NCBI GenBank assembly: GCA_950295325.1 | Contig: OX485804.1 | Coordinates: 34,534,001-34,598,000 of the forward strand | Reading direction: 5' to 3' | Origin: Polytrichum commune | Lineage: Eukaryota > Streptophyta > Polytrichopsida > Polytrichales > Polytrichaceae | Length of the DNA: 64,000 nt | Shown here: positions 1 to 64,000 of the stretch, one piece after another | Layout: each line of letters starts with the position of its first letter | How positions within the stretch are numbered: position 1 is the stretch's first letter | Notes under the pieces: model-generated | Databases searched by the model: none | What the model was told of the DNA's origin: nothing | What the model saw: only the letters and a program-made list of their open reading frames with translations | Position numbers and translations under genes: made by a program

Positions 1-2258
1 TGTAGAAAGATGAGATGTTGATGATTACATCAATGCTTCATTTTCTACAAAATGAATGTTGTTGGGTCTTGGGATGGATTGTGGAGTGTATTTTATGTAG
101 AGAAGTACGACAACTATTTCATCTACAATTAAATCAATTGTTAGGAGGACTAGGGGAAGACCTTCCAAAATTTTACAAAGTACATGTGTTCTTAATGGAG
201 TTGACCATGGCACGTGGTGTATATAACGAGTTTAGAAAATGAGACGGAAGGTAGTACAAGTTGGGGAAGTTGCAGACATCCCATTGACCTTCTTAATTAG
301 AAAGTGAACAATGATAAAAAAAACAAGTATTGTCATGTTCGGTTTTATGGTTTATCTTAATTATTTAAAAAAAATCCTTAGACACTTCAAATTCAAATAT
401 GACCACTCAGATTCTATTTGGGTTGATGTAGATAGCGTAATTTGCACAATGACTATGTCATTTGATGTAGAGATGAATGTCTTTGAGTTTGATCCGGTTG
501 ATGAGAACTTCTTGAATGAATTTGTTCAAAAATCTACATGAAATTAATAACGATGTAGAATATTGGTTGTGACCCCATACCAATATCACAAAATGACTAA
601 TTTTCTTTCTAGTGTACAAATTATGAATGATTGGTGTAGAAACTGTTTTCTAAGTTAGTAGATGTTATTTAATTTATGAAGTTTTCTTGCTTCATTCAAA
701 AATGTCGTTTATTAATGAGCATTGGATGGTTGAGGTGATAAACATGTATTAAAATTTTCAAATGCATGAAGATGATGAATTGATTTTCAATCCAAATTCG
801 AAGGAAGCTAGGTACTATGTTTTCCTAAACCTTGAATTTGCACTTTTGCTTGTTGTTTGGTCTTGTATAGATTTTTGAATGAGCATGTTCAATTCTCTAA
901 ATCTAAAAACCTAGTTATCAAGCCATGAAATTATGATAATTAATATTGGCTTGTGGTTCATTCTTCATCAATTTTTGTTGTTCGCTTATTTGTCTTGCTA
1001 GTAGTGTCCAATATGCCAACGATCTATTGATTATCTTTTTGCTACAATTATCTTTTGTAGATGATCAATGATGTGCTGTACATTTGGCAACCTCACCGTA
1101 GTAGACTCAGAGGATTGCGCTTTGCCTTGGAGGAAGACGTGGTGGAGTGGTTGGAGACTTTGAAGGTTGCCCGCCTCATGCCAACAATTAGTTTTAATTA
1201 TTCCTCATCATTGGTTTTAAACCCCTCGAATTTTTTTAGTGTAATCATGATATTGTAGAGGATATTGACATGTACCTTAACATGTATTGGAGGGTGCATA
1301 ATTATATTGTAACCTTTCACATTGTAAATATTTGGTACAAGGTTGAATGTGTTTGTGAACACAATTAATATAAATGTTTTCAATTTTTGTATTTAGTTTT
1401 ATTTCATTTTAAATGCAATATTTTATTTTTGGAGTAGATAGTTGTGCAAAATGTCATGTCTTGTGACAATTGATTGTATTTCTTGTTTTTTTCTATCCGT
1501 ATTTACAAACTGTCTATGTTAGCTTGTACATTTTGTTATCTCCATGTTGATTGGTAATCTTTTAACTAATATCCAAGTGATATTGGTTGTGTCTTAAATG
1601 GCACATTGAATGGTTTAGCATTGGTATACTTAATTAAGACCGATTGAATGACAAGATGAATGATATGGAACGTTTGTTGCTCACATAGTTGATTTTGCAA
1701 TGCTATAGTATTCCGTTCATTATTTGATACTTGTACGATTTATAAAAGAAATATGATGCCAAAACTTAACCTCTCTAAACAATTACAAATAAATATAGGG
1801 TGCTAAAAAATAAGTCCAAGTAGCTTTATATCTACAAATAGGGAGGGAAAAAATATTGAAAGGTGCATAAATATCCCCCCATTAAATACCCCATTATCGC
1901 ACGTGGTTACAAAATGTAATGGGGGTGTGATCCCCCCGAGTGACTGATCCTTACAAATGGACAACATCCACATGCAAGGACATTTGCTTCTTGAATCAAG
2001 TCTTATAAGCCGTGACCTACGAACCTTGAAATCACTTCGGAGCATCATTCTCCCTCAAATTTAGAATATTTTTTTACTTAAGTTGACGTACACTTATCTA
2101 TTCTTGCAACATAAACGAATCTCCATGCCCCCATGCCGAGTTGGGGGAAGGGGCTCTACAATCACGGCTTCTCTTCCTGAATGAGATTCCATGGGGCTTT
2201 TGTGCGAAAGAAAAGTAAACTACAATGGCAACATGTACTTTCATGAAACATGATAAGT
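1..2258. other. AT-rich stretch with no recognisable gene
   Basis: Only short open frames without recognisable domains are present (for example 15-242 and 1061-1258 on the plus strand). Base composition is AT-rich with many homopolymer runs, as in decayed plant intergenic DNA. I see no RNA gene, no coherent exon chain and no repeat with clear ends here. Confidence 0.5.
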
Positions 2259-3189
2259 ACCGTAGGTTCATAGCTGGTTCGACACATGTTAGCCAAATAA
2301 TTAATTAAAGTTCAAAAAGTAGGTTCGGCACCTAAAAATAGTATATTCATATTTTCGGCAATTTTTTGTTTTAATTTTTAAAAATTCAGCTTAAATTCAT
2401 TTTGAATTTTTTATTTAAGCTTATATCTTGTACATTTGTCTTGCATTGAATGACAAGTAAGATGTGAGTGAAGAGTTGAGAATGCTCTGTGCTTTATGCA
2501 AGTAGAGTGGAGTTGTGTTCAACAATGCATATGGGATATGTAAACTTTGAGGTGAAGCACCGAGTTAGACTTCATTTGTATAACACACATAACTTTTGCA
2601 TAGAGTCTTCAAATGACATAAAATTTGTTGGAGGTGAAAGATTACTTGATTTCTAAACTTTTCTTAGACCAAAAAAAATCCAAAAAAGTTGATCTTCTAT
2701 GCACAAATGAGCTCCGAAAAACTGTTATGAACGCATTTTAATTTTTTGATCTTTACACGGCTGCAATGTTTTGTCCATATCTTTTGCATAAAGACTTATT
2801 TTGACACAAAACTTGTTGGAGGTGGAAGAAGGATTGATTTCTCAACTTTTGTTAGTTGGACAAAATTCTATAAAACTTCATCTTCTATGCTCAATTGGAC
2901 TCCAAAAATTTGTGTACAACACATTTGAAAAGCCACACCTAGAGTCTTGCTACTTCTTAACCCATATTCTTTGTGGACTAATGTAAGTGAGCTTGATTAC
3001 AAAAGGAGCACCTTCTCTCTTTCAAAATTCACATATGCTTCCATTGTAAGTAAAACTCTGAGAAGTAAAAATTTCTTACTTTTTGGCAATTTTGAAAAAT
3101 AATTAATTTTATATTCGGCAAAAAATTCCAAAAATTTCGACTTCTTTTTTTTGAATTATTTAGTGTCGGACCAGCTATGAACCTACGGT
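2259..3189. mobile_element. Non-autonomous DNA transposon, 931 bp
   Basis: The left end at 2259 reads ACCGTAGGTTCATAGCTGG and the right end at 3171-3189 is its exact reverse complement. Pairing continues inward for about 8 more bases with one mismatch. The 3-bp flanks are AGT (2256-2258) and AGT (3190-3192), consistent with a target duplication. The interior is AT-rich and has no transposase. It contains two diverged tandem copies of a roughly 150-bp segment (about 2588-2735 and 2772-2925). The superfamily is not assigned: AGT is not the TWA target of PIF/Harbinger elements. Confidence 0.7.
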
Positions 3190-3524
3190 AGTCATATTGT
3201 TTACCTTTCTTATGGAGAAGGGGAATTTTTGCATATAAGCGTATCTTTCATCCATCCAATATGAAAACTTGACCCCTGTAGGTTTGTGGCTGATTCATCT
3301 CAAGTGACTTAGACTAGACTAATTCGGGATCTTTCAAAACCAGATTTGGATTCAAATGAATGAAAAACAATGACCTTTGAGTTGCATATTATTTCAAGAT
3401 TTTCATGTTGGGTGAATGAGAGTATGCTTGTATGTGATAATTCCCTCTTCTGTTTTGTTAGCTAGTTTGTACAAACTAAGTTAGAATTCATTAGGTAGCC
3501 TTTGGCAAAGACATGACAAATTGA

Positions 3525-3712
3525 TTAAGAAATTTTGAAACATGTCAACATGTAACCGCTTGGAGTTGGAAACACTAAGATCCAATGAATGGGGAGAATC
3601 GACTACTAGTTACATATGAGCCAGTTGAGTTTGAGAAATGATCAGTTGAAGTGCAAGACTTCAAGGAAATTACCGACTATTTTAGGGGAATCTAAGGAAT
3701 ATACAATTGTTG
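3525..3712. repeat. Dispersed repeat family R1, copy 1
   Basis: This segment shares long stretches with about 28283-28480 and 46028-46230, including a block similar to ATGAACCGGTTGAGTTTGAG followed by a block similar to TTTTAGAGGAATCTATGGAA. Further pieces lie at about 4330-4410, 5550-5585 and 5785-5805, the last two in reverse orientation. No terminal repeats or coding capacity were found. It is an interspersed non-coding repeat of unknown class. Confidence 0.55.
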
Positions 3713-3990
3713 GATTGGTATACATGTGAATGCATTGTATCAATAATCAATGTCAATAATGGTATCAAGGAATCTACCATGGGTATCAAAATTATAATGC
3801 GAGTCAAATATTGATATTTGGTGGGTATGTCAAGGTGAGAGAATCTTTGTAAACCCGAGTTATTACTTTAGTCAATATCATTTTAAACCATATTGATACT
3901 AGTATAATTTTACCTAGGTATGAAGGTCCTTGCATGGTATATATACCCAAATGGTATTGAAAACAAAATACGGCCGGGGATTCGTGGCAC
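3705..3990. repeat. Dispersed repeat family R2, copy 1
   Basis: It is similar over about 280 bp to 38195-38510, which lies inside intron 3 of the dehydrogenase gene. The shared core reads like TTGGTGGGTATG followed by GAGAGAATCTTTGTA. This copy runs into the inverted-repeat insert that starts at 3976. No coding capacity. Confidence 0.55.
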
Positions 3991-4213
3991 TCAAGTAAAA
4001 TCATCCGTGCGGATGAAAAAAACATAGGAATCATCTAAATGGCTATTTTTGGGCAATTTGATTCCGGAAATAGAGTCAAAGGCCCCGAATTAGTCTAGTG
4101 ATGTCACATTCGAATGAATCGGCCCTCCACCCCATAGGGGGGCTTTTTTTATTGGAGCCACTTCATCCACGATATCTTGGATGGATGATTTTACTTGAGT
4201 GCCACGAATCCCC
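3976..4213. repeat. 31-bp perfect inverted repeat, small MITE-like insert
   Basis: Positions 3976-4006 (beginning GGGGATTCGTGGCACTCAAG) are the exact reverse complement of 4183-4213, with 176 bp between them. A 238-bp segment with perfect ends and no ORF fits a small non-autonomous DNA transposon. I could not identify a convincing target duplication. Confidence 0.55.
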
Positions 4214-4997
4214 AGCCACAAAATACTATCAAATACCCATACCCTACAAGTATCAAAAAACACGACATCCTTGTTATAGATACATGTATGGTATTTTATA
4301 AAAATGGCAATAGTCCAACACTAGAATATACCTGAGATTAATAAAGAAAAATACTGAAAGATCACAACACATAACCGGTTGGACTTGGAAACACTAGGAT
4401 TTTACGAAGCAAGGTCAAGGCATCCACGGTCAACTAGGTCAATTTAACTGCTCACTAGGGTCATTTGATGCCGACGTTGATGAGATATAGTTTTTAGGCA
4501 AATGGAGTTAAGGTTTATGTGATGGTGGCTTGTGATTCATTACCCTCATAAGAATTTTGACAACTGTCAAAGCCAAGAATTATCATTTAGATAAGCGGTT
4601 ATGGGTTAACCTATCGATAGATTGTGTGTTCTCTAACTTTACCACTTCAAAATTTGTAGCAATTTCCATATTCATGAAAAAAAAATTAAAATTAAAATTA
4701 AAAAATATATATAACATTTTTGAAATTTTATTTTGGGCATTCATCTTAGATCATATCTCTCTTTGCAAGGAAATTGATTTCTTGCTATTACTCCTCCTAA
4801 ATAGATGCAAATTTTTTTATTTTATCAGTCATAGATGTCCCAATCTTCTTGGACACTGCTAGGATCTTGACCCAATTATGCCCAAAAATATTCTTGGACA
4901 CTAGAATATCCATAAAGTAAAGCAAACAAAAACATAGGTTTAGTCCCAAACCCTAAGTTTATGAGAATTTACACCAAGTCACCCATATTTTCTTATA

Positions 4998-5926
4998 CCC
5001 TGCCCACACCTGCTGGTGGGGAGGCCAGTCGCAGGCTCCCACCAGCAAGGTGTCCCGTTTGGTACTCTTTTTGGCAGCAGCAGCGACTGGTTGCAATAGT
5101 CGCGCCTCTCGCCCGTTCGCTACTAATTCGTAACTTCACACATAATTTTTTTCGTACTATTAGCTGGTTGCGAAGTGTTACTATGTGGAATTACGCACAA
5201 CTTACTATATGGAATTACGCAATGCTATATTTATTTATTGTACATCTCATATTTTACCAACAAATGTTAAATTGATAGTTTAGGGTTTAAGGAAACATTG
5301 ACAACTTTACTTGGTAAAAGATCATGTGCATAGTAAGGATCTAGCACCGTGTAAATACAAATAATATGTCACACTAAATATCATATTTCACTAATTGTTC
5401 ACGGAGATATTTGGCAAGATCAGTTAAAATTCTATTCTTTCCAAGTCCGATTGGTTACATGTTTTGTGAACTTTCGGTTTTTTCTTTATTAATTTGAGGT
5501 ATATTCTCTATATTCCTCTAGAATGATTGATAGGTTTCATGAGGTCTAGTTCAACTGGTTCTTTCTCGAACTCAACCAATTCATCTTTTTAACTTCAAGT
5601 ACAAAAACCGAAAATGATGAATGTCCACTACTAATGCATAGAGTAGGATTAGAATGATGCTATTGTGGACCCTAAATGACTAATTGTAAAAGTTAACACC
5701 TAAAAAGGATGTAGTGATACGTCCTACAACCCTCGAGCCAGGTTGGTAATTCTCCTAACAGCTCGAACGCCAACCTCGTTATTTCTCAAACTCAACCAGT
5801 TCATATGCATCATTCACTAAGAGGTAACTATGTGGAAGTGTCTTCTGAAATAAAGCCCACACATACTGGTGGCAGTTAACGGAGTTCGCCCGTTCACTGC
5901 TGCCCACCACCAGTATGTGTGGGCAG
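4998..5926. mobile_element. 931-bp inverted-repeat element split by the retrotransposon
   Basis: The left end at 4998 reads CCCTGCCCACACCTGCTGG. The right end is divided: it runs to 5926 and resumes at 27668-27669 after the retrotransposon. Rejoined, it is a diverged inverted copy of the left end, and TA lies outside on both sides (4996-4997 and 27670-27671). Intact length is 931 bp. A second inverted pair near the right end (about 5855-5925) could fold into a stem. No transposase is encoded. TA flanks suggest a Tc1/mariner-like or similar origin, which is inference. Confidence 0.6.
5922..5926. repeat. Target site duplication, left (GGCAG)
   Basis: GGCAG directly precedes the 5' LTR and recurs at 27663-27667 directly after the 3' LTR. 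A 5-bp duplication is the usual size for LTR retrotransposon integration. Confidence 0.9.
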
Positions 5927-6666
5927 TGTAGGGTCACAGAACTCGCCATTGAAGCTGCAACAGGAGCAAAGGGAGGACTGAGATCTGAGGAGAAGGAGTA
6001 ATTCGACCAAACAGACAGCGAAAACAGGAGAGCAGTTGGAGCGACGAGACTGGAGGCCGGCGGACGCAAGGAGGTGACCGGGAGCCGAGCGAGGAGAGGA
6101 GCTGGTCGGACGTGCCACGTGGAGGGAGGAGCTGCCAGCCCGAGAGAAGGAGCCAGCTCGGCTTTGAGTGAGAAGGTGGAAACAGTAACTTTATACATGG
6201 GCCTCCAGCTAAGCTTAGCCATTAGTGAGAGAGATAGGCTATTAGTGAAAGGAAGGACTATTAGTAGAAGGGAGGCCACTAGTAGGTGAGGTGGCCGAGG
6301 GCATTATACTACTTAGTGGGACCGTGAGTAGGATTAGTAAGGGGTCGGGAGAGCATGAACCCGAAGGGCAGATGAAAGGACATCATGGATGACCAATTTT
6401 GGATGACTATAGCTAACCGTAAATGAATGAGGAAGAAACTTTAGGATGAATGGATGAAAGGGGTATAACTACCAATTGACACATCTAAGCGGATGAGACA
6501 TGCTCGTACGTACTTCTTGGGTAGATCTATTTTAAGCACGTGACAGTCTAATTATAGATCTGTCAGGGATGTATTTAGACTGAGAGGATATACAGGGCTA
6601 AAATTAGTAAATACAGACATTTAGAGGCTTAACCGCCACATCTTTAAATCCTTTGATTTCCAAGCC

Positions 6667-6675
6667 TATATAAAG
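6667..6675 (+). promoter_or_regulatory. TATA box of the 5' LTR promoter
   Basis: The sequence is TATATAAAG. It is directly followed by a 7-bp stem (GGGGCCA, loop CATA, TGGCCCC; 6675-6692), which would lie just upstream of or at the transcript start. The same site lies at 26187-26195 in the 3' LTR. Confidence 0.6.
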
Positions 6676-6819
6676 GGGCCACATATGGCCCCTAAAGCAC
6701 CTCATTATAAAGCGAACTATCTGAGGTGGAGGACGACGAGCTTGAAGACCTAAAGGATCAAACATATCCTAGCTCTCGAAGACTTAAAGGATCAAACATA
6801 TCCTCACGTTCGGAAACTT

Positions 6820-7047
6820 AAAGGATTGTAATCCTCGCATTTGAAGGCACAACGGGATTAGGGATTGAAATATTATCCCCGGAACTCAAAAACTTAAAGG
6901 ATTATAATCCTCGCATTTGAAGGCACAACGGGATTAGGGATTGAAATATTATCCCCGGAACTCAAAAACTTAAAGGATTATAATCCTCGCATTTGAAGGC
7001 ACAACGGGATTAGGGATTGAAATATTATCCCCGGAACTCAAAGGCTT
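6820..7047 (+). repeat. Three 76-bp tandem units in the 5' LTR
   Basis: Units start at 6820, 6896 and 6972. The first differs from the others at a few bases. A partial unit follows at 7048, and shorter related motifs (ACTTAAAGGATCAAACATAT) precede it. The array lies about 150 bp downstream of the TATA box. The 3' LTR carries the same array at 26340-26567. Confidence 0.85.
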
Positions 7048-8145
7048 AAAGGAATTGAAAATCCTTAGAAAGATTTCGGACTTGAAGAATAGATAATCAT
7101 AGTGTCTCTTCAACACGGAGAGGATCAAAAGATCCATATGTATTTAGGATTTTTGGAAATTCAATACTCGGAAGGACTTTGAAACATTGGTGAAACATGG
7201 AAATTATTTAGTTTGAAGGCCAATTTGGAAATAATCAAAGGATTAACATGAGGCAAGGCCGAAAGGGACATCTAAAGCCACTTGAGATTGATTAGGGATA
7301 GTTTGAGTTAAAGTGGTGAAGTAGAATCATGACTTAGAGAACGAGTTGGACGCGACGTGGAGAGTATCAACCACGGAATCATTTCAACTTGATGCATCGG
7401 AATGCGGCCGGCAAATTGGACCCCGTCAACATATCAACTCAAGTTTAGGATTTCAACTCGTTAAAAACTCTATCTCGAAGATTTAAAGAAAACTCTAAAA
7501 ATCATGAGGAATATTACTTGAATACGGAACAAACATTAGATGAAAGCACTTTATGAGAAATTATGTGGATACTAGAACTTGGATATGGAATGAAATCTTG
7601 AGATGAAACTTTAGTGAGGGAGTATGATTTGACTTTCAAAAGAGTTGTAACCTTTTCATAAATGCATGTTCTTGAATGGAATAAGAATCTTTTACGACCG
7701 TTCATACCATGAAAGATATTGTATGTATGAACGATGTTCTCCCTAAAACACTTAACCTTGACATTAGGGTTTCGGGGAATATAAACTTAAAGACTTGGAC
7801 ACTTTATCCTTAGAGATTTATAAAGGGCTCTTGATTAGAAAAAGGATTATGTTACTAAATCCATATAAGATGCGAAATCTAATAAAGGTTTAGGAACACC
7901 TAACCTTGACATTAGATTTCGGGGGACATAAACTTGAAAACTTAGGTCAATTTGTCCTTGAGGATTCAAAAGAGCATTAAGATTATGTATCACAAAATTA
8001 AGATTATATGAGTGCAAACACCTTCACCAGAAATGGGAAACCTAATGAAGGTCTAATTTTGGTGGGAGTAACTTCCATGTAAACCGGTCAGCAGCGGGTT
8101 ACACCGTCTAAGTTTGCTGAGGGTTTGAAGGTGACCTCGACATTT

Positions 8146-8163
8146 TGGCGACCATGCTGGGGA
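8146..8163 (+). promoter_or_regulatory. Primer-binding site, tRNA-Arg type
   Basis: TGGCGACCATGCTGGGGA starts 3 bases after the 5' LTR. From memory it matches the complement of the 3' end of plant tRNA-Arg(ACG), including CCA, at 15 of 18 positions, with the three mismatches clustered at positions 8-10. Arginine primers are known in Ogre/Tat-type elements. A different isoacceptor in this organism could match fully. Confidence 0.65.
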
Positions 8164-8257
8164 TTTCGCCACATGGGTGTTACACTCACCTAGAGTAGGA
8201 TATCTGAATTACAAACTACAAAATATTTTGGGAAAGTTGGATGGCAGGAAAACAGGA

Positions 8258-8869
8258 ATGGAGAACTTGTATTACCTATATAATGGGAGAAGCCAACGGG
8301 AGGCAAATGAACAACGAAAGTGGGCAGAAACATTTGGACCTCGGAAACAAGACCGTATAGAAAGGGCGGTACAGCGGAGACTTGAACAATTCAATTTACG
8401 CGGATTTATTGTGCAGGAAAATAGAGAAGGAGAAGAAGATAACTCTAAACAACAAGAAATCTCAATCCGAGGCAGGTGGCCATGGGATTATCCAAAGTAT
8501 AACACCGATAAAACAACCTTGAGAAAATGGGAAGGAACGAAGAAATTCCACGACTTGATGTGGGACATGCAAAAATACTACGAAGACAAAACATGGCAAT
8601 TGTTTAAAGAAAAGGAAATAGGTTTTACTTACCGGTCTCAATTTGAGAGAAACATTGAGGAATTACCGGAGGAACTACAGGCGTTAATCTATTCCAAGGT
8701 GTGGAATAACGGAGGTGAAGGTATTTATGCCCATGCCTTGGGAGCAACCAAGCATCGAGGATACCACTATAAACAGGAGGGGTTATTGTATGATCTCTAC
8801 GTTAGAAAAGTGTTTTTACCTTTGTATGGTGGACTGAACGGTAGGGTAGGAAACTTAGAACTGGAATAG
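8258..8869 (+). CDS. Upstream retrotransposon ORF1, unknown function
   Basis: The frame encodes about 203 residues from the first ATG at 8258; it is open further upstream to about 8177 but with no ATG. The protein is strongly charged (many K, R, E), has a repeated aromatic character (YYLYNG near its start) and contains no zinc knuckle, protease or polymerase motif. It lies between the primer-binding site and gag. That is where giant Ogre-type plant elements carry an extra ORF of unknown function, so a structural or regulatory role in the element is possible. I do not recognise its family. The 153 bases to the gag start contain no long frame. Confidence 0.6.
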   Translation: MENLYYLYNGRSQREANEQRKWAETFGPRKQDRIERAVQRRLEQFNLRGFIVQENREGEEDNSKQQEISIRGRWPWDYPKYNTDKTTLRKWEGTKKFHDLMWDMQKYYEDKTWQLFKEKEIGFTYRSQFERNIEELPEELQALIYSKVWNNGGEGIYAHALGATKHRGYHYKQEGLLYDLYVRKVFLPLYGGLNGRVGNLELE

Positions 8870-9022
8870 AAGCAAACTAAGGAAACAAGAAAAGAGAGCC
8901 TAAATCAAACTTGTATCCAAGTGATCATCCATAAGCAAACAGGTGAAGTACGGGTGCATTGAGGCGTCTGAGCTGAGAGAGCCGACCAAGAACATGACCC
9001 CGAAACACTCTCAGTAGCGTAC

Positions 9023-12000
9023 ATGGTTGATCATGAGGACACAACTAGTACAAGAAGTACATCACCAACCCCGAGAGAAAGGGAAGCCGAGAGGAAGCAT
9101 GTGGAGCGCATGCACTTCCAAGAAGACAGCGTGAAACGCACTGATCAACAAAAGAGAGAGAGAGAAGAAAGGTACGCGAGGCGTACGCGACCAAGGACTA
9201 AAGAAAAAGAAGACATTAGGAATGCTTCGGAACCACCAGTAATAGGTACCCATACCATCAAAACCAACCATCAAAGAAGTCAGAGTGAAGGAGGAAGTAG
9301 TAGCAAGACGTATAAAGAAGATGAAGAAACCACTAATGTACACTTGAATCAAGGAGAAAACGAGGAAGATGAGGATGATTTGATAATAGGTACCCCTCTT
9401 GGGACCTACGTATTGAGAACAAAAGGTACACGGGAAAATTCAGGTACGCACACCCCAGTAGAAGAGACACTTGAGAAAGGTAAAACTCATCGGAAGGATT
9501 CATCAAGAGAAGACCTTTTCAAACGAGAGAATTGGGAAGAGTTGAAAAGAAATTTTGAAATACAATTTAGTTACGAGGACTCCGGTTACTCCGGAGGAAG
9601 CACCCACAACAACAACACGGACCAAGAAGTGAAGAAACCTATTAGTCAAGAAGAATTTGACGAGCTAAGGAGAAAATTTGAAGAAAGGCTCAAGCAATTC
9701 CAAAGCTCTGGAAACAACGCCGGAGTCAGTCCACCACGAACAAATAGCAACAACTCAACCAGTATTGGAAACAACGCCGGAGTCAGCCCACCACCAGTAA
9801 ATAGCAACAACCCACTTGGTGTTGGGAACAATGCACCCAACGCGGCCAACATGGCAGCACCACAGAGAAGAACTAAGGTACCTTTACCAACTTATAAAGG
9901 TAAGACTGATCCTGATACATATATGCAGGAGTTCAACAACGTGTGTCTCGCAAACCAAGAAGACACAGACGCGATCAAATTGCAGTTATTTCCAGTCACC
10001 TTGAAGAAACGAGCACTGGAATGGTATTCCCAATTCGGCCCGAATCATTTCCCAGACTGGCCAACTTTGGGTACCGCTTTTCTTATGAGATTTAGAACCA
10101 AGAAATCAGAGGGAGAAGTGATTGAAAGTTTGGGATCCCTTAAACAAAAGAAGGATGAAACGGTTGAGGAATTTTATGAAAGAGTCATGGTAGAATCAGC
10201 AAAAATTCACCCTCAACCGAGTGACCATTTTAAGAAAGCATGGTTTTTGAACGGCCTCAAAAAGGAGTACGCCAAACACATCGATCTGATGCCAACGGAC
10301 GATTTGGAAGAGGCTAAGGCTTCCGCCCGGAAGTTAGAACTGGGCCGGATGAGGAAAGGAAGATCCCTCGACGACAGTGATAGTGATGAATCAAGTGAAG
10401 ATTCGGAGGAAGAACAGAGAAAGAAGAAACGGAAACCCAAAAGTAAGAGGAACGAGTCAACGAAAGATGATATCAAAACTCTTAGAGAAGAGATCGAAGG
10501 ATTGGCTTTAGGGAGCAGAAAATTTCGAGCGGGCATCATTTGTCGAAGATGCCGGAATGAAGGGCACTATGTTCAGGAGTGTCAAATGAAGCAGTGCACC
10601 AACTGCAACAGCCTAACACACAACACAAGCGAGTGTGTTTACGAAAGGCACGAATCTCGGAGACCCCGAGATAGGAGATATGGGGTAAACCAAGTACAAC
10701 CCCAAGCTAATCGGAGGCCAGGAGCGATAACTCCTAGGCGAGAAATGAATGAAAGAAGGGTTCGGTTTGAACCAAGGATAGAGTTCCGGAGAGATGAAAG
10801 ATCCCCCTTTAGGGAAAGCGATTACCGGCGGGAGGCGGGAGGCCCCTACCGGGGAAATGAATATCGCAGAGAGGAACGGCCATACTATAGGCCCAACAAC
10901 AACTACCGAGATGAGTTCAGAAGGGAAGGTTATTCCCCTTACAAAACCCAAGATTACCGGAGGGAAGATGGATACCCCTACCGAGGAGGCCCCAGAGGAC
11001 CTATTAACCATGACAGGTATGAGTATACCAGGAGCCTGATGGATAATAACAACACCAAGGCAGCACCGAGAACTGGGTTCACTGGCGAACCACAGCGAGA
11101 TGGCAACCCCGACGAGTGTTTCTATTGTCATCAGAAGGGGCACCGGAAACCGGATTGTCCGCACTTTATTAAACACCAACAGGAGTTGAGTGGGTTTAGA
11201 AACACAAAGCCGGCAGTAGGAGCCAACGTAGTGTCCCCTGCAGTTTGTGTGATGACCAGAGGCCAACGGGCCGCAGCTGAGAAAGGCAAAGAAGATAGTG
11301 AAAGTGATGACAGCGATGACGATGATAAATCAAGCAGTGGCAGCTCAGAAGAGCAAGAAGACCACCAAAAGAGGGAGGAGAACTCCGAAGATGAAAGGGA
11401 TGACGCGTTCGAGGATAATGAACGCAACAAAGTGATTGAAGAAAGGCCGATAGGAGCCAACAGTGAAGAATGGAAAGCGAATAGGGAAGTCCACCGGGAG
11501 GTGAGTAAGACTATCCATGAAATACAAGAGGAAGAGGGCGAAGCTCTACCCACGCCAGAAGAGTTCGCACCTTGGTACCCAGAAAAAGAAGAGGCAGAGA
11601 AGCCCGTGAAACGGAGCCCCGAGAAGGGAGGCGTCCCAACAACTACCCGGGCAAGGGTAGATAAAATTTTAGAGAGTGTGATGAATCACACAAAAGCAAA
11701 CATCTCAATAGGGCAGCTGCTAGAGATAGCCCCCTATTGCAAGAAACGGGTAATGGCGGCCCTTACCAGCCAAGAGGAGGAAACGGAGAAACCGACCTCT
11801 ACATATCACGTAACAGCAAAGGCGTTCGACGAAGAAATGCCCATGATATCAGTGATCGTTAAGAACAGAAGAGTTCCAAATGTTTTAATCGATGGTGGCT
11901 CAGGAGTGAACATCATCACTAATACCTTAAGAAAGAAACTAGGGCTTGACAAAATAGAGCCCGCCCCATTTACCATCAAGATGGCCGACCAAAGGAAGGT

Positions 12001-13417
12001 CATGCCTAAAGGAATCATCCGGGATGTACGCCTCGATGTCGGCGGAATCGTAATCCGGACAACACTCACCGTCATAGACATGGTGAGCACTGAAGATAGT
12101 TACTCTCTGTTATTAGGGAGACCATGGTTAAAGGAGGCCCAAACACAACATGATTGGCCCCTTAACAAATTGACCTTGACTCAAGGAGGAAGCAAGGTAG
12201 AATTGAGTACTCAAAGAACCCCGGCACTACCACCGGGTAAGAGACCCTTAAATTGGGAAGACTACGACTGGGAGATGGGACTATCGGATGAAGAGGAGGC
12301 AATAGTCTATGAGGCATTTCCCGAGTTGCTACCTATGGGAGACTTTGATTTGAAAAGTTTGAGGAAACTGCACGGATCAAGCTGTAATACAGTGGGGGTT
12401 GATAACCCTAAGAAACCGGGAAGGCCTAGAGAAAACCCCGGCGAACAAGAGAAACCTCGACCTCGTAAAGCTACCAAGAAGGAGCAAGAGGCCATGGAAG
12501 AGAAACCCGTATATCCGGACCAATTCTACAAAGTTAAAGAAGGGGATATAACGGTGGACGTTACTCCTGCCGCGGAGGCAGTGAAAGGAAAGAAGATAGC
12601 GGGATGGACCGTAGAAGATGAAGACCTAGTCAAAAATTTGAACCTAGGAACCCTTGAAGATCCTAAATTGGTGAAAATTTCCAAGGACTTGGGAGAATAC
12701 GAAGCTAAAGTGAAAGATCTTTTGCTTCGTTTTAAAGATGTGTTCGCATTTACCTATAAGGACATGAAAGGGATACCCCCGTATGTTTGTGAACACAAGA
12801 TTGAATTACAACCGGAAGCCAAGCCGGTGCGGCAAATGCGGTACAGAATGAACCCCAATTACGCCGCCAAAGTGAAGGAGGAAATTGATAAGTACTTGGA
12901 AGCCGGGTTCATATACCCCGTCGACAAAACGGAATGGCTATCACCGATCGTGATTGTGCCAAAGAAGAATGGGAAACTACGAGTGTGCGTTGACTACCGC
13001 AAACTCAACGCAGTCACCAAGGTAGACCCTTTTCCTCTACCTTTTACCGAATCAATTTTGGAAGCTGTTGCAGGACACGAGATGTACACGTTAATGGACG
13101 GGTATAGTGGTTACAACCAAATCATGATCGCTCTGGAGGATCAATTGAAGACATCTTTTATTACCGAGTATGGAGCTTTCGCGTACCGAGTAATGCCCTT
13201 TGGTTTGATGTGTGCCCCAGCCACATTCCAAAGGGGAATGATGAAAATATTTGCAGACTACCTTGATAAGTTTATGAAGGTTTTCCTAGATGATTTTACA
13301 GTATATGGAACCAAGGAGGACCATATCGAACATCTAGAGAAATGTCTGATCAAGTGCCGAGAAAATGGAGTAAGCCTAAATCCGGAGAAATGTTTTTTTC
13401 TGTGTAAATTCGGGAAG
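9023..13417 (+). CDS. Gag-protease-reverse transcriptase (5' part of polyprotein)
   Basis: This is the first part of the gag-pol polyprotein. ATG at 9023 opens a highly charged N-terminal region. A retrotransposon gag domain follows (about 9870-10300). Three CCHC zinc knuckles of the C-x2-C-x4-H-x4-C form lie at 10541-10582, 10595-10636 and 11117-11158, separated by an Arg/Tyr-rich segment. The aspartic protease has the active-site motif LIDGGSGVNII (Asp codon 11891). Reverse transcriptase runs from about 12820 and includes YTLMDGYSGYNQI, MPFGL and the catalytic FLDD (Asp codons 13289 and 13292). The correct reading breaks at about 13418. There one extra base moves the homologous sequence into the next frame; the original frame stays open without homology to 13582. 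An acidic Ser/Asp/Glu stretch (about 11290-11420) lies between gag and protease. Confidence 0.9.
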
Positions 13418-13418
13418 G

Positions 13419-15356
13419 CTCCTTGGACATGTGGTTTGCCAAGAAGGCTTGTTGGTGGACCCCAAAAAGGTGGACGTAATAGGAAAGTTACCTCCACCAA
13501 CCACAGTACGGGGAATTCGGAGCTTCTTAGGACAAGCCACATATCACCGGAAATTCATTTGGATGTACGCGGAAATCACTAGACCTCTGTACTTACTTTT
13601 GAAGAAAGGGGAAAAATACATTTGGACAAAATCCTGTCAAGAGGCGTTTGAGGAGGTGAAGAAGAGACTCACAACAACGCCTATACTAATAACCCCCAAT
13701 TGGGCTATGGAGTTTCACGTACATTGTGATGCCTCCAATATAGCCATTGGTGCGGTTTTGGCTCAAAACACCCACGGAGATAGAGATTCTCCAATATACT
13801 ATGCCAGCAGACTTCTAAACAACGCCGAGAGAAATTACAGCACCACCGAGCGAGAAGCTTTGGCGATGATTTATTCAGTCGGTAAGTTTAGACATTATCT
13901 TCTAGCTAACCATGTGGTTTTCTATGTAGACCACCAAGCTTTACTGTATCTAGTCAACCGACCAGTGGTATCTGGCCGAATTGCTAGATGGATGTTACTA
14001 CTTCAAGAATATGACTTTGAAGTAGTCTACAAACCTGGGAGAAACCATGTAATGGCCGACCACCTATCAAGGATAGAAAGCGGAGAAGATCCCTCAGGAG
14101 TACAAGACCAGTTTCCGGACGCCAGCCTCTTTATGGTGCACGTGCAACCTTTCGAAGATTGGCGAGCACCTTTTATTGAATACCTTACCCATGGAAGATT
14201 ATTGTCAGCTCTAACCACCTCACAAGAGCAGGACAAGATCAAACAACTAAGTGAACCATTCGTTTTGAACAACGAAACACTCAAACGGGTAAGCATCACT
14301 GGCAAAATACAGGAGTGTATCGCTGGCGACATCGTTGAAGAGATAATAGGGGAAGCCCATGAACATGAAGGAACACATGTTAATTACAATACCACGTGGC
14401 AAAATATTCTGCGCACACCTTATTGGTGGCCTACAAGGAGGAAGGATGTCTTGGCATATTGCCAAGAATGTCCGATATGTAATATGGTAAACAAAGGTGA
14501 GATACACGACGCAATCTCACCGGCCGATATTGAAGACCCTGATAACGTGCTACCAATTGAGCCTTTGGAAGCCGGAGAAAACTTGGCAGATGGTACTGAT
14601 CCCGATTGGACAACCCCATATGTCCAATATTTGACCCATGGAACCAAATGGGAAGACGACCTACCTTACGAGGAACAACAACTGATAGCTCATCGCAGTC
14701 AATTTTACATACTAAAGGAAGGGGAATTACATCGCATCTTCCAAAACAACGTTGTCAAAAGATGTATGCCTGGAAAGTACGTGAAAAACTACATAAAGGC
14801 TTTCCATATACGTGAAAATCGGCATTACTCATTCGACGCCACCCTGCAACTCATCTTACGAGAGCCATATTGGTGGCCCACCATAGCAGAGGATCTCTCG
14901 TTGTTCATAACCTTGTGTACAGGTTGTCGTGGAAAAGGGGACGAGTTGGCCCCAAAGGAAGGATCCCACGAACCTACTACCTCAGAAGGCGCCGTACCCT
15001 ATGAAGAGACCCTCAACGATTGGAGAACACCAATAATCGAGTATCTGACCCAGGGAGAAATCAAGGTAGGGACACTTACGCGAAGGGAATACAAAGAGAT
15101 CATACGAAGAAGCGAGTTTTTCACGATGGACAAAGGAAAACTCAGGAGATTAGAGAGGAATGGGAAAACCAAAGAATGCATTGCGGGACCTCAAATCAAG
15201 CAATGGATAGAGAAAATGCATACTTACCAACAAAAACATTTGACCGCTGATCAAACTTGGTTTCGGATCTCAAAGGGAAATCGATGGTGGCCTACCATGG
15301 GGATCTACGACGTACAAAATTTTATCAAATACGATTGCCCGACATGTCGGGAATAA
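13419..15356 (+). CDS. RT thumb, RNase H and zinc modules 1-3 (polyprotein continued)
   Basis: This continues the reverse transcriptase one frame over (LLGHVV is the first homologous stretch) and runs to a TAA at 15354-15356. A Ty3-type RNase H follows the RT. Its acidic residues are visible as HCDASN (Asp codon 13728), TEREAL (13848) and YVDHQ (13929), and it ends in MADHLSRI. Three integrase-type zinc-binding modules follow (DWR or DWT to final Cys: 14157-14480, 14604-14927, 15018-15347), each with H-x5-H, a WWPT motif and a C-x2-C pair. The stop directly follows module 3. The same frame continues beyond it with module 4, so this is one polyprotein interrupted by a single stop codon rather than a separate gene. 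Confidence 0.85.
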   Translation, partial: LLGHVVCQEGLLVDPKKVDVIGKLPPPTTVRGIRSFLGQATYHRKFIWMYAEITRPLYLLLKKGEKYIWTKSCQEAFEEVKKRLTTTPILITPNWAMEFHVHCDASNIAIGAVLAQNTHGDRDSPIYYASRLLNNAERNYSTTEREALAMIYSVGKFRHYLLANHVVFYVDHQALLYLVNRPVVSGRIARWMLLLQEYDFEVVYKPGRNHVMADHLSRIESGEDPSGVQDQFPDASLFMVHVQPFEDWRAPFIEYLTHGRLLSALTTSQEQDKIKQLSEPFVLNNETLKRVSITGKIQECIAGDIVEEIIGEAHEHEGTHVNYNTTWQNILRTPYWWPTRRKDVLAYCQECPICNMVNKGEIHDAISPADIEDPDNVLPIEPLEAGENLADGTDPDWTTPYVQYLTHGTKWEDDLPYEEQQLIAHRSQFYILKEGELHRIFQNNVVKRCMPGKYVKNYIKAFHIRENRHYSFDATLQLILREPYWWPTIAEDLSLFITLCTGCRGKGDELAPKEGSHEPTTSEGAVPYEETLNDWRTPIIEYLTQGEIKVGTLTRREYKEIIRRSEFFTMDKGKLRRLERNGKTKECIAGPQIKQWIEKMHTYQQKHLTADQTWFRISKGNRWWPTMGIYDVQNFIKYDCPTCRE

Positions 15357-16604
15357 TTTCACAACTTAGCAAGCTTATTCATGGTACATGTGCAACCGTT
15401 TGAGGACTGGCGAGCACCTTTTATCGAGTACCTGACTCACGGGAAGTTGTTATCCGTTCTAGCTACCCCTAAGGAACAGACTAAAATCTGGCAATTGAAT
15501 GAACCATTCGTTTTGGACGAGGAGAAGTTCATGCGGGTCAGTATCTCCGGCAAAATACAGGAATGCGTAGCCGGGGACATCATCGAAGAGATTATAGGTG
15601 AAGCTCATGAACAAGACGGAGTGCATTACAATCTGTCTACTACATGGCACTATATATTATGCACACCTTATTGGTGGCCCACACGGCGAAGGGACGTACT
15701 GGAGTATTGTGATGAATGCCCAGTATGTAAGTGTGCAGACAAAGGTGACGTGACTGGGGACATTACCCCACACGACTCCGAAGAAGACGACGATCCACTT
15801 CCTGTCAAACCTTTGGAGGCACAAGAGGATATGACAGGGAAAGCGGAACCAGATTGGACAACACCATATGTCCAATATCTAACATGTCAAACGTACGGTA
15901 CACCATGGGTGAATTCCCTACCCCTAGAGGAAAGGAGATTGATTGCTTACCGCAGTCGATTCTTCATACTTAAAGAAGGAGAATTACATCGGATGTTTCA
16001 CAACGGCATCATAAAGAAATGTATACCGGGAAGGTATGTGAGGAGTTACCTCAAGACCCTCCATATAAAGGAAAATCGGCATTTCTCGGAAAACGCCACC
16101 AGGCAACTGGCGCTACAAGGTCCTTATTGGTGGCCAACCATCGCGGAAGATGTGTCGCTACTCATCACGCTATGCACTGAATGCGAAGGGCAGGGAGAAG
16201 AGTTACCAATGGAGGGAAGCTCTACCCAACCTAGTAATGAAACGGATATGATACCTTACAAAGAAACCTTCTACGATTGGAGAACCCCCATGGTTGAATA
16301 CCTGGCACGTGGGAAATTCAAAATGGACGCAGAAACTCAAAGACGGCAAAGAGAGCTCCTACGGGATAGCGAGTTCTTCGCTTTAGAGAAAGGAAAACTC
16401 CGGAAATTGGAGAAAAACGGAATGGCCAAGATTTGCATTGGAGGTTACCAGATAAAGCATTATATCGGGAAAATGCATGTCTATCGAAAAGCACATCTGA
16501 ACGATCAATACACCTGGCTACGATGTTTACAAGGGAACCGGTGGTGGCCCACGATGGGGCTAAGTGATGTACAATTATACATTGAGTATGATTGTCGAGG
16601 CTGT
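14133..16604 (+). repeat. Duplicated block of three zinc modules (1-3 and 4-6)
   Basis: Modules 1, 2 and 3 are closest to 4, 5 and 6 respectively, at offsets of 1248, 1248 and 1257 bases. Both blocks start with the same short leader, ending MVHVQPFEDWR (14133 and 15381). The array therefore grew at least once by duplication of a three-module unit after the single modules had already diverged. Confidence 0.85.
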
Positions 16605-18593
16605 CGAGAGCGATTTATAGGCCCATACCATAACATAGTTTGCGGGTCCATTGTCGTACAACCACACGACACCAAGGATTGGAGGAGGTTATTGATAGAA
16701 TACCTCACCTACGGATACCTTAAAGGACCCCGTATTTCAAAGAATCAATACAAAAGGATAACTCAACAAAGCCAGGAGTATTTCATCGAAGAGGGGAAAC
16801 TAAAAAGGATATTCCCGGACGGAAACATTAAGATATGCATTGCCGGACGCGAGATTGACGAACACTTGAAGAGCTTACACGTAACCGATACAGGAGAGCA
16901 TCTCAGCATAGGGTTAATGTGGCACCTAGTCACGTTTGGACCCTACTGGTGGCCCACGTGCGGAGCCGACATTAAAAACTTATGCAATCATAAATGTTTG
17001 ACCTGCAGCAACCAACCGGAGTTCTCAAAAGGCGAGCAAAACCAATCACGCCTAGGCAGGAAGGAATTACAAGGAACACCTACCACGGATTGGAGACGCC
17101 CTTATATGGAATACCTCACATGCGAAAGGGTCTTTACCCAAAACTTAACACCAGAAGATAAAAGGGCTGTGGAACACAACCATAAATATTTTGTGTTCCT
17201 CGAGGGTACTTTACAAAGAATACGTAAAGGAGGAAAGAGTAACCAACTTTGCATTCCGGAGACACGAGTACCCATGTACTTAGGTAGGATTCACGGGGGA
17301 ACCAAACCTCATTTAGCCGCCATGGAAACATGGAAGGCCGTGGCCACAGGAGAATACTGGTGGCCAACATGGGGAGTTGATGTGTGCAACCATCTAAGAG
17401 ATTGCAAAACTTGCAAAGGAATGGCAACGCAACCAGCGGAGAATCAAAACTCGGTTGCGCAAGAATCAACACATGAGCCAGATTGGAGGCTCTTGATTAT
17501 ACGACAACTAAATAGCATCGAGAAACTAAACCATATTAACACCCAAGAGGAATTGGGGTTAACCAGTTTCGACACGGAGACTTATTTCACCACCGAAGAT
17601 GGTCTGAAATACCGATTACCAAATGGAGAAGTAAAAATGTGCATCACTAAGGATGATGCCATTGATTGGGTGAAAAGAATATATCAATATCAGATACCTC
17701 CTCTTACAAAAGAGGAGACACTTACAGAAGTACACGAAGGCCCCTATTGGTGGCCAAATATCCCTCAGGACGTGGAACATATACTCGAAGAATGTCAAAG
17801 GTATCGGGATATCCTATTACCAGGCCCCAAAATCGAGAACTATGGGACCATCCTACAAACTAAGAATACTCAGGATTGGAGGGAACCAATCGTCCAATAT
17901 CTCAAGAACCCCATGGAGTTAAGCAACTTTGCTTTTCACGAAGAATTGGGTGTATTACGTGAGGAACTACCTTACTATTCTTTACAAAATGGGGAATTGA
18001 AACGGAGATTCGCGAACGGCGAAATTAAACTGTGCGTTTCCAAAGAAAAGGGGGGGGAATGGTTAACCACCATCCACCAACAAGGAACTCCACATCTCTC
18101 AATGGACGAGATGATCTCGCAAGTCACCACAGAACCTTATTGGTGGCCCACAATTCCCCCTGATATTGATAATTTATGCAGGAACTGTAAGATTTGTTGG
18201 CCTACTCGATCGGAGGGACGGATGATCGAGTGCACCACGATCACAGCAAAAGAGGAAAACGAACAAGACTGGAGAGCCCCCTACATTGATTACTTAAAAC
18301 ATGGTCGTTTGACCACGGAAGCGTCAACTACACAACGGCAACAGATAGCAATACGTAGCCGACCTTTCATGTTAAACCAAAATGGGACACTAATCAAAGA
18401 AGGTCCAGACGGCATACGAAGAACATGCGTAGCCGGACCAGTGACAACAGCTATCATTGCAGAAGCCCACGAGGGTATCGCGGGAGGACATTTCTCAGCT
18501 AACATCACCCTCCACAAGATTTTGACCGCTTTGTATTGGTGGCCCACCATTAAACGGGATGTGCATTTGTATTGTACCCAATGTGATATATGC
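14157..18593 (+). repeat. Eleven tandem integrase HHCC zinc-binding modules
   Basis: Starts of the DW(R/T) motif are 14157, 14604, 15018, 15405, 15852, 16275, 16677, 17088, 17481, 17874 and 18267, so the spacing is 387-447 bp. Each module has DW(R/T)xPxxxYL or a close variant, a hydrophobic middle with a Cys (CIAG-like), His-x5/6-His, (Y/R)WWP(T/N), and C-x2-C. This is the linker plus N-terminal zinc domain that normally occurs once between RNase H and the integrase core. Ten modules retain all four zinc ligands. Module 9 (17481-17804) has lost both His and the second Cys but keeps WWP. Only module 11 adjoins the catalytic core. Confidence 0.9.
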
Positions 18594-20063
18594 CAAAGGG
18601 TTGGCCCTAAAATATCTACAAGTCTCCAACCCTTACATCCTACAATGCCTACTGAGGTATTTCAAAAATGGGGCTTAGATTTTATCGGCCCAGTCAACCC
18701 ACCAGCTAGAGGCACCAAAAATCGATACATCATCACGGCCACTGACTACACCACCAAATGGGTGGAGGCCAAAGCGTTAAAAGATAACACGGCCAAGTCA
18801 ACGGCTAAGTTTCTTTTTGAAGAAATAATCATGAAATTTGGATGCCCTTTGGAGTTCGTGAGCGACCAAGGGAGTCATTTTATTAATGACACTATCAAAA
18901 TACTTACCCAAGAATTCATGATTTTACATCGGAAATCAACGACTTACTACCCACAGGCGAATGGGCAAGCTGAAAGTACTAACAAGGTGATAAAAGTTGC
19001 CTTGACCAAAATGGTGAATGCCAATCGAACAGATTGGGATACCAAGTTACATGCAGCGCTTTGGGCCTATAGGACAGCCTATAAGGTTACCACAAAGCAC
19101 ACTCCATTTTCATTAGTTTTTGGTACGGAAGCCTTGTTGCCTATGGCTTACCTTCACCCTGATGTGTACCAAGAACGGAGCCAAGAAATTCATCCCATTC
19201 TCGAAAAGAGAATGGAACAACTCAGAGTTATGGATTTGACCCGACACGAAGCAGAAGAGAACATGAGACACATGCAAACCTTACGCAAAGAGAGACATGA
19301 CCATCCTAAATCAAAGACACGTTGTCACCAATGTAAACAGGAAGCAACCAAGCCACCACGAAATAAGGCTAAGGAATCCACAATCGTGAAGAAAGAATTG
19401 GAGCAAGGGACTACACTCAAACCACGATTTTACCCCGGCCAACGAATCTTGTGGCATTTACGCCATAAAATACCCGGGCCCGGCAAATTCAAAATACGAT
19501 GGGCAGGACCATACGTGATTAAACAACTCTATGACAACGGATCGGTGGACGTCACCACTTTACAAGGAGAAGAGTTGGGCCGAGTTAACATGAACAAACT
19601 CAAACCTTATCAAGAACCGGAGACTCCTCAAGCTTATGCTTTACAAATTCTAGCATGCCATCTGTTGGAAGCAGAAATTAAGGCAAAGAAATCCCAAACT
19701 CAAAACAAGGATATTTCAAAGCCTCTATTGAACCCCTCTAACCAAGGAACGACCTCACATACCAAACCTCCACCATACCCGGATCAGGCTACTCTGGATG
19801 AAGAAGACTTGGAGATACATCGCATCATGTTAGAAGGTTATTACGCGCAACCCACAAAGTTATGGGAGCAAGGTGTAACACGACCACGCGACCATAGGAC
19901 CAACGGCACTCAGTCAACCGACGAATTGGTCAAACCACAAGGAACAAGTGTATTTACGCCACCTAAGGCCACCTTGGATGGAGAAGTACAAAGGGATGCG
20001 AACCATGCCTATGAAGACCCTACCCATGTGAAAGAGGGTAGGGAGGTGCATCCCCTCGAATAA
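15357..20063 (+). CDS. Zinc modules 4-11, integrase core and C-terminal tail
   Basis: It is in the same frame as the preceding part, after one TAA; the first ATG is at 15381. Eight further zinc-binding modules follow: 15405-15728, 15852-16184, 16275-16604, 16677-17006, 17088-17414, 17481-17804, 17874-18197 and 18267-18593. Only the last is joined to an integrase catalytic core. That core has Asp at 18678 (LDFIGP), Asp at 18864 (SDQGSHF) and Glu at 18972 (GQAEST), giving the exact D-x35-E spacing. Integrase inserts the element's cDNA in the nucleus. The C-terminal part contains the usual GRVNMNKLKPY region and then a low-complexity tail. No chromodomain is visible. The frame is uninterrupted over 1560 codons, which suggests selection until recently. 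Confidence 0.9.
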   Translation, partial: FHNLASLFMVHVQPFEDWRAPFIEYLTHGKLLSVLATPKEQTKIWQLNEPFVLDEEKFMRVSISGKIQECVAGDIIEEIIGEAHEQDGVHYNLSTTWHYILCTPYWWPTRRRDVLEYCDECPVCKCADKGDVTGDITPHDSEEDDDPLPVKPLEAQEDMTGKAEPDWTTPYVQYLTCQTYGTPWVNSLPLEERRLIAYRSRFFILKEGELHRMFHNGIIKKCIPGRYVRSYLKTLHIKENRHFSENATRQLALQGPYWWPTIAEDVSLLITLCTECEGQGEELPMEGSSTQPSNETDMIPYKETFYDWRTPMVEYLARGKFKMDAETQRRQRELLRDSEFFALEKGKLRKLEKNGMAKICIGGYQIKHYIGKMHVYRKAHLNDQYTWLRCLQGNRWWPTMGLSDVQLYIEYDCRGCRERFIGPYHNIVCGSIVVQPHDTKDWRRLLIEYLTYGYLKGPRISKNQYKRITQQSQEYFIEEGKLKRIFPDGNIKICIAGREIDEHLKSLHVTDTGEHLSIGLMWHLVTFGPYWWPTCGADIKNLCNHKCLTCSNQPEFSKGEQNQSRLGRKELQGTPTTDWRRPYMEYLTCERVFTQNLTPEDKRAVEHNHKYFVFLEGTLQRIRKGGKSNQLCIPETRVPMYLGRIHGGTKPHLAAMETWKAVATGEYWWPTWGVDVCNHLRDCKTCKGMATQPAENQNSVAQESTHEPDWRLLIIRQLNSIEKLNHINTQEELGLTSFDTETYFTTEDGLKYRLPNGEVKMCITKDDAIDWVKRIYQYQIPPLTKEETLTEVHEGPYWWPNIPQDVEHILEECQRYRDILLPGPKIENYGTILQTKNTQDWREPIVQYLKNPMELSNFAFHEELGVLREELPYYSLQNGELKRRFANGEIKLCVSKEKGGEWLTTIHQQGTPHLSMDEMISQVTTEPYWWPTIPPDIDNLCRNCKICWPTRSEGRMIECTTITAKEENEQDWRAPYIDYLKHGRLTTEASTTQRQQIAIRSRPFMLNQNGTLIKEGPDGIRRTCVAGPVTTAIIAEAHEGIAGGHFSANITLHKILTALYWWPTIKRDVHLYCTQCDICQRVGPKISTSLQPLHPTMPTEVFQKWGLDFIGPVNPPARGTKNRYIITATDYTTKWVEAKALKDNTAKSTAKFLFEEIIMKFGCPLEFVSDQGSHFINDTIKILTQEFMILHRKSTTYYPQANGQAESTNKVIKVALTKMVNANRTDWDTKLHAALWAYRTAYKVTTKHTPFSLVFGTEALLPMAYLHPDVYQERSQEIHPILEKRMEQLRVMDLTRHEAEENMRHMQTLRKERHDHPKSKTRCHQCKQEATKPPRNKAKESTIVKKELEQGTTLKPRFYPGQRILWHLRHKIPGPGKFKIRWAGPYVIKQLYDNGSVDVTTLQGEELGRVNMNKLKPYQEPETPQAYALQILACHLLEAEIKAKKSQTQNKDISKPLLNPSNQGTTSHTKPPPYPDQATLDEEDLEIHRIMLEGYYAQPTKLWEQGVTRPRDHRTNGTQSTDELVKPQGTSVFTPPKATLDGEVQRDANHAYEDPTHVKEGREVHPLE

Positions 20064-20110
20064 GAAAATCACACACCCCCCCCTAGGCAAAAAGCTCGCC
20101 TAGGGTGACA

Positions 20111-20130
20111 CACTGGGTTAGTAACCAGTG
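20111..20130 (+). other. Conserved hairpin, copy A
   Basis: CACTGGGTTAGTAACCAGTG is a perfect 6-bp stem with an 8-base loop, followed by AGAGCCTTTTTA. The same stem and nearly the same loop occur exactly 700 bases downstream at 20811-20830, while the flanking DNA has diverged. It lies just after the polyprotein stop and may be an RNA element of the genomic transcript. Confidence 0.6.
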
Positions 20131-20294
20131 AGAGCCTTTTTACCACCAAAACACGGTAGAAAGTAATGGGAATAGACCATAACATGTTTATGCGACAACA
20201 ACAACAAAGTGTCAAATCAAGGAAGGAAGTCAAGACCACCCGGGACTCGAAAGTGCAAGGATACGACTAACTCGAACCACAAGTTGTAATTAAG

Positions 20295-20729
20295 ATGCGG
20301 AACTCTTCAAAGAATAACACCACCGACTTCCTAATTACTACACTTTCTCAACCAAGTGAGGAGACCATCTCGCACACCGAGTCTCCACCTCACCAAGACC
20401 AAGAAACTTCAGAGGTAGAAGACCTAGAAATACACCAAGTCTTAATGGAAGGGTATTTTGCTCAACTGATACAACAAAAGAGAAATACCTTAAACCTCAT
20501 AATTGACAACCAAATGAAAGAGAAAGAAGCCAACCTACATACCATACAATTACAAGAAAGATGCCTTAAACCTCATAAGGCACGACCAAGGGAACGGAAA
20601 AGAAACCAACCTACATACCATCCAACTACCACCCTTATCCCAAGGGGGACTACTACCAAGATCAGGAGGAAATTTGGAGGCCGCCACACCTATGAGGAAT
20701 ACAATCCATGCCCACTTTGCCATACCTAG
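20295..20729 (+). pseudogene. Duplicate of the polyprotein C-terminal tail
   Basis: The 144-residue frame from ATG 20295 resembles the polyprotein tail at about 19710-19870. Both have a Thr/Ser/Pro stretch, then a Glu-Asp-Leu-Glu-Ile-His motif and a Leu/Met-Glu-Gly-Tyr motif followed by Ala-Gln. It belongs to a diverged tandem duplication of roughly 600-700 bp in which copy A holds the end of the true polyprotein. No independent function is evident, and it is not fused to the integrase. Confidence 0.6.
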
Positions 20730-20810
20730 CTCGGACCCCACTGGGGTGGAGCCAATATACCAATAAAATTTGGAGGAAGATCCCTGGGCAAGACTCACCT
20801 GGGATCTCAT

Positions 20811-20830
20811 CACTGGACTAGTAACCAGTG
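20811..20830 (+). other. Conserved hairpin, copy B
   Basis: CACTGGACTAGTAACCAGTG has the same 6-bp stem as copy A, with 6 of 8 loop bases kept, followed by GGAGCCTTTTTA. It lies about 80 bases after the duplicated tail frame. Confidence 0.6.
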
Positions 20831-22612
20831 GGAGCCTTTTTATCACCTCTAATGATAAAAAGTAATGGGAATCACCCTTAATATGTTATGCAAACAACAA
20901 CAAACAACGAACAAATGAAGGAAATCATATACTCTAAATGAGGACTCGAACACACCTCTTCACATGAACCACAAGGGATGATGTTCGAATTTTGATCCAG
21001 GCATATGGATGAAGTCACTCGGAAACATACACGTCCGAATAAATGGACGCAAGATGAAAAGACTAAGTCAAAAAAAAAAAAACCGGGAGCTACTAATGAA
21101 CATCTGATTGGGAGGATGATTAATCCCTTGAGGTGGGCCCGTAGCAATTCTGTATGAGATCTTTGAGAAAGGGGATTCACTATATTAAAGAAATATTGCT
21201 CGAGGGAAAGTCAGGCTGCACACAAGCCTTTACAAACCTTATGCATGAAAATGAACATCGGGAAAAGTGGAAAGTACGGAGGGGCAACTTAGAAACGATG
21301 GATGAATGAATATTTTTGGATGAAGCCTTAATATGGTTGTTGAGCGAACTCGAGGGATGGATGTCTCCAAAGAGAATGACATTAAACGGAGTCTGGTAGG
21401 ATGAAATTTAGATGGGATAGTGATGGAATTTAAGGATGGAGTTATTTGCACGACCGCTATGGATGAAGATTTGAACCTGGATCGATTGACGGAATCCTTG
21501 ATGAACGGGAACAAAGTTAAGTGAAGAATCGTTTGATTACAAATCCAAATTAAACAATGGAGGATAAGACAAATCCGCGGATGAATTTTTGGGGGGTTCA
21601 GTCGACAAGGCAGCTGGTTTTTGTTCGTTACCTATAAGAAATTACAAAATTTTGTAAAAAGAAAAAGGGTGCGGCTTTTGGACGTTCGAACGTGCTTTTA
21701 GGCCTGATATTAATTTCTTAATGACGAATATTTTGGAGCAGAGTCCAGACCTATTAAAATTCTTTAAACATTAAGATAAGCTGGACACTTAACCAGTGAA
21801 GATTACTACAAGGATTCAAGTCGGAGCGGTAAAACTTACGGGTTCAGAATTCAGGTTAAAGGCAGAATTTTCCATCAGAAATTCATCCAACAGGGTACCA
21901 AGGAAAACTCTGTTCACCATTCCATGATATGCGAGCAAGGATTGTGCGTAAATTCAGTAAACGTATACATAGGACCGAATCATCAATATATGAAAGAGTC
22001 GTCAGGCAATTACAAATACACCTGTTGAATTCACAAAGTAAACAACTCCAGTTAAAAGAGTTGTAGAAAACCATTCCTGATCTTTGGAGTAAAATATTTA
22101 CAGCCATTTCATACAAAACGATAAAAGGATGAAAACAGTAACCGGATGGACTGGCTAACATTAGCATTGTGACCGGATACACCTGGATTCACAAATTTCG
22201 ATTCAAGTGTGGATTATCAAAATTTCAGCAGTTCTCTTTCAAGATTTGATCCATCAAAAAGCTGAGGAAGACCCTACTCGCAATATTGCTGCAAGATACA
22301 CATGCCAAGGCTATAGAAAGAAACACAAAGAAATTGGGACTTGGAAGTTCTGGAATTTTGCACACATTTACCAACACAAACGAGATCAGTATAAGATAAT
22401 GGAAATTAAACTCCGATTTAGTTTTGATTGGAGGGGTCCAACAAGTGGACCCCAAGAAAAGTGGGGATTCAAGCCCAGAAGGGCGAATCCCACAAAAAGT
22501 AACCAGTTCACCTGGAACAAACCACTTACACCAAGTCAGCAAAGTACAAGGAAGAACTTGAAGCAAACAAAGGTTTAGAGAGGAGAGCTTACCATGCCAC
22601 CTCGGATGCCAG
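20831..22612 (+). other. Non-coding interior of the retrotransposon
   Basis: About 1.8 kb lie between the duplicated pol tail and the 3' ORF. No plus-strand frame has a recognisable domain. The first part (to about 20960) continues the duplicated segment, with GTAATGGGAAT and CAACAACAA blocks shared with 20165-20215. An A-run lies at about 21070. The minus-strand frame over 22225-23004 is a shadow of the 3' ORF. The stretch could be an intron, a leader for a spliced 3' ORF message, or packaging sequence. Confidence 0.5.
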
Positions 22613-23551
22613 ATGAGCACAAAGTCCAGCTCGGCAGCAAGATCAAGAACCCGCAAACTTAGGGTTGAAAGCTCGGGGACTGTCCGAAGACACTCTCTTT
22701 CAGCTGACGCTAAAACGGTTGCAGCAGTTGCCTCGCCGTCCTTAGCAACGGTCTCCGAGCTAACAGAAATTCCCGTAGCAATGGCTCTTAACTCTGGAGT
22801 GTCCACAAGGAAGCAGGTTTCAAAACCAAGAGAGGCTTTGAGTTTGATCGAATCAAGCGCACTTAAAGCTTTTGCCTCAGTCAGATTCAGCACAGAGGAC
22901 GCAGAGTTGTACCCACCGTTGTGCAAACAACACCTTTGGCAACAAATATTGCGACTGGCTGTTGCAAAAGCAGCCAACCTTATACAGGATTCTCCCACCT
23001 TCAAGTTGATGCACGGAGTGGTACCATATACACCAATGGAGTCATTTGCCTTTCACATGGATGCAGCTTACAAGAGCACCCAATTCAGCAAGGAAGAGCT
23101 GACCTTCTTGCGCAAGCTGCGGTTGGAGCAGTTCCTGTGCAATGTTCCATGGGGAGTAGTACATCCAGCCAGGGCAGTGGAAGCCATCAACACATTGCAA
23201 GAAGACACATTGCAGGTCACTCTAAAAGGTGAAGTGCTACCCTTATTTTCTGAAAATTGGAGAGACCTGTTCTTCAAGATTTTTCACTTAACACCGAAAG
23301 GAGTGGGTGAAGGAGAGAAATTACAACTGCATGAATTGTTTCCCTCTCTCGAGACCATCCAAGAAGGACAGAGCTCAGTAAAGGTAGGAGATTGTCAAGC
23401 TGCTGGATCAAGAAGACCTTTGAGGCTTCTCAGCTTTTTTTTTCTGCCTCAACACCTCCAGCCAATACAGTGTGACCATCCACTTCGCGAAACTAGTGCT
23501 GGCAGCATTAAATGGGGAAAAGGTGGATTGGCCTTTAGAGTTTTTCGATGA
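22613..23551 (+). CDS. 3' accessory ORF of the retrotransposon, part 1
   Basis: ATG at 22613 opens a protein with a Ser/Ala/Thr-rich start and then a compact, well-ordered region (about residues 80-260) containing many Trp, Phe and Leu, such as FAFHMDAAYKSTQF and LCNVPWGVVHPARAVEAI. I do not recognise the family, and no transmembrane segment or envelope-like signal is visible. The sensible reading appears to leave this frame near 23390, pass through another (TFEASQL, about 23416-23436) and enter the frame of part 2 at a run of nine T (23435-23443). The last 50 or so codons of this frame are therefore probably not coding. It is the first of three pieces of one long protein encoded between integrase and the 3' LTR. 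Confidence 0.6.
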   Translation: MSTKSSSAARSRTRKLRVESSGTVRRHSLSADAKTVAAVASPSLATVSELTEIPVAMALNSGVSTRKQVSKPREALSLIESSALKAFASVRFSTEDAELYPPLCKQHLWQQILRLAVAKAANLIQDSPTFKLMHGVVPYTPMESFAFHMDAAYKSTQFSKEELTFLRKLRLEQFLCNVPWGVVHPARAVEAINTLQEDTLQVTLKGEVLPLFSENWRDLFFKIFHLTPKGVGEGEKLQLHELFPSLETIQEGQSSVKVGDCQAAGSRRPLRLLSFFFLPQHLQPIQCDHPLRETSAGSIKWGKGGLAFRVFR

Positions 23552-24230
23552 GTTCAAAGCAGAGGTGATCACTCTGCATCGACATCAGCAGGAGGACAAG
23601 GCCAAAGTCATCAGAACTGTCATTGGACCTCATCTAACCTTGCTTATTGATGAGGCCAATTTCTTAGGCAGCCAGGAGAGGAAGACAGCAGGGTTCGGTA
23701 CCGCTGCAGGGCTGACCATGTCAGAGAGAACACCACCACCCCGGAAGAGGAAGCTAGCGGAGGCCTCAGGAAGCGGAAAATTGCACACAGTTGTCCGGGT
23801 TACCCCACACCCATCCAAGCTATCCAGCCCCAACACCCTATCAGACCAGGCCGCAGATACTGGAAGAGAGCTTCCCAAAAGACGAGTGATCCAGACAGCG
23901 GAGAAGTGGAAGGTGCCAGATGATACCTCCATAATGGTAAACCAGATTTGCTTCACCCATCGCAGGTTAGAGCAATTACTGACCACATTCACCAAGAAAG
24001 CTGGATCAGAGTTTATCAAAACCATGGACAACGAATTCCAGAAAATCACACAGGAAGCTACTCACCAATTCAATCAGGGGTTGAAAGGGAAGGAGGCCCT
24101 AACTGAAAATGAGCATGCAGTAGAGAAAGGTTTATTACATATAGAAATCAGGAAGCTTACCAAAGAGCTTACCACCCTCAATGAGGGATATGCGGAACAA
24201 ATTGAAATGGTTTTTGAACTTCAGGACTAG
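23444..24230 (+). CDS. 3' accessory ORF, part 2 (basic linker and coiled coil)
   Basis: The frame continues the accessory protein with VTIHFAKLVLAALNGEKVDW (first possible start 23472). It then has a basic Pro/Lys/Arg segment resembling a nuclear localisation signal (PPPRKRKLA, about 23740), a second basic patch (PKRRVI) and a helical, heptad-like region rich in Glu, Lys, Leu and Gln to 24230. A TAG at 24228-24230 ends it, but the same frame continues beyond. The codon sits inside the coiled coil, where Gln would be expected (CAG to TAG is one transition). The function is unknown. A coiled coil plus nuclear signal suggests a DNA- or protein-bridging role, which is inference. Confidence 0.6.
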
Positions 24231-25403
24231 TTAACCACCGCAGAAACAACATTGGCCACTCTTACAGACGCTCACCGAACTCAACAAATCAAATTTGACC
24301 AGGTGACCGAAGACTTAGCCAAGCAAAATCACAAATCGGCAGTTACAGAAGCAGAGTTAGAAACTACCCAGCAGCGACTGACGGCGTTGCAGGTTGAACA
24401 TGACGAACATACCACCACCTTGGTATCCCTGGAGGAAGAGCTTCGTCAATGTCTCAAGACTTCTTTCAATACCACCAGCCCAGTTACACCCAGATCAGCT
24501 GATACAACACCACAGGCGAGTGATAGCATGATGCACACGGGCACCTCAGGACTTTACTCAATGATAGAAGAGATGAGGGACCCAGCCGAGTTCCAGCAAC
24601 GCTCGATCGCGGAACTACAGCAGGAACTCCAATACATCACAAGGGAGCGGGATGAATTGAAGTTAACCATTGAAAGAACCATGGAGGGTCCTCTGGTCCT
24701 AAGCGAAGAACCACTCAACTCGGCAGAGATCCCGAGGTCGGCTGCATCACCAAAGGACATAATCTACAAGCAGTTTACCACAAACATTCCACCTCTTACC
24801 ACTGTGATGCAGTATTACCACGCCCTAAAGGGGCTCCATCTGCTGATGGCCCAGGTACCAATTCTCAAGGCAGGGGTCACCTTATCAAAACCCCAGTTTG
24901 AGCAAATCTGGGCAATGGCTGATGCCACAGCAAGGGACACCCTCGCGTTCATGTGGGTCAAGAGTGAGTTCAGATTACCCATAGGGGTTATGGAAGTGGT
25001 AGTTGGATCCCCGCCCTTCTATGTGGGCCGGTTTGTGCTGCGTGCACTCAGTTTTATCAGCCACCACCATTCTACTTACTACAACCACACCCCCCTGAAC
25101 AGGTTACCAACATTGAAACCATATCCACACAGCATTTTCAATCAGGTCAGAGATTCGGTGAGAAATCAGCACATCACATTCAACCAGGCCCTCAAGACCC
25201 TCACCACGGAGGATACTACAATTTGCTACGAGGCCGTGCAGCAATTCACGTGGCTCAGAGAGCGCCACCCCCACCGATTACCAGGCCCGTACACAATTCC
25301 ACAGATTAAGGACTATGTGACCAGGGTGATCAAGGAGAAGGCGATATCCACACGCAGGTTCGGCACCCCAAACTCCCGAACTATCCTTCAACCAGAGCAG
25401 TAA
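24231..25403 (+). CDS. 3' accessory ORF, part 3 (coiled coil and C-terminal domain)
   Basis: It is in frame with part 2 after one TAG; the first ATG-less start is near 24252. The coiled coil continues (about 24250-24460), followed by a Ser/Thr-rich linker, a second helical region (about 24560-24690) and a folded-looking C-terminal domain (about 24750-25400) with LLMAQVPILKAGVTLSKPQF and FYVGRFVLRALSFISHHHS. It stops at 25401-25403, 27 bases before the polypurine tract. No catalytic motif is recognised. The length of the rejoined protein (about 900 residues) is far above typical retrotransposon accessory ORFs. Confidence 0.6.
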   Translation, partial: LTTAETTLATLTDAHRTQQIKFDQVTEDLAKQNHKSAVTEAELETTQQRLTALQVEHDEHTTTLVSLEEELRQCLKTSFNTTSPVTPRSADTTPQASDSMMHTGTSGLYSMIEEMRDPAEFQQRSIAELQQELQYITRERDELKLTIERTMEGPLVLSEEPLNSAEIPRSAASPKDIIYKQFTTNIPPLTTVMQYYHALKGLHLLMAQVPILKAGVTLSKPQFEQIWAMADATARDTLAFMWVKSEFRLPIGVMEVVVGSPPFYVGRFVLRALSFISHHHSTYYNHTPLNRLPTLKPYPHSIFNQVRDSVRNQHITFNQALKTLTTEDTTICYEAVQQFTWLRERHPHRLPGPYTIPQIKDYVTRVIKEKAISTRRFGTPNSRTILQPEQ

Positions 25404-25429
25404 ACGAGCATGGGGACATGCTCTTTCTG

Positions 25430-25446
25430 GAGGGAGGGGGAATAAA
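25430..25446 (+). promoter_or_regulatory. Polypurine tract
   Basis: GGAGGGAGGGGAATAAA directly precedes the 3' LTR, with 16 of 17 bases purine. It is the expected primer site for plus-strand cDNA synthesis and confirms the LTR boundary. Confidence 0.85.
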
Positions 25447-27662
25447 TGTAGGGTCACAGAACTCGCCATTGAAGCTGCAACAGGAGCAAAGGGAGGACTG
25501 AGATCTGAGGAGAAGGAGTAATTCGACCAAACAGACAGCGAAAACAGGAGAGCAGTTGGAGCGACGAGACTGGAGGCCGGCGGACGCAAGGAGGTGACCG
25601 GGAGCCGAGCGAGGAGAGGAGCTGGTCGGACGTGCCACGTGGAGGGAGGAGCTGCCAGCCCGAGAGAAGGAGCCAGCTCGGCTTTGAGTGAGAAGGTGGA
25701 AACAGTAACTTTATACATGGGCCTCCAGCTAAGCTTAGCCATTAGTGAGAGAGATAGGCTATTAGTGAAAGGAAGGACTATTAGTAGAAGGGAGGCCACT
25801 AGTAGGTGAGGTGGCCGAGGGCATTATACTACTTAGTGGGACCGTGAGTAGGATTAGTAAGGGGTCGGGAGAGCATGAACCCGAAGGGCAGATGAAAGGA
25901 CATCATGGATGACCAATTTTGGATGACTATAGCTAACCGTAAATGAATGAGGAAGAAACTTTAGGATGAATGGATGAAAGGGGTATAACTACCAATTGAC
26001 ACATCTAAGCGGATGAGACATGCTCGTACGTACTTCTTGGGTAGATCTATTTTAAGCACGTGACAGTCTAATTATAGATCTGTCAGGGATGTATTTAGAC
26101 TGAGAGGATATACAGGGCTAAAATTAGTAAATACAGACATTTAGAGGCTTAACCGCCACATCTTTAAATCCTTTGATTTCCAAGCCTATATAAAGGGGCC
26201 ACATATGGCCCCTAAAGCACCTCATTATAAAGCGAACTATCTGAGGTGGAGGACGACGAGCTTGAAGACCTAAAGGATCAAACATATCCTAGCTCTCGAA
26301 GACTTAAAGGATCAAACATATCCTCACGTTCGGAAACTTAAAGGATTGTAATCCTCGCATTTGAAGGCACAACGGGATTAGGGATTGAAATATTATCCCC
26401 GGAACTCAAAAACTTAAAGGATTATAATCCTCGCATTTGAAGGCACAACGGGATTAGGGATTGAAATATTATCCCCGGAACTCAAAAACTTAAAGGATTA
26501 TAATCCTCGCATTTGAAGGCACAACGGGATTAGGGATTGAAATATTATCCCCGGAACTCAAAGGCTTAAAGGAATTGAAAATCCTTAGAAAGATTTCGGA
26601 CTTGAAGAATAGATAATCATAGTGTCTCTTCAACACGGAGAGGATCAAAAGATCCATATGTATTTAGGATTTTTGGAAATTCAATACTCGGAAGGACTTT
26701 GAAACATTGGTGAAACATGGAAATTATTTAGTTTGAAGGCCAATTTGGAAATAATCAAAGGATTAACATGAGGCAAGGCCGAAAGGGACATCTAAAGCCA
26801 CTTGAGATTGATTAGGGATAGTTTGAGTTAAAGTGGTGAAGTAGAATCATGACTTAGAGAACGAGTTGGACGCGACGTGGAGAGTATCAACCACGGAATC
26901 ATTTCAACTTGATGCATCGGAATGCGGCCGGCAAATTGGACCCCGTCAACATATCAACTCAAGTTTAGGATTTCAACTCGTTAAAAACTCTATCTCGAAG
27001 ATTTAAAGAAAACTCTAAAAATCATGAGGAATATTACTTGAATACGGAACAAACATTAGATGAAAGCACTTTATGAGAAATTATGTGGATACTAGAACTT
27101 GGATATGGAATGAAATCTTGAGATGAAACTTTAGTGAGGGAGTATGATTTGACTTTCAAAAGAGTTGTAACCTTTTCATAAATGCATGTTCTTGAATGGA
27201 ATAAGAATCTTTTACGACCGTTCATACCATGAAAGATATTGTATGTATGAACGATGTTCTCCCTAAAACACTTAACCTTGACATTAGGGTTTCGGGGAAT
27301 ATAAACTTAAAGACTTGGACACTTTATCCTTAGAGATTTATAAAGGGCTCTTGATTAGAAAAAGGATTATGTTACTAAATCCATATAAGATGCGAAATCT
27401 AATAAAGGTTTAGGAACACCTAACCTTGACATTAGATTTCGGGGGACATAAACTTGAAAACTTAGGTCAATTTGTCCTTGAGGATTCAAAAGAGCATTAA
27501 GATTATGTATCACAAAATTAAGATTATATGAGTGCAAACACCTTCACCAGAAATGGGAAACCTAATGAAGGTCTAATTTTGGTGGGAGTAACTTCCATGT
27601 AAACCGGTCAGCAGCGGGTTACACCGTCTAAGTTTGCTGAGGGTTTGAAGGTGACCTCGACA
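25447..27662 (+). repeat. 3' long terminal repeat (2216 bp)
   Basis: Same length as the 5' LTR and apparently identical to it. It carries the TATA element at 26187-26195 and the three 76-bp units at 26340-26567. GGCAG at 27663-27667 is the right target duplication. Confidence 0.95.
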
Positions 27663-27667
27663 GGCAG
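27663..27667. repeat. Target site duplication, right (GGCAG)
   Basis: It matches 5922-5926. The two bases after it (27668-27669) complete the interrupted 931-bp element, and TA follows. Confidence 0.9.
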
Positions 27668-27671
27668 GGTA

Positions 27672-29588
27672 TTAATGCTTAAATTATCACACACAAAGAG
27701 TGATGCAGGGCTATTAAAAACCGGCTTTCTAGCTTCTACTAGGATGGGTGGGCCAAACTAGCCTTGCATAGGCTGATCCGAAATTTAGGACAGCGGGCCC
27801 CATGTGCATACCCTATTATAGATCCTAAAATCCTCTCAAAATCCTCGCAAAACTTGACAGGTGGAAAGATGAGGTCCCCAAATTTCCACCCAACTTGCAA
27901 AAGAGGCTCCAATACAGAACAAGCTCACGAGCTCTTAATACATAGTTTGTTTTCTCCTCAAAGGAGGATGAAACCCACACTTTCGGCCGGCCCTCCATGG
28001 GGGATGGTACGACCTCTACTATGGGAAGCAATGAATGGGATAAAATAGTAGGGCGAAATAATAGTCTGGGAGCAAGGGACACAAACCCCAAACCCTCCAA
28101 TATAACTTAGATTCTAAGTACACCCACAACTGGCCTTCTTTGCATGGTTGGCCCCACATGAACAAACTCCGGCCATGATTACGTCTATAAGCGGCTCACC
28201 CATTCCCGACCACCACCCCATTTTTGCAGCTTATGCCAACCTATTTTCGTGGAGCATAGGGCTCGAGGAGAACTGGTGGTTACTTACAGATGAACCAGTT
28301 GAGTTTGAGTAATAACCGGTTGAACTTTGAGACTTAAGGAGAATCACCGATTATTTTAGAGGAATCTATAGAATATACCTCAAATGAATGAAAGCAAAAT
28401 TGGAAGATGTCAACATGTAATCGGTTGGATTTAGAATCACTGGGATCTTCACCGACTGTGCCCAAAAACTTCCCGGGCACGGTGTAGCACAACATCAATT
28501 GGTGATCAATGCTGACATCTCATGGTCAAAATCCAACTTAGCCAAATGTCAGTGGCTAAGTTGACAACTAGGTTTAGATTGTAAGCGTATTCATGTGCCA
28601 CAATTATCGATTACGGGGATTGAGTGTTTTTAGTTTTGTAACCAATTTATGCATGGGAAGAAGGTAGCATGTATCATGAGTATAGGTTGAAGAGAACATC
28701 CACTTAAAAAATTCGGAGTAATTTGGTTATTGTGAGAAAACATCATGAGAAACTATGAATTGCTTCTTATACCTATTTCTCTACATAGGAAATATTTTCA
28801 GTGATCGTACCTAAACCGTAGGTATGCTAAATTGCTTAACTAGTCAGGAATGGGTTGGCTACATTACAAGCACTTACCAAACATGAAGTTAATGTAGGTG
28901 TCCACTTGTGTACAGCCCAAGGTAGAGGGTGCTTAAACCAACACTTTAAGCGATTTGGCCTAATACTAAAGTATGTTTCGATTAGTGGTATGCATGGTTG
29001 GTTTATCAAATTGACTTAGACATAGTAGAAACAAAGAAAATAATTGGGCATCATATGAATATACTACAATTTTTTGACATCACTCACCCCTAGCTTCCTA
29101 AATCTCTCCCTAGCCCCACTTTTCCAATGCAAATGGCCCCCAAAGCCGTCCCCAACACTCATCCAAAACCACTCCATTTTTCTGCCCAAAATCAGCCTTG
29201 CTTTCTCCCAAAACTGCCCAGGCCCACCATTAGGCCCAAACCACCCCCGCGTTGAAACCAACATTCCATCCAATAAAAAAAGCTGAGCCCATATAACTTT
29301 TACATAGGGGATCTTAATAGATACATATGAAGTAACCACCCCTAGCTACACTTCGACACTTGCCCAAATCCAATCCCGCTTTCAATTGAAACCAACCATG
29401 TGTTCTCCCATAACCACTCTGCTTGTCACCCAAATTCGTCCTCCCTTAGCTTTGGAGATATTCAAATGGTTTAAGGTGTGTTTCGGGTACGGGATTAGGA
29501 GGCATGCATAGGTGTTGGTTTTGGGTTTTAGATGGGGTGTTGGTTATAGCACCCTCTACCTTATATGGAATAAATATGCCCAACCACC
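27672..29588. other. Intergenic debris with repeat R1 copy
   Basis: No recognisable gene. About 28283-28480 is a copy of dispersed repeat R1 (see 3525). Short open frames such as 27764-28048 and 29074-29286 lack domain similarity and have compositional bias. Confidence 0.5.
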
Positions 29589-29628
29589 TGAGCATGGGCT
29601 CAACAACATGGCCATCACTATTACGATT

Positions 29629-29804
29629 GTGGGGCTTAGAACACGCTTCCCATTTGGCACGTGTAGTCATTACAATATGACCCCATGTACAGTACATATG
29701 TTGAGTTCAATCTACAATTGTCATAGATTGGACTCGACATATGTAAATGAGGTCATATTGCAATGACTGCACATGTCAAATGGGAAGCGTGTTGTAAGCC
29801 CCAC
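29629..29804. repeat. Long near-perfect hairpin
   Basis: The left arm 29629-29715 and right arm 29724-29804 are inverted copies with a small number of mismatches and a loop of about 8 bases. Weaker pairing extends outwards to about 29590 and 29830. It has no ORF. It could be a foldback MITE or a precursor of small RNAs. Confidence 0.65.
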
Positions 29805-30503
29805 AATGCTAGTATTGCAATGAGCTCCATTCTTTGGCTGTAAGAAAAAGAGAGATACGACATGACCCAATCTGAATAATGAATGGATGACTTCTTTGTC
29901 TAATGAGACAAGACCTTGTAGGCGGCAAGGCTATAATCTGACAAAGTTTCTGCACTTTAGACGTCGAATTATTTCAAATGAAAGCCGGAAAAAAAAAACT
30001 CATAAATGAAATCTCATTGTTATGAAAGGAAATTTTGTATTATTTCCTCTCAAATGAGAGGCAAAACTTTAAATTAAGTTTTTTTTAAATGTAAATTATG
30101 TGAAGAGCTTGAATTAGTGTTGATATAGTTCAAGACATTGCGGTCATTTTTAAAGAATTGTAACCATCCTAAGCTCAAGGACTATCTTTGATGTTGTTGA
30201 AAATGAAGCAATGGATGAGTGGTGGCAAGAACGGAGGAGATAAGGGGAGGAGGGTTACATCGGTCAAATCCAACGGTCGAGAAAGCACAGGCAACGTGGC
30301 CTCACTAGAAGCCAGGAGCCGCTTTCATCGCCCATAGACTTCTTCTCGACGAGAATAATGCAAGGCAACGCGTTTTGAAATGACTTCTAGATGAACTAAA
30401 CCTCTAAATAGGTAACCATGTGATCATGACTTAGAGAAGTTGGGATACCATGTGTTCAAAAACGTCAGCGTTCTAATAGTGGTGCTACAAGTTATGGCAT
30501 TTA

Positions 30504-31847
30504 GTGTCACATGCGATATAGTGAGGACGATATCCTCCCCCCACGAGCCTTTCGGGGGAGGTAGATATGGGCAAGTGCAACTGTCTCACAAAGAAATTGG
30601 AATTTTCTGGACCCGACCGAAAACTTATGCCCGCCTTGCTCGACTTCGAAAAAACCATTGCACTTGCAGTCTTGAAGGCCACTTCTCCACAAATCCCATA
30701 TTGAGTGTGTTTCACTTTTAGGGTCCAAAATCCAATATATATGTTTACTTCCATTGAGTAAATAAGTAATTGATTGGGATTTCATTTTTGAAGTGAAACT
30801 GTCAATAGAGCATGAAATTAACTTGGAAGTAAAGAATATTACAGAATCCTTATTAGCATTGAGATTATAATTTTTGTGACTTACCATTGAAAGGGTCTTT
30901 GCCATTCTAAAGTGGAACTCAAATTGGTTTTAAAAAAAATTTAGAATTTTTATTTTATAATATTTTAGTTAATACCTTCTACTTTCACAAAGTATTCATA
31001 CACACTCAAACTATTTAAGTGTGATTAAATGTAATTAAGCTTAAAAAATTTCCTAACTAATCCTAATCAAGCCCAATTAAATCAGAAAGTATGCTTATCA
31101 AAATAAATAAGATCAATCAATTATAAAATGCACTTAATCATGATTTCATTCAGATATGAGGAATGATGTGCTTAATTACACTTGTTTAGGCTTCATTATG
31201 CTTAATTGGCCTGTATGCACTTACTTGCACTTAATCAGGCTTAATTAGTTTGAATGTGTATGAATACTTGTAGAAACCTAGGCCTTGCACCAAATTACCT
31301 TCTAATACGGTTATTTAGACTTAATCACATATAGTCTCACTTAATTAGTTTGAGTGTGTATGAATACTTTGTGAAAGTAGAAGGTATTAACTAAAATATT
31401 ATAAAATAAACATTCTAAAAATTAAAAACCAATTTTAGTTCCACTTTAGAATGACAAAGACCCTTTCAATGGTAAGTCACAAAAATTAAAACCTCAATGC
31501 TAATGAGGATTTTGAAATATTTTTTACTTCCAAGTTAATTACATGCTTTATTGACGGTTTCACTTCAAAAATGAAATCCCAATCAATTGCTTATTTACTC
31601 AATGAAAATGAACATATATATTGGATTTTGGACCTTGAAGGTGAAATGCACTCAATATGGGATTTGTGGAGAAGTGGCCTTCAAGAATGCAAGGGCAATG
31701 GTTTTTTCGAAGTTGGGCGGGGTGGGCAAAAGTTTTCGGTTGGGTCCAAAAAATCCCGATTTCTTTGTGGGGCAGCTGCCCCTGCCCGTATTTACCTCCG
31801 AAAGGCTCGTAGGGAGGAGGATATTCTCCTCCGCGTAATAGTGTCAC
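30504..31847. mobile_element. 1.34-kb foldback element with about 510-bp arms
   Basis: The left arm (30504 to about 31015) and right arm (about 31338-31847) are inverted copies, so equivalent nonsense frames appear on opposite strands (30485-30754 minus, 31587-31838 plus). Ends read GTGTCAC and GTGACAC inward, flanked by TTA on both sides (30501-30503 and 31848-31850), a 3-bp duplication of the TWA type. The spacer of about 320 bp is AT-rich with repeated CTTAATTAG-type motifs. No transposase. It could form a very long hairpin RNA. Confidence 0.7.
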
Positions 31848-31860
31848 TTACCCTGTTTTG

Positions 31861-33403
31861 AGGTGTATGCTAAGTTACACTAATGATGAACAACTTCACC
31901 ATCAGTGTCACCTCATGACACTTGGCGTTCAGGTGCACTTACTAATATCTTGGCATGAGTATGTTTAATAATGTTACAAGGTGTATGTCTATGGTACACA
32001 ATGATCTACAAGTTGACTAAAGTGTACACAGATGACACTTGGCATTTGTGTGCTCAAGAATATCTTCCTCTCACATACTAAAATGTAAGCATATAACACC
32101 CATCATTAGTATGCTTAATAATACCTTCTCCTTGCTTACTAAATCGTAATCAAACTATCATCTCAAGTATTTGAATGTACTATGCTAAACACCATAATGT
32201 AAATACATTTTCACCTGTTTTTAAAAACTTATGTTGATGAATAGTATCATATTTGCAATTAGCAAATGTGACACTTTGAGACCTCCATGCATCCAATTTA
32301 GACCCTTTGCAAATAGTGCATGTGACTCTAAATACCATTCTAAATGGTGTAGTGCTACTACCCATCTAATGAGAGGCATTGGTTGGTCAACAACCCTATC
32401 CAATGAAAGAACACCAATAATTCACATAGATTCTTGAAGCTTGTAGTTATCCTATCTCCTACAATATAGAAGACCAGTTGATTCAACGTTGTACATTAGA
32501 GTGCACCCTTCACCATATCTTACTATATTATTAGTGTGGACTATAGTCTATTCGTACATTGACTATCAAGTTCAGACGGCTACCCAGATTACAGTATCCC
32601 AATTAGTGAGGGTGGTACTAATTCCAAAAGCATGCACTATTTAGTCCCAAATCAAAGTTATGGAGGGTTGAAACTTTTATTGAGTGACCTTAAAATCATG
32701 AATACATCCTCATCTAACATAGATTTCAAGAAAATTAGTGCATGCTTGTGATTAGTGCACGTCACATGCTTGTCAGTGAACAATGCCAAGTGCCAAAACT
32801 TTCAGTGAATGGTGCCAAGTGCCTGGTATTTTTAGTGATTAGTGTCAAGTGCCAGTACTTTCAATAAATAGTGTTTCTATGAATAGTATTCTGAATGAAT
32901 AGTGTCAAGACTAACATGCTTCCCATATTTTTTGGTGGCACTAATTTCATAGCATACAGAAATTTAGTATCACCTTCACTAATTTCCCACACTCACTACT
33001 AGCCCATCCTCACTAAGAGGGATAATCACTGTCCACTACACATAAGATTTAGTGTGGCCCACACTATTCTTTATCAACCCACGCATATGATCTTTGCAAT
33101 CACAAGTAGCAACCCCATAATGCATTATGGGCTTGCTACTCTATGACAAGTCGTGGAGATCACTCTATTTGACAGGGCGCAAAATCAATTCAAATGCCTT
33201 ACTAAATAATATATGAAGTGTAGTCATGACAAAACTATTTTCTTAATTTGATGTACTTAGAGCATCTAAGTCCACCCCGACTCATGACTTGGACCTATAT
33301 CTCCAGTATGTAGGTGCAACAACTTTTTAGAGAGCCATTGCATCTTCTCCCATACTTAATATGTAGGGTCAAAGGGCCTCGAAGACCTCTGCCCCCTCTA
33401 TTC
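31861..33403. other. Intergenic stretch, no gene seen
   Basis: AT-rich DNA with short irregular repeats, for example the motifs around AGTGCCAAGTGCC and AATAGTGT at about 32790-32910. No recognisable coding exon or RNA gene. Confidence 0.45.
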
Positions 33404-33662
33404 TAAGGGCCACTTCACACATGAGCCAAGAGCCGTGACCTTGTAATGGTGAGGACCCTTGACTCTCATCCAAAGGCCGTACCACGGGTGTTGGGAAAGC
33501 CATTTTATGTAGTCTTTCGCCCTCAAGCATAGTGTGAAGTGAGAATGAACCATGTTGTGGGACCATTGCATATTTTGTTGACGGAAAAAGAGGGGAGGAT
33601 TTGGTTTAATATAATATGTCTCCAAATTTATCAATTTAAGATAACTACTTGGTGGTGTTTGT

Positions 33663-33734
33663 CTGTCCTGGAATCTGTCTTGGAATCTGTCGTGGAATCT
33701 GCCATGCAGTCTGTCCTGAAATCTGTCCTGCTGG
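33663..33734. repeat. 12-bp minisatellite, six units
   Basis: Six consecutive 12-base units of the form CTGTCCTGGAAT with 0-5 changes each. They cause the FQDR-like repeated peptide on the minus strand (33398-33823), which I regard as an artefact. Confidence 0.8.
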
Positions 33735-33753
33735 AAAAAAATATTAAAAAAGT

Positions 33754-33824
33754 CATGGTCTCCCGGAATTTGCGTCAAGCCCACCTCTTGGAGGTGGGTC
33801 TGACGCAAATTCCAGTAGACCATG
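33754..33824. repeat. Short-loop hairpin at the MITE centre
   Basis: Arms 33754-33787 and 33791-33824 match in inverted orientation at 30 of 34 positions, with a 3-base loop. It lies near the middle of the Tourist-like element. Confidence 0.75.
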
Positions 33825-34900
33825 CACCCTTATCCACAACTAGCCATGTAGGACTCCATGTAGACTTTTCATCCACGAACTTTTCTTTGGGCCTTTAGGC
33901 CTTCACCTCCTAGTGTGAAGTGAACTTGGACGGTCTCCGCCTTTTCGACCAATGAGAGCTCTTACATTGCCATGGTCAAGGGCCTTCAGCCTTGTGTGTG
34001 AAGTGGCCCTAAGAGAGGATAGTGGCACACCTCTATTCTTGAAAAATCCCAATGCTCACTGAAAATCTTCATAAAGCACTATCCATCAAATACTAGATGT
34101 TGTTCCCCTAGTCATCATAATTTAACTTATACCAACTCTCCATCAAAAATCAACAATCCGAAATACTAGATATTGGCAAGGATATGATGCAAGATTATTT
34201 TAAAAAAATTAATATGCACGCTTCCCCTCTACAAAAGCGGGGCTTGCCAATGTTAGTCCCGCTGCCGTACTCCTCAATTGTCCACATCAAACCCCTCCAC
34301 TCTAGCAATGGCAAAGCAAGTGAAAGTGCTCTTGAAAAGAATGACTTCAATTCCTAATCTATTTGCATTGGTTGTTGATTACAAGAGATCGATTGCAATG
34401 AACAACATTAAACATTTTAGGATTTTCAAGTATCCCAAACAAGGGAAGACAATGGGAAGCATATATATTATCAAGCATGTGGGAACACCATTTGAAGCCT
34501 GGAAGCCCTTTATTGGGAACGTAAATACAAAAACTTACATGTAAATGTAACTAGCATGACAATGAGTACATTTTTGGTGTAGTTTGGTTTTGAGCCTTGA
34601 ATTGAGAATATACTAGACCATGATAGAATTTGTCAGGGACAAGAAACCATGTAATTAAGGCAACCTTAAAAAAACATGATCGAGCCTCAACTACATTATT
34701 TCATAATACTAACTAGACCCAAGATCATACTATAGACTATCTTACATGTACAACCATCTTCATTAAATCTACTACTGGGGTCCCAACAACCTTCCATGAG
34801 CATTCAATGTCTTTGCTATTATCTATAGCGGCCCCAAAACTCCCCAAACTTAGAGATAATCATCATGAACGTTTGCCTCACATTTGTGGAGGAAGCAAAT

Positions 34901-35746
34901 TTATCCAAGTCTCTGCAGTTCGTGTCTTCTCCTCCCTTGCCATGGCCCTTGCTCTGAAGATCTTGGCCAAGCTTGACCACTTGGTGGTAAGGGAACTCGA
35001 GGTTTTCCTTCCAATAATTTAAGAAGGTATCGTTTATTTCCTAGTGGTGGTTGTTGTGGTCGTGGTTGTTGAAGATGTTGATTATTTCTCATGTTTTGTT
35101 GTTGTTGTTGTCGTTGTTGTTGTTGTGATCGTGGTTGTCGAAGGTGTTGATTGTTTCCCCTGTCTTGTTGTTGTTGTTGTTGCTGTGGTCGTGGTAGTTG
35201 AAGATGTTGAGTATTTCCCATGTCTTCTTGTTGTCGTCGTGGTTGTTGAAGGTGTTGATTATTTCCCATGTTTTGTTGTTGTTGGCGGTGGCGGTGGTAG
35301 TGTTGCTCATGAGGTTTGTGAACATTGTGACTGGGTTTTGTGGGAAGCCTCAAAATTCCACTTACTGGTACATAGGATGCATTGCTTGATGGATCATTTG
35401 ATTTTGATACACTACCTTCTGTTATGAGCACTTCCTTAGCGCCATCACAAGGTGTTCTGGTGGACTCTGTTTTAAATTCCAATTCATTTGAGAAATAAGA
35501 TGCGGTCCAAGTATGCTTAGGAAATCGCCAAAGAGAATCACGGGACTCGCAGTAATCCTGAGCAGGGAACAATTCATACAATAACTCGTAGTCTTTAATG
35601 TCAATCTCATAAAAAACATCAACCTCACAAAGGTTTAATTCCCCTCTCTCACCCTCAACATTAGGAAGCTCACGCTCCAAGAAATTATCATGGCCAATTT
35701 TTTGGTCAGATGGAGCAATTTGAGAAGTTGTACACTGTGTCGCCAT
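34901..35746 (-). CDS. Q/N-rich repeat protein, unknown function
   Basis: An uninterrupted frame of 281 residues starts at an ATG in good context (CCATGG at 35743-35748). The N-terminal half (about residues 1-150) is acidic and normal in composition, with IDIKDYELLYELFPAQDYC. The C-terminal part has about four tandem units with the core GNNQHLQQPR separated by poly-Gln runs (about residues 155-250), then a basic end. No domain is recognised. Gln/Asn/Pro-rich regions of this kind occur in plant transcriptional and RNA-binding proteins, which is only a compositional hint. It lies downstream of the dehydrogenase gene on the same strand, with a roughly 780-bp gap. It could be a single-exon gene or the first exon of a longer one. 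The opposite-strand Val-rich frames are products of the CAA repeats. Confidence 0.5.
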   Translation of the reverse strand: MATQCTTSQIAPSDQKIGHDNFLERELPNVEGERGELNLCEVDVFYEIDIKDYELLYELFPAQDYCESRDSLWRFPKHTWTASYFSNELEFKTESTRTPCDGAKEVLITEGSVSKSNDPSSNASYVPVSGILRLPTKPSHNVHKPHEQHYHRHRQQQQNMGNNQHLQQPRRQQEDMGNTQHLQLPRPQQQQQQQDRGNNQHLRQPRSQQQQRQQQQQNMRNNQHLQQPRPQQPPLGNKRYLLKLLEGKPRVPLPPSGQAWPRSSEQGPWQGRRRHELQRLG

Positions 35747-36530
35747 GGTTTATTATGAAGCAACACAAGCACACAAGATGAAGATATATGCAAGACTTAT
35801 CCACTAATCAGTGTGAAGATTTTGGTACTCAACTTCCAATCTTATAAGTTTTCAAGGATGGCCGCAGTCTCAAGATAGACTTACAGGAATAGAAAGTAAA
35901 AGAAAAAGAAAAAGAAAAAGATTTTCTTATGCTTTACTTTAACTTTCACTCTTGATTGTTTTACTTTTACTTGAGCTTGAACTTGTTTGTTTTTGGCAAA
36001 CCTGTCATTTTGTTCAATAGATCACAGGACAGTGTCACAATAAGTGATAGTACACCCTTTCCAATAAAATAAGCATGACAGTTAACAATATAGACTTGGT
36101 TGAAGTGCAAAGTCACAATTTGCAGCTTTGTTTCCTTACCTACTATTCTTACAACTACTTCAAATACCATTTTTGAAGAGTGTCAAATATCCTAGTGCTG
36201 AAAGTGTACCAGGTAGATCCTGAATCAAACATTGTGACAGCAAACTTTGACAAAGTATGAATATATAGTGAGTGCCTACTATTGTAACCCAGTGGCTATT
36301 AGGTTTTCAAGTCATGATTGGTACAAAGAAACATAAACTGGGGTGGTTGAGGTACCTTTTTCATTAAGTGTCGGTCAATAGGGTAGTAAAGTCTGAAATG
36401 GAAAGAAGAGGTTACCAAACAAGGTTCTGATCATCCTAAGATACCTGAAATTACAATGTTACAGTGGTATACTGATACTTTTACAGGTGAACAACAAACC
36501 ACAGCTGCTAACAAATATTTTCTGACCATT

Positions 36531-39500
36531 TTATAGTGATGGTGTTCCATTATGCGACAACCCGTTGGGTTGCAGTTTCACTCCGTCACGGCGCAAAAGT
36601 TCAGGGATGTGTGGTTGTTCAAACTCAACAAGAAATCTTGGATCATATTCTGTCATGTATGCCTCCACAATGGCTTTGATGGGAGCAGTCCTGAAGTGAT
36701 CACAAGTGGGTAAGAATTTCATCAGTAGGAACAAATAAACTCCACATATAAGATGGATGGCATCATATTCAGCTTTCTACATGATACATGAAAACTGAAA
36801 ATAGCATTGTTGCAGAGTCCCTATTTCTGCTTAGAAGTAACATAGTACCAATACTAGCTTATACAGTACAGCTTTCAGATGATTGGCCAACAATTGCTCT
36901 GCTGCACAAACACAGTACCCTCTCCCCTCTCCACCAATTTTGGACCTGATCTCAAAAGATGAAGCTAACTAGATGAATTCAGTTGGAAATACTTGGAGTG
37001 TGCTTGTACCTTTGGATGAGTATCTTGTATAAAGTCCTCAGAATAGGGCACAGCTCAACAGGCCGAACTGGCTTGCAAAGTGCAGGATGCATAACACTTA
37101 AGCTAGGCTGTCTTAGCAATTCATAAAAGGCTTCCACTGCAGAGATACCCTAAATCACAACAAGAAGCTTTACATTAGTATAGCAAAGATGTGGGCCATT
37201 ACAATAGATAAAAACTGCTGGAAGAACAGTAAACTTCAGTATGATAAAATGTTCAAGCGGATACCAGGCCTAGCCTTTGCCTAGATTTATATACATCTTA
37301 AATACATAAATTGAGGACATTCTGTCGCAAATGAGCCATTCCACATTATGCAGACAGAGCTCAACTTGGGGGATACAATGGAGTTTCTCCTTTAACTCAG
37401 TGGGACTTTTCATTGGGAGTTGGCCCCCTTTGATTGCCCATTGGATGTTTTGCATACAAAAGCAGCAATTTCTCTGTTGTGGTGCATCCTTGGAGGTAGT
37501 TTTTGAATTTGAACGAAAGCAACCTATTTTGGTTCATGGAGGACCAAATTCGTTTTAGCATGCAAAAATGAGTTGACCCTCAATGAACCGTTATAGAATA
37601 TTCCTCGTTTTAAGCCTCCACACCACCTCTGAGCGTGCACCAAAGATTCACCGAACATGGAAGGTATTGTCAGCAAAACGACCAACTCCAGACCAGAAGT
37701 CCCGTTGAGTTATAGGATAACTCTCATATCACTTACAAAATATAAAAAACTTGCCAAATACAAGAAGCACAAAGAATGTCATAAGTGTTAACTAAGTGAG
37801 TGTAATCATCCACACAGTTCAGTAATTCCAAATTTAAGCTGACCTGAATTGTTCCCTTCCCACTGAAGGTATCACCCATTTCGATTTTGATCTCCCCAGA
37901 AGCCAGCTTCCCTCCATACCATGCATTCCTACCTTTCAGAAGAGTGACATATGTGTCTGCAAGCAATGGACCTGCCAGTGGACCAGGATTCTCGGCAAGC
38001 AAACGCGTAATATATGTCATTTCTGATGTTGAATGGGAGAAATACACAGCCTTGCTTGTAGCTGATTCATTAGTCAAAGCACCTACCATTCCTGTGCATA
38101 AAGTATAAATGCATCCATTAACATCCAAATTGAACAGAATAAAGAATACATTACAAGGTGGGCGAGTGCATAGAGAACTCTACTGGCTGATAGTGAACAA
38201 TGTTGGACTGGTATAGAGGCGAATGCATGGTACTAATGCACAATACCAACAATGGTATCAAAGAACATACCTGAGTACTATCAAAATTGTAATACTAGAC
38301 AAATATTGATACTTGGTGGGTATGACAAGATGAGAGAATCTTTGTATACGCATGTGATTACTTGGGTTACAACCATCCTAATACTAGGGCAATATTACCT
38401 AGCTTATCAGGTTTTTAGATGGTGAATAAACCCGAATGGTATCCTCAAATACCAATACCCTAAAATGCTCAATGTATATACCCAAGTGGTACAAAAAACA
38501 AGGGTGATGCCAGTTCAACACTGGTTGGGAATGACTTACCAGCACCAATAGCGTAGACATTCTTGAGACCTCCCATGACCTCATGGGTCACTATATCAGG
38601 ATTATCCCATACAATAAAATGTGGCTGCCGTAGGAATTTTGCCAAAGGCTTCCGCCACTTCTCAGCCCCACAGATTCGTGCATTCGCATACTCCTTGTTA
38701 TAAACTTCAGATGCAATGTTTGGGCCACCCAAATATAGAACATTCTCAGATGGAACTCCAGCTGACACACCCAAACATCTATACTGTGTCACTCAATATT
38801 TCAAAGTCCACCTCCAACAGCGGCAGCTTTTCACAAGCCAATGTAGGTCATGAGAATCGTGAAACTTCAGAGTTCATTAATTTCTTTCCAGGGGACTATG
38901 GAGCAAAGTAAAATCAAAGTTCAAGTACTCTTAGGAACTGTCCCTAGATAATCGCAAAAGAACTGCAAATCTTGGTCAAGAAATCCACTTACTCTACAAC
39001 AGCGTGTGAGAACCCAACACTATATTTACAACTACTGGTTATTGACTGGAGGAAACTTTAACTGAAAGGAATATTAGTGAAAGCTGGGAAGTGCAACCCA
39101 ATGATCTTCAAACATTTAGCACTGCCCTTTGAAACGCAAATCCCAGCTCAAACCCAACTGACCCAATTCCAATCATATTCATTTGCAAGGCATTCAACTT
39201 ATGTCCCAGAAAAATGGACCGAGCAGTCTCTGGCAAGGTGGTGATTTGTTGCCCAAAATCTCTTGCAAAACGAGTAAACCCAGTCCAAGAGAAGAAAAGG
39301 CAGCCACAGTTCATACAGGTGAAAGGGTAGTCATCAAAAAAATCTTATAAGAGCTCAAAAATTGAGGTTAGAAACTCATCTAGGCAATTAGAGGTACCTC
39401 TAACTCGATGGGACTTTTAGTCGGTAGTTGGTTGATTTGCATACAACACCTTCCATATTCAGTAAATTTTCCGTGTATGCTTGGAGGTAGAGTGGAGGTT

Positions 39501-41758
39501 TGAACAAAGAACATATACTGGTTCATTGAGGGTCAAACTCATTTTGACTGGCCAAGTGCTAAAATGAGTTGGGCCTCAATAAACCACAATAGGCTGCTTT
39601 CCACTCAAATTCAAAGAGTACTTCCGAGCATGCACCATAATTGGAAAAATATTTACTGATTTTGCATGCAATACAACCAATGGAAGATCATAAGGGACCG
39701 ACTACCCAACGAAAAAGTCCCATTGAGTTAAAGGATACCACTAATTTCCCCATAAATTACCAATGTTTGTTATGACTATCACAGCTGGTGAGGAAGGTGA
39801 AATATAATGGTGATGAGAAATGGAGTTCTTACTCATATCAATAATCATTTGAGTAGGGGTGAGGATGTGTGGGTGAGGATCCAATGCAGTCTCCACACCC
39901 TTCGCCAAGGAGACAATTATGGGCATGGTGCGGCGCTCCCTCCAATACCTGCCAATGTCTTTAAAAACTCGCCGAATTTCAGTGGAAGGGAGAGCAGCAA
40001 TGACAATGTCAGCGTCCCAGACAGCCTCCTGGAGGTTGGTCACCACCTTAAGTGGACAAAGAGGAGTGTCAATCATATTCACACAGAACCCATCTCGAAG
40101 AATCTCGTCTGCATATAAAGTGCGTTCTCCAAGCCGCCCTTCAACGTACTTGAGGTAGGCGCATTTTCGAATGAGCCGCCGCAGCACGTCTTCTCGAGAA
40201 TTGATGACTTCAAACAGATGTTCAGCCGTTTTGCGGTCCACCTCCTTCCCTCCTCTTCTCCACAACCGCACCTAGAAGACAACAATATTTTTCTAAAACG
40301 TCCAGAAGAGGTTCGTGTAGAAATTTAGAGGGAGTTGCACATTGTGATTCATAGGATGAAAGTATTGTTTTTAGATATCAACTGAGTTTCCAGATATAAT
40401 GTTTACAATGTACTCTCAGATCACTAGTACAAGGTGAAAAGACATAGCCACAGGAAAAGCTCTCGCTCCAAGGATATTGTAGAAAACAATGTCCTATCCC
40501 CTGCCATGTCAATGGACTTTCAAGCATTTGTTCTGGTGATGACACACTCAAATTATTTTGGGATATAGATTATTCCAATCAGGTTTCCTCCAATCTTAAC
40601 ACGATGCACCTGGAGAGGAAGTGTGTTTCACTTTGCCTACATTGACATCAGCAAAATGGAGCTCCAGCTTGATTTTAACAAGCAGGTTCCATACCTCGAA
40701 CACCACCTGCTATACAGAAATCTTAGTGATTTCACCACCCGTGTAACCCAGTTCTCCACACTGAATTAGGTTCCAGAAATTGGAGAGTAGTTAAAGGGCA
40801 ATAATTGTTGAGTTCCTTTTGTAAGTATCTCTCGTGAAGTGCAAAACTATGCTCAAGACAAATTCAGTAATTTGTCTTCTCAATCATGTTTCCTCCAAGC
40901 TGAACATGATGCAATTGCAGAAAAATTGTAGATCACTTTGAATTAATTTCCATCGGCAGAATGAAGCTTCAGTTCAAACGACAGACATCTTATTGACCAA
41001 CACTACCTGCTAAATGACAGAAATGATATTGATTTCACCATCGTGTGACCACATTCAAATCGGTTTCAAAAATTCGGAACTTATTATAAGGGCATATATT
41101 GAGTTCTTGAGTTGCAAAGATTCACGTGTATTCTTTCTGCACACATACAAGAGAATGAAAACATCACACACAGCGTGAACACCAACAATCGCTCAGGGCT
41201 TCATGATTTGCCATCACCATGATTTGTCTCCTCAATCAGGTTTCCTCTAAGCATAATATGATGCAATTGCAGAGGAAGTGTACTTCACTTTGCCGACATT
41301 TGCATGAGCAGAATGGATCTCCAGCTCGATTTAAACAAGCAGGTTCAACACGAACAACACTACTGCTAGATGACAGAAATCTTCTTTGAGTACAACACCG
41401 TGCAACCACATTCAAATCGGTTTCAAAATTCAGAAGGTAATTATAAGGGCATATATTGAGTTTTTGAGTTGCGAAGATTCAATTGCATTCTTTGCACGCA
41501 CACACAGAAAGAAAGAGAATATCACACACACACACACACCTGCAAGAGATCGCGAAATGTGCCATATGCATCCTGCAGCATGGCGATGAAAACACTTCCC
41601 CAAGCTCCAGCACCAACACCTACAATCCGCAATGGATCACCATCCGCCTTGCCCAGGATGCTCCGAAGCTCAAGCAACCTAGCCTCCTCCTTTTTGCTCT
41701 CATCCCCGTGCATCACAGAACTGTGACCATTCTCAACCACCCCACCTGTTTCCGCCAT
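36531..41758 (-). CDS. GPDHC1: NAD-dependent glycerol-3-phosphate dehydrogenase, cytosolic type
   Basis: The enzyme interconverts dihydroxyacetone phosphate and glycerol-3-phosphate with NAD(H), feeding glycerolipid synthesis and redox shuttling. Six exons on the minus strand: 41540-41758, 39833-40271, 38540-38761, 37844-38091, 37010-37149 and 36531-36690. All introns are GT-AG and phases agree, giving 475 residues, close to the plant cytosolic enzyme. Residues 49-54 are the Rossmann GAGAWG. Exon 2 carries [20 protein letters not shown] and SLAKGVE. Exon 3 has [11 protein letters not shown] and [12 protein letters not shown] with the conserved catalytic Lys. Exon 4 has TNESATSK and [10 protein letters not shown]. 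There is no targeting peptide before the Rossmann fold, consistent with cytosol. The start is the first in-frame ATG. Introns 2, 3 and 4 hold transposon insertions, intron 1 a triplicated repeat. Confidence 0.93.
37375..37735. mobile_element. Foldback MITE copy A, in dehydrogenase intron 4
   Basis: The element is almost wholly palindromic. The ends resemble TAACTCAATGGGACTTTT and the arms (about 170 bp) include TTCATTGAGGGTCAA-like and GGAGGTAGT-like blocks in inverted order. Similar copies lie at about 39378 and 48852. Exact ends and target duplication were not fixed. Confidence 0.65.
38195..38510. repeat. Dispersed repeat R2 copy, in dehydrogenase intron 3
   Basis: It is similar over most of its length to 3705-3990, with the shared core TTGGTGGGTATG and GAGAGAATCTTTGTA. 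It fills most of intron 3 (38092-38539) and comes within about 30 bp of the exon 3 donor. Confidence 0.55.
39378..39752. mobile_element. Foldback MITE copy B, in dehydrogenase intron 2
   Basis: Same palindromic family as copy A. The left end includes TCTAACTCGATGGGAC, and the right end includes GTCCCATTGAGTTAAAGGAT. Its edge lies about 80 bp from the exon 2 donor at 39832. Confidence 0.65.
40560..41520. repeat. Three diverged tandem repeats in dehydrogenase intron 1
   Basis: Segments of about 280-300 bp at about 40560-40840, 40876-41160 and 41218-41520 share TCAGGTTTCCTCC, AGCAGAATGGA-like, CTGCTAGATGACAGAAAT and AAGGGCATATATTGAGTT blocks in the same order. Copies 2 and 3 are the most alike. 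The third abuts the exon 1 donor region. Confidence 0.7.
41523..41539 (-). repeat. GT microsatellite forming the intron 1 donor
   Basis: On the minus strand exon 1 ends CAG at 41540 and the intron starts GTGTGTGTGTGT. The dinucleotide run therefore supplies several overlapping GT donors at the exon edge. Confidence 0.75.
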
Positions 41759-42125
41759 AGCCACACGCAACCCCAGGATGCGCTCAACCTATGATCCGAA
41801 TGTGTGCGTTGCAACTACACCTGATGGTCAAAAAACAAGCATCATTACAGTGATTCACATCAAATGTCACCTTAACAGATGAAGATGGAATGATCCAAGG
41901 GTGAGCACTATGTAGGCATTATTCCTGTCCATGTCACTTGCCATGGCTGCACGCAACCCTGGGATCCCTCACCCTATGATCCGAATGTGTGGGGTTGCAA
42001 CTACACTTCATGGTGATCAAACCAAGCATCGTAAGAGTGATTAACATCAAATGTCACCTTAACAGACGAAGATGGAACGATCCAAGGGTGAGTTCTAGGT
42101 AGAGATTATTCTGGTCCATGTCAAT
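41755..42125. repeat. Tandem duplication at the dehydrogenase 5' end
   Basis: About 41755-41940 and 41941-42125 are similar 185-bp copies sharing TATGATCCGAATGTGTG, AACATCAAATGTCACCTTAA-like and GATCCAAGGGTGAG blocks. The first copy includes the start codon of the gene (41756-41758). The second carries an equivalent ATG at 41942-41944, giving a short upstream open frame on the minus strand if transcription starts beyond it. Confidence 0.65.
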
Positions 42126-45100
42126 TGAGATCCTTGAGCTCAATTGGACGCTTAGCAATCATAAGGTGATGCAACTAGGAAAGAGGGTGACAAGTTAGGT
42201 ATATGAAAGTTTGTCTGTTAGAATTAACCTGGATCCAAGAGAAAGAATCAATGAGAATGTTCACACAAATTCGGTCCAAAAATAGCAACTTGTGGAAACT
42301 GGAGAGTGCAACCTCGACTTCGAATCCACGAGGTAGCGATCAACGAAGTCGGATGATCGACCGTAAGCTCAGAAAAAGCATAAGCCTCAAAACTCCAACC
42401 ACAACAAAGATGGAGGCCGAGAATGAAATTCCTCCATAAGAATCAGATTGAAATGTTTTTGGTTTTCCAAGAAATACAAGAAATTGACGATGATGACGAA
42501 GAAGAAGAAGATGATGATGATGAAGAAGGAAGGAAGGAAGGAAGGGTTTAAAGGTGATGTTAATGTACAAGGTCTGTGACAAGTACTGAATTAGTTCCAC
42601 CCGAATTACAGCGCAAGTAGCTCAAGAATTTGGAGAAAATTTGAAGAATCGTGGACATGTTCGGAGGCAGTTTGAAGAGCAGAGGGAAGGAAGTGGGAAC
42701 ACTTCAAACGTATCGATGCCTCCGACAAGCGCCCTTCTCTCTCCTATGTGGTATGGATGAATGAAACAGTCGAGTGGATGGATGTGGATGACTTCTGATG
42801 CCAAAAGTGTTCTTAAGAACTTTAATTCATGCGTTATACGTGTCACAATTTGTTGTTTTTTATGATGGAAGAAGTTTGAACTTAGGTTTCTCAACAAATA
42901 TCCTGAAAAGAATGAAAGGAGAACTACATCATGGGATGATTTGGGTGAACCAACCCATACACTCCATACACTCGTTCCTTGTTGGATGCCTAAACCCTTG
43001 CCTCCAAGGAACCAGCGTACAGGTTGGTTCGCCCCAGCCATCATGGTATAGGGTCATCCCTCGATTCTTACATTTACATATAGAAATGCCTTCATCTTTC
43101 CCAATAAACGGCTATTGAGTTTATATGGGTGCCATACTCTTTGTGAGAGGCTTTGGGGGAAGGGAGCTTGGCTGACACAAAGTTTGTGGCCAATTGGAAG
43201 AGAGATGGGGGAAGTAGACGGGAAGAAAAAAAGAAAAAGAACATCAATGTTTTAACACTAACATGTGATCTCCATTTATCACTACCAGCTCATAGCCATG
43301 TGGTTATGGGGGACATGAGTGGTTTTTGTGCCTTTTTTATAGGTGGACTGTGAGGAATGGGGAGGATATATATTTTTCTTTGAATGAGGCTTATCTAGGG
43401 TAGTAATGTATTGTTAGGTGTTCAACAAGTGGCTTTCTCTCCTTGAGACAAGCACATGCTTAGTAAGGGTGGTGCTCCACACCAAAACCTACCTTCAAGT
43501 AATTGATCTTTGGTTGGTTCAAATGATGATATTTCCTTCAAATCTTGTTTTTTTTTTCACCCAAAAAAATCTATCTTGTAGAGCTTCTTGACCTATTTCT
43601 ATAGACACCAAGATTGCTTCCTAACTCTTATTCATTTAGACGTAGTGACCATTCAAAGATCAATTGCTCTTCGTGTTTTTTTTTTTTTTTCTCCTCTTAT
43701 AGTTGGAATTAAGAAGTGCAATTTGGCTCTTTGGATTTGCATTCTCACTAGCTCTCATTGGTCTATACCTTACACACAACTAAGTGCAAAAAAAAAAAAA
43801 TGAGAACATAATGAGTGGTTGAAGACTCAAAAGGAGTTGTGTTGTTACAAGAGCTCACCCATACAAGATGCCACCTCACCTTATGCTTTTTTGGATTTGG
43901 GCCTTGGGGGTAAGTAAATGATGGGAGCAGAGAGCTCACTAAAATGAAAATGTAAACGATTTTACAGTCTAAAAAGCCAAAAGGCTTATGGGACTAAATG
44001 TACATCAAGAAGGTGTCAAAAAGGCTAATTCCTTAGAGTAGTGGAGTGCAGTGGGCTCAATAAGAGGGAGATTGTCCAACTTGATGGTGCAATTAGAAGA
44101 AAGACTTGAAACTAACTAGCATCCTATTTTGAATAGGGAAGGAAACCTATCTTTATTGAAGTTAGAGGGGACACCGCAATACAAAGCATGCCTCACTTTC
44201 AACTCCATTTTTAGAAAATGTTTGGTATAATATTTTATCCCTAGGCATTGGGATAGTTGACCACTGGCCAATTTCATTGGCAAGTGATAATTTGAGTTGC
44301 AATAAGGAACAATAATTTTTCTTTGGCACTATCAATACCCCATCACATATATGTACAATCAATAAGCTAGGCTATCAATAAATCATTCAACTAAGTTTTG
44401 ATAAATATAGTCTAGGTTAGCATTTTGGATCACACACCTATATCGACATTTTTGATGAAGCCATTTTTTACAAGTGTCACTCTATGCATAACAATTAGGG
44501 GAATCATGTAGTGTTCTAGCGCAAATGGACAATTCTTAGTTTGTCTAAGAATCATTCCAATTGGGCATACTCCTTAGTAGATGGGACAAGGTTACATATC
44601 CAAAGATAGGTTAAGACAAGGTGTCAGCTAATGAGACTTTGCCACTTGACTAGCTTGGTATTCATGCATGCAAAAAAAACCCCAATTCTTGGAAATCTAT
44701 ACTTGAAGCAAGAATAAAGAGGGAATGTCCTTAAAGTGCTTGATATTGTTATGTAAGAGCATGTTCACATGTTATTAATATAGGGCCCCAACGGGACAAT
44801 GCCAAGTTTAGCCTCGAAGTTGGACCCACATGTCAGGCCAATTGCTATTATACCACTCGCGGGGCCCGGAAAGCACTCCAAGCTGCAATAGCTTGGGTCT
44901 ATTGCAACCCAACTTCCAACTCCTTTATAAGAGAATCTACTATCAAAACCTCGCAATCTTTGATCAAATAGAATCTAAGCCTCAACTATTTCTACGTAAA
45001 ACCTTGTGTATTGTAAGATATTAGTTTTGATCACAAGATCCACAATTTATGAAGTTTATAGATTTATAGATTTATCCACGATTTATAGAGTGAACGTGTG

Positions 45101-47685
45101 GGACATATCGTGAAACTTATCCTCTCTAAAATAAAGTTACTTGATTTAGCACCCTTTTATGTTTGCGTTTGGTGTACAACATGTGAACATACCCTTAGTA
45201 ATCATGCATTGCTTAGAACATAACATACCTAAGCTTAACCATGTAAAATCAAAAGTTCCAAAATGGTTAAGAGGTTGAAGTACTAGGTAATTAACTCCAA
45301 AGATCAACCCACACTACCTAAATGACCAATTTCAATGTAAGGTATATGGGTCTTAAATAGTTAATTCAACTAGTCCACTTCTTCTTGGATATGAAACACA
45401 TGATGGTTAGCAAATCCAAATCGAGACCATAGCCAATTTCCTTATAATATTAAACTCATGAATATCTTATCATTGTCAAAGTGAAGATTCTCAATTATGT
45501 TGATTGTTGAGAATAGAATGGCTATCATATTTTGAGCATGCAGTCCAATCCCTTTTAAACACACGTCTTTTTAGTAACCATTAATGGAGACACACCAAAC
45601 CACATACCACTCAAATGATAGGTGAGCTAATAAGAAAGTAACTGAATAAGAGGTATCTACTTTAGTCCCCCTCTGTGGAGAGGAAAGAACAATGTAAGAA
45701 GATCTCATTGTACATCCTCCTCCTCCTCCCTTCTTCTTTGCAAAGAATAGTATACTAGTGTGCATAAAGTCATAAATATCCGTTGTGGAGCTAAGCCACA
45801 TGTATACATGGGGTTCGTCGTATGTCTTGCAAAGCCACATGTATGCTTTTGACTTTCCAAAGTTTTTGCAAAGTGGCCATTTGTTATCTTTTGAAATGCA
45901 AATGAGGGCCCCCACTTGGTCTAAGCTTATCTATTACACAGTACATTGGTCATTCATACACATTCTAGCACTTTCGAAATTTGGGAGCCCAGGTTTCAAC
46001 TCAATGGATGCGGAGAACTGACCGCGAGTAACAGATGAACCGGTTGAGTTTGAGAAATAATTGATTGAAGTTCAATATTTAAGGAAAATTACCAATCATT
46101 TTAGAGGAATCTATGGAATATACCTCAAATTAATACAGAAACAACCAAAAGATCACAACATAGTAACAGGTTGGACTTGGAAGCACTAGGATTTTGACCT
46201 ATTATGCCCAAAAATCTCCACCAGACACTGTTCCAATTCAATATAAATTTGAACTCCAACTTTTGACGTGCTTCACAATATGCATGGCAATACTCAACTC
46301 AAACAGGTCTTTGGTGCTAGTAATTCTGGTAATTACACATTAAAATAAAAATAAAAATTGGGCTATGTATATTTCATAGAGTTTTCATAGTAGGTTGTGT
46401 TGCCTGACTCCACTGCCTCCAAGTCTATTATTTTACACCAATGCTAATATCAATGCTGTTGTCAATTGTAGATCATATACAAATCTTTCAAGGTCACTAA
46501 TTCAAGCTTTCCCGTTGTTGTGTAATTTGCATGCGGTACACAGCCTACATCATTTTTACAGGACCTGACACTTTGTATTTCAAGTGCCTAATTGATCGAC
46601 AACATGTTTGAACACATGCATCAGAGACTGCAAATATATATCATGTCTCTGGTAAGTATCCCAGTGACATATCCTGAGCTTTTTTTTCACATCTATTTCA
46701 TTGTAATTCTATGCACATGAAAATTTGACCAAAAATAAGTCAATCAATAAAACTGTGATTTTGGAGGTGCAAACCAACAAATACATGTAGGCACCACAAA
46801 AGAGGCAATCAACAGGCTAGTATAATGTGCTGCTTGTGTTGCAAGATTTAGATGATTTCCATCTAGGTCATGTGGATCACCATTACTTGAGAATGACATT
46901 GTCATGTGAAAGAGCCCGAGGTGCACTCATCCCCAGAAATACAAAAGTAGGATCTTCATCACCCAGGTGGGCTACTGCGGAACATATTATTGTATAATCT
47001 GCAAGCAAATAACCCTCAATTAGTATGATTTTGAACATAGTAACTGACTGTCAATGAAAATTTGGAAAAAACAATTTATTATTATTTTAATTTGAAAATA
47101 GAACTTACTTCCCACCATTTGCTAACCTCAAAACCTGCCTCTTACCTTTTGTCACATAGCTGATTGCACAACAACCTTGATGCCCTTGATCGCAGACGAT
47201 GAAATATTTGTCAAATGTAGAAGTACAAAGATTTCCCAACCCCACCAAGTTGGCTGAACACTTGTCTCAATCAGGTTTACTCCTCTGTACAAGAAACATA
47301 CTGTCATTGGGCTTCACTCTACCTTAAAGCTTGTGTTTCGTAAATCCATATAAGGTGCGGGCATCCTTGAAGACATTGGCTGAATTAGGTCTCCTGTCCT
47401 CCCACAATAGTGGTTTTTGATGTTAAGTGACCATATTCAAGAATTGCTACGAATAGGTGAGTAAAAATTTGGAGTTCATGGAATGTAGTGGGGAGGTTAA
47501 CATAAAGATCAATTGGGGTTGTATGGAAAACCACTTGACCTTTTTAGACCTACTACCATTAAGTGAAGTTTAGAGAAGTTGGAACACCACCCGGGAGGCC
47601 ATAAGAGAATGTAGTACCTAGTTTGTGAATAGTTTTTGCCATTGACAGCATCAAAGGAATAAAGCTCGAAGTTGTATTGGTAGGT
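42126..47685. other. Gene-poor intergenic region
   Basis: No recognisable gene. It contains a low-complexity GAT/GAA/GGAA tract at about 42485-42545, T-runs near 43540 and 43675, an A-run near 43790, and a copy of dispersed repeat R1 at about 46028-46230. Short frames such as 42622-43044 (minus) and 44830-45024 (plus) have no domain or exon context. The first few hundred bases probably hold the dehydrogenase promoter. Confidence 0.5.
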
Positions 47686-50600
47686 CTACTTGGGTTTTGG
47701 GAAGAAGTCACTGATGGTAGGGCGCTTTGCGGGTCGCGGTGGATTTAATTTAAGCGAATCCCGAAGCTCCTTCTGTATATCTGGTGGAAGTTGTGATAGA
47801 ACCTCTTCATCAATCTCATCTTGCTTGTACTCCCAGCTGTTGTTCACAACCCTCTTCAAATTTTTTTGTGCTTGCCTCGCCGAATCTCGCTGCCAGAAAT
47901 CCTTCAACTTCGACGACGCAGCAGGTTTGCTTGTTGACCCTGATGATGCAAGTTGTTGAGATTTCTGCGTCTTTGCAGACACCTTAGACGGTGGAAATGA
48001 TATCTGTGGCTGAATTGTTCGAGAAGAATTCAGTTGAATTTCGGCCTCGGATCTCAAAAGTGGCACATCTTCGTCTTCTGTATTCTTATTTTCCATTTGC
48101 ACTGCATTGAGATCAACAGAGTTGGATTCTCGTTCTGCGATCCCTTCTCCAGCAGTTTCAGTTGTAAACCCCATATCCCTCTCAGGTAACTCTTTTAGAT
48201 CTTCCAAACAACCTCCAGATTCCTGTCTTCTAAAACCCACCTCTTCAAATTGCAAAAGCAATGAAGCCTCCACTGGAGAGCATTGTATCAAACCCAACTC
48301 CAAATCACCAGGAGCTCCTGAAGTAGTGGCAATACTTGTAGTTGGAGTTTCCTGAACTAGGATTTCTTTAACACTAGATTTACCATGTGCTACAGTATCT
48401 GACAAATGGAGCTCGCTCTTACGCCGAATAGGACTACCGATGCTACCAAAGTTTGGAGTACAAGTCACGATTTCACCTTCAGAAGAAGTTCGATCATCAC
48501 ATGCGGTGGTGAACATTTTTGTTCCCAAAACATCCTGGTCCTGAATGTCATCACCTTCCTTGACGATTTCTTTAGCTTGATCATGTTGTTGTAAAATTCC
48601 ATCATGTGATAATTCTTCCAGCCCATGAATCGAAGATGCTGTTGTGGAGCTGGATTTACCATCGAATACTTCTTTTACTGCAACTGAATTGGGAGGATAG
48701 GCAATGTCTTGTAGAGACTCTAGCATATCTGAGGATGAAGAAACAGGAGGTGATCCGGGAGGAGACCGATTCATCTGTCCTGGTGCTGAGAAGAAGCTTG
48801 TAATAGGGTTTACTCCCTGTCAAGCACACAACATATCGTGAATATAGATGTAGAGGCAATTAAGTTATCCTTTGACTCAAGGGGACGTTTCGCCGGGAGT
48901 TTGTCCCCTATGATTTCCCATTGCTTGTTTAACTTACAAAATCAATGATTTCTTTCCACTTGTAGTGCATGCTCGGAGGTAGTGTTTGAATTTGAATACA
49001 AGAGCAAGCTATTTCACTTTATTGAGGGTCAAACTCAATTTAGCACCTCTTGGCAAGCCCAAATAAGTTTGACCCTCAATGAACCGAAAAATAATGTTCT
49101 TTGTCCAAATCTCTACACTACCTCCGAGCATGTACCAAAAAACTTACCGATTATGAAAGGTGTTGTATGCAAATCAACCAACTCCCAACCAAAAGTCCCA
49201 TTGAGTTAGAGGACAATTAATTGCATCAACTTTGTCTAATGAACCCTAATCCCTAAACCCTGAACAACTTTGCAGTTGAATCTTGTAACCAGTTTGATTT
49301 CGTTGACCTCAACTCCTGTAAATTCTAGTAGTCCTTAGAAGTTCTTGAGCCCAACAGATTTTAAATTGCACCTAATATCTCAATATGTCTTGGCAATCCA
49401 ATGTAAGGAAAACACACCGTAGGTACTGCGGACATGCCACTTGCTCCGATAGAAAGTGACGTGACTGCCCATCTGCAACTGTTCTTGCCAGCGGTCCCCT
49501 TCACAGGTGAAAGATTTTGGTTCGGAGGACAAAAGTCTCGCAGACCACGTTCAAAGAGAACACGAGCGTCTGCGAGAACTTTATCTTTTCCGTACCTGAA
49601 GGGGCATGATTTTGAGGGGAACTTTCGAACAGGCTGAGTCCCTCCTCGCTGCATCCAGCTAACCACACATGTTCATGATTCCTCGGAGAGGCAACAAATA
49701 AAGAGAAACCTCACTGATACCTATCTGTTCAAAACATTTTCAGCAAATGGCTGAAAAATTGAGTGCTTGTATCAACTTCAAGGAAAACAGTGAGATGTCT
49801 TATGATTTATTGCCTACCAAGTGAACGGCTGCGTGAAAGACAAGAAGTCGAGGCGTTCGGTTGTTCATTTCCAAATCCAAATCAAGACGCTCTTGAAGCT
49901 CCTCACACATCTCTCCAAGCCAGTGCATAACCTGCAAGGTAGTGAACAATCCAAACACCAGCAAACCCGAATGAGTGACATAAGCACAACAAGAGACAAA
50001 AACTAAAGTTTGTTTAAAAAAGTAGGCTTCTCCTGGAGCCAGAAAATGAATCAGGCATTCTTAATTGGTGTAGTGAGTGTTCTCCTTAGATCAGCATCTT
50101 GGAGAGTACAAAATCGGCGAGATTCTTGCCACTTCACTATGCTTGGTAGTCATGCATGTAATCAAGGACATTGATTCGTGGATTTATTCTTGAATCTAGA
50201 ATAGAAGGGAGAACGTCCTGACATAAGCTTAAAAATGCTGTGAGCTTGAGAAGCAGTTCAGGGTATGACATCTACTTGCTCGTGTCTAATATACCACCCT
50301 TGTTTGAAGTTGTCAAAACTTGTCTTCAGTGGTTTCTAATAGTTCTTTTTATGGACTTGGCTTGATGTCAAGGCTGTTGATGACTCCTGGAATTGAGAGG
50401 CAAAGAACTGTACACAACAAAATGCTAATATGAAGGTAAAAAGTAGGAAAACTTCGAAATCTGTTCAAGAGTCACTGAAACTCACAGAACTCATGTCCTT
50501 GAGTGCTTTTGGGCCCGCAAACGTTTTTCCACAGCTATGGCTTTTGGGAAGCACACGACCCTTGACCTCATCGCCATTCTTACCACGCGCTATATTCCAT

Positions 50601-53600
50601 AACCAGGTGCTGCAGGACAAAGATGTGAGGAATAAGATGCAAACCTCTACTTTTTTTAACGTTTACACACAACTACTACTTGTAGGTGATGAGTGGGATT
50701 TGACCACAATGATCGTCACTCCTATTGTGCAATCCGTGGAGTGGAGACAAACAATTTATGAGTTCTAGTAGAAAGTTTGTTTAAGAGTGATTTCCTCCTA
50801 CAAATCCTCTCCCATGCTTTGGCCTTGTGGTTCTCTCCCCGCGCCACATAATAACTACAAACAGAATAGAACCAAAGTACATTACAACCATTGCAACTAC
50901 TCCCAACTACATCTTTTATCGTAGTTGGGCAAGGTAGAGTAGTTTCGGTTGTGGTTATCATCAATGCGGCTTACCCCTCATTAATGGAACCAAAAAATGT
51001 AAACCACAACTATCAATCGCCGGAATGGTGGTTGTGTGTAAACACCCCTTGAAGTAGCACAGTCATTAAAACAGTAGTGTAAACAAACATACCCAGTGTT
51101 GACACCATAAAGCTCTTGCAGCTTTGACTCTGTATACGGCAGCAAGTCACCGGGAGTTTTTACACCAAGATCTTCCTGCAGAGATTTTCCAAGCTTTCCT
51201 CCCAGCTGTCCACTACAAGCCACAAATTTCCACATGCACGCACATAATTACGGGGCACGAAACAAATTCAGCACAGCATTGGTTAAGTATCTATCTCCAA
51301 GATTGAGGTTTCTTAAGTGCAGCTAACATTCAACCCTGAACTAGCATAGCAGAGCCAGGAGATATTCACTCAGCCAAACAACTACAATGGTTGAATTCGA
51401 TAACCCTCCGACATGGAAACTGAGTGATGATTGATGTTTTTGTTGATGTATTTTATTAGAGCGACCGAAAACATGGAGTGTTGACAATGTGGCTCACATC
51501 TTTTTAAGTGGGAGTGATGCCAACAAGTTGGGTACATAAGATGATGGAATAACAGTTTGCTGTGCAGGCTTGTGCATACTGCTTGTGAGCTTCGCCAACA
51601 TCTGGTCACCCCTACGACAAAAAGGTGAATCTCTACTCGAAGATCTTACGGTGTCAGAAGTTGATGTCAATTTTTTAAAGAGACAGATAATTAATACTCA
51701 ATCTAAACAGGTTCCTTAACAACTGACACTCCCACTAATAGCAGTACATACATTTTCAACAAAGTTCTACAGAGTTGTTAAAGTTGCTTATTTATGCAAT
51801 CACTTCATTCATGCATTGAAGTGACGATTCATGACACACAGGTCCTTTACTTATCTCCTAAACTATGTGCAAGAATTTGAACTGAATCGACCACCTTTGC
51901 ATGTAATAGGAACATTCAACACGGACCTTGTTGTGACCTATGCCTGCTGAGCATGTGAATTGAGTCTCTGTCAGAACTGCCATACGAAGCTCTGCAACAA
52001 TGATGGCCCCACACGCAAGCAATGCATCGCTCCATGATGCATTTGCTTGACAAAGCCACTCACTCGTTGTCATGGCCTCACCACCACCCTTCAAAAAACG
52101 CAGTCACTTCAGCTGTGTGGTGTCCAAACCGTTCATGCAATTGTGGAAAAACAAAAGTCTACAGTAACTTCTAGATGAAACCAAAGGCAAGTTACATGTC
52201 TCTTGGTGATGCTTAAATCATCAGAGACAAGTACTATTTGTTATCCCTAACCTTGTAGAAGGCAATCACAAAGGTTTAGTCCATCAACCATCAACACCCT
52301 ATACCCCTAAAGCCTAAACCCTATCATAAATGGCACTGACGATCTCGACAAAAGGTTCAAATCACATAGATTCACCTCAAGATACTAACACAAATTCTAT
52401 AATAACAGCTAACTATTGCTTAGATGATCATAGACAAGAAGTAATAATTGTTACCACTAACTTCTGTGAATGGCAATCACAAAGGTTCAATCCATCAACC
52501 ATCAACACTATATCATAAATAAATGGCACCGATGATCTCCACAGAAGGTGCCTGCGAAATCACATAGACTCACCTCCAGTAACCCAAGTATGTGTGTTTT
52601 TCGAGCTTCCTCTGAAAGTGACTCAACTGGCACTGAACCTTCCTTGTTCAGCCTGGCAGCAGCAGCCTCAGTAATGTCCAAATACACCTCATCAATGGAT
52701 GCCCTCTCACAAATCCCACCCCTTGACAACACTGCCACAACCTGCAAACCTTAGCTCACAACTTTCAGTGGCAGGTAAACAAACCATCCTAAAAAGCTTG
52801 CACATGTTGTGATGATGATGTTCAACAAATAGTATCTCAAAACATGGAGGGCATGAGACCACAGAACAACTGATCAGTACAATTGATCTTGTAACTGAAA
52901 GCATCTGATCTGCTGTAAAACTGAACACACTTCTTGCACCAGCCTTAAAAAAAGAATCCATTTTTGTTGATGACCTAACCTCGGAGCCAGCGTCTCGGTA
53001 GGGATTAAGATATGCATGCCCATGGGCCATTGGAACTTGAACTAGCTCTATGTCTGGGCATGCTTTTTTGGCGTCATCACCCCTCATGTTCCTGGACTCA
53101 AAACAGCACAGGGTCAGAAATTCTACATCACTTAAGTTTTGGTGTAAGAGCAACAACTCCTATGCTCACTGAAAAATGATTCTCTCAAAAATCGGATTTC
53201 TAGGTTTGGAGGGCAAGGCAAGGTTTCTAGATTCTAGGGTTTAGGGTTTGGATTGCTCATGCCACCCACCCAGCTCAGATGTTTGCCAAATCCTTATTTC
53301 CGACCGATTATTGAGAGAGACACAACCCACTAAACCCCTTCCCACCCTCAAGAATTGGGTTTCAAAGGACTGGGCAGTGAAGGTTTATGATACATGTAAA
53401 TTTCATGTGTCACATGAGCTTGCTGCATTGACTCAAAACCATTTGTAAGCTTATTATTAAGGAAAACAGTATATAGTGACCATAGGAGTTGCTCTCTAAG
53501 ACTATTCTGTAGTGTTGCAAAGTGGACACTGGAACCAAAAGAAACACTGCAGATGTGACTGTGTTGCCCCTAAGAAGTGCTGCGGTGCTGTACATCATAA

Positions 53601-54169
53601 ATGAAATATGGTGTCAAACATCTCAAATTGTTACAAAGTCGCACCCTCTACAAGATGGATTACAGCTTTCTGTGAACAGAAGAAGAGCAGACTCAATCCC
53701 TTTACCTTGTAACTCCACATGCTCGAGCTTCATAGCTAACAGCTATGAGGCCTCCTCCCTTCCAGGGATTGAACTGCACCACAGCTACTGGCTTGCCACG
53801 AAGCTCAGGCCTCTTTCTCTGCTCCACTGTCACCTCCAAACCCCCTTAAGTGATACTACTACCCCAGTCATCACACCTTCATATCCAGCACATGTTCTAT
53901 TTCCAGGAAATAATGTGTTCACTCAAGCCGATCATTGACAAGGACAGAACATGAAACGGAGTGATTTTGAGTAGTGTGGAAGAAGCTACTACCAGATTTC
54001 AGAAGACTGCAGGAGACCTGTGTTAAATGTTCGATAAGAAAACTAGAAACAAAATCACTAACATCATCAAATGACGAGGGATGGAAGTGTCACCTTGGAC
54101 ATAGAAGCAGTCGAGATCCAGATGAGCAATGACACGGGTCTCGCTGGATTCCGGCCTGGCCACTGGCAT
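47686..54169 (-). CDS. POLH: DNA polymerase eta (Y-family translesion polymerase)
   Basis: The enzyme copies past UV photoproducts in the nucleus. Eleven minus-strand exons: 54094-54169, 53706-53826, 52980-53091, 52574-52741, 51927-52088, 51498-51601, 51093-51212, 50486-50609, 49818-49931, 49418-49648 and 47686-48816. Phases agree throughout, giving 820 residues, longer than the Arabidopsis protein mainly through the last exon. Motifs: HLDLDCFYVQ (metal Asp18), ELRGKPVAVVQ, AVSYEARACGV, SIDEVYLD (Asp120/Glu121), CSAGIGHNKMLAKL, QLGGKLG with LQELYGVNTG (helix-hairpin-helix region), and the little finger including FPSKSCPFRYG. The long acidic last exon holds a ubiquitin-binding motif (DEIDEEVLSQLPPDIQKEL, about 777-795) and two PCNA-interaction-like motifs, NPITSFF (447-453) and ISDFF (812-816). 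Both binding elements are expected for recruitment to stalled forks. Confidence 0.95.
48852..49226. mobile_element. Foldback MITE copy C, in polymerase eta intron 10
   Basis: Same family as the copies in dehydrogenase introns 2 and 4. The left end includes TCCTTTGACTCAAGGGGAC and the right end includes GTCCCATTGAGTTAGAGGA. The roughly 170-bp arms fold on TTGAGGGTCAAACTC and GAGGTAGTG-type blocks. It lies about 35 bp from the start of the last exon, near the acceptor. Confidence 0.7.
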
Positions 54170-54898
54170 CGTGGTGTCAAACTTTTCTCGTCTATGATGT
54201 TCTTCCGAGCTAACTTAACTCAGAAATATATAAAAATCTCCTATTTGCCTCCCCTGCAAGATCATTCGCGCTCAACAGCATCACTCATTCGATTCTTAAG
54301 AAGGCTTAGGTTAAGTCTGTGGATGTTACTGAATTAACCTGTAAAACCTCATGTTGAGAAATTCCTTCTCCCATAGGCGATAAAACAACACCTCAACAGC
54401 TGAAGATGGCAATCGAGAATTACACGATACTCAAAGCATTCCCTCGAGAATCAGGTGGCTTAAACCATCGAGGTCAGACATGTGATGCAAACCAAACATT
54501 TGAAGTTACCCATGGATTACCCTAATGAGTACTCTCCCAGGTCTGTGCCTTCTCAACTCCACTCTGTTATTCCATCACAAAAACTGGAAAACGCAGAAGC
54601 TCCGTAACTCACAGCAATAGAGGAGACAGACACTATGTATGATGTTCGTACAAGAAGAACGATAGATCAAGTAAGGTAAACAAGCTGGTTCTTCAATTCC
54701 AGGAGACTCCTAAAGACCTGGTCAAATAAAGTTTGCTTTTCACCCTAGAGGAAGAGAAAATAAAACTTTCTAAAGCTCCAAACCCTAAAAGGCACGGGCA
54801 TTTGTGTCCTATTGAAGTTCCCCGAAGCAGCCGTTACTGCTCAGACTACGATTGTTTTCCACTTCGGTTATCCTTTTCATTCAGCCAGGCTTGTGCAG
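54170..54898. promoter_or_regulatory. Shared intergenic region between divergent genes
   Basis: Polymerase eta starts at 54169 on the minus strand, and the protease gene begins on the plus strand at 54899 or 55311. The region contains no other recognisable gene, so both promoters must lie within about 0.7-1.1 kb. I could not identify a convincing TATA box for either. Confidence 0.5.
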
Positions 54899-57800
54899 AT
54901 GATGGTAGTAGGAGCAATGGAGCTAGGAACAGGAGCGATAAGAGTGACGAAGAATCCGACAATTTGCTCAGGTATGTTATCACTGGAACGATTTCATTCC
55001 TTCTACATGCTGGTATCACGCATCAATTGAAGTCAAATAAGTTAATAAATACATTTGGCAGAGGAGAGGATGGAGAGTTGGACCTTGCATTGTGAGGGTT
55101 GGATTTGTCGTTTCATGATTGGCGATGGATTTGATTAACATATAACTTCAGCTTAGTGTTGACTACCATTGATGGTACTAAATAATCCACAAACAAACAG
55201 AGAAAGTAGACTTTGTGCAAACTTCGAAAACGTTGAGTGAGATTGCTTCAAAGCTATTCATACCTCATTAAGCGTAGATACTAAATATACTCGGCTCCGT
55301 GACCAGGGGTATGTCGGAGCTCCGGGTTTTTGCAGCAACAGCCATTTGCTGCAACAACAAGTGCCTGGATGCTTGTCTCCAAGGTTTGCTTCCTCTTCTC
55401 AATTTCCTTGTGACTTGAATGTTGTTGTACCCCAAACCCTAAAATTCACCGCTGGGTGAGTTGAGCTGCCCATTTGACAAATAGAATTTACACTTGAGCA
55501 GGTCACAACTCCGTCAAAGAAAAGCCATCTAAAATCTCCAGGAGGTAAAGAAGACCCCAGATGTTACAAACGCTGAACTGCTTCGAGACATTTTTTTCAG
55601 GGTGTTCGAGATATGGATTACCATCATTCATGTATGGAAGCAGAATAAAAACATGAAATGTAATTCAGATTGTTAAGAGTGTAATCAGATTGCTTCCTCA
55701 TCTCAATTTGCTTCTTACTTGAATGTTGGTGTACCCTAAACCCTAAACTTCACCTGTGTGTGAGCTGCCCATTTGACAAGTAGGAGTTAAAGTTGATCAT
55801 GTCACAACTCCACCGATTCAAAGAAAAGAAATGTAATAGCACCCAGATGCTACAAATACTGAACTGCTTTAAAACAATTTTGTCAAAGACTTTGAGATAT
55901 GGAATCCATCATTTATGGAAGCAGAATAAGAATATGAAAATTCAGATTGTCAACAATGTAATTCATGTTTCAAAGATTATCCCACCTGATGATAGGGGTG
56001 TTTGAATATATGAATGTTAAGCAAGTGGAGGTAATGTGGTTGCAGGATGCCAATGATTCACGATGTCGATCAATTGTAATTGCTGCTTCGAAACAGTCGA
56101 GGATGCAGACAGGAGGAAAGAAGTCAAGGGCACCTTCATCCCCAGGTTGGACCAGGTGCACAGGGGATTCCACTGCTTGAAATCCAGAATCGATATACCT
56201 CAACTGAATACTCACAGAACCAATGTTCACAAGCTTTAATAATCGAAATTTACAGCTCCAGTAGAGTTCTCCTTAAATTCAACCGGATTTTTGGTTGGGA
56301 GTTGGTTGTTTTGCAAATAATACTAATAAGAAATAATGCAATTTTGTTTGTTAACTTTGCTTACTGTATGGTGAAGGTATATTGACTCTGGAGAACCACT
56401 GCTCGAGGCATATTGAGTCTGTATCTATATACTTTCAATGGAAATTGACTGCTTGAAATGCAGACTCAAAATACTCCTACTGGATGGATGCCCACAAAAT
56501 CAATATACACCAAGCTCTTACAATTGAAACTTACAGATACTCCACTGGATCTTAAATTTTAAAGAAATGATGCGATTTTGTTTGTTAATTCTAGCTTACT
56601 GTATAGTGAAGGTATATTTGACTCTGGAAATCCACTGCTGTCAAGAGGTATTTTGATGCTCTAGGAATTCAGTTTCTTGAACTCCAGATACCCACAGGTC
56701 AATATAGCTTCAATGGGATTCCACTGCTTGAAATCCAGAAATCAAAATACCTGAACTGGATGGATATCCATAGAATCAATATACACCAACCTTTTATAAT
56801 CAAAACTTACAGTTATTCCAGTGGATCTTACATGTAAAGAAATTATGACATTTTGCTAATTAACCCTTCCCAACCATCAGTCTGCTGGGTAGAAGTTTTG
56901 TGAACCCATGAAAGTTTGCGCAGGGGAGTTGGATGTTGCGAATACTGTTGAAACACCGACAAGCTCAAAAACTCAGCCAGAACAATTGGTGCAGGATGGG
57001 GAGAATTCTGATGTCACCTTGCCAACAGCAAAAAGAAATGATGTCTTAAAAGCCTGCGTGAACACATCAGGAGCTTTAGCCATAGCTGGAATTGCCATCC
57101 GCCAGGTAATCTGCAGATCCGCAAGACAATATAATGTTTTTTTATTTTTTTTAATTCTTACAACATGGTTTATGGCTTTATGTTCAATGAGCATCACGAA
57201 CTAATGTCAATGTAATGTGCTCAATTGACAGACAACCCATTGGGCAGCTGCAAGGGGATGGTCGACACCTGATTGCTCTGTGCTTATGCCATGTAAGCAA
57301 AATCCTTCTTGGCACTTTACAGATAGTCCTAAACCTCAACAAGCAGTTGAATCGATGTCTATCAAACATAGGGTTGCAATTTTAAAAAATTCTGATTTTT
57401 CTATATTTCAGAGTTGCAAGATTTGAAAGGATGGAATGTGAGTTCAATCGATTTATGTTTGATTCACTACCTAATATTGAATTAGGAATGTAGACATATT
57501 AAACCCTAAACCTTTTTTTTTGTTTGGGGGGGGAGGGGGGAATTGACTCAACATTAAATGTTGGCCACTTGCATTTTGAGATGTAGGACTGGAATTGAGT
57601 ACATTAATTGATGTTACTGCATTCTTACTTCAATCATGACCGTTCAAGTTTCACAATCTCAATCCATGATGTGTTTTACCTCAATTTTTCAACTTTGCAT
57701 TTATTCAAGCTACTTTGCATTTTCTTAATGTCGGTGGCTTGTTTCAGATGGTTTTGAGGTGTGGCACTTGGGAGTGACAGCAGGAGTTGTGGTGCTCATA

Positions 57801-58934
57801 GCTTCTCTACGACAAGGGCTTCTCTCAGTGTGGCCCGAATTTTCTAAATCTAGTCAGGCTTCTAACCAGCAGGTACTTAATACTTAAATTCCTTTCCAAA
57901 TTTATTGTTAACATACCCAAGAAGATTAGGTGCTGTCTATAAATTTCCATTCAGTACGTCTACTTTCTATTGTGTTACTTATCGAAAGAGGAGTTTGCTC
58001 TTTATTTCTGCAGAGTGCATACACTTCTATTCAGACCTTAAGTTGAGTCTGAGCTATGGTTAAATTGCAGGTGTTGAGCTCATTGGAGCCACTTGACTAC
58101 ATTGTGGTTTCTTTCTTGCCAGGCATTTCTGAGGTAATTTTTTTTTATTGTTGGGATTTTCAAAATTTCTCCCATTCTTCGCGAGGCTATTGGAAGAAAC
58201 TGGTTTTGTTTTTTGATGCATGGATTTTCTTACATTATATTGTTACACAAACATGTGTTTCAGGAGTTATTATTTCGAGGAGCGCTCCTGCCTTTAGTTG
58301 GTGTCGATTGGCGTGGGGTAGCAGCCTCTGGGTTGGTTTTTGGAGTCTTGCATATATCCGGTGGCCGCAATGTTGCCTTTGCTACCTGGTATATTTCCAT
58401 TAATCTCACCTTCAAAGTCATCATCTTAAAATGCAAGAAGTCAGCATTTAATAATTACTCTAAGTCAACACCTATCCTACAGGGTTCAATATCTCTACAT
58501 TGCCAATTCAAGATCTATTTGATGATTTACAGAACTCACATTTCATTCTTTCAGATCTTGCAACTATAAAGTATAGAAACTAAAGATTAAAACTGCAACC
58601 CTATGTTTGATAGGCATTGAGATGATGTTGTAGTTTGATGCGATTGAACCAATATGAGACCGGTATGTAAGGTTTGTGATGGTGTCATTCTATTTTTTAT
58701 TTTTTCGTGTTGCTCTCAAATCGAATCTGTACAGGATAAATTTATAATTACTTCCAGTGCAGATAACTTTGCACATGGTGGTGTCACAGGGCGTCCTTTG
58801 TGGGAATTGTTTATGGACTGGCATCTACTTCCACCTCGAATTTGGTGGTTCCCATGCTTGCACATTCGCTCGCCAACTTGATTGCTGCATCACTGTGGCG
58901 GCTCAATGGAATTGACAACATGAAGGACACATGA
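54899..58934 (+). CDS. CPBP-family (CAAX protease-like) membrane protein
   Basis: This is an integral membrane protein of the CPBP/Abi family, whose plant members are mostly plastidial. Secure exons are 56924-57105, 57232-57292, 57748-57872, 58071-58133, 58264-58388 and 58790-58934. All are GT-AG with matching phases and end in TGA. Family motifs: EELLFRG (Glu168-Glu169, Arg173 if the first exon has 24 residues), FGVLH (Phe194 and His198) and HSLAN (His235 and Asn239). Several hydrophobic segments are visible, for example GALAIAGIAI, AGVVVLIASL and GVAASGLVFGVLHI. The first exon is uncertain: 54899-54971 and 55311-55383 both have an ATG, a GT donor and the right phase, each adding 24 codons. 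Either gives 257 residues, short for the family, and neither gives an obvious full transit peptide. A longer, unrecognised 5' exon is possible. Confidence 0.85.
55385..55965. repeat. Tandem duplication in the protease 5' intron
   Basis: About 55385-55680 and 55690-55965 are diverged direct copies sharing CTTGAATGTTG, GAGCTGCCCATTTGACAA, GTCACAACTCC, ACTGAACTGCTT and ATGGAAGCAGAATAA blocks in order. Confidence 0.7.
56160..56880. repeat. Three imperfect repeats upstream of protease exon 2
   Basis: Blocks with GACTGCTTGAAAT or CCACTGCTTGAAATCC, then CTCAACTG- or CTGGATGGAT-like, AATCAATATACACCAA and a CAGTGGATCTTA-like end recur at about 56160-56280, 56440-56560 and 56710-56850. Copies 1 and 2 are followed by a CTTACTGTATGGTGAAGGTA-like stretch. 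About 56265-56330 also resembles one end of the foldback MITE family. Confidence 0.55.
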
Positions 58935-59970
58935 TCAAGTTGTTTGAGGATTTTGTGATGATAAGGAAGTGGTTGACTAACTGTGAAACTATTCAAGTGT
59001 ATCATAGGAACTCTTGATGCATCAAGAGGTGGTATTGCATTGTAATGTACTGAGAATTTTCAAGATACAAAGGTGCAAAGTCTCTAGTAGTGTTTTGGGG
59101 ACTTCTATTGCTACCATTTGAATGTAATGCTATGGTCTAGTCCAACCTAATTCTGTAACTAGCATCAGATGGAAAATTCTCTGAGAGTAGTAAGAGTGAG
59201 ATGTTTGACCAACATTGCTGTTGATAAAACAACACATTTCTTCTCATAGAGAATCTTCCATCTGAAGTGATGAAAGTGGAATGTCAGTGAATATTGGTCA
59301 TTAGGCGGGAATATTTTTTCCGAAATTAGTACTAAATTTAGAAAGAGGGGGCAGGATGTTTCCTGAACGTCTTCTAGCTGCAGATTCTCATATGGCTCTT
59401 CAATTGAGATATAAAGTCCATGATATTGTCTTCCATCTGCTACTGAACTTTGCTCCATGTAATGCTATGGCCTAGTTCAACTTAATTCTCTGTAAGTAGC
59501 ATGTGATTATCTTTCTCATTTGGTGAGAAGTAGTCCTCGTCTGTTGTTAAGACCTCAATAATTCTTACCTCAATATCACTCTCCTCGGACTGGCTAATGA
59601 TTCTCACTTAATGCTCAAGTTTGTTATAAAGTGTTTGGTTTTCATATTGCTGGCCTGATGAGGCTTTCGTCATATCATGGGTTTGTGGAGATGGCATTTG
59701 GGTATATGGATGCAGACGCTTACCACAAAGTAATACTTTTCTCTTTCTCTTTCTTAATTCTGGGAAACTATTTCCTGCTTGACCCTATTTTTGCCACGGA
59801 ATCTACTAGTGAATAAAAAAAAACTGTTAATATCACTTAAACTGTTGATATCAAAGTGGTTGATGATTGAGAAATGCAGGACTCAGATAAATATTTTCTT
59901 TGACATGGAAGTGGTCCCATCTTGGTATAATCAAGTATGTGATATCAAGAAAGTAGAAACTAAATAATGT
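58935..59970 (+). other. 3' flank of the protease gene
   Basis: Probable 3' untranslated region and beyond. A direct repeat of about 55 bp (TGTAATGCTATGG core) occurs at about 59117-59170 and 59455-59508. A roughly 20-bp inverted pair (CAGATGGAA and TTCCATCTG cores, about 59166-59265) lies between them. No further gene is recognised. Confidence 0.4.
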
Positions 59971-60514
59971 CATACATTGGTTGTTGTTATACTTCCTACT
60001 ATATCTGGAAACATCTGGCTATAGTTTCAAGATGTGATCATACATTGGCTGTTGTTATACTTCCTACTATATCTGGAAACATCTGGCTATAGTTTCAAGA
60101 TGTGATCATACATTGGTTGTTGTTATACTTCCTACTATATCTGGAAACATCTGGCTATAGTTTCAAGATGTGATCATACATTGGTTGTTGTTATACTTCC
60201 TACTATATCTGGAAACATCTGGCTATAGTTTCAAGATGTGATCATACATTGGTTGTTGTTATACTTCCTACTATATCTGGAAACATCTGGCTATAGTTTC
60301 AAGATGTGATCATACATTGGCTGTTGTTATACTTCCTACTATATCTGGAAACATCTGGCTATAGTTTCAAGATGTGATCATACATTGGTTGTTGTTATAC
60401 TTCCTACTATATCTGGAAACATCTGGCTATAGTTTCAAGATGTGATCATACATTGGCTGTTGTTATACTTCCTACTATATCTGGAAACATCTGGCTATAG
60501 TTTCAAGATGTGAT
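59971..60514. repeat. Tandem array, 8 x 68 bp
   Basis: Units begin CATACATTGG at 59971, 60039, 60107, 60175, 60243, 60311, 60379 and 60447. They appear identical except for one T/C position after TTGG, in the order T C T T T C T C. The array is short and very homogeneous. Confidence 0.95.
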
Positions 60515-60748
60515 CACACTTGCGTTGAATCATTCCATAGTATGAAAGCACAAGGATTTATGAAGGACTTTGATGAATTTTTAATTTATTATCATATCAT
60601 GTGTTCAAGTTATGATTTTTCATAGGTAATGTTTCTAAATAAATTATATGAAGTTCATGAAGGAATTTGCACCTTATAGCCACCACATTCGTAGAGTTTA
60701 GAATACATCTCCAACAACTTTGTAGAAGAACAAGATATCTTTTGAAAC

Positions 60749-60965
60749 CAAAAAGTAGCATTCCATAGTAGATTTTATGAGGGTGCTAAACCCTTTCAGC
60801 ATTTAGGGGTTACTAAGATCAATTGATGCATCAATGTTTTGTTTTTTGTTTCTTACAGAAATCAAAAAGCAACATTCTATAGTAGATCTTATGAAAGTGC
60901 TAAACCCTTTGAGCATTTAGGGGGTACTGAGATCAATTGATGCATTGGTGTTTTTTTCTTTTTTT
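60749..60965. repeat. Tandem duplication of about 110 bp
   Basis: About 60749-60857 and 60862-60965 share GTGCTAAACCCTTT, AGCATTTAGGGG and GATCAATTGATGCAT in the same order with few changes. The second copy runs into a T-rich tract. Confidence 0.75.
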
Positions 60966-62640
60966 TCTTTTTTTTCTTGCAACACCACCAAAACTCTATA
61001 AAGTAATAGAAATGTGTAGCCAACAAATAGGCATTGCGCAAATGGCTTTAGATTCTAAATTTCAAGCATGGGCAATGGTTCACTTGTAGTTTTATTGGAT
61101 ACCCACCAAGTGTCCGAAATGTTTTCTATTATGGCTAAAGTTTGGTTTAGTGTGTGAGAATGTCCATGTGCATAGAGATTTTTCTTTTTTGCAAAGTTTG
61201 ATTGTTGCTTCTTTTATGAAGATCATGTCTGTAGAGTTAATAAGTGCATTGAAGCCTATGCTCTCACAAAATAACATACAATATACAATATACAATATAC
61301 AACTCTGAAACTTTATAATGAATTTACAATGTTCATGTGGAACAATTTTGTGTAGGTGTCCATACAAGCTTAGACAAGTATGTGGCTAGAAGTAGTTGCA
61401 AAAGAAGAGCTTTTTTCATGAACTCTGGCAATTTTTTCTACACATAGTAAGATTGACATACATATCCCGGGCCAGTACTCATTCCAAGTGCCCTAAAATG
61501 TATCAGCTACAGAATATTGTCTTGGGTCGGAAGAATTTGAAAGGAAAGTTGTGGAAAACACATGTGATTGGCTGCTCACTCCAGGGTTTGGCTTGAATCT
61601 GTAGTGTCAAGCTGGTACTTGGTTTAAGTTTGTACATACTGTAGGTGTTTGTGTTTCTGTCAATTTGTTTATACATCTGATGTTCAAAATTCGTTATAAC
61701 ATCAAATCGGACTTACGACAAGGCTTCTGACCTTTCTAAAATATAATTATGAAGCCTCATGTGTATTGAAATGTCTACTTCCATACTGCATTATTTGTCA
61801 GCTTTTATTCCCTTTCTTTTGCCCTTGAAATGTGACATAGACCAGCATAGTTAAGACATTTTGAATGATGAAGAATTCAAACTGAAAATATCCTGGAAGA
61901 ACTCTTGGTGGAGCACTTATATGGAGAGACAGCTTTTTACTGCGGTGCAAGAATTTGTTGATGGTCTAGGAATATTTTGAATGGTGTTTGGTCTTTATTT
62001 TTGAAGCTGCCAAACACCATTGAACTTGAAAAATAACGCTGGTATCTTGTCTTCGCCTCATACTCCTGCTATGGGCATCAAATGGGTCAAGGACAGTGTT
62101 AGCGTGAGGCAAAAAATGTACTGATGTGGTACTTTTATCATATATATGTTTTGTCAAAGGTATAAGAAAAGAAGTGGCAGCAAGTGCATGGGAGTACAAA
62201 TAAACCTCACACAACCACAGCCTCTGGTTGGTCGTGTCGCCTTGAAGAGGAATGGCGGACCTTCCAGAATACATGAAAAGGCAAGAAGACTTCATGTTTC
62301 TTGGTCCCTGTTCTCTCCTCCAACATCTTTTTTTTGCTGCTCCATATGTTTAGCTTGGCTGTCTCATTTTTACCATTTCCTCAATGCTTTCACCCACATC
62401 TAACATTCTGGGCCTTTTGCATGGCAGTGTCCATTGCACACATGCCATTCTTGATCGAGTCCTATCTGGTTGCTCTGTTTATGATAATCTACTTATTTCA
62501 GTTGTTTCATTGCCTCCCCCCTAGCGTGAAATTTTCACACCTGCTTCTAACAGGATGACCTTAATGACCTTTTGGAAAAGAAAAAACTCAGGGCTTCATG
62601 TGATGGATAAAGTTTGTGTAACTGATCTGACACCTTCATT
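60966..62640. other. Intergenic stretch, no gene recognised
   Basis: It includes a short CAATATA tandem run (about 61272-61305) and unassigned frames (for example 62146-62403 and 62301-62558 on the plus strand, the latter hydrophobic). They may belong to upstream exons of the DnaJ-like locus, but I cannot show it. Confidence 0.4.
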
Positions 62641-62645
62641 TTCAG

Positions 62646-63443
62646 TATACGTGTGTACAAACAGGAAAGCAGTGGGAAAATTACCAGACCTCCAACAAAA
62701 CACCCAACCATGAAGAAGACCCCAATTTGGGGCTAGGAAAGACCCAGACAGCAACACTTACCGGGAGCCTGAAAGTGCCAAGGACAGGAGACAATTTTGG
62801 AGCAATACCTGGACTTCTGGTACATATTGGCACTTTGGGGCAAATGCAAGCGGAAGGTCATCAAGACCTAATTCTCAAGGGAGCAGATTTTGTCATGATA
62901 TAAGTATTGGATCACCAGCTGACAGAATAGTACTGAGACTCTCCACCTGTGGCTCCTTTGTCACTTGACGGCGTGAAACTTGCGTGAGTTCCTCTAAATC
63001 CTGAAAGGATCGGGGGTGTCTTTATACAGAATACATGACAATATCTACAAACTTGGAACAAGTATTGAAATAGTAATTTTCTGGTCTACGATATTGAACA
63101 CCTGTGTCTGTTAAATTATGGCATGTGCTCTGGGTTCGAAACAGGTTTTGCCAGTGTGCTCTCACATGGCATCCAGATCGTCATCAATGGTGATTAAAAA
63201 GGTGAACTCCAGCTCTCACTTTTTACAACCTTTGAAATGTTATGCAACAGGATATACTGAGTAGGTGACTCAGTGCGAGTGGTATGTTTTGTGTGAACAT
63301 CTTTCCATGTCAACAAGTGAAAGTGACTTAGCTTTGTGTCTTGCACACCACTGATTCTCCAATTTGCATGTGTGCAGCAATTTGCAGAGGCGAAATTCAA
63401 GCGTGTTGGGGATGCTTATCGCACATTACATGCACTTCTCTAA
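62646..63443 (+). pseudogene. DnaJ-like (J-domain) gene remnant
   Basis: Three pieces resemble a plant protein with a C-terminal J domain. Piece 1 (about 62730-62953) reads SIGSPADRIVLRLSTCG. After one surplus base near 62954 it continues PLSLDGVKLA to a GT donor at 62984. Piece 2 starts after an AG at 63144 and reads CALTWHPDRHQ, with the diagnostic HPD at 63170-63178. Piece 3 (about 63379-63443) reads FAEAKFKRVGDAYRTL and stops. The junction of pieces 2 and 3 does not keep the frame, and a TGA follows HQW. Another base appears to be missing near a G-run at about 62730. J domains stimulate Hsp70 ATPase through HPD. With several frame breaks this copy looks non-functional, or the assembly has base errors. 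Confidence 0.6.
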
Positions 63444-64000
63444 AACAACAGAATCACATTATTCAACCTAAATTTTATTTTAACTATTTCATTTCCATTT
63501 CTGGCCACTGAACATTTTAGCGTCATCTGACATGCAATAAAAGAAATCTACTGAAATATTTCTGTACTTGATCACACTCTCTGAAAATTAGGATAGCTAC
63601 TCTTACCATGAGACTCCATGAGAAGGTACGAAATACTTCTGTTCATAATCCATATCCATCCAATGTGCATTTGGAACCCTTGCGACTGTGGAAACATCAA
63701 AAAAAATAAAAATAAAAATTGGAGCTCAGGTAGACCCAAACATGGCTCATTCATTGTATATGAATTCATCGTGAAGTAATAGGTAAAATACAGAGCAATC
63801 AAGTTAGGAGGACTGAAATTCATTATAATATCCCATGTCCATGTAATCAGAATACCACAGTAGTTGTATAGTTGTTTCTGACAACCCACCATGCAGCTCT
63901 GGCAGATCTGATGAAATGCTCATTGCCAATTAAGGACACAGTTCTTTGGCTTCAATTTGAGTGAGGTTATCAACAATAGGAATAGGAAGAGAAGATTAAT
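63444..64000. other. Terminal stretch, nothing recognised
   Basis: AT-rich sequence without a recognisable exon; the minus-strand frame 63572-63892 has no domain similarity. The window ends before any further gene can be seen. Confidence 0.4.

Follow-up and report, generated by a model that had tools for sequence, protein, structure and literature searches.

Tandem multiplication of the integrase N-terminal unit in a Ty3/gypsy-type LTR retrotransposon of Polytrichum commune

The stretch of Polytrichum commune DNA analysed here (64,000 nucleotides, referred to as the window) harbors an LTR retrotransposon of the Ty3/gypsy type whose integrase has its N-terminal unit repeated in tandem, in the interval from RNase H to the catalytic core. 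Eleven diverged units of ~110 amino acids occupy this position, and the repeated unit is the entire integrase N-terminus (NED plus HHCC NTD), more than a finger; families and copies within this one genome differ and contain 1, 5, 8 or 11 such modules. It is generally assumed that the integrase of an LTR element or a retrovirus possesses one N-terminal zinc domain and gains complexity via multimers. Here one lineage has multiplied this domain in cis, and selection maintains the differences between the copies. The growth steps of 1, 5, 8 and 11 modules are still legible within one genome and provide a natural series for asking about the role of the NED-NTD in intasome assembly and target choice; the same series bears on the origin of domain arrays in mobile elements.

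The element is a young LTR retrotransposon of 21.7 kb (5927–27662) with identical LTRs. The 5′ LTR (5927–8142, 2216 bp) is 100% identical to the 3′ LTR (25447–27662), both lying on the forward strand as do all coding features described below, and the matching five bases GGCAG at both LTR ends (5922–5926 and 27663–27667) represent the target-site duplication; two LTRs and a 5-bp duplication are in keeping with Ty3/gypsy elements (Metaviridae). The gag-protease-RT ORF (9023–13582, 1519 aa) loses its frame near the 3′ end and contains Retrotrans_gag and RVT_1 above the Pfam cut-off, with protease and zinc-knuckle families below it. It overlaps, in a different frame, the ORF carrying RNase H and M1–M3 (13431–15356), which is terminated directly after M3 by an in-frame stop (15354–15356) absent from the other copies compared. 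A third ORF of 1560 aa (15381–20063) comprises M4–M11, the integrase catalytic core (Pfam rve, 18651–18953) and the C-terminus. According to Pfam the order across the three ORFs is gag - protease - RT - RNase H - integrase, the protease being sub-cut-off. The array that the earlier note placed in one polyprotein is present, but owing to the frame break and the stop it is not contained in one open frame in the window copy.

With respect to known clades, no chromodomain, which in chromoviruses lies at the integrase C-terminus, is found by Pfam in ORF 15381–20063, where the HMMER filters drop most matches with E >0.1. Elements of the Tat clade (Ogre/Retand and kin) carry an additional archaeal-type RNase H in the polyprotein according to the accessible part of PMC6317226; Pfam finds no second RNase H family in the three pol ORFs or the downstream ORFs. 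The same part of that source describes Phygy, a non-chromovirus clade of mosses, as rather short and inserting preferentially at NCGN, to be compared with 21.7 kb and the sites GGCAG and CCGAA, from two insertions only, of the present element.

The modules are located at 14157–14525 (M1), 14604–14972 (M2), 15018–15353 (M3), 15405–15773 (M4), 15852–16229 (M5), 16275–16643 (M6), 16677–17048 (M7), 17088–17459 (M8), 17481–17849 (M9), 17874–18242 (M10) and 18267–18593 (M11), the last of which is the integrase's own NED-NTD and adjoins the catalytic core. As the earlier note had counted, the eleven tandem units start 387–447 bp apart, all eleven keep WWP and ten keep His-His-Cys-Cys; the exception is M9, whose ligand positions read Y-P-C-Y in the window copy. 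Amino acid identity among the modules is 19–43%, leaving aside the block duplication described below. M3, M5, M6, M8 and M11 are basic and M1, M4, M9 and M10 acidic, and in a table of 18 copies the mean module charge depends on the position in the array. Tandem C2H2 zinc-finger proteins likewise contain many diverged zinc modules per chain, an analogy in outline only, as the C2H2 finger has an unrelated fold and ~30 instead of ~110 amino acids, and the modules of the window reside inside a retroelement polyprotein.

Pfam alone undersells the array. Scanned singly, six of the eleven modules (M1, M2, M4, M5, M10 and M11, the last with 47.7 bits) exceed the 25.5 bits set as the curated cut-off for Integrase_H2C2, while M8 (25.4 bits) and M7 (24.3 bits) lie narrowly below it; M9 reaches 18.5 bits, M3 is weak at 16.1 bits, and M6 has no match when scanned alone. 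At E <= 0.01, nine of the eleven match. A profile built from the 11 modules matches PFV integrase residues 30–107 with E-values of 4.4e-07 to 4.5e-07, and the structure model of M7, the one module of the eleven modelled with confidence, aligns over its full length with residues 10–114 of PFV integrase and with the Ty3 integrase N-terminus, displaying NED and the three-helix NTD fold. Both profile and model show that the diverged modules resemble genuine NED-NTDs, so that the objection that only M11 is an HHCC domain does not hold; the repeat proposed as "linker plus HHCC unit" is real, but its unit is NED plus NTD. In a model of the block M8–M11 the confidence is low (mean pLDDT 46.5, pTM 0.35), and module packing is therefore not readable from it.

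Growth of the array has left traces in the sequence. Self-blastn aligns 14121–14500 with 15369–15748 at 73%, homology beginning at 14121 and 15369, and a tandem block M1–M3/M4–M6 would thus extend over 14121–16616, its end being derived from the 1248-bp offset. The pairs M1/M4, M2/M5 and M3/M6 are 67, 66 and 55% identical in amino acids and are grouped with support of 0.82, 1.00 and 0.97, or 69, 100 and 100 in a second analysis. Judged from these pairings, M1, M2 and M3 are the block duplicates of M4, M5 and M6, respectively. M4 groups with F1 of a sister family of five modules (n=5 loci). In the four sister loci read in one frame the arrays contain no stop (L059), one (L039 and L040) or two (L058), and in all four F3 is devoid of H2 and of both cysteines. 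A more distant family with one module (L041 and L042, n=2) has the same domain order as the window element, an RNase H region 51% identical to it and an integrase core 46–52% identical, or 48–49% in a separate comparison, and these single-module relatives consequently form a separate family instead of being copies of the element. The other integrase loci (L001–L008) contain one module each. L045, with two modules and an integrase core at 78%, was left uncounted because it is incomplete, lacking RNase H in the ~12 kb fetched; L043 and L046 gave no module matches.

Among 89 candidates 40 places were scored, and 30 of these became loci of the element's own family (L009–L038). Counting rows divided by a frame shift once, eight of the 30 contain 11 modules (L009, which is the window copy, L010–L013 and L015–L017), 19 contain eight and three are incomplete (L025, L035 and L036), these counts being partly non-independent because L010/L012 and L018/L019 are near-identical neighbours. 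No complete array of the 30 loci, three of them incomplete, has fewer than eight modules. The array is stop-free and in a single frame in eight loci (L011, L013, L016, L018, L019, L022, L026 and L031); stops, frame shifts or missing parts are found in the other 22. L014 has eight modules yet is 98% identical to the window array across M4–M11, and M1–M3 would thus be dispensable over short times. Complete insertion ends were resolved for the window copy and L011, with five other copies examined, and these two 11-module insertions are flanked by different target duplications, GGCAG and CCGAA. The fetched stretches of L010 and L012 match within the LTR, in L013 the 3′ LTR end alone was matched, at two places, and that of L014 has no LTR match. 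Outside this genome's loci, 14 database records of other origin contain parts of the same array; a scan of IMG/VR with six of its peptide patterns gave no match. The frame break and in-frame stop of the window copy might point to an assembly artefact or a dead one-off rearrangement, but with 8 or 11 modules in 27 of the 30 fetched loci, two distinct insertions and 14 outside records this explanation has a negligible probability and was rejected.

In order to assess selection, dN/dS was calculated according to Nei-Gojobori and pooled over pairs of 6 or 7 copies without stops in the array. Between copies, with 6 of them compared, it amounts to 0.09–0.19 for M1–M10 and to 0.045 for M11, ratios that are rough because many dS values exceed 1; M11 is the lowest of all modules and the accessory modules evolve faster. 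Every module lies far below 1, so the neutral-like ratios that would speak against the earlier reading were not encountered. Spacers (0.345) evolve at about three times the rate of modules (0.12–0.14; 7 copies). Columns with the best agreement between paralogues, namely fold and zinc positions, are the most conserved (0.022; 6 copies), and those variable between modules are still constrained (0.244; 6 copies). Each module is thus under purifying selection at its own array position. The ligand columns of M1–M8 and M10 show 0 differences in 540 comparisons, as against 20% in other NTD columns (7 copies), which agrees with the suggested selection on zinc binding for these modules; zinc is, however, not required in every module, since M9 has lost ligands in 10 of the 18 copies tabulated, and the sister family's F3 lacks H2 and both cysteines. 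The ligand table covers 18 of the 30 loci, the 12 others having frame shifts or missing modules.

The favoured explanation, although given somewhat less than an even chance, is that the modules stay joined to the integrase, or act together with it, as an N-terminal arm that aids complex assembly and/or targeting. Such an arm would provide, in cis, a number of contact surfaces that are not equivalent to one another, as suggested by the PFV NED, which helps to hold viral DNA, and by the Ty3 NED, which helps to hold the LTRs and has a reported contact with the host targeting factor TFIIIC, both as far as the accessible parts of the sources go; the accessible part of PMC3738965 gives the PFV NED no role in integrase activity in vitro. 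The basic modules might contact cDNA or target DNA and the acidic ones might pack against other modules or host proteins, so that the arm would aid assembly of the integrase-cDNA complex and/or tether it at chromosomal targets. ARAGORN finds no tRNA gene within the window and thus, at this one site, there is no sign of Ty3-like targeting. It is doubtful, if conceivable, that up to 11 diverged integrase N-terminal domains are each tuned to a separate DNA segment or host partner, serving as a multivalent address reader or as a built-in scaffold in place of the additional integrase subunits that ordinary intasomes use, with arm length set via block duplication and loss.

Rather unlikely is cleavage of the spacers by the element's protease, releasing zinc proteins of ~13–15 kDa with separate tasks such as RNA/cDNA coating or chromatin or host-factor binding. 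Constrained modules between roughly threefold faster spacers, like beads on loose strings, would fit this, as would differing module charges and the retention of position-specific residues, but flexible linkers would equally result in fast-evolving spacers, in which no recurrent motif is visible by eye. Unlikely, too, is a foldability ratchet in which the array has no task, in-frame duplication being easy and hard to undo while a misfolded domain harms the neighbouring enzymes. Array sizes differing between families and even between near-identical copies, the strongest conservation at fold and zinc positions, the persistence of M9 and F3 as modules despite lost ligands and the faster evolution of accessory modules relative to M11 are all compatible with it. 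Fold alone, however, is not expected to hold the columns free to vary between modules, nor would a pure fold constraint produce position-specific mean charge, and among the 30 loci of this family, three of them incomplete, complete arrays never fall below eight modules.

PFV and Ty3 integrases share the H-H-C-C ligand order with the modules but contain one NED-NTD unit each (general knowledge and the accessible part of PMC8632968), in contrast to 5, 8 or 11 tandem units in the window element and its relatives. The literature searched, at the level of the titles and abstract openings listed, surfaced no tandem integrase zinc domains, in line with the earlier note's knowing of no described element of this architecture. 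Its statement that one module is the norm has to be qualified by angiosperm elements (Sesbania P0004 and P0017, Camellia P0020 and P0024, Fagus P0026) with two tandem NED-HHCC-like units, both preceding the integrase core and the upstream one partly degenerate. Unlike the window element these possess a second RNase H (PF13456). M11 plus core is 33–37% identical to P0017, P0020, P0024 and P0026 (28% to P0004, over the module only) and 24–29% identical to other families of the same genome, and in the tree the angiosperm module duplication is separate from that of the window element (100).

The window element is an LTR retrotransposon at 5927–27662, with two 2216-bp LTRs that are base-for-base identical and with GGCAG immediately flanking both outer LTR ends. 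Its LTRs and its domain order, namely the usual succession of gag, protease, RT, RNase H and integrase core (Pfam), class it with the Ty3/gypsy elements. RNase H and integrase core are separated by eleven units (M1–M11), each with D-W at its start and W-W-P inside. As the earlier note had claimed, these units are spaced at 387–447 bp, W-W-P is present in all eleven and His-His-Cys-Cys in ten; the exception is M9. The single polyprotein proposed there is not encoded by one open frame in this copy: the RT frame closes at 13582 and is not in register with the RNase H ORF (start by 13431), and a stop at 15354–15356 splits M1–M3 from M4–M11. A 230-aa ORF without Pfam match is located between the 5′ LTR and gag (8177–8869), and three ORFs of 312, 252 and 383 aa, with no Pfam match over the cut-off, are found between pol and the 3′ LTR (22613–25403).

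The same genome (408 Mb, 64 contigs) was searched by blastn with the array, and 40 of 89 candidate places were scored, yielding 30 loci; modules were counted on both strands with a custom module HMM, rows split by frame shifts being counted once. Eleven modules are present in 8/30 loci (the window included), eight in 19/30 and an incomplete set in 3/30, so that 27 of the 30 loci have either eight or eleven. The modules missing from the 8-module copies are M1–M3. Among the 30 loci, no stop interrupts the stretch from first to last module in the 11-module loci L011, L013 and L016 and the 8-module loci L018, L019, L022, L026 and L031. Stops, frame shifts or missing parts are found in 22/30, and most other copies are broken at places differing from the window copy. 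The open frame around the core, as obtained from an integrase-core search, comprises 3652 codons in L011, 3716 in L016 and 3264 in both L018 and L019. Furthermore, 14 records from other sources (ena, jgi) hold pieces of the array with 63–95% identity to the fetched copies (best-scoring hit), one of them (P0003) half a module only.

The target duplication of L011, the only one of five copies sought in which both ends were resolved, is CCGAA and thus its own; therefore, 11-module elements were inserted separately. L010 and L012 (contig C3, 27 kb apart) are near-identical and share a stop in M2, and L018 and L019 (contig C5, 17 kb apart) are near-identical as well; both pairs perhaps reflect local duplication instead of separate insertions. 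Both LTRs of the window element contain 76-bp tandem repeats (6814–7065 and 26334–26585), a stretch in which the LTRs of L010 and L012 seem to differ. Along the array dS shifts within one pair, from about 0.1 in M8–M11 to 1.3 in M6 for L016/L022 and from 0.04 in M4 to 0.97 in M10 for L011/L013; such jumps (L013, L016 versus L011, L022) point to recombination between copies.

The integrase-core search of this genome gave 133 matches, 130 of 2791 candidates being scored. Among the matches scored, the tier with 82–100% core identity represents the window element's family. A tier at 69–72% is a sister family with five modules (F1–F5) in one frame and 0–2 stops in the array (L039, L040, L058, L059); its member L044 (80% over a partial core) has five modules with frame shifts. 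A tier at 46–52% has ORFs of up to 2018 aa and one module in both loci examined (L041, L042). One module each within 3.1 kb is likewise found in other integrase-bearing elements (L001–L008; eight loci of 150 scored hits, some of which may be one family). The differences in array size between families fit stepwise growth. In a module tree rooted on the single-module family, the positions nearest to the root are taken by M11, F5 and an M11-like module from L045, an incomplete related locus showing two modules. M1 and M4 cluster with F1 (support 100; M1+M4 alone 69), and M2+M5, M3+M6 and M9+M10 pair with support 100 each. The placements of F3 (near M5/M8, 66), F4 (near M9/M10, 68) and F2 are weak or unresolved.

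In a tree of 18 copies, 9/11 module positions form their own clade across copies, the exceptions being M1, within which the M4 clade falls when the tree is midpoint-rooted, and M5, which contains M2. In relative terms, the array is older than the copies. Across M4–M11, L014 and the window element share 98% identity, yet L014 has eight modules only, and therefore the block M1–M3 was gained or lost recently in at least one lineage. This block falls outside all M4–M6 blocks in a midpoint-rooted block tree, so that M1–M3 may never have been present in the 8-module copies, or may have been lost from them.

Selection was assessed by the Nei-Gojobori method in six copies without stop in the array (three for M1–M3). 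The dN/dS values are 0.117, 0.092, 0.182 and 0.098 for M1–M4, 0.168, 0.097, 0.124 and 0.155 for M5–M8, and 0.194, 0.125 and 0.045 for M9–M11, compared to 0.023 for the RNase H region, 0.058 for the integrase core and up to 0.345 for the spacers (seven copies). Every module of these stop-free copies thus lies within 0.045–0.194, not near 1, the value that the earlier note had named as contrary to its proposal. Even in columns with less than 10% agreement between paralogous modules, dN/dS between orthologues is still 0.244.

Selection on the zinc ligands, as originally suggested, is upheld for M1–M8 and M10. In a comparison of seven copies, the ligand columns of these modules show 0/540 amino-acid differences, the remaining NTD columns 20%; when four NTD columns were drawn at random 20,000 times, the fraction equalling this result was 0.0000. 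Such selection does not extend to M9, where the ligands are more variable than the remaining columns (seven copies), and for M11 the test is uninformative (0.38). All four ligands are retained in 7/7 copies for each of M1–M3 and, among 18 copies, in 18/18 for M4, M5, M10 and M11, 16/18 for M6 and M7, 17/18 for M8 and 8/18 for M9. The M9 ligands are absent in L009–L014 and L018–L021 and retained in L016, L017, L022, L026, L028, L031, L032 and L033. In the sister family, F3 lacks H2 and both cysteines in 4/4 loci read. The mean net charge of the positions ranges from −7.1 (M9) and −6.7 (M4) to +6.9 (M6) and +7.9 (M3), its sign being constant among copies at every position but M10.

Neither a chromodomain nor a second RNase H was found in the window-element ORFs scanned, which, judged by the features listed in PMC6317226, places the element outside both the chromoviruses and Tat. 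The nearest architecture found is a pair of units in tandem, present in elements of Sesbania, Camellia and Fagus. Five angiosperm polyproteins (P0004, P0017, P0020, P0024, P0026), the ones described here out of a set of 18 proteins, combine a second RNase H domain with two successive NED-HHCC-like units, the first of which is in part degenerate. These arrays are a duplication of the same domain separate from that in the window element. A literature search for tandem integrase N-terminal domains, its coverage mostly outside subscription journals, found no paper.

The NED of Ty3 stabilises the LTR contact, and an interaction with TFIIIC is reported (PMC8632968); that of PFV is called essential for complexing viral DNA, but without role in in vitro activity (PMC3738965). 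We infer that the modules remain attached to the integrase, and likewise their binding partners: an arm of NED-type domains joined to the integrase would multiply contacts to LTR or host, with each module position possibly specialised. Release of the modules by the protease is a serious rival to this attached arm, and so is a foldability ratchet. Structure modelling of M8–M11 failed, and the packing cannot be read from the model.

Outside the element, an inverted repeat at 30523–31831, with arms of about 525 bp that are 88% alike and separated by 262 bp, is a possible foldback element, and an array of 68-bp tandem repeats, 96–99% alike, occupies 59970–60527.
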